NCBI GenBank assembly: GCA_001769035.1 | Contig: MENF01000014.1 | Coordinates: 1-39,437 of the forward strand | DNA from: Bacteroidetes bacterium GWA2_32_17 | GTDB taxonomy: Bacteria > Bacteroidota > Bacteroidia > Bacteroidales > GWA2-32-17 | DNA length: 39,437 nucleotides | Reading direction: 5' to 3' | Shown here: piece after piece, positions 1 to 39,437 of the stretch | Layout of the letters: every line of letters begins with the position of its first letter | How positions within the stretch are numbered: position 1 is the stretch's first letter | Translations under genes and position numbers: made by a program | The notes under the pieces: generated by a model | What the model saw: only the letters and a program-made list of their open reading frames with translations | Databases searched by the model: none | Told to the model about the DNA's origin: nothing

Positions 1-1
1 A

Positions 2-121
2 CAACAAAGAGTACTGCAAAATAATTTAAAGATGGATATAAGTATGCTTGAAAAAGGTGTGTATATTGTTAAATTAAATAATAATAAACACTTTGCAGTT
101 TCAAAATTTGTTAAAGTATAG
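2..121 (+). CDS. 3' end of a secreted protein with a T9SS type A sorting domain (partial)
   Basis: The frame starting at base 2 is open from the window edge to a TAG at 119-121. The last 39 residues read as a C-terminal sorting signal: a hydrophilic stretch, then MLEKGVYIVKLNNNKH and ending in SKFVKV. The pattern of a Gly-Val-Tyr turn, short beta strands and a terminal Lys-Phe-Val-Lys is that of the type A C-terminal domain used by the type IX secretion system of Bacteroidota. The rest of the protein lies outside the window, so its function cannot be given. The stop is only 30 bases before the first LanB-like gene, but a large secreted protein need not belong to that operon. Confidence 0.75.
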   Translation, partial: QQRVLQNNLKMDISMLEKGVYIVKLNNNKHFAVSKFVKV

Positions 122-151
122 AATTTTTCAATTTTTCTTTTTTTAGTAAAA

Positions 152-2392
152 ATGGTATGCAAAGAATTTACACGTTTTATTTTAAGGTCACCTTTGACTG
201 CTTTCAAAGATAAAACACGATTAATAAATGATAATGATATAAGTAAAGAAAAAGTAAAAGAACTGTTTTTAGATACTGTTTTATCCGAATCGCTTTATAT
301 TGCCTCGCCAGAGTTATATGATGAAATGTTAAAATGGCTTTCCGGAAAAATTACAGATAAAAAAGAAGAGGATAAATTAATTTTCAGTTTAGTAAAATAT
401 TTATCCCGTATGGAAACCCGCTCAACTCCCTTTGGTTTATTTGCCGGGTGTGAAGTTGGAATCATTTCTGAAAAAACAGAAGTAAAACTTACACAAATTA
501 AAAAGTACAAACGGCACACCCGTTTGGATATGAATTTTCTTTGTGCTTTAAGTCAGGATTTATCCCGAAATACAGAAATAAAAAAGAAACTGCAATATTT
601 TCCCAACACAAGTTTATATACATCTGGAAACAAATACAGGTATGTAGAATACCATTTTGAGAAATCAAAAAGAATGCACCATATTATTAGTATTGATAAA
701 TCAACTTACACTTTAGATGTACTGGAAAAATGTAAGAATGGTGCAAGTTACTTTGAAATGGTTGAATGTGTTATAGGATGTGATATTAGTTTAGAAGATG
801 CTTCTGCTTACATTGACGAACTTATTAACAACCAGATAATTGTTAGTGAATTAGAACCTTCTACTACAGGACTGGAGCAACTCGATTATATTATAAGTAT
901 TTTGGATAAAATTCTGGTAGTACCCGAACTTTCTACAAAACTTAAAAATATTGCTACACAAATAAATGCCATAGATAATAAAGGCATAGGAAATCCTATT
1001 GAACGGTATGAAGAAATAATAAATATTATAAAGGAAACGGCAACCACTTTTGATAAAAAATATCTTTTTCAAACGGATTTAATTCTTCAGACTGAAGCAA
1101 ACACTATTTCTAAAAAAATTCCTGAAATGGTAAAAGAAGGAATTTCTTTTCTAAGTAAATTCAACAGAAGGCAAAATATCGGAAATTTAGAAAAATTCAA
1201 AGAATCCTTTTATGAGAGATACGAAGACCGCGAAATATCTTTAGCCGAAGCTTTAGATACAGAACTTGGAATTGGCTATGCCGGCAGCGATGCTTCTGGT
1301 GGTGATGTTACACCTTTAGTTGATAATTTAAGAATTTCAGGCAAACCCGGAATGATGGAATATGATATGAAATGGAATATTTTTCAATCATTTCTTTTAA
1401 AAAAATACAGGGAAGCAATACAAAAAGATTTGTTAGAAGTAACTGTTGCCGATGAAGAAATAGATGAAATAACAAAGGATTTTCCACCACCTGAAAAATT
1501 AGCAGATACTTTTTCGGCAATGATACAGGTTGTTGAAGCCGATACTGAAAATGATACTTATAAAATTAAAATAGGCAGTATTGGGGGGTCAACAGGGGCT
1601 TCTCTTTTAGGAAGGTTTTGTCATGGTGATCCGAAAATGTTACAATTAGTAAATGAAATTATAAGTATGGAAAATGAATTGACAAGCGACGCAATTCTTG
1701 CCGAAATAGTTCATTTACCCGAAAGCCGTACTGGAAATGTTTTACTAAGACCAGTTATCAGAAATTATGAAATTCCTTATCTTGCCCGTGCCTCAGTTAA
1801 TGAGGAGTTCCAGCTTAAATTAGAAGATTTATTTCTTTCAGTAAAAAATAATCAAATAGTTCTTCGTTCTAAAAAATTAAATAAAGTTATTATTCCAAGG
1901 CTTACAAATGCTCATAATTTTTCGTACAATGCACTTCCTGTTTATCAGTTTCTGTGTGATTTGCAATATCAGAGCGTTATTAGTGGATTTGGTTTTTCGT
2001 GGGGTAATCTTGCCAATGAACATCCATTTTTGCCCAGAGTAGTTTACAAAAATTTGATTTTATCTCCTTCAAAATGGAACATTAAAATAACCGACGTAAA
2101 AAAAGTTTTCGAAGAAAAAGACGATGAAAAGTTGCTTGAAAATATTCGAACTTGGCGAATAGAAAACAAAGTACCCTATCATGTGTTACTGTCCGATGGT
2201 GATAATGATTTATTTATTGATTTGGAAGTTCCGTTATATTTAAAAATGCTATGGGCTACAGTAAAAAGCAGACAGACTTTTACATTAGAGGAATTTCTTT
2301 TTAATCCTGAAAAGCCATTAGTTACCAGTCCCGAAGGTTGGCATACAAATGAGATTATATTGATTTTCAAAAATGAAAAAAAATCACAATAG
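152..2392 (+). CDS. LanB-type lantibiotic dehydratase, N-terminal (glutamylation) domain protein
   Basis: This 746-aa protein has the landmarks of the lantibiotic dehydratase N-terminal family: an early RSPLTAF, the signature TRSTPFGLFAG at residues 89-99, and a C-terminal region with DGDNDLFIDLEVPLY. In class I lanthipeptide and thiopeptide pathways this domain uses glutamyl-tRNA to glutamylate Ser/Thr of a precursor peptide in the cytoplasm; a second domain then eliminates glutamate to leave dehydroalanine or dehydrobutyrine. Here the protein stops where the elimination domain would start, and that domain is the next gene, 2 bases after the stop. The arrangement therefore resembles the split TbtB/TbtC-type thiopeptide enzymes rather than a one-chain LanB. 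ATG at 152 is the first start in frame and leaves the conserved N-terminus intact; no strong Shine-Dalgarno is seen. Family assignment is secure; the substrate is unknown. Confidence 0.88.
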   Translation: MVCKEFTRFILRSPLTAFKDKTRLINDNDISKEKVKELFLDTVLSESLYIASPELYDEMLKWLSGKITDKKEEDKLIFSLVKYLSRMETRSTPFGLFAGCEVGIISEKTEVKLTQIKKYKRHTRLDMNFLCALSQDLSRNTEIKKKLQYFPNTSLYTSGNKYRYVEYHFEKSKRMHHIISIDKSTYTLDVLEKCKNGASYFEMVECVIGCDISLEDASAYIDELINNQIIVSELEPSTTGLEQLDYIISILDKILVVPELSTKLKNIATQINAIDNKGIGNPIERYEEIINIIKETATTFDKKYLFQTDLILQTEANTISKKIPEMVKEGISFLSKFNRRQNIGNLEKFKESFYERYEDREISLAEALDTELGIGYAGSDASGGDVTPLVDNLRISGKPGMMEYDMKWNIFQSFLLKKYREAIQKDLLEVTVADEEIDEITKDFPPPEKLADTFSAMIQVVEADTENDTYKIKIGSIGGSTGASLLGRFCHGDPKMLQLVNEIISMENELTSDAILAEIVHLPESRTGNVLLRPVIRNYEIPYLARASVNEEFQLKLEDLFLSVKNNQIVLRSKKLNKVIIPRLTNAHNFSYNALPVYQFLCDLQYQSVISGFGFSWGNLANEHPFLPRVVYKNLILSPSKWNIKITDVKKVFEEKDDEKLLENIRTWRIENKVPYHVLLSDGDNDLFIDLEVPLYLKMLWATVKSRQTFTLEEFLFNPEKPLVTSPEGWHTNEIILIFKNEKKSQ

Positions 2393-2394
2393 TA

Positions 2395-3297
2395 ATGAAA
2401 AGAACATTTATAACTGGTTCAGAATGGCTTTATTATAAAATATATACAGGACCAAAAACATCTGACCGAATTCTCACTGAAGCAATAAAACCTGTTTCTG
2501 AAAAATTGCTTGAAGAAGGAATTATTGATTCATGGTTTTTTATAAGGTATTCCGATCCTAAATTGCATCTTAGAGTTAGATTTCACCTCACAGAGTCACT
2601 ACAATTAGAAAAAACAATTCACCATGTTCACGATTCTTTAATTCCATTTGTTGAAACAGATTTAATTTGGAAAATAACAAATGACACTTACAATCGGGAA
2701 CTTGAAAGATATGGATACAATTTTATTGAACAAGCAGAAAAATTATTTTTTCTTGATAGCGTGATGGTTATAAATATATTAGATTTAATTGAAGGAGATG
2801 AAGGTGAAATAGTACGTTGGTTAATTGGGCTCAGGGCAATTGATGATATGCTTGAAATATTTGAATATGATGAAGAACAAAAACTCACATATCTCGAAAA
2901 ATTACGTGATGGGTTTGGTGTGGAGTTCGGAATGAATAAAGATTTGAAATCACAACTTTCAGGCAAATACAGAACAGAAAAAAAAACTATAGAAAATGTA
3001 ATGAATCGATTAAATGATAATGCAAGTGAAATGGCACCTTTATTTAAACTATTGCAAGAAAAAAGAAATAAAATACTTCACTTTACTTCTGAGTTAAAAA
3101 ATCTTGAAAATGAAAATAAACTTGAAATTCCAATAGATCAACTCATGAATAGCTATCTTCACATGATGTGCAATCGTTTATTTAAATCAAAACAAAGATT
3201 ACATGAATTAGTTTTATATGACTTTTTATGTCAGTATTATACCTCGCAAAAAGCCAGAAAAAAGCAAATAACTAAAAAGCAGGTAGCTGTTCAATAA
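2395..3297 (+). CDS. Thiopeptide-type bacteriocin biosynthesis protein (LanB C-terminal, glutamate-elimination domain)
   Basis: A 300-aa protein whose opening (residues 5-60: TGSEWLYYKIYTG, then WFFIRYSDPKLHLRVRFH) is the hallmark of the SpaB C-terminal/thiopeptide-type bacteriocin biosynthesis domain. In the known pathway this domain removes glutamate from glutamylated Ser/Thr to form dehydroamino acids. The conserved Arg/His-rich segment RYSDPKLHLRVRFH is present, so it is probably active. It starts 2 bases after the glutamylation-domain gene, so the two are co-transcribed and presumably work as a pair on one precursor. The C-terminus (about 225-300) is helical and basic. Length is normal for a stand-alone elimination protein. 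Confidence 0.87.
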   Translation: MKRTFITGSEWLYYKIYTGPKTSDRILTEAIKPVSEKLLEEGIIDSWFFIRYSDPKLHLRVRFHLTESLQLEKTIHHVHDSLIPFVETDLIWKITNDTYNRELERYGYNFIEQAEKLFFLDSVMVINILDLIEGDEGEIVRWLIGLRAIDDMLEIFEYDEEQKLTYLEKLRDGFGVEFGMNKDLKSQLSGKYRTEKKTIENVMNRLNDNASEMAPLFKLLQEKRNKILHFTSELKNLENENKLEIPIDQLMNSYLHMMCNRLFKSKQRLHELVLYDFLCQYYTSQKARKKQITKKQVAVQ

Positions 3298-3328
3298 ATT
3301 TTATTTTTAGCCTTACGATTATAAAGAA

Positions 3329-5563
3329 ATGAACTCCTTCACCCACTACAAACAACCCGATGCAATGGATTGCGGACCCACATGCCTCCGTATGCTCGCA
3401 AAACACTATGGGCGTAGTTACACTTTGCAATATTTACGCAAAAAATCTTTTATTACTCGTGAAGGTGTTAGTATGTTAGGTATTAGCGATGCAGCAGAAA
3501 GCATAGGTTTTAGAACTATAGGTGTAAAGGTAGATTTTGAGAAACTTTGTTCCGAAGCACCTTTACCCTGCATTGTCCATTGGAAACAAAACCATTTTAT
3601 CGTAGTTTACGAAATAAAAGTACAAAGTATTAAGTATAATGTACAAAGTACAAAAAAGGCGATGGGTGGTGAGGTTTTTGTTGCCGATCCTGCGCATGGT
3701 CTTATTAAATATACAAAAGAAGAATTTTTAAAAGGATGGCTTAGTACCAAAACCAATAATGAAAACACAGGAGTAGCTTTATTATTAGAGCCAACACCAA
3801 AATTTTATGAGTTAAAAGGTGAGAAATCGGACAGAACAAAAATTGGATTTTTGTTCAAATACCTAAAACCTCATAAAAAATATATTATTCAGTTGTTTTT
3901 GGGAATGTTGTTAGGGAGCTTACTTCAACTAATTTTTCCATTTCTAACTCAGGCAGTTGTAGATACAGGTATAGGTAATCAAAATCTTGGTTTTATTACA
4001 CTCATATTAATAGCCCAATTAGTTCTTTTTGCAGGAAGAATGTCGGTTGATTTTTTGCGTAGCTGGATATTGTTACATATTAGTACACGAATAGATATTT
4101 CGCTTATTTCCGATTTTTTAATAAAACTAATGCGTTTGCCAATTGCCTTTTTTGATACAAAAATGCTCGGCGATATTATGCAGCGTATTGGCGACCATAC
4201 ACGTATTCAGAATTTTTTAACTGGCTCATCGCTATCAACACTATTCTCTATGGTAAATTTAATAGTGTTTGGAGGTGTTCTGGCTTATTATGATTTAAAA
4301 ATATTAGGAATTTTTCTTTTAGGAAATACACTGTATATTCTTTGGATTGTTTTGTTTTTACGTCGTCGTAGGGATTTAGATTTTAAGCGTTTTGCTTTAG
4401 CTTCAGACAATCAAAGTAATTTATTTCAGTTAATTACCGGGATGCAGGAAATTAAACTTAACAATTGCGAAAAACAAAAACGCTGGAGATGGGAACGCAT
4501 ACAGGCAAACCTTTTTAAAATAAATATTAAAGGTCTTGCTTTAGGGCAATACCAGCAATTAGGCTCATTGTTTTTATCGCAAACCACAACTATTTTTATT
4601 TCATTTCTGGCAGCAAGAGCAGTTATTCATGGTGAAATAACATTAGGTATGATGATGGCTGTAACATATATTGTCGGGCAGGTTTCGGCACCAATTGACC
4701 AAATGATTGGCTTTATACAATCGTTGCAGGATGCAAAAATAAGTTTAGAGCGATTAGGCGAAATCCATAACAAAGAAGACGAAGAACACGAAGCCCAACA
4801 ACGTGTAACTATATTGCCCGACGAACAAAACATTACTGTTGATAATGTTACATTCAGATACGAGGGACCACACTCACCAGCAGTTTTAGAAAATATTTCG
4901 CTTGAAATTCCACAAGGTAAAGTTACTGCCATTGTTGGCACAAGTGGAAGCGGAAAAACAACATTAATAAAATTATTACTTGGCTTTTATAAAACTGAAA
5001 AAGGAGAGATACGAATTGGTAACACTTTACTTAATAATATAAACGGTTCGTTTTGGCGGAGCAAGTGCGGTGTAGTAATGCAGGATGGTTTTATTTTTTC
5101 TGAAACCATTGCTGAAAATATTGCTCCTGGCGATGAAAATATTAATTTACAAAAATTAGCAGAAGCATCAAAAGCAGCTAATATTCACAGTTTTGTTGAG
5201 GGGTTGCCTTTAGGTTACAACACAAAAATTGGTCAGGAAGGTAGCGGAATTAGCCAGGGACAAAAACAACGATTATTAATTGCCCGAGCAGTTTATAAAA
5301 ATCCCGAATTTATATTTTTCGATGAAGCCACAAACGCTTTAGATGCCAACAATGAGAAAAAGATTATGCAAAACCTTGATGAGTTTTTTAAAGGAAAAAC
5401 TGTTGTTGTAGTTGCTCACAGACTTAGTACTGTAAAAAATGCCGACCAGATAATTGTACTGGAAAATGGAAAAATTATTGAAAAAGGAAATCACGAAACA
5501 TTAACAAAATTAAAAGGAGCATATTACGAATTAGTAAAAAATCAATTAGAATTAGGGAATTAA
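3329..5563 (+). CDS. Peptidase-containing ABC transporter (C39 bacteriocin processing and export)
   Basis: A 744-aa three-part exporter. Residues 1-150 form a C39 cysteine peptidase: DAMDCGPTCLRM places the nucleophile at Cys15, with His89 (NHFIVV) and Asp120 (VADPAHG) completing the likely triad. Residues about 165-460 are the membrane domain. The ATPase has Walker A GTSGSGKTT (537-545), signature SGISQGQKQ (from about 639), Walker B ending FFDEATNALD (Asp665, Glu666) and the switch AHRLS. Such transporters cut a leader, usually after a double-glycine motif, while exporting the peptide. It follows the elimination-domain gene by 31 bases and is the natural exporter of the modified peptide. 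Odd point: residues about 97-110, between the catalytic His and Asp, derive from a direct DNA repeat and look like a small in-frame insertion. Confidence 0.93.
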   Translation: MNSFTHYKQPDAMDCGPTCLRMLAKHYGRSYTLQYLRKKSFITREGVSMLGISDAAESIGFRTIGVKVDFEKLCSEAPLPCIVHWKQNHFIVVYEIKVQSIKYNVQSTKKAMGGEVFVADPAHGLIKYTKEEFLKGWLSTKTNNENTGVALLLEPTPKFYELKGEKSDRTKIGFLFKYLKPHKKYIIQLFLGMLLGSLLQLIFPFLTQAVVDTGIGNQNLGFITLILIAQLVLFAGRMSVDFLRSWILLHISTRIDISLISDFLIKLMRLPIAFFDTKMLGDIMQRIGDHTRIQNFLTGSSLSTLFSMVNLIVFGGVLAYYDLKILGIFLLGNTLYILWIVLFLRRRRDLDFKRFALASDNQSNLFQLITGMQEIKLNNCEKQKRWRWERIQANLFKINIKGLALGQYQQLGSLFLSQTTTIFISFLAARAVIHGEITLGMMMAVTYIVGQVSAPIDQMIGFIQSLQDAKISLERLGEIHNKEDEEHEAQQRVTILPDEQNITVDNVTFRYEGPHSPAVLENISLEIPQGKVTAIVGTSGSGKTTLIKLLLGFYKTEKGEIRIGNTLLNNINGSFWRSKCGVVMQDGFIFSETIAENIAPGDENINLQKLAEASKAANIHSFVEGLPLGYNTKIGQEGSGISQGQKQRLLIARAVYKNPEFIFFDEATNALDANNEKKIMQNLDEFFKGKTVVVVAHRLSTVKNADQIIVLENGKIIEKGNHETLTKLKGAYYELVKNQLELGN

Positions 5564-5570
5564 AATAAAA

Positions 5571-5750
5571 TTAGACGCAGATTTATTAAGATTATTATGA
5601 TAATTAATACATTAAAATTTAGTTTAAATAAGATAATTATTATCAAAACACCCTACCTTTTTAAAGTCCTCTCCTTTGGAGAGGATTTAGGTGAGGTAGC
5701 CCACAACAATAAAACAATCATAATAAATCAGTGAAAATCAGCGTCAAAAA
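5571..5750. repeat. Nested palindromic intergenic element
   Basis: The gap between exporter and adaptor genes is filled by a symmetric element. Outer arms at about 5574-5602 (GACGCAGATTTATTAAG...) and 5716-5745 (...AATCAGTGAAAATCAGCGTC) are imperfect reverse complements. In the centre lies a perfect 8-bp stem, TCCTCTCC-TTT-GGAGAGGA, at 5667-5685. Part of the right arm is repeated just downstream (AAATCAGTGTC, 5753-5763). It has the look of a REP or MITE-like repeat common between Bacteroidota genes. RNA from it would form a long hairpin that could attenuate readthrough from exporter to adaptor. Confidence 0.7.
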
Positions 5751-5770
5751 AATAAATCAGTGTCAAAAAT

Positions 5771-7063
5771 ATGGAACTTGAAGAAAAAATGATAGAGTTA
5801 CGAAGCGAGGAGGTTCAGGAAATACTTGGTCGTCCACCTCGTTGGATTTTACAGTGGGGAATAACTTTGTTGTTTTCTGTAATTTTATTGTTATTTGTTG
5901 GAAGTTGGTTTTATAAATATCCCGATGTAATTGTTTCAGATATTACTGTAACAACCGAAAACATTCCTGCAACGCTTGTTGCAAAATCATCGGGTAAAAT
6001 CATTAAGTTATTTGTTAAAGATAAACAAGTTGTACAACAAAATCAGATATTAGCAGTTGTAGAAAACCCTGCAAACTATTATGATGTTTTAAAATTAGAT
6101 AGTTTACTTCAGAATATTGTTATTAATAATGATTCATTAATTAATATTGCTTTATACAATAATTTAATTTTAGGCGATATTCAGCCCTCATATATTGCTT
6201 TTATAAAAGCATGCAACGATTATAACAATTTTGTACAATTAAATTTACTAAATAAAAAAGTAAATTTATTAAAACAACAAATTACAATACAGAATCAATA
6301 TTATTATAGATTAAACAAACAAAGCGAACTTCAAAAAGAAGATTTATTAATTGCAAAATCCGAGTTTAAAAGAGATTCCTCGCTATTTATTGAAAAAGTA
6401 ACAGCCGAATCGGAATTTTCAAAATCAAAATCGGCTTTTATTCAACGAAAACAAACTTACGAAAGTGCAATAACAAATTTATTAAATGTAAAACTTCAAA
6501 TTTCGCAACTCGAACAACAAGTTGTAGAATTACAATTACAGATTCAGGAACAACAAAAACAATATACACAAGCAATTGAACAGTCATACAACACATTGTT
6601 AAATAGCGTTAAACAGTGGAAACAACAATATGTATTTATATCGTCAATTTGCGGTACCGTAGCTTTTACAATATTTCGAAGCGAAAATCAAAATATAACA
6701 ATTGGCGATAAAGTTTTTACAATTATCCCCGAAAAAGAAAGCAAAATAATTGGCAGAATAATAATGCCAATGCAAGGTTCGGGTAAGGTAAAATCGGGAC
6801 AAAAAGTAAATATTAAATTTTACAATTTTCCATACATGGAGTTTGGTATGGTAACAGGCAAAGTAAAATCTATCTCGTTAATTTCTAATGAATCAAATTA
6901 TATTGTAGAAGTTGAATTTCCTAATGGTTTAAAATCAAATTATGGAAAAGTTTTACCATTTAATCAAGAAATGAAAGGCTCTGCTGAGATTATTACAGAA
7001 GACATTCGTTTACTCGAACGCTTTTTTAATCCTATAAGAGCATTGATTAAAAAGAATTTTTGA
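5771..7063 (+). CDS. HlyD-family membrane fusion (adaptor) protein
   Basis: A 430-aa single-pass inner-membrane protein. A short cytoplasmic N-terminus (with LGRPPRWILQWGI) is followed by one membrane helix at about 30-48, then a split biotinyl-lipoyl half (SSGKIIKLFVKDKQVVQQNQILAVVE), a long coiled coil rich in Gln, Leu and Lys (about 150-285), the second lipoyl half (ISSICGTVAFT) and a beta-barrel domain (GQKVNIKFYNFPYMEFG). This is the HlyD layout. Such adaptors link a peptidase-containing ABC exporter to an outer-membrane TolC-like channel; no channel gene is in the window. It follows the exporter after a 207-base gap holding a palindromic repeat and probably belongs to the same export system. 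Confidence 0.88.
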   Translation: MELEEKMIELRSEEVQEILGRPPRWILQWGITLLFSVILLLFVGSWFYKYPDVIVSDITVTTENIPATLVAKSSGKIIKLFVKDKQVVQQNQILAVVENPANYYDVLKLDSLLQNIVINNDSLINIALYNNLILGDIQPSYIAFIKACNDYNNFVQLNLLNKKVNLLKQQITIQNQYYYRLNKQSELQKEDLLIAKSEFKRDSSLFIEKVTAESEFSKSKSAFIQRKQTYESAITNLLNVKLQISQLEQQVVELQLQIQEQQKQYTQAIEQSYNTLLNSVKQWKQQYVFISSICGTVAFTIFRSENQNITIGDKVFTIIPEKESKIIGRIIMPMQGSGKVKSGQKVNIKFYNFPYMEFGMVTGKVKSISLISNESNYIVEVEFPNGLKSNYGKVLPFNQEMKGSAEIITEDIRLLERFFNPIRALIKKNF

Positions 7064-7174
7064 AACAATAATTTTAACTTTTAAAAATGAATGAAAATTA
7101 AGAATAATAATTTGATTTTGGAAATAAGATTCAAAAACAATAAAAATCCATACGAACAACAAAATTTTGTTTAT

Positions 7175-8773
7175 CTATTTTAAAAATTCTTTTCTTGTAT
7201 GTCTTGGAAAATTTAGTACATTGTTATAATAATTCATCTTACAATTTAAACCTATATGGCTATTTTTAAATAAAACAAATCGCTTACTTTTATCAAATCT
7301 AAGATTTTGCATAATGCTTAGTGCATTTGTGTTAGGTCTATAACGGATTATATGTTTTTCGATTTCAAATAAGTGTTTTGGTTCGTCAAATTGTAAAAGA
7401 TATTCTTCAACAATATCTCTAATTGTACCACTTTTTATATTAATGTCGGTTTTTACCAATTCTTTTAAAGCGTAAGTGCTTGTTCTGCCAAAACATATAA
7501 TATTATTTACTCTCTGTCTCTGACAAGTACTACGTATTGCACCCACACTTTTGAATAATTTAGGAATTTGTTTGTTAAATATATCAAACATCTCATAAAC
7601 GTTCATTGGACGCCTCTCTCGCTCTAAAAGTTCTTCTATATATTCTGGAAGCTTTTTAAAGGTATTCTGTTCAAATAAAATAATATTTTTAGAATCAATT
7701 ACTAACATAAATTCACTGAAAAGAATTTTTTTACATATTTCTGAAATTACATTAATATTTGTTATTTTTTTTGATTTATAAAATGACAATACGTATTTAT
7801 TAAAATCAAACCAGTAAGTTTTATTAATTCTTTCTTTTAATCTTTTTGCTACGTCTTCGACAATCAGAGTAAAATCGAAAATGTTTGTTAATTTTATTAC
7901 AATCAGATATTTTTTTTCCCATTCATATTTAATACCATTATTGTATAATCCTTTCTGTTTCTCTTTGCCAATATACGAATGTGTGTTTTCACTCAAAACA
8001 GATAGCACATTGCTTATAAACAACAAATTGAAATTTACATTTTCTTTTTTGTTAATTTTTTCGACTAATATATTATCAATAGTAATATAAGTTTGGTTCA
8101 AATCTATATCGTAAAAGTATATTTGCTTTTTATCAATGTGTTTTAGTATTTCAAAATAGACCGAAAATTTTCCATATAGTTGCTTTCTTAGTTGCCTTAT
8201 TCTTGTTCTTGTAAGATATACAAACTCAGCTAAATCTTTTATTTTATTTGAATTATTAGTATTATTGTTACAGTAATTTTTGAAAATCGTTTTTTTCTTA
8301 CTGACAAAAATATAGTCATTGTCTAATAATATTTGTAACGTTTTGAATAAGAGAATTTTTTCGGTTTTGTTATAAAAAGAACTAATCTCTGCAAAATGGT
8401 TTGATTGGATATTATAATATTCTTTTAAATATAAGAGAAAATATTCGTAATAAAGTTCTTGTTCCGATTTGTGAACCGAAATCATATCAGTTAATTTTAA
8501 TATTTCTGTTTGAAAACCAGTTAGTTCTTTAACTGATTTAACTCCTACGTTTTTTATATCGTAATAAGAAAAATTTTTATGCGAAAATATGCGTTCGTTA
8601 AAATTCGTAATCGTAATATTATTGTTTAAATACTCAATAAGTGCATGATATGTTCGTAATGAAAGTTTTCTTAATTTTTTTTCTATTAATTTATTTAATA
8701 AGAAATTTTGCTCAACAGTCAAACTTTGAATTTTGAATATCAATTCTTTATTATATTTTTCTTGTACTTCCAT
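7175..8773 (-). CDS. Uncharacterised protein built of RNA-polymerase-like DNA-binding modules
   Basis: A 532-aa protein from the ATG at 8773; an upstream in-frame TTG (8800) would add nine residues but is less likely. No single named family is recognised, but pieces are. Residues about 70-86 (DIKNVGVKSVKEL) match the helix-hairpin-helix of the RNA polymerase alpha C-terminal domain. Residues about 180-201 (FVYLTRTRIRQLRKQL) resemble sigma-70 region 4, whose usual form is GLTRERIRQI. Residues about 387-439 (AIRSTCQRQ...ICFGRTSTYALKEL) resemble a HARE-HTH/RNAP-delta winged helix, and about 447-510 look like a second winged helix. The middle (210-380) is Lys/Ile-rich with no recognised motif. 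The protein is cytoplasmic. It is convergent with the adaptor gene. A DNA-binding or transcription-related role is inference. Very low GC. Confidence 0.6.
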   Translation of the reverse strand: MEVQEKYNKELIFKIQSLTVEQNFLLNKLIEKKLRKLSLRTYHALIEYLNNNITITNFNERIFSHKNFSYYDIKNVGVKSVKELTGFQTEILKLTDMISVHKSEQELYYEYFLLYLKEYYNIQSNHFAEISSFYNKTEKILLFKTLQILLDNDYIFVSKKKTIFKNYCNNNTNNSNKIKDLAEFVYLTRTRIRQLRKQLYGKFSVYFEILKHIDKKQIYFYDIDLNQTYITIDNILVEKINKKENVNFNLLFISNVLSVLSENTHSYIGKEKQKGLYNNGIKYEWEKKYLIVIKLTNIFDFTLIVEDVAKRLKERINKTYWFDFNKYVLSFYKSKKITNINVISEICKKILFSEFMLVIDSKNIILFEQNTFKKLPEYIEELLERERRPMNVYEMFDIFNKQIPKLFKSVGAIRSTCQRQRVNNIICFGRTSTYALKELVKTDINIKSGTIRDIVEEYLLQFDEPKHLFEIEKHIIRYRPNTNALSIMQNLRFDKSKRFVLFKNSHIGLNCKMNYYNNVLNFPRHTRKEFLK

Positions 8774-8836
8774 AATGATATTTTTTTTAAAAAACCACAA
8801 AACATTTTATAATTTTTTGAATTATTCCGGAATATT

Positions 8837-10795
8837 TTATTTCACTTCTGTAACTATAAACTCTGTTCTTCTGTTTAACGCCCTACCCTGCTCGGTTTCG
8901 TTAGTTGATATAGGTTTCGAAAAGCTGTATCCTTTATAGCTTAATCTTGACGAATTAATTCCATTAGCCACAAGATAATCGAAAACAGCTTTTGCTCTGT
9001 TCTGCGATAATTTTAAATTATGTTCCTGTGAACCAATATTATCGGTGTGTCCGCCAATTTCTATTTTCACGTTTTTATTGTCGTTTATAAATGTAATTAG
9101 TACAGATAGCTCGGCTTTCGATTCGGGTTTTAAGTTAAATAAATCGGTATCAAAAAATATATTTTTAAGCACAACAGAAGCTCCAATTTGAATAGGTGTT
9201 AGAGGAACATCTAATTTATATGGTTTTATAAAATCGGTAACACCTTGCAACGAAAAATTATCGCTATAAAAAACGTATCCGGATTTTGAAACATTTAAAG
9301 CATAATTTTTTTCGGTTAGGATACAAGCTAAATAACTGCCAGTTATGGGGTCAGACTTCATACAAGTAACACTTTTCGATGTTTCTAACTCAAACATTTC
9401 AATATTTGCTTCTAATTTTTGCTTTGTTATTGCATCATAAACTACACCAGCAACCCAATTAACGGGCGTAGGTCTAGCTTCGAAATAAAGTTCAAATTGA
9501 TATATATCCCAATCTCTTGAACCTTTTCTATCTGAAGAATACATTGCCATATTACCATGAGTATTTACTATTAAACCAAAATCATCGACATAAGTATTTA
9601 TTGGATATCCAATATTTTTTGGGCTACTCCATGTTCCATCATCTTTTAATTTAGAATAAAAAATATCTTGTCCGCCCATTCCAGGCCAACCATCAGATGA
9701 AAAATATAAAGTTTTACCATCGGGGTGAATAAAAGGAGCATATTCATTTTTTGAAGTATTAATACTATCACCTAAATTAATGGGCTCCGACCATTTCCCA
9801 ACTTCATTTTTTTTGCACATATAAATATCTCTGCCTCCTTTAGAATCTGTTCTTCCACCAGATGCTAAAAAAAGAACCCTTCCATCAGATGAAGGCGATG
9901 GGTTTGATTCCCAATGACTAGTACTAATTGGTGGTCCAATATTTTTTGGAGTAGTCCATTTGTTCCCAATTTTTTCGGAAAAATAAATATCGCACGAACC
10001 AAAATCTTCTTTTCTGTTGCAAGCTGTATAAAATAAAAATCGAGCATCGGCAGAAATTGCTTGCGCCCCTTCGTTATCATCAGTATTTAATGGTGGTCCT
10101 ACATTGCTTGATGGCGACCATGAGTCATCTTCATTTTTATGAGTAATAAAAAAGTCTTCCTGCATTTGTGTTTTACCATTTGGTAATCGGTTTTTAGTAG
10201 GCAATTGAACTGTAAACATCATTGTGTTTTCGTCGGCAGTTAGCGATGGCCAATAATCTTTAAATTCAGTATTTACATAATTGCCAATATTAATAGGATT
10301 AAAAGGCACAGGATTTTTAATTGCTTTTGCTCCAAAACTGGCATTTTTTATCAATATCGTAGCAAGACTATCAGTCTCTTTGTCAACATCATCATACGAC
10401 AAGCATTTATTCAAATGAGTTTCTGCATCTTGATAATTTCCAACTTTTATTTCAGACTTTGCAACCAAATAATATATTCTAGGGTTATAATCAGGATTAA
10501 TTTCAATTATTTTTGAAAAAGCTTCAATTTCTTTATCAAATTGCTGAAATTCATTTTCAATATCGGCAGTCAATAAATATGGCTCAATAAAGTTTGGGTC
10601 TTTTTCGAGTGCTGCTTTAATATAATTTTTTGTGTTTGCTAAATCGCCTTTACTATAAAACCCTAAAGCTGTTTCAAATAGAGCAATTGCTTTTTTATTT
10701 GATGAAGTGTATTTTTCTTGGGAGAAACATGTTTCGACACCGCTAAACATTACTAACAAGACAACTATTAATATGTAATATTTTTTATTATTCAT
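8837..10795 (-). CDS. OmpA-family protein with TPR, WD40-like (PD40) and carboxypeptidase-regulatory-like domains (PorE-like)
   Basis: A 652-aa exported protein: signal peptide (about 1-25), TPR-type helices (30-150), a beta-propeller of PD40 repeats with recurring blocks such as WSSPKNIGYPINT and LYFSSDGWPGMGGQDIFYS (about 190-440), a carboxypeptidase-regulatory-like beta sandwich (about 450-530) and a C-terminal OmpA peptidoglycan-binding domain (NIFFDTDLFNLKPES, GGHTDN, LSQNRAKAV, GRALNRRTEF). This order and length match PorE of the type IX secretion system, which anchors the machinery to peptidoglycan. PorE is a lipoprotein, whereas no good lipobox is seen here (VETC), so it may instead be one of the many paralogues. 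T9SS cargo at both ends of the window shows the system exists in this organism. Confidence 0.85.
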   Translation of the reverse strand: MNNKKYYILIVVLLVMFSGVETCFSQEKYTSSNKKAIALFETALGFYSKGDLANTKNYIKAALEKDPNFIEPYLLTADIENEFQQFDKEIEAFSKIIEINPDYNPRIYYLVAKSEIKVGNYQDAETHLNKCLSYDDVDKETDSLATILIKNASFGAKAIKNPVPFNPINIGNYVNTEFKDYWPSLTADENTMMFTVQLPTKNRLPNGKTQMQEDFFITHKNEDDSWSPSSNVGPPLNTDDNEGAQAISADARFLFYTACNRKEDFGSCDIYFSEKIGNKWTTPKNIGPPISTSHWESNPSPSSDGRVLFLASGGRTDSKGGRDIYMCKKNEVGKWSEPINLGDSINTSKNEYAPFIHPDGKTLYFSSDGWPGMGGQDIFYSKLKDDGTWSSPKNIGYPINTYVDDFGLIVNTHGNMAMYSSDRKGSRDWDIYQFELYFEARPTPVNWVAGVVYDAITKQKLEANIEMFELETSKSVTCMKSDPITGSYLACILTEKNYALNVSKSGYVFYSDNFSLQGVTDFIKPYKLDVPLTPIQIGASVVLKNIFFDTDLFNLKPESKAELSVLITFINDNKNVKIEIGGHTDNIGSQEHNLKLSQNRAKAVFDYLVANGINSSRLSYKGYSFSKPISTNETEQGRALNRRTEFIVTEVK

Positions 10796-10945
10796 TATTG
10801 TATTTACAAATTCGTTGTTTAATAAAAAGATGATTCGCTAATCACTCAACATGACAATAAAAATCAGTTCATTATTTTAGACTTATTATTTACTATCATT
10901 TTGCATTTTCAAATATTCCTGTTTATTGTTATTAATGTTTTATAT

Positions 10946-11569
10946 TTAAGGGATATGCATATATTTATGAGCTTGAATAGAAATATTCCATTTCGGATTT
11001 GCTTTAACATATTCTACTACCTCATCAATTATTTCGCCAAATTTACTCCACTCTGGTTGTAAAAACAATTTGCAATTCGCATTTACTTTTTTTGAATTTT
11101 CTTCAGCCCATATAAAATCTTGTGAATTTTGAATAATAACTTTTAATTCGTTGGCTTTAGTATATATTTCTGAAAGTGGAGGATTTTGTTTTTTTGGCGA
11201 AAGACAAATCCAATCCCAAACTCCAGTTAAAATATATGCTCCACAAGTCTCTAAATAAGTTTCAATATTTTTCTTTTTCAAATTATTACATAATAGATCA
11301 AGATTATAACATAGCGGCTCTCCACCAGTAACTACCACAGCTTTTGCAGGAAACTTAGAAGCTATTTCAATAATTTCTTCAACAGACATAAGCCATTCTG
11401 AATTATTGTTCCACGAAAACTTTGTATCGCACCATGAACAAGCTATATCGCAACCTGCAATTCTTAAAAAATACGCAGCTTTTCCAGTATTATATCCCTC
11501 ACCTTGAATAGAATAAAATTTTTCTATTATTGGTAGTTTTTTTCCTAAATCTTTTTCAATAATTGCCAT
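10946..11569 (-). CDS. queE: 7-carboxy-7-deazaguanine synthase (radical SAM)
   Basis: A 207-aa radical SAM enzyme. The opening FYSIQGEGYNTGKAAYFLRIAGC and the cluster-binding C40-x3-C44-x2-C47 (CDIACSWCDTKFSW) are diagnostic for QueE, which converts 6-carboxytetrahydropterin to 7-carboxy-7-deazaguanine in queuosine synthesis. The SAM-binding VVVTGGEPL follows at about 78-86, and the C-terminus ends SIQAHKYMHIP, typical of the family. Length is normal. It follows the DUF2339-like gene by 63 bases on the same strand but has its own promoter candidate, and no other queuosine gene is present. Confidence 0.93.
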   Translation of the reverse strand: MAIIEKDLGKKLPIIEKFYSIQGEGYNTGKAAYFLRIAGCDIACSWCDTKFSWNNNSEWLMSVEEIIEIASKFPAKAVVVTGGEPLCYNLDLLCNNLKKKNIETYLETCGAYILTGVWDWICLSPKKQNPPLSEIYTKANELKVIIQNSQDFIWAEENSKKVNANCKLFLQPEWSKFGEIIDEVVEYVKANPKWNISIQAHKYMHIP

Positions 11570-11589
11570 CTTTTGCTAAAGTCTTTTTG

Positions 11590-11597
11590 CAAAAGTA
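11590..11597 (-). promoter_or_regulatory. Candidate -7 promoter element for queE
   Basis: On the minus strand this reads TACTTTTG, fitting the Bacteroidota -7 consensus TAnnTTTG. It would start transcription about 15 bases before the queE ATG at 11569. No TTG at the usual -33 distance is visible, so the call is weak. Confidence 0.3.
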
Positions 11598-11632
11598 ATG
11601 TTATAATTTGGCTTTGTAAATTTTAACAATAT

Positions 11633-13285
11633 TTACTCAATATTTTTCTTCTTTCTTTTTGAATAAAAAACTGAAATTGCTATTGATATTATTGCAACAA
11701 ACATAAAGGCAAGTATTCTATAAACCGTATCAATTACTGCTAAATCAACAATAAAAAGATAAAAAGTTGCAGCTAACATTGTGAAAATTGACATTAGCCG
11801 GTATTTATTGTTTTTTAATAGCAAACTAGCAATAAAATAAACTATTGCTGCAATTGCCCATGACAAAGTAATATAATTACTTGGCAAAGCAATATATAGT
11901 GCATATAACACTGTAAAAAATGCGATTATTAGATATAAATCCCGGAGTAATTCTGTTTGAATTTCAAGCCGTTCTTTTTTCCAGTTTATTACTCTTGCAG
12001 AAATTAGAGAAACAGTTGCAAATGAAAAATTAATACCATTAATTGAACTTGATGTAAATAAATAAGTTGCGAGCAAAGAAATAAAAAGAAAAAAATTCAT
12101 TACTACAATTATTCTTGATTTAAACCAAATAGCCATAGAAACAACTAGCAAACTTTGTATTGATAATAACAAAAACACTAATGGCATTCCACAAATTCCA
12201 TAAACCGAAATACTCATTGTAACAAATCCATACAAAGCATAAAAAGCTGGAGTAAATTTCCAATCGGAATATTTTTTTAATAATACCGAGAACAATAAGC
12301 AGATTAATGAAATTGAAGCAAAAACACCAATGTAATTAGTTATATAGTAAGTTAATACATACAAGGCAAGGGAAAATGAAAAAAGAAATCCGTTTGTAAT
12401 AACAGAAATAAAAACTACAACATTGTTAATTATTTCGCTTTGTTTTATTAGTGTAATAAATGAAAACGTTGAAACAATAACCAACAAATATGCTAAAGAA
12501 TAATTATCACTTGGTAAAACATTAGGTAAATTAGTTTGATTATTTAAATACCAAAACAGGAAAAATAAATAAGTTAATAACTGAAAAAGAAAAAATTGTT
12601 TCCACCATTGATATTTATAAACAAAGTACATTGATATTAATGAAGTAATTGTAATTAATGAAAAAGAAAGTTGAGTATAAGAAGAAATAAATGCTGTAAC
12701 AATTAACAGGATTAAGGAAATTGCTCCAAACAATTCTGATTTTCTTTTAAATGAAATAAATACATGTACTGCACTTATAATCAACAATAAAATTAAAGGA
12801 ATTGCTTCAATTGAAAACAATGGGAATGAAGTGTAATAATACAACCTCAATGTAACATAATACACTAAAACATGACTGATTATATAAAACTTATCGGATA
12901 AATTATAAAAAGAATTTTTTAGTTTATATGAAATATAAAAAACAATAGTAGCTGCAATATAACCAAAAATTGTTGAAAATAAAGGTTGTCCAAGCCCCTG
13001 AATATATTGAGTTAAAAATGCCATTCCAAACAAAAGGACAATACTACCTATCCAAGCCAAACCAAACTCGCCAATTTTAGTTTCCATTACAGATTCAGTT
13101 TCAACATTAGATGATTTTAGCTTCGTATTATCAATTATTAAATCATTTTTTTTCGTTAAAAATTCTTCATGAGATACTTTTTTAATTCCTAACAATAATT
13201 CAAGTTGACTGATTCTTTGTTCGAGATATTCAATCCTTTCAATAATTTTATTATCTTTTTTATTTTCTTCTGGGTTTTCTATCAT
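11633..13285 (-). CDS. DUF2339-like polytopic membrane protein
   Basis: A 550-aa protein. The first 50 residues are charged and predicted coiled coil (IIERIEYLEQRISQLELLLG). After a linker comes ETKIGEFGLAWIGSIVLLFGMAFL, matching the conserved N-terminal motif of the DUF2339 predicted membrane protein family, and then about 15 hydrophobic segments to the C-terminus, which ends in a basic tail (YSKRKKKNIE). Localisation is the inner membrane. The family has no established function. It sits alone: a strong terminator hairpin separates it from the upstream NrfD operon, and queE follows on the same strand. Confidence 0.7.
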   Translation of the reverse strand: MIENPEENKKDNKIIERIEYLEQRISQLELLLGIKKVSHEEFLTKKNDLIIDNTKLKSSNVETESVMETKIGEFGLAWIGSIVLLFGMAFLTQYIQGLGQPLFSTIFGYIAATIVFYISYKLKNSFYNLSDKFYIISHVLVYYVTLRLYYYTSFPLFSIEAIPLILLLIISAVHVFISFKRKSELFGAISLILLIVTAFISSYTQLSFSLITITSLISMYFVYKYQWWKQFFLFQLLTYLFFLFWYLNNQTNLPNVLPSDNYSLAYLLVIVSTFSFITLIKQSEIINNVVVFISVITNGFLFSFSLALYVLTYYITNYIGVFASISLICLLFSVLLKKYSDWKFTPAFYALYGFVTMSISVYGICGMPLVFLLLSIQSLLVVSMAIWFKSRIIVVMNFFLFISLLATYLFTSSSINGINFSFATVSLISARVINWKKERLEIQTELLRDLYLIIAFFTVLYALYIALPSNYITLSWAIAAIVYFIASLLLKNNKYRLMSIFTMLAATFYLFIVDLAVIDTVYRILAFMFVAIISIAISVFYSKRKKKNIE

Positions 13286-13300
13286 AATTTGTTTTTACTA

Positions 13301-13308
13301 CAAATTTA
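13301..13308 (-). promoter_or_regulatory. Candidate -7 promoter element for the DUF2339-like gene
   Basis: Read on the minus strand it is TAAATTTG, matching TAnnTTTG, 16 bases before the ATG at 13285 and just after the NrfD terminator. No clear -33 TTG. Confidence 0.28.
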
Positions 13309-13322
13309 TTAAAAAAAATAAA

Positions 13323-13348
13323 AAAGGTTTCAGTTAACTGAAACCTTT
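13323..13348 (-). terminator. Rho-independent-type terminator after the first NrfD operon
   Basis: A perfect 26-base palindrome (AAAGGTTTCAGTT joined to its reverse complement) lies 35 bases after the NrfD stop. On the minus strand it is followed by a long T-rich run (TTTTTTATTTTTTTT), as expected of an intrinsic terminator for the operon 15788-13383. Confidence 0.85.
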
Positions 13349-13382
13349 AATATTACTAATGTATATTCATTTTATTAATTCA

Positions 13383-14588
13383 TTATTCTTTTTCAACTTC
13401 AATATGAGGAGCTTTTTTCCAAGGCGGTAATAACCATAATAAAAATGCAAGAATAAAGAATGGTACTATAAACCATAAAAGTGAAAATAATACATCTGTA
13501 CCACCAATTAAATTAACTTTATAACTGGTAAATCCATAAAAACTCTTCGAAAAAAGCTGACCTCCAATTACAACATTCCATCTCATAAAGAAAATACCAA
13601 CCAAAACACAAATACTTATTATTAAATAAATAACTTTTCTGATTTTTTCTTTTGGTTTTTTAAACTGAAGAAAACCTAATACAGATAATGGAATTAATGT
13701 TCCAATACCAATTTGCATTATAAAGAAGGTGAAAAATAATTTTCCACGAACAAGTAATTTTAAAATATCAAAAGATTCGTCGGCTACATAAATTCTATGT
13801 ATTTGGTCTAAACTTTCAAGGGCAAAGTCAATAATTAATATATAAAGTAAAAATTTCCCAATGGTATCAAGGCATAAGATATCGTTTTTCTTATGTCTTA
13901 TATAATTTATTACCATATAAATAAACATAACCAAAGCAATTCCAGATACCATGGCAGAAAACAAGAAAATAACAGGCATCATAACTGTTGACCACCAAGG
14001 ATTTGCTTTAATAGAGCCGAAAATAAATCCTACATATCCATGAAGCAAAAATGCTGATGGGATTCCAACAACCGTAACAAAGTACCCTAATTTATCATCA
14101 GTTTTTCTTGATTGTGGAGATGTATCGCTAATCCATAAAGTAAGTGCTTTATAAACAAATCTCATTAAACCTTTCTTTTGCTGTGACCATAGTACCATAT
14201 CATATCTATAATCAAACCAGATTTCGAGCAAAAGTACAACCATTAAATACCATAAATACACAAATCCAAAAATAGCCATTGCAGAAGTTAAATGTGGAGT
14301 AATAAGCATTTCGTAAAATCGTTGTGGTTGTCCTAAATGGCTAATTAAAGGCATAGTAGCAACCAACATAAAAGATAAAGCGGTAAGTAAAGAAATAACA
14401 TAAGTAGGTTGTAAAGCTTTAATGTTAAAAACTCTATTTAATGATGCTAAAATAAAGGCACCAGCAACAAGTCCAGTAATATATGGATACATTACAATAA
14501 GTAAATCCCAATTTAACACAATCTCATTTGGGTAAATAAAGCCATCTAAGTGGGCTAAAGCGTCGTAAAGCGATTTATAATTATCCAT
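13383..14588 (-). CDS. NrfD/PsrC-type membrane subunit (module 1)
   Basis: A 401-aa integral membrane protein with about nine to ten helices, belonging to the NrfD/PsrC superfamily: ITGLVAGAFILASL early on, then ATMPLISHLGQPQRFYEMLITPHLTSAMAIFG, the family's helix-loop-helix around the quinone pocket. NrfD subunits exchange electrons between menaquinone and a periplasmic iron-sulfur partner and carry no cofactor of their own. The partner is the ferredoxin gene immediately upstream (1 base gap), preceded by a tetraheme cytochrome. The gene closes this three-gene operon and is followed by a strong terminator. No molybdopterin catalytic subunit is in the operon, so the terminal reaction is unknown. 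Confidence 0.87.
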   Translation of the reverse strand: MDNYKSLYDALAHLDGFIYPNEIVLNWDLLIVMYPYITGLVAGAFILASLNRVFNIKALQPTYVISLLTALSFMLVATMPLISHLGQPQRFYEMLITPHLTSAMAIFGFVYLWYLMVVLLLEIWFDYRYDMVLWSQQKKGLMRFVYKALTLWISDTSPQSRKTDDKLGYFVTVVGIPSAFLLHGYVGFIFGSIKANPWWSTVMMPVIFLFSAMVSGIALVMFIYMVINYIRHKKNDILCLDTIGKFLLYILIIDFALESLDQIHRIYVADESFDILKLLVRGKLFFTFFIMQIGIGTLIPLSVLGFLQFKKPKEKIRKVIYLIISICVLVGIFFMRWNVVIGGQLFSKSFYGFTSYKVNLIGGTDVLFSLLWFIVPFFILAFLLWLLPPWKKAPHIEVEKE

Positions 14589-14589
14589 T

Positions 14590-15354
14590 TTAATGTACCT
14601 CCTGACTTAATGAATTGTAATATAATTTTGCCCCTGTATTTAACTGAGGTTTTAATACAACACAATTATTTTCTTTTACAAATTTAACAATCGAACTATT
14701 TTTATCATGTAAATCGCCATATATTCTTGCACCTGTAGGACATGCCATCATACAAGCAGGATCAAGTCCTTTTTGAAGTCTATGATAACATAATGTACAT
14801 TTATCAACAACATGCTTTTCAGGATGCATATAACGACAACCATAAGGGCATGCCTGAACACAATATCCGCAACCTATACAATAACTCTGGTCAACTAATG
14901 CAAGTCCTTCTTCAGTTTCAAAAGATGCACCTACAGGACAAACCTGAGTACAAGGGGATTTTGCACAATGATTGCACATTTTTGGAACAAAAAAAGTTTT
15001 ATAAATATCCTTTTCGGGCAATATTTGTTTAAAACCATCTATTCCGCCATTAGGAGATGAAACTTTTATTTCACCATCGTTTGTAATTGTATATTGTTCT
15101 ATCCAATTGCGAAAGAAAAACGGTTCTAATGGAACATCGTTTTCGTTTTTACAAGCCCTTGCACAGCTTGCACATCCAATACATTTATCAATATCAATTC
15201 CGATTCCGTACCATTTACCTTTACCTTTTGGCTCTTCTATAGCATATACTGGTTTAAAAGGACTTAAAATAGAGGCAAATAAAACACTGCCTGCAATTGC
15301 TCCTGACTTCTTAAAGAAATCTCTTCTCGAATAATTATTTTTATCTATAGTCAT
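14590..15354 (-). CDS. Tat-exported four-cluster ferredoxin subunit (NrfC/HybA-like, module 1)
   Basis: A 254-aa periplasmic iron-sulfur protein. Twin-arginine signal NYSRRDFFKKSG at 8-19 plus a hydrophobic stretch direct Tat export. Four cysteine groups follow: CIGCASCARAC, CNHCAKSPCTQVC, CIGCGYCVQAC and CTLCYHRLQKGLDPACMMAC, enough for four [4Fe-4S] clusters, the layout of NrfC, PsrB and DmsB-type subunits. It would wire the upstream cytochrome to the NrfD subunit downstream. Its ATG overlaps the cytochrome stop by 4 bases (ATGA), indicating translational coupling. Confidence 0.9.
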   Translation of the reverse strand: MTIDKNNYSRRDFFKKSGAIAGSVLFASILSPFKPVYAIEEPKGKGKWYGIGIDIDKCIGCASCARACKNENDVPLEPFFFRNWIEQYTITNDGEIKVSSPNGGIDGFKQILPEKDIYKTFFVPKMCNHCAKSPCTQVCPVGASFETEEGLALVDQSYCIGCGYCVQACPYGCRYMHPEKHVVDKCTLCYHRLQKGLDPACMMACPTGARIYGDLHDKNSSIVKFVKENNCVVLKPQLNTGAKLYYNSLSQEVH

Positions 15355-15788
15355 GGTTTATGAGGATTATGACAACTTACACATTCTTCACCTTTATTAT
15401 GTTCATTTACATCAACTTGTTTTATAATGTTTTTAGGACGTGCCGCATTTAAAGCATGACATCTTGCACAAAAGTCACGACCTTTTGGGATATCCATTTT
15501 ATTTGTTTCGGGCTCATTTACATGTTTGTAACCAACTCCATGACAAGTTTGACAATTAATTGATTTATGTTCGCCATCATTTTTTAAATTAGCAATAGAA
15601 TCGTGACACATTGTACATGATTCCGTATCAACATATTTTGGTTCTTTATCGGCAATTTCTTTTAATGCTAAAGACCGATAGGGTCCTATATCTCCCCAGG
15701 ATTCAGGAAATAGAAAATATACGAGAATAAAAAAAACTATGAAAAAAAGAGCAAAAGCTATTAATAATCTTTTTACTTGAATTGGCAT
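15351..15788 (-). CDS. Membrane-anchored tetraheme cytochrome c (module 1)
   Basis: A 145-aa protein with an N-terminal membrane anchor (about 7-28: LLIAFALFFIVFFILVYFLF) and four haem c sites, CTMCH, CQTCH, CARCH and CVSCH, facing the periplasm. It resembles small cytochrome c3/NrfB-like electron carriers. It is first in the operon and overlaps the ferredoxin gene by 4 bases, so it should deliver electrons to or take them from the ferredoxin/NrfD pair. Whether the hydrophobic stretch is cleaved is not clear; no classic cleavage site is seen. Confidence 0.86.
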   Translation of the reverse strand: MPIQVKRLLIAFALFFIVFFILVYFLFPESWGDIGPYRSLALKEIADKEPKYVDTESCTMCHDSIANLKNDGEHKSINCQTCHGVGYKHVNEPETNKMDIPKGRDFCARCHALNAARPKNIIKQVDVNEHNKGEECVSCHNPHKP

Positions 15789-15901
15789 AATGATTTACTT
15801 AATTTTGATTATTGTTATCAATGTATATTCACTTTATAAATTTAAATAATATCAATAAATTTATTTCTTATTAAATGTTATCAAACATTATTAATTTTTT
15901 G

Positions 15902-15933
15902 CAAACATAATCACTTTTTCAAAAAATAAACAA
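15902..15933 (-). promoter_or_regulatory. Candidate promoter of the module 1 operon
   Basis: On the minus strand a TTG (15933-15931) is followed after 21 bases by TATGTTTG (15909-15902), fitting the Bacteroidota TTG / TAnnTTTG pattern. It would give a leader of about 110 bases before the cytochrome ATG at 15788. Confidence 0.4.
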
Positions 15934-16090
15934 TGACTTACAAGAAGTCAAGGTCTTTTTTATATATATTATTACTCTACAATACTTTAAGTATTTTATG
16001 TTATTAAACATAAAATCTCTAAATTTCGAGAATAAAATAATTAATATTACCTTCGGAACTTCTGACCTATTGTAAATAAAAACACAACGT

Positions 16091-16195
16091 TTTTCAAATT
16101 CAAAATAAGTTCCAAATCCCAAATATCAAATTCAAAGGGGGCTTGGTAAATGGGACTTGAGATTTGAAATTTTGAGCTTGGGATTTTATTTTGCG
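16091..16195. repeat. Imperfect inverted repeat (AAATCCCAAA-type)
   Basis: The left part holds TTCAAATTCAAAATAAG and CCAAATCCCAAATATC; the right part holds GATTTGAAATTTTGAG and CTTGGGATTTTATTTTG, which roughly reverse-complement them. This low-complexity palindromic type recurs between genes in Bacteroidota genomes. No coding function is apparent. Confidence 0.5.
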
Positions 16196-16378
16196 ATACA
16201 AGGACTGTAACTATGTGATTATCAAGAACGGGGTCTGAAGTTATGAATTTATATCATTTAAGTATAAAAATAATAAGTATAATGTTCTCAAATTCAACAA
16301 ACTATTATCAACATCAAATAATACTTGAAGATTGTTTTGAAATGATTACAGAAGTATAAATAATTTGAACAAAATGAT

Positions 16379-17596
16379 TTATTTTTTTCTTACACTTTCA
16401 AAACTAAATCCTTCGAATAAAATTGCAATAGCAATTTTAGAAATAAAAGTAAAGAGTAATGCTCCTGCTGAAAAAATCATTACAGCAGTACGTATTTCTG
16501 TTTCTGAAGGTATATAAAAGTAAAACTGACCTATAACATCAGGAGTAAATCCAGGTATAATTAATGTAATTCCTTTTTCGAAATACACACTAAAATAAAT
16601 TAAAACTGCTCCAATATTTAATGTTAAGAAATTTTTTCTTGTTGTTGGTATTAAGAAGAGTAAAAATGCAGTAGTTCCCATGATAATTGAAGCCCAACTA
16701 TAAATCGCAATTTCCCTATTTTTTGCAACCCCAAACAACAAGTATTTCCAATAAATTATATGTTCAGTATCTGAATAAAATTCTTTAAATAATTCTGCTA
16801 TTGTAAAGAACAAATAAATAAACATTGAATAAACCATGAGTTCTGCTATCCTGAAAATAGCTTCATCTTTAATTTCAAATTTTGTTGTTTTCCTTAAAAC
16901 CTGAAATAATAATAAAAGGATTGCAGGTCCTGAACAAAAAGCTGTAGTTAAAAAACGTGGTGCAAGTAAAGCACTGTTCCAAAATGGGCGAGCCGGTAAA
17001 GCATTATATAGAAAAGCAGTAACAGTATGAATTGCTATAGCTGCTGGAATACTCAATAACACTAAAGGAATAATAATTGATTTTTTATATTCTTTTTTAT
17101 AAAAATGAGTATACAATAAATAAACTACTACTATTAAATTAATAAGAAAGTAAATACTAAGTACAAAAAAATCCCATGACAAAATTGACGAAGGAAAATT
17201 CATTGTGCCAACAAATGGTAACATGTGCCAAAATTTAAGAGGATTACCAATATCAACCATTATAAAAGATAAACACATTATTACCGCACAAATTGCTAGA
17301 ATTTCACCAAAAATTACAATTTCCTTAATTGGTTTCCAATTATAAATATATGCTGGTATAACAAGCATAACAGCGGCAGCAGCTACTCCAACTAAAAAAG
17401 TAAAATTTCCAATATAAAAACCCCATGAAACCGAATCTCTCATGTTAGTAGTAATTAAACCATTCTGTAATTGACCAAAATATCCAAATGCACCCCATAC
17501 TATTAGAATAAGAAGAAAAAACAAACATGAATAATAAACTCTTCCGCCTTTAATAATTATTTTAAGACAACCGAGTAAAAACCTTAAGAAATCCAT
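16379..17596 (-). CDS. NrfD-like (DsrP/HmcC-type) membrane subunit (module 2)
   Basis: A 405-aa membrane protein with about ten helices, of the NrfD superfamily but of a different branch from module 1. Distinctive stretches are SVSWGFYIGNFTFLVGVAAA, AAIAIHTVTAFLYNALPARP and LLAPRFLTTAFCSGPAILLL, recalling DsrP/HmcC menaquinone-interacting subunits. It would exchange electrons between menaquinone and the adjacent Tat-exported ferredoxin. The two genes are 38 bases apart on the same strand. It ends the second module; no terminator is obvious after its stop. Confidence 0.87.
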   Translation of the reverse strand: MDFLRFLLGCLKIIIKGGRVYYSCLFFLLILIVWGAFGYFGQLQNGLITTNMRDSVSWGFYIGNFTFLVGVAAAAVMLVIPAYIYNWKPIKEIVIFGEILAICAVIMCLSFIMVDIGNPLKFWHMLPFVGTMNFPSSILSWDFFVLSIYFLINLIVVVYLLYTHFYKKEYKKSIIIPLVLLSIPAAIAIHTVTAFLYNALPARPFWNSALLAPRFLTTAFCSGPAILLLLFQVLRKTTKFEIKDEAIFRIAELMVYSMFIYLFFTIAELFKEFYSDTEHIIYWKYLLFGVAKNREIAIYSWASIIMGTTAFLLFLIPTTRKNFLTLNIGAVLIYFSVYFEKGITLIIPGFTPDVIGQFYFYIPSETEIRTAVMIFSAGALLFTFISKIAIAILFEGFSFESVRKK

Positions 17597-17634
17597 AATT
17601 TATAATTTATTATTGATTATTAAAATATTGTTTA

Positions 17635-18534
17635 TTATACACCAAAGAAATAATAAAATTTTGGTTGAGTGTTTAATTCTTCTTTTAAAACTAACACACG
17701 TTTATTTTCTAAAATATAACGTATTTCACTTTCCGGGTCTAATAAATTATCGAATTTTCTTGCCCCAACCGGACATATTTCAACACATGAAGGGTATTTC
17801 CCTTCTCTTACACGTTGAACACAAAATGTACATTTTTCGACAACACCTTTAGGCCGAGGTCTATTCCCTAAATAATGAGTTTCTGGATTAATTTCTTCTA
17901 AAGGAATATTAGGTTCACCCCAATTGAAATGTCGAGCACCATAAGGACAAGCAGCCATACAATATCTACATCCAATACACCAATTATAGTCAACTACCAC
18001 AATTCCATCTTCTTCTTGCCAAGTTGCTTTTGTGGGACAAACAGTAATACATTGAGGATTTCTGCATTGCTGACAAGCAACAGGTAAATAAAAATGACCT
18101 GGTTCAGGAACTGTTTCTGGATTATAATGAACTGTAGAGTGAGCAAAATCAATACCTTTTTCTTTTTCCATCTGCAAAACTTGTATCCAGTGAATTTGCG
18201 GATCGCGTGATTGGTTATTTTCTTTTACGCAGGCATATACACATCTTCTGCACCCAATACATCTTGATAAATCAAGTCCATAACCGAACAAGATCCCTTC
18301 AGTTGCAGGTTTGTCAGAAACTTTAAATTTCTTTCCATATTTTTCGTAATATTTCTTTTCAAGATTTTTTACGATTTCATCTTTTTCTTCTTTTGATAAG
18401 GTTTTAAAATTTTGCTGAAGAAACTCTTCTATCTCTTGCGAATTGCAACTTGCCAATGCAGCAGTTCCTAAAGCTAACACGGGCAATTTTTTTAAAAAAT
18501 TACGTCTGGAATTATTTTTTTCGTTATTCTGCAT
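17635..18534 (-). CDS. Tat-exported four-cluster ferredoxin subunit, probable lipoprotein (module 2)
   Basis: A 299-aa iron-sulfur protein. The N-terminus has a twin-arginine motif (NNSRRNFLKK) and then ALASC, a good lipobox, so it is probably a Tat-dependent lipoprotein. A charged helix with QNFKTLSKEEKDEIVKNLE follows before four cysteine groups: CIGCRRCVYAC, CQQCRNPQCITVC, CIGCRYCMAAC and CTFCVQRVREGKYPSCVEIC. The layout resembles DsrO/HmcB-type subunits that pair with DsrP/HmcC-type membrane proteins, and such a gene lies directly downstream. The N-terminal 50 residues are duplicated in the small gene upstream. Confidence 0.9.
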   Translation of the reverse strand: MQNNEKNNSRRNFLKKLPVLALGTAALASCNSQEIEEFLQQNFKTLSKEEKDEIVKNLEKKYYEKYGKKFKVSDKPATEGILFGYGLDLSRCIGCRRCVYACVKENNQSRDPQIHWIQVLQMEKEKGIDFAHSTVHYNPETVPEPGHFYLPVACQQCRNPQCITVCPTKATWQEEDGIVVVDYNWCIGCRYCMAACPYGARHFNWGEPNIPLEEINPETHYLGNRPRPKGVVEKCTFCVQRVREGKYPSCVEICPVGARKFDNLLDPESEIRYILENKRVLVLKEELNTQPKFYYFFGV

Positions 18535-18569
18535 ATTGTTTATATTTATTTCAATATTTCAAGAATCAC

Positions 18570-18785
18570 TTATTTATTAGGTGATAACTCAGGTTTTATA
18601 CTGTTGATTACAGTAAAACTAGAGTTTTTAATGATATTATCAACTTCCGATTTTGATAAAGTTTTAAAATTTTGCTTTTCAATTTTGCTGGTTTTATCAA
18701 CTTTGAAACTCGAAAGAGCAACAAAAGAACCCAAAGCAAAGGTTAATTTCTTAACAAAATCTCTACGTGAATTATTATTTTGCAT
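18570..18785 (-). CDS. 71-aa Tat-signal mini-protein, partial copy of the adjacent ferredoxin N-terminus
   Basis: Residues 1-25 form a twin-arginine signal (NNNSRRDFVKKLTFALGSF) and residues 38-54 (QNFKTLSKSEVDNIIKN) repeat the pre-ferredoxin segment QNFKTLSKEEKDEIVKN of the next gene. There is no cysteine and no iron-sulfur motif, and the chain ends at 71 residues (KPELSPNK). The gene sits between the cytochrome (17 bases before it) and the ferredoxin (35 bases after it) in one apparent operon. The frame is clean, so it is either a functional small exported subunit or chaperone-recruiting leader peptide, or the remnant of a duplicated ferredoxin gene. No named family is recognised. Confidence 0.65.
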   Translation of the reverse strand: MQNNNSRRDFVKKLTFALGSFVALSSFKVDKTSKIEKQNFKTLSKSEVDNIIKNSSFTVINSIKPELSPNK

Positions 18786-18802
18786 AATATTAAATTTAAT
18801 TG

Positions 18803-19351
18803 TTAGAATTTAATATCTTCTTCCCTAACTGGTGGTGGTAAAGGTTTTAAAGGTTTAAACCTAGGTGAATGAGGATTATGGCAATTTACACACAACAAGT
18901 ATAATTTTTTACCATTCCATTCTCCTGTACGTTTTCCATGAACTCCAACCTTCCAGTCGCGATATTTATCGCCATGGCACTGACCACATAATTTATACGA
19001 TTCTTTGAAATCAAGGCGTTTACCACTTGCTAAATGCAAAGAATCTCTATATTGAGTATCATGACAATCGAGACACCATCTATTTTCAGAATCGTGATTA
19101 AACATTGCATCAATATCATCGTGCATATCAACTAATTTTCTTCTTGTAGAATTTGGCTTTAAATCTTTATGACACTCTGAACAAGGAAAAATACCATCAG
19201 AAAATGGAGGAGGAGTAATCGCCATTTCATTTTTAGATGATGAATCAATTTGGGTTATTAAATCAATTTTTAATAATTTTTCTTTTGAATTACTTTCACA
19301 CCCTATAAAAATAATTAAAGACAACGAAAACGATAAAAATAAGAGCTTCAT
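18803..19351 (-). CDS. Tetraheme cytochrome c lipoprotein (module 2)
   Basis: A 182-aa exported cytochrome with a lipoprotein signal (LIIFIGC, Cys19) and four haem c sites: CSECH, CLDCH, CGQCH and CVNCH. The segment HGKRTGEWNGKKLYLLCVNCHNPHSPRFKPL and the proline-rich end (PLPPPVREEDIKF) mark a distinct cytochrome type that accompanies Tat ferredoxin/NrfD pairs. It starts the second module operon: cytochrome, mini-protein, ferredoxin, NrfD. Periplasmic side, electron transfer to or from the ferredoxin; direction not determinable from sequence. Confidence 0.86.
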   Translation of the reverse strand: MKLLFLSFSLSLIIFIGCESNSKEKLLKIDLITQIDSSSKNEMAITPPPFSDGIFPCSECHKDLKPNSTRRKLVDMHDDIDAMFNHDSENRWCLDCHDTQYRDSLHLASGKRLDFKESYKLCGQCHGDKYRDWKVGVHGKRTGEWNGKKLYLLCVNCHNPHSPRFKPLKPLPPPVREEDIKF

Positions 19352-19662
19352 GATTTATTTATTAAAATTTCATTTTTATATTCTATAACATGTTTTTTTG
19401 AAATATCAATTATTGAAAAAATTTACAATTTATTAAAAACACAAAGATAAAATTAAATCAAACGAACAAAAAAATAAAATTTAATTATTTTTACTACAAA
19501 TCAACAAATTTTTTATTTTACTATATTTCAATTGCTTACATTATACTGTTAGAAAGAATTCGAACATTTACCTAAATTCAATACGCTTATTATTAATACA
19601 ATAAAAAATAAATATGTTTTACAACATATTTATTTTACATTGTATTAAATTAAAAATAATTT
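19352..19662. other. Gene-free AT-rich stretch with a long hairpin
   Basis: 311 bases between the seven-haem cytochrome and module 2. Apart from the hairpin at 19595-19646 it is very AT-rich and must hold the promoter of the module 2 operon, although no convincing TTG/TAnnTTTG pair was found. Confidence 0.6.
19595..19646 (-). terminator. Long hairpin after the seven-haem cytochrome gene
   Basis: A perfect 14-base stem (AAAATAAATATGTT, loop TTAC, then its complement) at 19605-19636 is extended, after a two-base mismatch, by eight more pairs (AATACAAT with ATTGTATT). It starts 17 bases after the stop of the minus-strand cytochrome gene. There is no GC-rich stem or clean T-run, so a 3'-end stabilising or terminating role is inferred. 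Confidence 0.55.
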
Positions 19663-21165
19663 TTAGAATAAATTTAAATGGCATTCGGTACAATTAGTAG
19701 TTTTCCACTCTTCTCCAATATCAACTGGATGCACAAATTCTAATGTTCCATTGATTGGAGCGTATTTTATTGTATCTTTTGTTCCAATTCCAACAATAGT
19801 ATGGCAAAGGTTACAATCTTTAGATATTACTTTTCCTTCTTTAGTTTTATGATTATCGTCGTGACATCTGAAACAACCTTTAAATTCAAAATGACCAATA
19901 TTTCTTGGATAAGCAGTGTATCTTACTTTCATTTCGGGAAATGTATTATAAGAAAATTCTGTTTGAATTTGTGAAATTGCATTTTGAATTTGCTTTTGGT
20001 ATTTTGTGAACAAATCGGGATAATTTTTCTTATAATAATCATTAATCTGATTACTAATTCCAAGAAAAGCAGAATCTTTTGTAAAATAAATATCGTTTAA
20101 TGCCTCCATTGATGCTATTTTCAAATAAGGTATTGAAGAAGATATTTTTTTGCCAGCAAAAAGTCCGTTAACATAATGCGATGGAGCTAAATATTCGTGC
20201 GATGGACGATTATGGCAATCCATACAATCCATAATTCTATGTTCTAATTTTTTTAACGAGTCTGGTTTTGGATAATTAGCCGAATCTTGGTCGGTAAAAA
20301 TATATTCCTTTCCTGTAGTTTTGTCTTTATATTTAACCCAAGGTATTGACTGACGTTTAAAATCAGAAGCATATTCTATTTCAACGTTTGGATTAATATG
20401 CCAGTGTATTCCTTCGGTATTTCCTAAAGATGAATGGTCGGCACCAATTCGCATTTTCATTATTAAATCCCATTCAGTATTTGCTGAATCAGATAAATAA
20501 TATTTTTCGTTCCTTATTTTATTTGTATAAAACTTTTGAGGCCAGTGGCATTTTTCGCAAGTTTCGCGTGCTGGTCGCAAGTTTGCTATAGGTGTTTCTA
20601 TTGGTCTTGGGTATGTTCCAAGTAAATATTTATATACTTGCCTCATACCCGAAATTTTTGATTTTACATAAAAATTGGCACCATCTCCAATATGACATTC
20701 TGCGCATTTTACTCTTGCATGTGGCGAATGTTGATAGGCAATATATTCAGGTTCCATTACTTTGTGGCATAGTTTTCCGCAAAATTCTAACGATTCGGTA
20801 TAATGAAATGCTTTATAACTACCCATTATTGTAAATATTATAAAGAAAACTGTAACAACAGAAAAAATTAAAATTCCATTTCTTGTTTTTGGATCTTTTA
20901 AATTTATTATCAATAATTTATCGTCAGAGAGAAATATGCCTTTTTTAATTTTCCTTTTCTTTAAATACATACCAACAGGTATCAAAATCAAGCCTAAAAC
21001 TAAAAAAGCTGGTGTAACCAAATATGCATATAAATCAAAATAAACATTTTCTAAATTGAAAAAATTAATTTGAATTATAAAAAATATTATTGCAAACCAA
21101 GCAATTAAAGCTGTAATCGTTCCTAAATAAGAGATGTAATTAAAATAACTACGTGGTAATTTCAT
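19663..21165 (-). CDS. NapC/NrfH-like seven-haem membrane cytochrome c
   Basis: A 500-aa cytochrome. Three hydrophobic segments lie in the first 130 residues (about 12-35, 43-65 and 98-118). The first haem site is CGKLCH, a CX3CH form followed by KVMEPEYIAYQHSPHARVKCAECH, which is the NapC/NrfH-type quinol-cytochrome signature. Further sites are CAECH, CEKCH, CMDCH, CFRCH, CNLCH and CTECH, giving seven in all. NapC/NrfH proteins oxidise menaquinol and pass electrons to periplasmic partners; this one is more than twice the usual length owing to a C-terminal multihaem half. It lies upstream of module 2 on the same strand but is separated from it by 311 bases and a hairpin. Confidence 0.85.
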   Translation of the reverse strand: MKLPRSYFNYISYLGTITALIAWFAIIFFIIQINFFNLENVYFDLYAYLVTPAFLVLGLILIPVGMYLKKRKIKKGIFLSDDKLLIINLKDPKTRNGILIFSVVTVFFIIFTIMGSYKAFHYTESLEFCGKLCHKVMEPEYIAYQHSPHARVKCAECHIGDGANFYVKSKISGMRQVYKYLLGTYPRPIETPIANLRPARETCEKCHWPQKFYTNKIRNEKYYLSDSANTEWDLIMKMRIGADHSSLGNTEGIHWHINPNVEIEYASDFKRQSIPWVKYKDKTTGKEYIFTDQDSANYPKPDSLKKLEHRIMDCMDCHNRPSHEYLAPSHYVNGLFAGKKISSSIPYLKIASMEALNDIYFTKDSAFLGISNQINDYYKKNYPDLFTKYQKQIQNAISQIQTEFSYNTFPEMKVRYTAYPRNIGHFEFKGCFRCHDDNHKTKEGKVISKDCNLCHTIVGIGTKDTIKYAPINGTLEFVHPVDIGEEWKTTNCTECHLNLF

Positions 21166-21754
21166 TTGTTTATATTTTCTAATTTATTGTTTAAAAATGT
21201 TCAAAAAGTTTATTGTTCAAAAATGTTCATTGTTCTATGTTCAAAAAAGTTTTCAGTTTCGAGTTTATAGTTCACTGCCGACTGCTTACTGCTTACTACA
21301 TACTGCTTACTGTTCACTGCTTGCAGGTTTTTCTTCAATCTTGTTTTCCCAATCTATTCAATCTTTCTTCCCAATCTTATCAATCTTATCTTCCCAATCT
21401 TGTTTTTTCAATCTTCTTAATAATCACTTCATCGTGTGTTTAAAATCAATCATGGATGCTTCAAAAAATAATATTTTAATAATTAAAACCATGCAAAAGT
21501 ATTTTTTTTTAAATCAAAATAAAATGTTATATAACATAATATTTTTTTGTTTGTTTTTAATGTTCATAAACATAATTAAATATGATATTAAACATTGTAA
21601 ATATAATCAACATTTTTTTACTTTGATATATATAATCCGATTAATAAATAAAATATAGTTAAACCTTAAACAGACAAAAAACAATAAAATAGTTTCACAA
21701 GCATATATTTAACTAAACACAAATGATGAATACAATGATTTTATAATTAGTAAA
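21166..21754. other. Intergenic region between divergent cytochrome and Crp/Fnr genes
   Basis: 589 bases. The left part (21195-21440) is a low-complexity repeat; the rest is AT-rich. An open frame of 153 codons at 21197-21658 starts in the repeat and codes for monotonous Phe/Cys/Tyr/Leu peptide, so it is not called a gene. It must contain the divergent promoters, but none could be fixed. Confidence 0.65.
21195..21440. repeat. Low-complexity tandem/degenerate repeat
   Basis: Three degenerate blocks follow one another: TGTTCAAAAA(A/T)GTT-type units (21197-21250), units of CTGCTTACTGCTTAC and CACTGC (about 21270-21325), and TTCCCAATCTT-type units (about 21330-21420). Such simple degenerate repeats recur between genes of Bacteroidota and invade non-coding DNA. 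Confidence 0.65.
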
Positions 21755-22477
21755 ATGACAAATCTTAATTGTGAACAATGTGATGTATTGAATAAATCTA
21801 TTTTTAGTGCAATAGAATTATGTGGCATAAAGTATATATCCAATAAAAAGTGTTGTATATCATATAAAAAGGGGATGTCAATTTTTTGTTCAGGAACAAT
21901 GCCAAGTGGAATATATTGTCTTAACAAGGGCAAAGTAAAAATTCATATATATGGTTCTATTAAAGAACATATTATCCGATTTGTAATGCCCGGACATCTC
22001 TTTGGATTAGGAACCATATTTACTAACCATTTTTATTGTTGTGCCACAGCCATAGAAGATTCTACTGTATGCAAAATAAATAAAGAAGATTTCCTTAGTA
22101 TTCTTAACGGCTATCCCAATCTTTCATTAGAATTGATGACTGTTTTGGGGCAACATGTAGAGTATTCCAATAATAAGATTATTTCGATAGCCGAGAAATC
22201 TGTTCGTGAGAGATTAGCTGAAGGACTGCTATCTGTTTATAATACTTTTTATGATGAATTTCCTGTTTCCAACGCAGATATTTCCGATAAGGCAATTACC
22301 CTTTCAAGGGAAGATATTGCCAACTTTATTAATACTTCCACCGAATCTGTTATCCGCACACTTTCCGAACTTAAAAACGAAGGTTATATTATTATCAAAG
22401 GTCGGAGTATTTTTCTTAAAAATATTAAAGGATTAATGAAAATTGCAGGCATAAATGTTGAATCCATGACCTATTAG
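21755..22477 (+). CDS. Crp/Fnr-family transcriptional regulator
   Basis: A 240-aa regulator. Residues about 25-145 form a cyclic-nucleotide-binding-type beta roll (KKGMSIFCSGTMPSGIYCLNKGKVKIH). A long helix follows, then a winged helix-turn-helix at about 180-225, LSREDIANFINTSTESVIRTLSELKNEGYI, with the recognition helix STESVIRTLSEL. Cysteines are abundant near the N-terminus (C6, C9, C23, C33, C34, C45, C55), and the C6-x2-C9 pair recalls FNR, but the exact FNR spacing is not present, so a [4Fe-4S] oxygen sensor is possible and unproven. It stands between the cytochrome modules and the formate dehydrogenase genes and is the obvious candidate regulator of either. Start: ATG 21755 keeps the CxxC. 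Confidence 0.88.
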   Translation: MTNLNCEQCDVLNKSIFSAIELCGIKYISNKKCCISYKKGMSIFCSGTMPSGIYCLNKGKVKIHIYGSIKEHIIRFVMPGHLFGLGTIFTNHFYCCATAIEDSTVCKINKEDFLSILNGYPNLSLELMTVLGQHVEYSNNKIISIAEKSVRERLAEGLLSVYNTFYDEFPVSNADISDKAITLSREDIANFINTSTESVIRTLSELKNEGYIIIKGRSIFLKNIKGLMKIAGINVESMTY

Positions 22478-22619
22478 CAATTTGTTAACTTTTTTAAATC
22501 TATTCATTAGGCGGGACTATTAATATTTACTGATGATTAATGAACTGATGATTAAAAAATTTAATTTTGTGGTTAATCTTACAGTATAAGTGGTAAACAG
22601 AGCACTATGCTGCAATCTG

Positions 22620-22730
22620 TTGCAAGGTACCGTAGCAAAGTGAGCGTTTTAATATGGTATATTGCAAGGTACCGTGGCAAAGAAAGCATTTTACTGCAAT
22701 ATATTAAAAAGGTACTGTAGCAAAGTGAAG
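22620..22730. repeat. Three imperfect direct repeats with a 42-43 base period
   Basis: The core GGTACCGTAGCAAAG (22626), GGTACCGTGGCAAAG (22668) and GGTACTGTAGCAAAG (22711) recurs at 42 and 43 bases. Between copies, the flanking sequence with TGCAAT and GCATTTTA or GCGTTTTA is also partly shared. Too few copies and too degenerate for CRISPR. Confidence 0.65.
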
Positions 22731-23131
22731 CAAGAATAAAGAAAAGTTATCATAAACAACCTAATGAAACCTATCAACTTGGATAATATAGCATGCCCCT
22801 TTGAATCAACCTATTAACTAAATGAGATTGCTTCGGTCATTCCTTCCCTACCAATGACGCACATGGCTTTATTATCTATCAATTTATTTCTAATTGTAAC
22901 GCTTTGCTATGTTCAATAATGGAACATCTACAATGTTCTTTTTAAACTCGTTGTGTTTTTACAATAAACATATATTTTGCTCGTAGAGTATTAATTATTG
23001 TAATAGAACGCATATCATAATAAAGTATGGTGTAAAAACATATTTTATTCTTAATTATCATCATAATTATTTTTTTTTAATGACTGTAATATTGTAACGT
23101 TTTTTAATTAATTATTTAATATAAATCTTTT

Positions 23132-23138
23132 AGGAGGT
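23132..23138 (+). promoter_or_regulatory. Strong Shine-Dalgarno before formate dehydrogenase alpha
   Basis: AGGAGGT ends six bases before the ATG at 23145. It fixes the start and is unusual here: most genes in this window, as in most Bacteroidota, have no such site. Confidence 0.8.
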
Positions 23139-23144
23139 AATTAT

Positions 23145-26100
23145 ATGGAAATGAACAGAAGGTCTTTTTTTAAACGAAGTATTTTTACTCTTGGTACGGC
23201 AATAATAGTATTTGGTTTTCCAGACGTAGCATGGGCAGAAAAGAAAAAGTTTAAAACCACCTTAACAAAGGAAACTACAACAATTTGTCCTTATTGCGGA
23301 GTTGGTTGTGGTTTAATTGTTTCTACCAGAGATGGGAAAATAATAAATATTGAAGGAGATGCAAACCATCCTATTAATGAAGGTGCATTATGTTCAAAAG
23401 GTTCTGCTCTTTTTCAGGTAGTATCTAATGAACGCCGTTTAAACTCTGTTCTTTACAGAGCACCAGGCTCTTCAAAATGGGAGAAAAAAGACTGGACTTG
23501 GGCTTTAGAAAAAATAGCAAAGAACATAAAAGATACACGCGAACGTACTTTTGTGAAAGAAAAAGATGGTAAAATTGTAAACCGTACCGATGGTATAGCA
23601 CAACTTGGCGGTGCAGCACACGATACCGAAGAGTGCTATCTTTTATCTAAATTTGCACGAGCTCTCGGTATATACTGGCTCGACCATCAAGCACGATTAT
23701 GCCACTCTTCTACAGTTGCCGCACTTGCTGCTTCTTTCGGAAGAGGTGCTATGACAAATCATTACAACGACCTTCAAAATTCTGATGTCATTATGGTTAT
23801 GGGTTCTAATATTGTAGAAATGCACCCTATGGCAGCAAGATGGATAATGAAAGCTAAAGAAAAAGGAGCAAAAATAATATCATCCGACCCACGCTTTACC
23901 CGAACATCTTCTATTGCCGATATTTATACTCAATTTCGTTCAGGAACTGATATTGCTTATGTAGGCGGTATGATTAACTATGCTTTACAACATGACAGAA
24001 TTCAAAAAAATTATGTGTTAAATAGCACTAATGCTTCATTTATAATAAACGATAAGTATAGTTTTAATGACGGTCTTTTTGCAGGGTATAATCCAGAAAA
24101 AAGAAATTATGATAAAAGTTTATGGAAATATGACCTGGATGCTGATGGAATTCCTAAGCGTGATAATACTTTGCAAGACCCAAGATGTGTTTTTCAATTG
24201 ATGAAGAAACATTACCAAAGATACGATGTTGATACGGTTTGTAATATTACAGGTGTAAATAAAGAAAAATATCTCGAAGTTTGCGATTTGTTTACAAGCA
24301 CTTATCCCGAAGATAAATCGGCTACATGGTGTTATGCTATGGGATCTACACAGCATACTATTGGAACACAATATATCCGCTCATATTCAGTAATTCAATT
24401 ACTTCTTGGTAATATTGGAATAGCAGGAGGTGGTATTAATGCACTTCGTGGAGAATCAAATGTTCAGGCATCAACTGATATGGCTTTACTTTATCATATT
24501 TTACCAGGATATCTTACTGCTCCGTCACCTGATGATGTTGACCTGAAAACTTATATTGAAAAATATACTCCAAAATCAAACGATAAAAAATCGGCTAACT
24601 GGTGGGGTAATTATTCAAAATACATAACTAGTTTGCTTAAAGCATGGTGGGGCGAAAATGCACAGAAAGATACCGAAGGCGGTTTCTGTTATAATTATTT
24701 ACCAAAAAAATCAGGACTACATGACCATATGCAGATTTTTGAAAATATGTATAAAGGGAAAATAGAAGGATTAATAGCATGGGGTCAAAATCCTGCTGTC
24801 GGAGGTCCCAACTCAGAAAAAGAAAGAAAAGCATTAGATAAGTTAAAATGGCTTGTTGTTGCAGAATTATGGGAAACTGAAACAGCCCAGTTCTGGAAAC
24901 GACCAGGTGTAAATTCTGCTGATATAAAAACTGAAGTATTTTTGTTACCTGCATGTTCATCGGTCGAAAAAGAAGGTTCTGTTAGTAATTCGGGACGCTG
25001 GGCACAATGGAGATATGCTGCTATTCACCCTGGTGATGCCGATTGGCATGGTGATGCACGTTCCGATTTATGGATTGTTGATGCACTATTTAAAGGTATC
25101 AAAAAAGAATATCAGAAAACCGCCGGCGTATTCCCCGACCCAATACTTAAGTTAAACTGGAATTATGGAACAGGCGATGAAATAGATGTTAATAAAGAAC
25201 CCAGTGCTCATTTTGTAGCATCTGAAATTAATGGATATTTTATTGAAAACGGACAAAGGAAAGGGCAGGTTCCAGGGTTTGCCAAATTAATGAATGATGG
25301 TACAACTGCGTGCGGAAACTGGGTATATTGTGCCGGTTATGTTAACTGGAGCGATACCGAAGGAAAAGATAAAACAGCACCAAATTATGTTAAGAATGAA
25401 CTCGGAGAATTTTCAAACCGGTATGCAAAACGAATTGCCGAAAAAGACGAACCGAAAGCACAACAACTTATTGCAGAGGGAAGAGCACCTGGCATGAACC
25501 TTAACTGGTCGTGGTGCTGGCCCGTTAACCGCAGAATTCTTTATAACAGAGCTTCGGTTGATAGCGAAGGAAAACCTCTGAACCCAAAACGTTGGGTAAT
25601 ACGATGGAACCCTGCATTAGCAGAAGGTAAAGGTGCTTTTGAAGGTGATGTTCCCGATGGTCCATGGGCACCAAGCGAAAAATATCCATTCATAATGTGT
25701 GAAGAAGGTGTTGGAAGATTGTTTTCAGCAAAACCAAACGAGGGACCTTTTCCTGAACATTATGAACCATTAGAATCACCTGTTTTAAAAAATCCTTTCT
25801 CGGGACAGATGATAAATCCTGTAATTGTTCTCTTCCATCAAGGAGATGCATTGAACAAAGAATTAAATACTATCGGCACATCTGCTCAATTTCCTATTGT
25901 TGCAACAACTATGAGGGTAACCGAACATTGGCAGGCAGGAGCAATGACAAGAAATCTTCCGTGGCAGGCAGAGTTAGTACCAGACCTTTTTGTAGAAATC
26001 AGTGAAGAATTAGCTTCCGAGAAAAGCATAAAAAATGGAGATAAAGTAGCTGTTTCTTCGGCACGTGGAAAAATTTCAGCTTACGCTCTGGTTACAAGAC

Positions 26101-26291
26101 GCCTTGAACCACTTGTTATTATGGATGGAACCACAAAACGTAAAATACATCAGGTAGCTATTCCGTGGTGTTTTGGTTATGCCGGAATTGCCACAGGAGA
26201 TTCTGCAAATCTTTTAACCCCTCATGTAGGGGATGGGAATACAAATATTCCTGAATATAAAACATTTCTTTGTAACATAAAAAAAGCATAG
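23145..26291 (+). CDS. fdnG: Formate dehydrogenase major (molybdopterin) subunit, Tat-exported, cysteine type
   Basis: A 1048-aa molybdopterin oxidoreductase of the FdnG/FdoG type. The N-terminus has a twin-arginine signal (NRRSFFKRS, cleavage likely after AWA at about 31). The [4Fe-4S] site is C48-x2-C51-x3-C55 and C83. The active-site motif LDHQARLCHSSTVAALAASFGRG puts Cys186 where E. coli FdnG has selenocysteine, next to the conserved His187. Bis-MGD-binding regions follow, and the C-terminal domain includes FVEISEELAS and HQVAIPWCFGYAG. It oxidises formate to CO2 in the periplasm and passes electrons to the FeS subunit encoded next. Length is close to that of FdnG. The gene starts behind a strong Shine-Dalgarno, and its stop overlaps the next Shine-Dalgarno. 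No cytochrome b (FdnI) gene follows. Confidence 0.92.
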   Translation: MEMNRRSFFKRSIFTLGTAIIVFGFPDVAWAEKKKFKTTLTKETTTICPYCGVGCGLIVSTRDGKIINIEGDANHPINEGALCSKGSALFQVVSNERRLNSVLYRAPGSSKWEKKDWTWALEKIAKNIKDTRERTFVKEKDGKIVNRTDGIAQLGGAAHDTEECYLLSKFARALGIYWLDHQARLCHSSTVAALAASFGRGAMTNHYNDLQNSDVIMVMGSNIVEMHPMAARWIMKAKEKGAKIISSDPRFTRTSSIADIYTQFRSGTDIAYVGGMINYALQHDRIQKNYVLNSTNASFIINDKYSFNDGLFAGYNPEKRNYDKSLWKYDLDADGIPKRDNTLQDPRCVFQLMKKHYQRYDVDTVCNITGVNKEKYLEVCDLFTSTYPEDKSATWCYAMGSTQHTIGTQYIRSYSVIQLLLGNIGIAGGGINALRGESNVQASTDMALLYHILPGYLTAPSPDDVDLKTYIEKYTPKSNDKKSANWWGNYSKYITSLLKAWWGENAQKDTEGGFCYNYLPKKSGLHDHMQIFENMYKGKIEGLIAWGQNPAVGGPNSEKERKALDKLKWLVVAELWETETAQFWKRPGVNSADIKTEVFLLPACSSVEKEGSVSNSGRWAQWRYAAIHPGDADWHGDARSDLWIVDALFKGIKKEYQKTAGVFPDPILKLNWNYGTGDEIDVNKEPSAHFVASEINGYFIENGQRKGQVPGFAKLMNDGTTACGNWVYCAGYVNWSDTEGKDKTAPNYVKNELGEFSNRYAKRIAEKDEPKAQQLIAEGRAPGMNLNWSWCWPVNRRILYNRASVDSEGKPLNPKRWVIRWNPALAEGKGAFEGDVPDGPWAPSEKYPFIMCEEGVGRLFSAKPNEGPFPEHYEPLESPVLKNPFSGQMINPVIVLFHQGDALNKELNTIGTSAQFPIVATTMRVTEHWQAGAMTRNLPWQAELVPDLFVEISEELASEKSIKNGDKVAVSSARGKISAYALVTRRLEPLVIMDGTTKRKIHQVAIPWCFGYAGIATGDSANLLTPHVGDGNTNIPEYKTFLCNIKKA

Positions 26292-26296
26292 GAGGT
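26290..26296 (+). promoter_or_regulatory. Strong Shine-Dalgarno before formate dehydrogenase beta
   Basis: AGGAGGT overlaps the TAG stop of the alpha subunit gene and lies five bases before the ATG at 26302, so translation of the two subunits is tightly linked. Confidence 0.8.
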
Positions 26297-26301
26297 AAAT
26301 T

Positions 26302-26964
26302 ATGGAAAATTTTTCAGAACCAATGGGATTGTTAATTGACAATACAAAATGTATTGGATGTCGGGCATGTCAAACTGCCTGTAAACAGTGGAATAATCTT
26401 CCTGCTGAAAAGACTACGTTTTTCGGAGGTGAGGGTTATCAAAATCCAAAAGACCTTTCAGGTTCTACTTATACTCTGATTAAATTTCATGAGGTAATTG
26501 AAAATAATAAAATAAAAGATTGGGGTTTTTGGAAAAAACAATGCAGACATTGTATAGACCCCGCATGTGTAGTTGCTTGTCCGGTGCCAGGTGTTCTCGA
26601 AAAGAAACCGTATGGACCAATTGCATGGGATGACACAAAGTGCCTTGGTTGCCCACTTTGTAAGGAAGCATGTCCTTTTAATATACCAAGATTCACAACT
26701 GATATTAACCCTAAAATACGTAAATGTACTATGTGCAACGACCGCCTTGAAGAAGGATTAGAGCCGGCATGTGTAAAAGCATGTCCCACGGGTACAGCTA
26801 TTTTTGGCAAACGTGAAGAACTGTTAAAAATTGCAGAAAAAAGACTTCAGGAAGAACCTGATAAATATTTTAAGTATATTTATGGAAAAGACGATCTTGA
26901 TACTGCTGTGTTGTATATTTCCGGTTTCGATTTGGAAAAAATCAAGGGGTATCCAAAAGATTAA
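26302..26964 (+). CDS. Formate dehydrogenase iron-sulfur (beta) subunit
   Basis: A 220-aa ferredoxin-like subunit with four cysteine groups, CIGCRACQTAC, CRHCIDPACVVAC, CLGCPLCKEAC and CTMCNDRLEEGLEPACVKAC, for four [4Fe-4S] clusters. The insertion CKQWNNLPAEKTTFFGGEGYQNP is typical of FdnH/FdhB-type formate dehydrogenase subunits. Unlike E. coli FdnH (about 294 aa) it lacks the C-terminal membrane helix, so the alpha-beta pair would be soluble or would need another anchor. It has no signal peptide and would be co-exported with the Tat-signal-bearing alpha subunit. It is 10 bases after the alpha gene. Confidence 0.9.
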   Translation: MENFSEPMGLLIDNTKCIGCRACQTACKQWNNLPAEKTTFFGGEGYQNPKDLSGSTYTLIKFHEVIENNKIKDWGFWKKQCRHCIDPACVVACPVPGVLEKKPYGPIAWDDTKCLGCPLCKEACPFNIPRFTTDINPKIRKCTMCNDRLEEGLEPACVKACPTGTAIFGKREELLKIAEKRLQEEPDKYFKYIYGKDDLDTAVLYISGFDLEKIKGYPKD

Positions 26965-26982
26965 TTGAGCTTCTTTAATAAA

Positions 26983-26986
26983 GGAG
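26983..26986 (+). promoter_or_regulatory. Shine-Dalgarno deciding a GTG start for fdhE
   Basis: GGAG within AAAGGAGA lies nine bases before the GTG at 26996. It favours GTG over the ATG six codons later (27014), which would be 27 bases away. Confidence 0.6.
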
Positions 26987-26995
26987 ATAGATAAG

Positions 26996-27922
26996 GTGAA
27001 AAAAGAAAAAAACATGTTTATGGATTTTATCAACTCATATCAGGATTTGATAAAATCTTATGCAAAATATTTTAATGATAATTCTTTTAATCAAAAAATT
27101 GCAGAAACAAATATTCAGTTGCTTAAAGAAAAGAAATATGTGATAACTGACGAAATATGGAATATTGATGAAGAACAAAATTTAAGGTTTATTTTCAATT
27201 TAACTGAACTTCTTAAATCTTATGGAAAAGAATATATTAAAGATGTAGAAAACTTATGGAATACCTTTAATAATGATATTCCTTTTTCAAGACAATTTAC
27301 AATAAATGTTTTGCAAAATAAGCATAAAATAATTTTTGACTTTGCAAAAGATAAGGGTCTTAGCAATGATTTTATCACGTTTTTTTCCATTTTTATAGCT
27401 TATCCTTATAGAGAAGCAGTAGCAAGTTTTGTAAAAAGTAAATCCGATAGCTATCGGATTGAACTTAAAAATCATGTATCCGGGTTTTGTCCTGTTTGTG
27501 GGCACGATGCAAGTATTTCTTATTTAACCGAGAAGGAAGGTAAAAAAATAATGGCTTGCATACATTGTGGTACATATTGGTTATTCAGACGACTGAAATG
27601 TTCATTTTGTCTTACAGAAGATAAAAATGCTCTTGGATATCTTAATATTGAAGACGAAAAAGAAGTATCTGCTTATGTATGTGATAAATGCCGAATGTAT
27701 CTAAAAACAATCAGAATAAAAGATGATGATAATGTGTATGCAGTAAAATGGCGGGCTATTATTGATTATTTGAGTTCGGGAGATATTGATATTGCTGCTA
27801 TACAAAACAAATATCTTAAAGAGACTATTCTCGGTACAAGATTTAATGGACCTAACGATCCTAATATTGAATTGTATCTTAATAAATTACAAAATAAAAT
27901 TACAGAAATAGATAGTCATTAA
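26996..27922 (+). CDS. fdhE: Formate dehydrogenase accessory protein FdhE
   Basis: A 308-aa cytoplasmic protein. The N-terminal half is helical; the C-terminal half has the four CxxC pairs of FdhE: CPVCGHDASISYL, CIHCGTYW, CSFC and CDKC, forming rubredoxin-like metal sites. FdhE binds the formate dehydrogenase catalytic subunit and is needed for its maturation before Tat export. Position directly after the beta subunit gene (31 bases) agrees. Odd: a perfect 20-base palindrome, AATCCGATAGCTATCGGATT at 27441-27460, lies inside the gene and codes for part of KSDSYRIE; it looks like an inserted repeat and adds a few residues before the first CxxC. Confidence 0.9.
   Translation: MKKEKNMFMDFINSYQDLIKSYAKYFNDNSFNQKIAETNIQLLKEKKYVITDEIWNIDEEQNLRFIFNLTELLKSYGKEYIKDVENLWNTFNNDIPFSRQFTINVLQNKHKIIFDFAKDKGLSNDFITFFSIFIAYPYREAVASFVKSKSDSYRIELKNHVSGFCPVCGHDASISYLTEKEGKKIMACIHCGTYWLFRRLKCSFCLTEDKNALGYLNIEDEKEVSAYVCDKCRMYLKTIRIKDDDNVYAVKWRAIIDYLSSGDIDIAAIQNKYLKETILGTRFNGPNDPNIELYLNKLQNKITEIDSH
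27441..27460. repeat. Perfect 20-base palindrome inside fdhE
   Basis: AATCCGATAG followed by its exact reverse complement. A 16-base relative (AATCCGATATCGGATT) lies at 30584-30599 directly after the mobA stop. Confidence 0.8.
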
Positions 27923-27949
27923 TTAATATTAATTTAAAAACAGAAAATT

Positions 27950-29197
27950 ATGAAGAAGTATTTTTTATTTATGGTTATGGCTTTACCGTTATGTGCATTA
28001 GCACAAGAAAAACCTAAAGAGGAAAACAAAAACCTTGAACTTAAACCTTATGGTTTTGTAAAAGGCGATATGGTATATGCTACTGGAGGGGTATATTCAT
28101 GGGGAAATGGAGCACTATGTAACTTATCTGCTCCCCAGTTTGCAAGCGGTAAAGATACTGCTGCACTTGGCTTTACATCACAGCATACACGTTTTGGCTT
28201 AAAAGGAACAGTTGGAGAAAAAACAAAAGCTGGTGGTTTAATAGAACTCGACTTTTATGGTGGAGCTTTTGATGGTAATGTCAGACCTAGAATACGGCTT
28301 GCATACGCATCTGTAATCCATGGTGGTTTTGAAGCAAGAATGGGTCAGATGTGGGATATTTTTTCGCCGAATAATGCAAATACCAACAACACCAACGGAA
28401 ATATGTGGTATACAGGTAACAGAGGATTCCGCCGCGCTCAGCTTTACTTAGGTTATAAAGGCAAAGTAGGTGAAAAACTTTTTCCCATGATTCAGGCTAC
28501 GTTCGGAGAATCAGCTAAGGAAGATTATTTAGGAACAGTTCATCTCGGAGCCGATAATCAAGCCGTTTCACCAATGATACAGGCACGTCTGTCGGCTAAA
28601 TATGAAGCAAAAGAGAAAGTTTTTTACGAACTGGGCTTCTCTTATGTAATGGCCGGATATTCCGAAAGAAAGGGTGTTATTGAAGCTACTGGAACTGTTA
28701 AAGATACTCTTAAATCTAATCTTGATTTAAAAACTTCAGGTATCTGTGTTGATTTTAGTCTGCCCTTCCATAAATACTTTTCTTTACTGGGTGAATTCAA
28801 TTCCGGTACAAATCTTAACAATGCCAACCTGTTTAATGTTGCAGGCAACTATAGCTGGAAGATTGATGACTCTACAAAAGTAGTATCAACTACTGATAAA
28901 TTATGCACGGGTTTTTGGTTTAATGCCACATCAAAAATTTCTGACCATTTTCAGATTGTAATTGGTTATGGTATGGATAAAAATACTACCGAAAAAATGT
29001 CAGTAGGTGCAGTGGAAGGGAATACTACCATTTATGCCGATTTGGTTTTCCCAATAAAACACGGTTTCTCAGTAGCTCTTGAATTCCAGAATATCAAAAC
29101 AACTGTTGCTACAAAAGTTGATGCAAACAGCAAAGTTACTGATAGAAAAGATTATAGTGCTAACATAATTAATTTATCAGCCAAAGTAGTATTTTAG
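27950..29197 (+). CDS. Outer-membrane beta-barrel porin-like protein (DcaP-like)
   Basis: A 415-aa exported protein: signal peptide MKKYFLFMVMALPLCALAQ, a short charged linker (EKPKEENKN), then alternating beta strands to the end, closing with a terminal aromatic residue (LSAKVVF) as in outer-membrane barrels. Segments LKPYGFVKGDMVY, SQHTRFGLKGTVGEKTKAGG and ARMGQMWDIFSPNNANTNN recall DcaP-like trimeric porins. It is 27 bases after fdhE and apparently in the same operon, so it may admit formate or another small anion to the periplasmic enzyme; that is inference. An exact family could not be confirmed by eye. Confidence 0.75.
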   Translation: MKKYFLFMVMALPLCALAQEKPKEENKNLELKPYGFVKGDMVYATGGVYSWGNGALCNLSAPQFASGKDTAALGFTSQHTRFGLKGTVGEKTKAGGLIELDFYGGAFDGNVRPRIRLAYASVIHGGFEARMGQMWDIFSPNNANTNNTNGNMWYTGNRGFRRAQLYLGYKGKVGEKLFPMIQATFGESAKEDYLGTVHLGADNQAVSPMIQARLSAKYEAKEKVFYELGFSYVMAGYSERKGVIEATGTVKDTLKSNLDLKTSGICVDFSLPFHKYFSLLGEFNSGTNLNNANLFNVAGNYSWKIDDSTKVVSTTDKLCTGFWFNATSKISDHFQIVIGYGMDKNTTEKMSVGAVEGNTTIYADLVFPIKHGFSVALEFQNIKTTVATKVDANSKVTDRKDYSANIINLSAKVVF

Positions 29198-29246
29198 AAG
29201 GTAATTTTTTCATTTTTATTAAATTAGTTCCTTCTTATGCTGACCG

Positions 29247-29273
29247 CTAACAAGTTAAATTTTAACTTGTTAG
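29247..29273 (+). terminator. Hairpin after the porin-like gene
   Basis: CTAACAAGTTAAA and TTTAACTTGTTAG are exact complements separated by one base, 50 bases after the porin stop. The tract after it is T/G-rich rather than a clean T-run, so it may be a terminator or a processed 3' end. Confidence 0.5.
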
Positions 29274-29432
29274 TTGGTTGGTATAAAATAATAAATTAAT
29301 AAAGTTTGTCCCAAAATTTACTGAAGTATTTTGATAGTAGTTTAGTATTAAAATCTAATTTTTCTTAAATCAAAATTTAACTGATAAATGCAAATATAAT
29401 AAATTAAAAAGAAAAAAATTAGGAATACAATT

Positions 29433-30584
29433 ATGATTAAAAGGGAAAAATTCATTATTATCGGCTCAACGGGAAGGAATAACGGAAAAACAGAATTTGC
29501 CTGTAAATTAATAAAGCAATTATCTAAAGAACATCTTGTTATTGGTGTAAAGGTTACAACAATAAAAGAAGACGAAGCAAAATGCCCACGCGGGGAACAA
29601 GGTTGTGGTGTATGTGGTTCTTTAACCGGGAGCTATAAATTAACTGATGAAACAGATAAGATTTCGCAAAAAGATACTGCAAGGATGCTTCGCTCTGGCG
29701 CAGAAAAAGTTTTATGGTTATGTGTTTATAAAAAATCGTTATTAGAAGGAATAAATGAACTTATAAGTAAAATTCCACACAATGCTGTTGTTGTTTGCGA
29801 ATCAAATTCAGCAAGATTAGCCATTGACCCCGGATTATTTATTATAATCAGAAAATTATCAGAAAATTTTATTAAAAAAAGCTGTAAAGAAGTATATGAT
29901 TTTGCAGATAAAATAATTGAATCGGATGGGGAAAAATATGATTTTTCTCCTGAAAGAATCAGATTTGATAATAATAAATGGCTACTTCGTGAAAAAGCCA
30001 CTGCCATTATACTTGCAGGCGGGAAAAGCATACGAATGGGAGAGGACAAAAGCATGCTGCAAATTAATGGGAAACCGCTGATATCTATCATATCAAACCA
30101 GTTGTTGCCATATTTTGATGAGGTAATTATTGGCGCCAATGATAGTGAAAAATTTAAGTTTTTAAATTTGAGAGTTGTTCACGATATAGAAAAAAACAAA
30201 GGTCCGCTAATGGGAATATTATCTTGTCTTAAATCTTCTAACAGTGATTTGAACTTTGTTACAGCTTGTGATATCCCTATAATGAATATTCCGTATATCA
30301 AATATATGCTTAACCTTGCTTTTAATGCAGACATTGTGATGCCTGTTTCTGAAAATAAACGACACGAAACACTTTACGCAATTTACAATAAATGTATTAT
30401 TAATGCTGCTGAAAATATTCTTAAAGACAACAAAAGAAGAATTATTGAACTTTTTAATATGGTTAATGTAACTTTTGTAGATATAAATTTTGATGAATGG
30501 TATCAGAACCTTAACACTAAGCAAAATTATTTAAACTTTATGCAAAGGCAATTTCAAACTTCAACTATACTAAAAACAGGATAA
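29433..30584 (+). CDS. MobB-like P-loop domain fused to molybdenum cofactor guanylyltransferase MobA
   Basis: A 383-aa two-domain protein. Residues 1-185 form a P-loop domain (FIIIGSTGRNNGKTEFACK, an atypical Walker A resembling MobB) with a cysteine cluster CPRGEQGCGVCGS at about 51-63. Residues about 188-383 are MobA: ILAGGKSIRMGEDKSML (GTP/nucleotidyl loop), KGPLMGILSCLK and the metal site TACDIPIM. MobA joins GMP to molybdopterin to make the bis-MGD required by the formate dehydrogenase upstream; MobB stimulates it. The gene is 235 bases after the porin-like gene. The cysteines of the first domain are unusual for MobB and could bind a metal. The order is reversed relative to the common MobA-MobB fusions. 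Confidence 0.88.
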   Translation: MIKREKFIIIGSTGRNNGKTEFACKLIKQLSKEHLVIGVKVTTIKEDEAKCPRGEQGCGVCGSLTGSYKLTDETDKISQKDTARMLRSGAEKVLWLCVYKKSLLEGINELISKIPHNAVVVCESNSARLAIDPGLFIIIRKLSENFIKKSCKEVYDFADKIIESDGEKYDFSPERIRFDNNKWLLREKATAIILAGGKSIRMGEDKSMLQINGKPLISIISNQLLPYFDEVIIGANDSEKFKFLNLRVVHDIEKNKGPLMGILSCLKSSNSDLNFVTACDIPIMNIPYIKYMLNLAFNADIVMPVSENKRHETLYAIYNKCIINAAENILKDNKRRIIELFNMVNVTFVDINFDEWYQNLNTKQNYLNFMQRQFQTSTILKTG

Positions 30585-30599
30585 ATCCGATATCGGATT
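30584..30599. repeat. 16-base palindrome at the end of the mobA-fusion gene
   Basis: AATCCGATATCGGATT, a perfect palindrome that begins on the last base of the stop codon. It is a shorter form of the 20-base palindrome in fdhE. Confidence 0.75.
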
Positions 30600-30888
30600 G
30601 TACAGGCTCGGTATTGTTCCTTTAAATTAATTTAATAGCTCATAACATAGCAATGTAACAATGAAACAATAGTTATTAGTATTCTCTATACCTTTAAACC
30701 AATTATAATGTATAATTTTACCCCACGCACAGTGTAATATTGTGAGTAATTCGTGGCAAAAAGACTTCTGCGTAAGTCCTATTTTATTAACAAATATTGC
30801 TAAATAACATCATTTAACCTGCTTATTAATATCATATTTAAAAAAATTATTTATTTACTTTACAAAATTATTTATAAAACTTGTTCAA
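30585..30888. other. Gene-free stretch before the 16-haem cytochrome
   Basis: 304 bases. Besides the palindrome it holds a nested dyad (CCACG-CACA ... TGTG ... CGTGG, 30723-30756) followed by a small hairpin GACTT-CTGCGT-AAGTC (30762-30777). It should contain the promoter of the cytochrome gene; no TAnnTTTG was identified. Function of the dyads unknown. Confidence 0.5.
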
Positions 30889-33273
30889 ATGAAAATTAAC
30901 TTTTTAAAATTTGCTGTTGTATTAATTACTATTATTTTTAGTAATAATGCGTATTCTCAAAAAATAATTTGTACAGATTGTCACGAAAATCTAATTTCAA
31001 ATTCTGTTCACAATAAGATAGTGAAATGTTCCGATTGCCATAAAGATATATTAAGTGATAATCATGAGAAAGGTTCTGCAAAAACAGTCAATTGTACTAA
31101 TTGTCATGCTGCATTAAATAAACAAATGAATAATGATGTTCATATAAACATCATGAATGTTGATGAGCAAAAAGCTCCAACTTGTAAGACATGTCATGGC
31201 ACCCATCAAATTAAATCACCATCAAAAGTTGAAAACAAACAAAAAACATATTGTAGTAAATGTCATAAAACTGAAGTGCTAAAATCAATTTATCACTCAA
31301 ATAAAGGGGGAAATGAAAGTTGTAACAAATGTCATAATGAAATACTTCACAAATCTGAATTAGAAAAATCTGTTCACAGTAAATTAAGTTGCTCAAACTG
31401 TCATAGTTATGTTGTAAACAATATAGATAATCATAAAAAAGCCCCAAAAGATGGTATTTTGGCAGATTGTTATCTTTGTCATAGCAACATTGCAAAAGAA
31501 CATAAAGAAAGTATTCATGGATTATCGTTAACTGAAGGAATAAACGAAGCTGCACAATGTTGGGATTGTCACGGTTCGCATAGTATTGTTATTATAACAA
31601 ATAAAAACAGTTTAATATATCCAACCAATTTAGTAAAAACTTGTGGTAAGTGCCACGATAACCCTGAATTTATTAAAAAACATTCATTTGCTGTAAAAAT
31701 GCCTAGCAGAATGTATTCTAAAAGTATTCATGGCGAAATAGTTGCAAGCGGAAAAGAGGCAGCAACGTGTATTACCTGTCACGGCTCACATGATATTAAG
31801 AACAGAGTTCAGACAGGTTCGAAAATTGCAAGTGTGAATATTCCAAATACTTGCGAACAATGCCATAAAAAAGTGGTTGAAGAATACAAACAATCTATTC
31901 ATTGGATTGCAGTAAAAAAAGGAGTTCGGGAATCGCCATCGTGCAACGATTGTCATAGTGAACACAGCATGCAAGCAATAAATCCATCAAATAAAAGAGA
32001 TGCAATAAAAAGAATACAATCAAACACTTGCCTTCAATGTCATCAAAACTTGTTACTTTCTGAAAGATATGGACTTTCGAGCAATAGTGCTGGAAATTAC
32101 GAGGATAGCTATCATGGATTAGCATCATCGAGAGGAGATAAAAATGCAGCGATGTGTGTTGATTGTCACGAAGTTCATAAAATATTACCTAAAGACAATC
32201 CTGCATCATCAATAAATAAAAACAATATTGTAATTACTTGCAAAAAATGCCATAAAAATGCAACGGATATTTTTGCAAATAGTTACTCTCACGTAAGTCA
32301 GGTCGCTTCAGCAAAAAATATCGAAGATATTATTAAAACTATTTATATTTGGTTAATTGTTATTGTAGTAGGATGGATGTTTTTACACAATTTAGCAATT
32401 TTATTTCACGAAATAGTAGTAAGGTATAAAAAATCAAAAACTGAAATTAGAATCCCGCGTTTTACAAAAAACGAATTATTTCAACATACTGTTTTACTTA
32501 CATCATTTATTGTTTTAGCAATTACAGGATTTCAATTGAAATATCCCGATAGTTGGTTTGGAAAGGGATTGTATGTATTAGGCTTTGATGAGGTAATTCG
32601 CCAGTGGGTACATAGAATTTCAGCAGTTATAATGATAGCATTATCAGTTTATCATGCAGTATATTTAATAATAACTTCAAGGGGAAGAGATGTCTTAAAA
32701 GGACTATTCCCAAAAATCAGCGACATTTATCAAGCAATAAATAATATGTTGTTTTATATACATTTAAAAAAGAAACAGCCGGAATTCGACAACTATAATT
32801 ACATGGAAAAACTTGAATACTGGGCATTAATATGGGGAACTTTAATAATGGGTATTACAGGATTAATTTTATGGTTCCCAACTATAGTTGGGACATGGGC
32901 TCCTATATGGTTAATTAAAGTTAGTCAGATAATACATTTTTATGAAGCAATTTTAGCAACTTTAGCTATAATAATTTGGCATTGGTTCTTTGTTATTTTT
33001 CACCCAAGCGAATATCCGTTAAATTTTGTGAGTATTAATGGCACAATGCCAGTAGTACATTACAAAGAAGAACATAAACTAAAATTTTACAATGTAATAG
33101 TTGAATGGCTTGAAGTTAAAAAAGGGATTAGAAACTCTAAAAAACAAAATAACTTTACAAAACTATTTGTTTCATCAATCGAAAAAAATGGAATTACAAT
33201 GGATGCATTTGTGCAAAATGAGTTAAATACTGACAAAGAATTAGCAGAATATATAAAATTAAAAGGACTTTAA
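30889..33273 (+). CDS. 16-haem cytochrome c fused to a cytochrome b-type membrane domain
   Basis: A 794-aa protein with a signal peptide (cleavage near AYS-Q, residue 23) and sixteen CxxCH sites from Cys28 to about residue 455: CTDCH, CSDCH, CTNCH, CKTCH, CSKCH, CNKCH, CSNCH, CYLCH, CWDCH, CGKCH, CITCH, CEQCH, CNDCH, CLQCH, CVDCH and CKKCH. Five membrane helices follow at about 485-705, with histidines suited to b-haem ligation (LFHEI, FQHTVLL, WVHRISA, SVYHAVY, IIHFYEA, IWHWFF), resembling the FdnI/cytochrome b561 fold, and then a 90-residue cytoplasmic-looking tail. It could exchange electrons between menaquinone and periplasmic carriers and supply the cytochrome b function missing from the formate dehydrogenase genes just upstream. 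Single gene, ended by a hairpin. Catalytic activity of the haem domain is unknown. Confidence 0.88.
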   Translation: MKINFLKFAVVLITIIFSNNAYSQKIICTDCHENLISNSVHNKIVKCSDCHKDILSDNHEKGSAKTVNCTNCHAALNKQMNNDVHINIMNVDEQKAPTCKTCHGTHQIKSPSKVENKQKTYCSKCHKTEVLKSIYHSNKGGNESCNKCHNEILHKSELEKSVHSKLSCSNCHSYVVNNIDNHKKAPKDGILADCYLCHSNIAKEHKESIHGLSLTEGINEAAQCWDCHGSHSIVIITNKNSLIYPTNLVKTCGKCHDNPEFIKKHSFAVKMPSRMYSKSIHGEIVASGKEAATCITCHGSHDIKNRVQTGSKIASVNIPNTCEQCHKKVVEEYKQSIHWIAVKKGVRESPSCNDCHSEHSMQAINPSNKRDAIKRIQSNTCLQCHQNLLLSERYGLSSNSAGNYEDSYHGLASSRGDKNAAMCVDCHEVHKILPKDNPASSINKNNIVITCKKCHKNATDIFANSYSHVSQVASAKNIEDIIKTIYIWLIVIVVGWMFLHNLAILFHEIVVRYKKSKTEIRIPRFTKNELFQHTVLLTSFIVLAITGFQLKYPDSWFGKGLYVLGFDEVIRQWVHRISAVIMIALSVYHAVYLIITSRGRDVLKGLFPKISDIYQAINNMLFYIHLKKKQPEFDNYNYMEKLEYWALIWGTLIMGITGLILWFPTIVGTWAPIWLIKVSQIIHFYEAILATLAIIIWHWFFVIFHPSEYPLNFVSINGTMPVVHYKEEHKLKFYNVIVEWLEVKKGIRNSKKQNNFTKLFVSSIEKNGITMDAFVQNELNTDKELAEYIKLKGL

Positions 33274-33284
33274 TAAATTAATTC

Positions 33285-33310
33285 CATGGTTTGTGTCTCC
33301 ACAAACCATG
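33285..33310. terminator. Hairpin between convergent genes
   Basis: CATGGTTTGTG, loop TCTC, then CACAAACCATG: a perfect 11-base stem lying between the stop of the 16-haem cytochrome and that of the HupE/UreJ-like gene. It could serve both strands. T-tracts are weak. The CCATGGTTTGTG-type hairpin may itself be a dispersed repeat. Confidence 0.65.
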
Positions 33311-33320
33311 TCTATAAAAT

Positions 33321-33905
33321 TTACCAAGGAAATCGGTCAATCATCAAAGTTGACGAAACACCTAAACCAGCACCCGAAAATATTAAAACCCAATCGCGAC
33401 GGGCTGCTTTAAACCACGATGTGAGTATATAACTAACTATTAGAATTATACTTACAATTATAATCTGCCCTATTTCAATACCAACATTAAACGAAAAAAG
33501 TGGCATTATAATACTACTTTCCTTGCCTAATAATGTTTGTAAATAATTAGAAAATCCTAACCCGTGTATTAATCCAAAAAATAATGCAGTTATATATTTG
33601 ACCCAATGCGTTTTAATATTAATCCCATCGGACTTTAAAAATAAATTCCAGAAAGCAGTGATAAATATTGTTACAGGTATTAAAAATTCTATTACAGGGA
33701 GCGGAAAAACTATAATTTTCATTGTTGCCAAAACAAGCGATGTTGTGTGACCAATAGTAAATGCAGTGATTAAAACTAAAATTTGTTTCCATTGTTTAAA
33801 TAGATAAACCGCACACAAACAGGTAATAAATAAAATATGGTCGTAACTTCTAAAATCGGCAATGTGATTAATACCAAGATGTAAATACAATTGAAAAATG
33901 TTCAT
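33321..33905 (-). CDS. HupE/UreJ-like membrane protein
   Basis: A 194-aa protein with about six membrane helices. Key stretches are GINHIADFRSYDHILFI near the N-terminus, TIGHTTSLVLA and FFGLIHGLGFSN, with several histidines in or next to helices, the pattern of the HupE/UreJ family of putative nickel or metal permeases. In Bacteroidota such proteins commonly stand beside a DUF6702-type gene, as here. The start is taken as the ATG at 33905: a longer frame to 34070 would run into the divergent gene and adds a non-conserved hydrophobic stretch. The C-terminus (FSGAGLGVSSTLMIDRFPW) is intact. Transported substrate not known. Confidence 0.8.
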   Translation of the reverse strand: MNIFQLYLHLGINHIADFRSYDHILFITCLCAVYLFKQWKQILVLITAFTIGHTTSLVLATMKIIVFPLPVIEFLIPVTIFITAFWNLFLKSDGINIKTHWVKYITALFFGLIHGLGFSNYLQTLLGKESSIIMPLFSFNVGIEIGQIIIVSIILIVSYILTSWFKAARRDWVLIFSGAGLGVSSTLMIDRFPW

Positions 33906-33963
33906 AGAAATAATATTTTTGTAAAAATATAATTTTGTTGTAACTTTATAGATTATTTTTTTT

Positions 33964-34470
33964 ATGAAATTTATAATTATAAATATTACTTTAATTGTAT
34001 TTTTTATAATTAACAGTTCCATGCATCCTGTGCATGTAACTGTAACAAATATAGATTTTAATTCAAGCAATAAAACTTTCGATATTTCGATGAAATTATT
34101 TTTAGACGATTTTCAAAATGTAATTTTAAAGAATTACCAAGTTGAATTAAACCTCGGAAAACCAAATGAATTAAAAAATGCCGATAATTATATTTTAAAT
34201 TATATTAAAGATAATATTAAAATAACCATTAACAATAATAAACCATCACAAAAAAAACTTAATTTTGAACGCAAAGAAATAAACGAAGGAGCTTTATGGT
34301 TATATTTTACATATCAACTTTCTAATAAAATTGAAACAATACAAGTAGAAAATAATTTGTTAAATGATTATTATCCCGATATGACAAATTTAGTAATTAT
34401 GAAATACAACCAAATAGAAAATGGCTATACATTAGATAAACACACAACTTCGTTTAAAATCCCATCGTAA
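33964..34470 (+). CDS. DUF6702-like exported protein
   Basis: A 168-aa exported protein. After a signal peptide (about 1-20) comes SMHPVHVTVTNIDFNSSNKTFDISMKLFLDDFQNVI, which fits the DUF6702 family pattern of a mature end starting with HPxHVSVTNI and then a KLFxDDFE block. The remainder is a beta-rich domain of unknown role, ending FKIPS. It is divergent from the HupE/UreJ-like gene (58 bases between starts) and is followed 1 base later by the large surface protein. Functions of this family are not established; co-occurrence with HupE/UreJ suggests a link to metal handling. Confidence 0.75.
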   Translation: MKFIIINITLIVFFIINSSMHPVHVTVTNIDFNSSNKTFDISMKLFLDDFQNVILKNYQVELNLGKPNELKNADNYILNYIKDNIKITINNNKPSQKKLNFERKEINEGALWLYFTYQLSNKIETIQVENNLLNDYYPDMTNLVIMKYNQIENGYTLDKHTTSFKIPS

Positions 34471-34471
34471 T

Positions 34472-37081
34472 ATGAAAAATATTTTTTTTATATTAATTTG
34501 CTTCTTTGTTTCTTTACTATCTTATGCCACTCATAACCGAGCAGGTGAAATCAGATACCGGCATATTTCGGGATATACTTATGAAATAACATTGGTTACA
34601 TACACTTTCTCGCCATCGCTTGCCGACCGTCCCGAACTCGAAATTCAATGGGGCGACAATACATCATCAATTGTTCCTCGTTATTCAAAAATTCTTTTAA
34701 GCGATTTTTACAATAAAAACACATACATAGGATTACATACTTATCCAGGATCAGGAATATATATTATAGTAATGTCCGACCAAAACAGAAACGACGGCGT
34801 TATAAATATACCGAACTCTGTAAGTGTCCTTTTTACGATAAAAACAACTTTAAATATTAGTGCAACTGTTGGAAGTAATTCAACACCTATATTAACTTAT
34901 CCACCTATAGACAAGGCAAAATTATACAATGTTTTTATTCATAATCCAGGGGCTTATGACCCCGACCATGATTCGCTTTCATATAAACTCACAATGTGTT
35001 TGGGCGATAATGCATTGCCTATTCCTGGCTATACTTTCCCTTATGCTGATAATTCACTTACCGTTAATCCTATTACTGGCGATTTAATTTGGGACACACC
35101 ACGACAAATTGGAATATATAATGTAGCAATGTTTATTGAGGAATGGCGTTTTTATAAACCAACTAAACATTATATAAAAATTGGCGAAATAGAAAGAGAT
35201 ATACAAATTGAAGTTGTAAATTCATCAAACATAGCACCGTTAATTTCACCATTACCCGATTTATGCGTTGAAGCGGGAACACATATTAATTTTCCTGTAT
35301 TTGCATCCGACCCAAACAGCGACAGAATAATGCTTACTGCTTATGGCGGACCATTTATAGTACCTAATAGCCCTGCAATATTCGATACAGTTTATGGAAT
35401 AGGTAATGTAACCGGTAACTTTGTGTGGAATACTAATTGCAGTCATGTTGCAAAGTTTCCTTATCTTGTAGTTTTTAGGGCTAAAGACAATAATTACGAC
35501 GTAGTTTTAACAGGACAAGAGCATGTAAATATTAAAATTGTAAGTCCGCCACCTACTAATTTAACATTAAGCCCTACAACAAATTCCGTTACTTTGGATT
35601 GGAATGCTTGTATTTGCAGTCAGGCAAAACATTACGATATTTACCGAAGATGTGGACCTTCGGGATGGAACCCCGATAGCTGCGAAACAGGAGTTCCTTC
35701 ATATACGGGCTTTGTAAAAATAGGAACAGTAACTGGCATTGACTCCACACATTTTCTCGACAATAATGCCGGAATAGGACTTCCAATTGGTTATGAATAT
35801 TGTTACCGCATTGATGCTGTTTTTAATGACGGAGCCGAAAGTTATGCCTCAAACGAAGATTGTACCGAATTAGTTAAAGGAATACCTGTAATTACCCATG
35901 CAAGTGTTATCAAAACTGATATAACAACAGGTAAAATGTATGTCGAATGGTCTAAACCCACAGAATTTGATACAATTGCAGCACCAGGTCCATATAAATA
36001 TTTGATATATCACTCACCCGATTATTGGGGGCAATCGTTACAACTTATTGATTCACTTAACGATATTAATGATACGATTTTCAACGATTCATTATTTAAT
36101 ACAATTGAAAACCCATATTCATATAAAGTTGAATTTTACAACGATTCAATAGGAAAACGTTTTTTAATTGGCACACCAAACATTGCCTCATCACCATTTT
36201 TAGAGCCAATTCCAGATGATAATCGAATAATTTTAAATATCAATAAAAATGTACCTTGGCAAAATTACCGATATGATATTTTTAAATTAAACAAAACAAC
36301 ATTGATTTACGATTCTATTGGAACAACAACTGCCACACAATATATTGATTCGGGTCTTATAAACGGAAATACATATTGTTATAAGGTTAAGACTATTGGT
36401 AAATATTCAATTGGAAATTTTGTTAATCCTTTAATTAATTTGTCGCAGGAAATTTGCGCAGTACCAACCGATACAACCCCCCCATGTTCACCTAATTTAT
36501 CAATTAGTTCGAAATGTGATTTATACGCTAACCATTTAAATTGGGCAAATCCAAATCATTCGTGTGCCGATGATGTTATGGGTTATAATATTTATTATTC
36601 ATCAACATTAAATGGCGAAATGCAATTAATAGGAACAATAAATAATCCAAACGACACTACTTTCGACCATTTTCCCGAATACTCATTGGCAGGATGTTAT
36701 TACATTACAGCAATAGACTCGTTTTTAAATGAAAGTCGCAATAAAGCCCGGATTTGTGTTGATGAATGTACTTATTACGAACTTCCCAATGTGTTTACTC
36801 CCGACGATAATGGTCAAAATGATTTATACATACCAGGTCCGTATCGCTTTGTCGAAAAAGTTGACATGCAGATATTTAACCGTTGGGGAAAACTTGTTTT
36901 TAAAACAGACAACCCGGATATTAAATGGGACGGGAAAGATATTGACTCGAAAAAACTTGTAACCCCAGGTGTTTACTACTATATTTGTGATGTTTACGAA
37001 AGAAGATTGACTGGTATAGAACCCAGAAATTTAACAGGATTTATTCAAGTTTCATTTTTAAAAAAATCGGGTAACGAATAA
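34472..37081 (+). CDS. Large secreted protein with T9SS type B (gliding-motility-type) C-terminal domain
   Basis: An 869-aa surface or secreted protein: signal peptide (about 1-20, SLLSYA), an N-terminal domain opening THNRAGEIRYRHISGYTYEITLVTYT that recurs at the start of many large Bacteroidota surface proteins, a cadherin/Ig-like segment (about 255-360, ISPLPDLCVEAGTHINFPVFASDPNSD), fibronectin type III-like segments (about 365-780, e.g. PTNLTLSPTTNSVTLDW and YKYLIYHSP), and a C-terminal sorting domain with PNVFTPDDNGQNDLY, QIFNRWGKLVF and WDGKD, diagnostic of type B/gliding-motility-associated domains. It is exported by the type IX system, probably as an adhesin or structural protein. It is tightly packed between the DUF6702-like and TPR genes. 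Confidence 0.88.
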   Translation: MKNIFFILICFFVSLLSYATHNRAGEIRYRHISGYTYEITLVTYTFSPSLADRPELEIQWGDNTSSIVPRYSKILLSDFYNKNTYIGLHTYPGSGIYIIVMSDQNRNDGVINIPNSVSVLFTIKTTLNISATVGSNSTPILTYPPIDKAKLYNVFIHNPGAYDPDHDSLSYKLTMCLGDNALPIPGYTFPYADNSLTVNPITGDLIWDTPRQIGIYNVAMFIEEWRFYKPTKHYIKIGEIERDIQIEVVNSSNIAPLISPLPDLCVEAGTHINFPVFASDPNSDRIMLTAYGGPFIVPNSPAIFDTVYGIGNVTGNFVWNTNCSHVAKFPYLVVFRAKDNNYDVVLTGQEHVNIKIVSPPPTNLTLSPTTNSVTLDWNACICSQAKHYDIYRRCGPSGWNPDSCETGVPSYTGFVKIGTVTGIDSTHFLDNNAGIGLPIGYEYCYRIDAVFNDGAESYASNEDCTELVKGIPVITHASVIKTDITTGKMYVEWSKPTEFDTIAAPGPYKYLIYHSPDYWGQSLQLIDSLNDINDTIFNDSLFNTIENPYSYKVEFYNDSIGKRFLIGTPNIASSPFLEPIPDDNRIILNINKNVPWQNYRYDIFKLNKTTLIYDSIGTTTATQYIDSGLINGNTYCYKVKTIGKYSIGNFVNPLINLSQEICAVPTDTTPPCSPNLSISSKCDLYANHLNWANPNHSCADDVMGYNIYYSSTLNGEMQLIGTINNPNDTTFDHFPEYSLAGCYYITAIDSFLNESRNKARICVDECTYYELPNVFTPDDNGQNDLYIPGPYRFVEKVDMQIFNRWGKLVFKTDNPDIKWDGKDIDSKKLVTPGVYYYICDVYERRLTGIEPRNLTGFIQVSFLKKSGNE

Positions 37082-38289
37082 TGAGATGTTTTTTAATATT
37101 TTGTTTAACTTTAATAAGCACAATTACTTTTCCTCAATCCGATTTAGAATATTTTATTAAATCGAAAGTTGAAGAAAGTTATAATAAATCCGACACATCA
37201 ATTTATCTTGTATCAAAGGCAATCTCAATAAAACCGGAATTTATATACTATTCATACAGAGCCAGTTTATATTTTAAAAAAAATGATTATAACAAAGCAG
37301 TAGAAGATTTTTTACAAGCATCACAAAGCGGAGATAATATTAATAATTACAACATCGCTAAATGTTATTCGATTTTACAAAATTGGGAACAAACTAACAT
37401 TTGGCTTCGTAAATACTTATCGGGCAACAATAAACTACCTTCAAATATTATAAAAACAGATTCTTGCTTTGAAACTTTTAAAAACAATAAACTTTGGACA
37501 GAAGTATGGAAAAATAATTGGTATTCCAACTTAGAAAATTACATCGCTGATATTTACTATTTGTACTCAAAAGGAACTGATGCCGAAATTTTTGATGTAA
37601 TTGACAGTGCTTTAAAATACTATCCTCAAAATGATGAACTTTGGTTATGGCGTGCAAAGGCATTCGAATTTGGAAACAATCCAAAAGAAGTATTGTTGAG
37701 TTTTGATAATGCTCTTAAATTTAAACCAAACAGAGCTGATATATTATGTATGCGAGCTAAATTATTAAACAAAAATGGCAAATATAAAAAAGCTATAACA
37801 GACTACACTAATGCTTTAAATATTGAGCCATATAATATTCAACTATTAAAAGAAAGAGGTTTAGCAAAAACAGAAATTAACGATTTTAAAGATGCTTTAG
37901 AAGATTTAACAAAATATCAATCTTATTATTATAAAGACGCAAATGCACTTTATTACGCAGGCAAAGCAGCATATCTAAATAAAAGTTTGCAGCAAGCAAT
38001 TGATATTTTTTCTAATGCCTTAAAAATTGACAATTCCTTAGCAAATTGTTATTTCGAACGTGGACGTTGTTATTTAGAAGAAAATAAATTAGATACTGCA
38101 TTCAACGATTTTTGTATGGCAATAGACTTAAACCCTAATGATGGCGAATACTTTTATTACCGTGGATTAAATTATTTTGAACTTAAAAATAATATTGGAG
38201 CATGTAGCGATTGGGAAAAAGCAAAAAATTTAAATTTTATTCAGGCAGAGCAATATATGCTTAGAGTATGCAGTAAAATGAGAAAATAA
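37081..38289 (+). CDS. Exported TPR-repeat protein
   Basis: A 402-aa protein with a signal peptide (about 1-19) and about eight tetratricopeptide units, for example NDYNKAVEDFLQASQSG, GKYKKAITDYTNALNIEPYN, KSLQQAIDIFSNALKIDNSL and KLDTAFNDFCMAIDLNPNDG. TPR arrays bind partner proteins; here the protein would act in the periplasm or at the outer membrane. Its ATG shares one base with the stop of the type B surface protein, so the two are translationally coupled and the TPR protein may help that protein's export or assembly. No catalytic domain is seen. Confidence 0.85.
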   Translation: MRCFLIFCLTLISTITFPQSDLEYFIKSKVEESYNKSDTSIYLVSKAISIKPEFIYYSYRASLYFKKNDYNKAVEDFLQASQSGDNINNYNIAKCYSILQNWEQTNIWLRKYLSGNNKLPSNIIKTDSCFETFKNNKLWTEVWKNNWYSNLENYIADIYYLYSKGTDAEIFDVIDSALKYYPQNDELWLWRAKAFEFGNNPKEVLLSFDNALKFKPNRADILCMRAKLLNKNGKYKKAITDYTNALNIEPYNIQLLKERGLAKTEINDFKDALEDLTKYQSYYYKDANALYYAGKAAYLNKSLQQAIDIFSNALKIDNSLANCYFERGRCYLEENKLDTAFNDFCMAIDLNPNDGEYFYYRGLNYFELKNNIGACSDWEKAKNLNFIQAEQYMLRVCSKMRK

Positions 38290-38342
38290 CATTTTACAAT
38301 TAATATCATGAATACTATTGAATATTTATTTGAAAAAATAAT

Positions 38343-39083
38343 ATGATAAAATATTTATCAATCCTATTTGTTTTTGCAAATTGTTCTTTTATTTTATTTG
38401 CTCAAAAACCAATAAATATTAATTTTAATGTACCCGAAAACATACCTGCAGGAACAGAAATTAATGCCAGCATTGTTATTAATAAACAGGATATAAGTGG
38501 ATTTGCAAAATTAGAGTTATATTTACCTGTAGGTTTCGTTAGTAAAGTAATTGCATCGGCAGGAGCAACAATAATTTATAAAGGACAATTACTTAAATTC
38601 ATTTGGATTGAATTACCTGTTGAACAACGGATTTCGATAAATATTTCTTTTACAGTAGATTACAGACTTTCGGGATATAAAGAAATTTACGGCAATTTTT
38701 ATTATATTGAGCAAAAAAAGAGAATAAAGTTTCCTGTTGGAGTTATACCATTTAATGTAATAAACTCAAATATTAAAAAGAACGAAAATAATTTATACAA
38801 CAGTAATATTGATAAAATAATTTTACCAAATAAAAACATTCAACAAAACATTGTTTACAGAGTACAAATAGCTGCAAATAAAAAGAAAATAAGTAAAAAA
38901 ATTATTGAAGAAATTTATAGCGATAATTCTACAATATACGAAGAATTAATTAATGGTTTATATAAATATACTATTGGAAATTTTACTACAAAATCAGATG
39001 CCGAAGCTTTTCGGGTTAACTGTGGAGTAAACGGAGCATATACTGTTACTTATGAAAACGGTAACAGAGTAATTTACAAATAA
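38343..39083 (+). CDS. Exported protein with C-terminal SPOR-like domain
   Basis: A 246-aa protein: signal peptide ending near LFAQ (about 20), a beta-rich domain (20-140; INFNVPENIPAGTEINASIVI, then a WIELP segment) and a C-terminal SPOR-like domain at about 170-246 (VYRVQIAANKKK, then LYKYTIGNFTTKSDAEAFR, ending NGNRVIYK). SPOR domains bind denuded peptidoglycan glycan strands. It follows the TPR gene by 53 bases in the same direction, closing a probable four-gene operon that starts at the DUF6702-like gene. The N-terminal domain is not assigned to a family. Confidence 0.78.
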   Translation: MIKYLSILFVFANCSFILFAQKPININFNVPENIPAGTEINASIVINKQDISGFAKLELYLPVGFVSKVIASAGATIIYKGQLLKFIWIELPVEQRISINISFTVDYRLSGYKEIYGNFYYIEQKKRIKFPVGVIPFNVINSNIKKNENNLYNSNIDKIILPNKNIQQNIVYRVQIAANKKKISKKIIEEIYSDNSTIYEELINGLYKYTIGNFTTKSDAEAFRVNCGVNGAYTVTYENGNRVIYK

Positions 39084-39111
39084 CAATTATTATTATACTT
39101 TGAACGGGTTT

Positions 39112-39260
39112 CACCACGTTGGATAATATGTTGGATAACGAAATATAAACTTATAAAATATATCCCACGTGGTAAATTATTACATTTGAGTTTAAGGTAT
39201 AGGGTATAAGGGAATAAGAAATGACGACTAATTGCTTGTACCATATACCTTTATACCTTA
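39112..39260. repeat. Two imperfect hairpins after the SPOR gene
   Basis: ACCACGTTGGATA (about 39113-39125) pairs with TATCCCACGTGGT (39161-39173). TAAGGTATAGGGTATAAGG (about 39193-39211) pairs imperfectly with CCATATACCTTTATACCTTA (39241-39260). Either could end the operon; neither has a T-run. Confidence 0.5.
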
Positions 39261-39332
39261 TCTTCATAAGTTCAGAATTATAAATATGACATAAATTTAC
39301 AAGTTCTTTCGATTTTACAGACAGAATCTAAT

Positions 39333-39437
39333 TAGTGTCTGTCTATAAAGTCTTGTCTGATTCATAATGTTCGAGTTCAAGGCATTCGAAATTTTTAAAT
39401 ATCAGGAGTTTACTGTAGTAAATGACTGATTTTAAAA
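39333..39437. repeat. Left arm and centre of a long palindromic (MITE/REP-like) element, cut by the window edge
   Basis: The centre is TTTACT-GT-AGTAAA at 39410-39423. Bases after it (TGACTGATTTTAAAA) mirror those before it (TTTAAATATCAGGAG) with few mismatches. The left arm appears to start near GTGTCTGTCTATAAAGTC (39333). The second arm should continue past the window. Confidence 0.5.

Follow-up and report, generated by a model that had tools for sequence, protein, structure and literature searches.

A CbcL-type 16-haem cytochrome c/cytochrome b fusion protein beside a formate dehydrogenase without a membrane subunit in an uncultured member of the Bacteroidota

Background

The closest described counterparts of the protein considered here are the CbcL/MtrH/MtoC quinone oxidoreductases (Geobacter sulfurreducens CbcL, Rhodoferax MtrH and Dechloromonas MtoC), in which c-type haems occupy the N-terminal part of the chain and a cytochrome b module resembling FdnI or HydC its C-terminal part (PMC6295460). 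Published homologues carry 3-23 CX2CH motifs in chains of 416-1034 residues and come from 15 phyla, five Bacteroidetes and two Ignavibacteriae sequences among them; most have six transmembrane helices, and a few have five or four (PMC6295460). CbcL itself is a nine-haem inner-membrane quinone oxidoreductase, required for acceptors below -100 mV, and its haems are reported to be six-coordinate with bis-histidine ligation (PMC9129911). A protein of another family, the NapC/NirT-type cytochrome ImcH, is recognized by three N-terminal transmembrane helices, an atypical CX3CH motif and 5-9 CX2CH motifs (PMC6295460).

A second point of reference is the periplasmic FdhAB of Desulfovibrio, which has no membrane subunit and relies on a cytochrome c route (through cytochrome c3 and Qrc) to menaquinone. 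The enzyme of Desulfovibrio alaskensis is soluble and lacks a cytochrome subunit, its probable acceptor being Tp1-c3 (PMC4215793).

The stretch of DNA analysed here (‘the window’; all 39,437 nucleotides of contig MENF01000014.1 from Bacteroidetes bacterium GWA2_32_17) encodes, at 30889-33273 on the forward strand, a 794-residue fusion of a 16-haem cytochrome c and a di-haem cytochrome b, lying next to a formate dehydrogenase. The original prediction for this locus held that the fusion takes the place of the small cytochrome b (FdnI) through which related formate dehydrogenases reach menaquinone, and treated it as a protein that could not be named. A name is in fact available: the architecture of the fusion is that of the already described CbcL/MtrH/MtoC enzymes (PMC6295460), an assignment drawn from the open reading frame, its CxxCH motifs, Pfam matches, orthologues and a tree.

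Architecture of the fusion protein

The chain runs from a 16-haem ‘wire’ through a connecting helix to a whole FdnI-like module. It begins with a putative N-terminal signal sequence (residues ~1-24; 30889-30960, forward strand), marked by a hydrophobic peak at residue 8 and a model helix at residues 5-17, and continues into the periplasmic c domain (residues 28-468; 30970-32292, forward strand). The sixteen CxxCH sites predicted within residues 28-455 proved to be an exact count, with all 32 cysteines of the protein inside the motifs; about 0.07 such motifs would be expected by chance at this composition (794 x (32/794)^2 x (46/794)). In an alignment of 36 homologues, taken from independently fetched contigs, exactly 16 further histidines of the c domain, outside the CxxCH motifs, are conserved (residues 41, 59, 85, 106, 136, 163, 182, 210, 231, 281, 301, 338, 359, 409, 430 and 468), each in 89-100% of the rows having the position. 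Because there is one conserved free histidine for every CxxCH, the c haems are probably all bis-histidine ligated and six-coordinate, with no vacant haem for catalysis.

Pfam matches to Cytochrome_C7 and Cytochrom_c3_2 exceed their cut-offs over the haem part of the protein; a PF22113 domain was also found in it by hmmscan, and a PF22113 profile search of its own genome returned no match. Identity with HmcA, the 16-haem high-molecular-weight cytochrome c of Desulfovibrio, was considered and rejected (23.6 bits with the NCBIfam HmcA model, against a cut-off of 400); HmcA is equal in haem number but has no membrane domain.

The five C-terminal helices of the original prediction are present in an AlphaFold2 model of the protein (mean pLDDT 77, pTM 0.59; weak around residues 107-141), at residues 473-511, 527-551, 568-595, 638-662 and 673-704, and the expected in-membrane histidines are invariant. 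One of them, H500, lies in the connecting transmembrane helix (residues 473-511; 32305-32421, forward strand), and four others (H533, H575, H683 and H698, invariant among the 36 homologues) lie in the di-haem b module (residues 518-749; 32440-33135, forward strand). Comparison by HMM with FdnI, the cytochrome b556 of Escherichia coli formate dehydrogenase-N (1kqf chain C), gave an E value of 3.2e-11 with all four ligand positions aligned: in the profile alignment these four histidines fall on FdnI H18, H57, H155 and H169, the b-haem ligands of that protein. A Foldseek search with the model returned FdnI as its single significant solved match (E 2e-4, TM 0.78 by target), and VIA-align placed 209 of the 216 FdnI residues on residues 518-749 (Z 15.3), the next match being hydrogenase-1 cytochrome b (Z 11.3). 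Residues 531-706 also match the Pfam family Ni_hydr_CYTB (PF01292; 54.9 bits, cut-off 30.1), so that an HMM check for a cytochrome b561/FdnI-like domain was positive at that level, but the NCBIfam model of FdnI itself, TIGR01583, scored 45.7 bits and thus fell below its cut-off of 115.85.

With a whole FdnI-like module fused to a 16-haem wire, the natural reading of the protein is the one first proposed, a single chain that exchanges electrons between quinone and the periplasm. Unlike FdnI, however, the b module of the fusion is part of a multihaem chain and is retained in relatives that have no formate dehydrogenase.

The fusion thus shares with the CbcL/MtrH/MtoC enzymes an N-terminal multihaem domain, bis-histidine haems only and a C-terminal FdnI-like module; its length and haem count lie inside the published range, and the phyla are shared. 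It differs from CbcL in having sixteen haems rather than nine, and from most of the family in its predicted membrane part, where one connecting helix is followed by four helices of the FdnI type and then a soluble tail (besides the signal sequence) in place of six helices; five-helix members have been published. It differs also in its neighbours, an ImcH-like gene and an fdh block. Common descent with Geobacter CbcL is suggested by the shared architecture and the published description rather than by direct sequence comparison, the contig search for homologues having yielded 80 loci, none of them named Geobacter; the closest approach to the three named proteins was the homologue in a named Geothrix isolate (SG200), ~32-36% identical to the fusion. 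The literature yielded no biochemistry of any 16-haem member, and a search worded for a 16-haem/b561 protein of Bacteroidetes brought up no described example.

Distribution, the ImcH-like neighbour and a probable general role

Nearly every orthologue (48-74% identity) retains the sixteen CxxCH motifs; a few have 11. Of the 43 proteins placed in a tree, 23 make up a single clade of the 16-haem type (support 100/100; two of its members have 11 haems), drawn from Bacteroidales, other Bacteroidota and Ignavibacteria, in which the window protein groups with those of its congeners; nine-haem and 19-haem proteins fall outside it. Since the nearest tree neighbours of the fusion are not nine-haem proteins, the 16-haem type may constitute a separate subfamily. 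The plasmid collection that was searched contained no relative.

Co-occurrence with fdhA and fdhB across Bacteroidota, which had been put forward as a check on the proposed link to formate dehydrogenase, is suggestive but weak. Two genomes (G455 and G420) have both FdhA and the fusion. Four near-complete relatives (the congeners G001, G003 and G004, together with G048), on the other hand, have fusion orthologues and no FdnG-type FdhA above the model cut-off, although the assemblies of relatives close to the window are drafts split over many contigs, in which absence from the contig set is not proof; and no match to the fusion was obtained in G056, a genome that does have FdhA.

In the three congeners the fusion gene and an ImcH-like gene are divergent neighbours, ~240-246 bases apart, with a 19-haem paralogue of the fusion close by. 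ImcH-like genes lie near many other CbcL-type genes, and the two kinds occur together in Geobacter as well. The ImcH-like protein of the window (19663-21165, reverse strand), assigned through PF03264 and synteny, has the features described for ImcH, namely transmembrane helices at residues 22, 57 and 106, a single CX3CH motif (CGKLCH at 129) and six CX2CH motifs. Its gene and that of the fusion are 9.7 kb apart in the window, and crp, fdhA, fdhB, fdhE, a porin gene and mobBA lie between them. A search for a trace of block insertion in the ImcH-CbcL spacer met sequence too AT-rich to align, and base composition gave no clear signal of foreign origin for the fdh genes (third-position G+C of 0.18-0.27 within the block and 0.16-0.24 in the flanking sequence).

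The fusion is most probably a quinone oxidoreductase of the CbcL/MtrH/MtoC type, belonging to a 16-haem subfamily of Bacteroidota and Ignavibacteria and serving as a general carrier between menaquinone and the periplasm that was in place before the fdh genes. Two b haems in the FdnI-like module would span the inner membrane and exchange electrons with menaquinone, and those electrons would pass to or from the sixteen periplasmic c haems and then other periplasmic cytochromes; lacking an open haem site, the fusion would act as an electron carrier and not as a catalyst at its haems. Its presence in the genus, next to an ImcH-like quinol oxidase, would not have depended on formate dehydrogenase. 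In this light an uncultured genus of the Bacteroidota, a group little studied for long-range electron transfer, appears to have inherited a quinone cytochrome of the CbcL type together with its ImcH neighbour.

The direction of electron flow through the fusion cannot be read from its sequence. One possibility, to which we give somewhat less than even weight, is that it works mainly outward, as a menaquinol oxidase that serves extracellular acceptors together with ImcH, with formate merely feeding the same periplasmic pool. The conservation of the ImcH-like neighbour within the genus is in keeping with such a role, as is the use of CbcL and ImcH by Geobacter for extracellular reduction (PMC6295460, PMC9129911). 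So, too, are the neighbours of the fusion in family f68, which to judge by its named loci probably represents Melioribacteraceae/Ignavibacteria: cytochromes with 13, 19, 4, 14 and 7-10 haems, a porin-like protein, FeS and NrfD proteins and a two-component system, a set of genes suggestive of electrons being moved across the envelope. That cluster's porin and 14-haem genes, however, were not detected in the genome of the window or in its congeners, and no other outer-membrane conduit was identified, so that an extracellular role in this genome is putative; moreover, the published comparison of CbcL/MtrH/MtoC proteins found no feature that separates quinol oxidation from quinone reduction (PMC6295460).

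Several further gene arrangements were seen in the course of these comparisons. The 19-haem paralogue, which stands beside the 16-haem gene in the congeners, is on another contig in the genome of the window (L036:9219-12002, contig C111); it is of CbcL type, with 19 CxxCH motifs and an extra C-terminal membrane helix. Following the ImcH-like gene, positions 13383-19351 of the window (reverse strand) hold two modules of a tetrahaem cytochrome, a four-cluster ferredoxin and an NrfD-type membrane protein, and the 405-residue protein at 16379-17596 exceeds the NCBIfam cut-off for DsrP (382.5 against 350); only one such module is found in G001, and none at that place in G003 or G004. The Ignavibacteria cytochrome cluster includes response regulators that carry a fused Pfam GcvH domain (L084:4977-6948), and elsewhere in the genome of the window (L209:1150-5697, contig C129) genes for membrane-anchored proteins that resemble GcvH on visual inspection lie on either side of a pair of HmcB/HmcC-like FeS and NrfD genes.

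The formate dehydrogenase block

The fdh block, all on the forward strand, begins with a CRP/FNR regulator (21755-22477), which has a homologue next to fdhA in both G455 and G588 and one that shares a contig with fdhA in G056. It continues with fdhA, encoding an FdnG-type formate dehydrogenase alpha subunit with an N-terminal RR motif (23145-26291; TIGR01553, 1211.6 bits, cut-off 814.2), fdhB, encoding an HmcB/HybA-like ferredoxin subunit of 220 residues (26302-26964), a gene for an fdhE-like accessory protein (26996-27922; TIGR01562 E 4.5e-14, below the curated cut-off), a gene for an outer-membrane porin-like protein (27950-29197) and, as its last member, a MobB-MobA-like fusion for Mo-bis-MGD synthesis (29433-30584; PF12804, 111.5 bits). 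Porin homologues are found in the fdh loci of G420 (49%) and G506 (50%), the latter also with a mobA-like gene, and the porin and mobBA genes are for this reason assigned to fdh. Matches to an FNR-box pattern were no more numerous than chance, and a promoter and terminator scan gave promoter-like sites at chance level.

At the site where relatives have an in-frame TGA, FdhA of the window has cysteine (LCHSS). A single such TGA splits the gene in L226:7728-10763 (reverse strand), L227:2030-5062 (reverse strand) and L181:6013-9069 (forward strand), which suggests selenocysteine in these relatives and a cysteine form in the window sequence and those closest to it.

The prediction that this formate dehydrogenase lacks its own cytochrome b subunit was borne out and can be extended: FdhAB has no membrane subunit, and FdhB stops directly before the C-terminal anchor helix present in GWA2_30_7 (G455), where fdhB is followed by a HybB/HmcC-type NrfD gene that is missing from the window. 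FdhB of G506 and G056 likewise has the helix and is followed by a HybB/NrfD gene. In three FdhA-bearing relatives, then, the partner encoded after fdhB is a HybB/NrfD protein and not a cytochrome b. The genome of the window (95% complete) has, as predicted, no small FdnI gene, its only two PF01292 proteins being the fusion and the 19-haem paralogue. An assembly fault at the end of fdhB was ruled out by G588, a member of another family, in which an equally short FdhB is followed directly by fdhE (the contig ending just past that gene); the short form is therefore a real and shared condition. FdhA of G588 is 93% identical to that of the window, and this identity across families, combined with the lack of FdhA in the congeners, points to horizontal transfer. 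Since FdhB has no anchor helix and a membrane subunit is missing, FdhAB is probably soluble in the periplasm and in need of a cytochrome partner; loss of the HybB/NrfD subunit and of the anchor would leave delivery of its electrons to periplasmic cytochromes. The same fdhAB lineage, with and without HybB/NrfD, offers a natural experiment in how a periplasmic dehydrogenase finds a new quinone route.

Whether FdhAB relies on the fusion as its working partner on the quinone side, with electrons passing from FdhA through FdhB, the sixteen c haems and the b haems to menaquinone much as in Desulfovibrio (where FdhAB of D. alaskensis probably uses Tp1-c3; PMC4215793), can be answered only with a tentative ‘perhaps’, tilted toward no. 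The fdh block and the fusion are adjacent on the same strand, the form without membrane subunit and anchor is common to G588, and PF01292 proteins are as few in this genome as noted above. The adjacency, however, looks like the outcome of the block having come to lie between the ImcH and CbcL genes, and mobBA is set off from its two neighbours by 235 and 304 bases, so that a single transcript is not implied. Orthologues are kept without FdhA in the four relatives named above, and none of the 80 named loci holding CbcL-type genes has an fdhA match. The fusion, which may serve as one entry point of FdhAB electrons to the quinone pool, stands besides on an equal footing with other plausible partners: ImcH, both tetrahaem-FeS-NrfD modules and the 19-haem paralogue. 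Of the role first proposed, what stands is a plausible partnership with an fdhAB that has no membrane subunit; what does not is that the fusion exists in order to replace FdnI.

A related proposal, which we consider rather doubtful, is that FdhAB, having lost its membrane subunit, uses the resident CbcL-type fusion as its menaquinone reductase, a general hub thereby replacing a dedicated subunit following the horizontal transfer of fdhAB. If true, this would be a single-chain counterpart, with b haems, of the Desulfovibrio FdhAB-c3-Qrc route, in which Qrc instead combines an NrfD-type subunit with a separate cytochrome. That the fusion arose specifically as a replacement of FdnI for formate dehydrogenase is highly improbable: beyond the FdnI-like module and the adjacency of fdh nothing speaks for it, and it is contradicted by orthologues in fdh-less genomes, by the ImcH neighbour, by G056 (which has FdhA with HybB/NrfD and no fusion match) and by a fusion far more widespread than FdhA (matched in 63 of 395 phylum genomes at E 1e-20, ~23 of them orthologue-like, against 2 for FdhA).

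At the other end of the window, positions 152-7063 (forward strand) encode a lantibiotic dehydratase whose N- and C-terminal parts come from separate genes, together with a C39-peptidase ABC transporter and a protein of the HlyD type, and probably represent a lanthipeptide-like peptide export locus.
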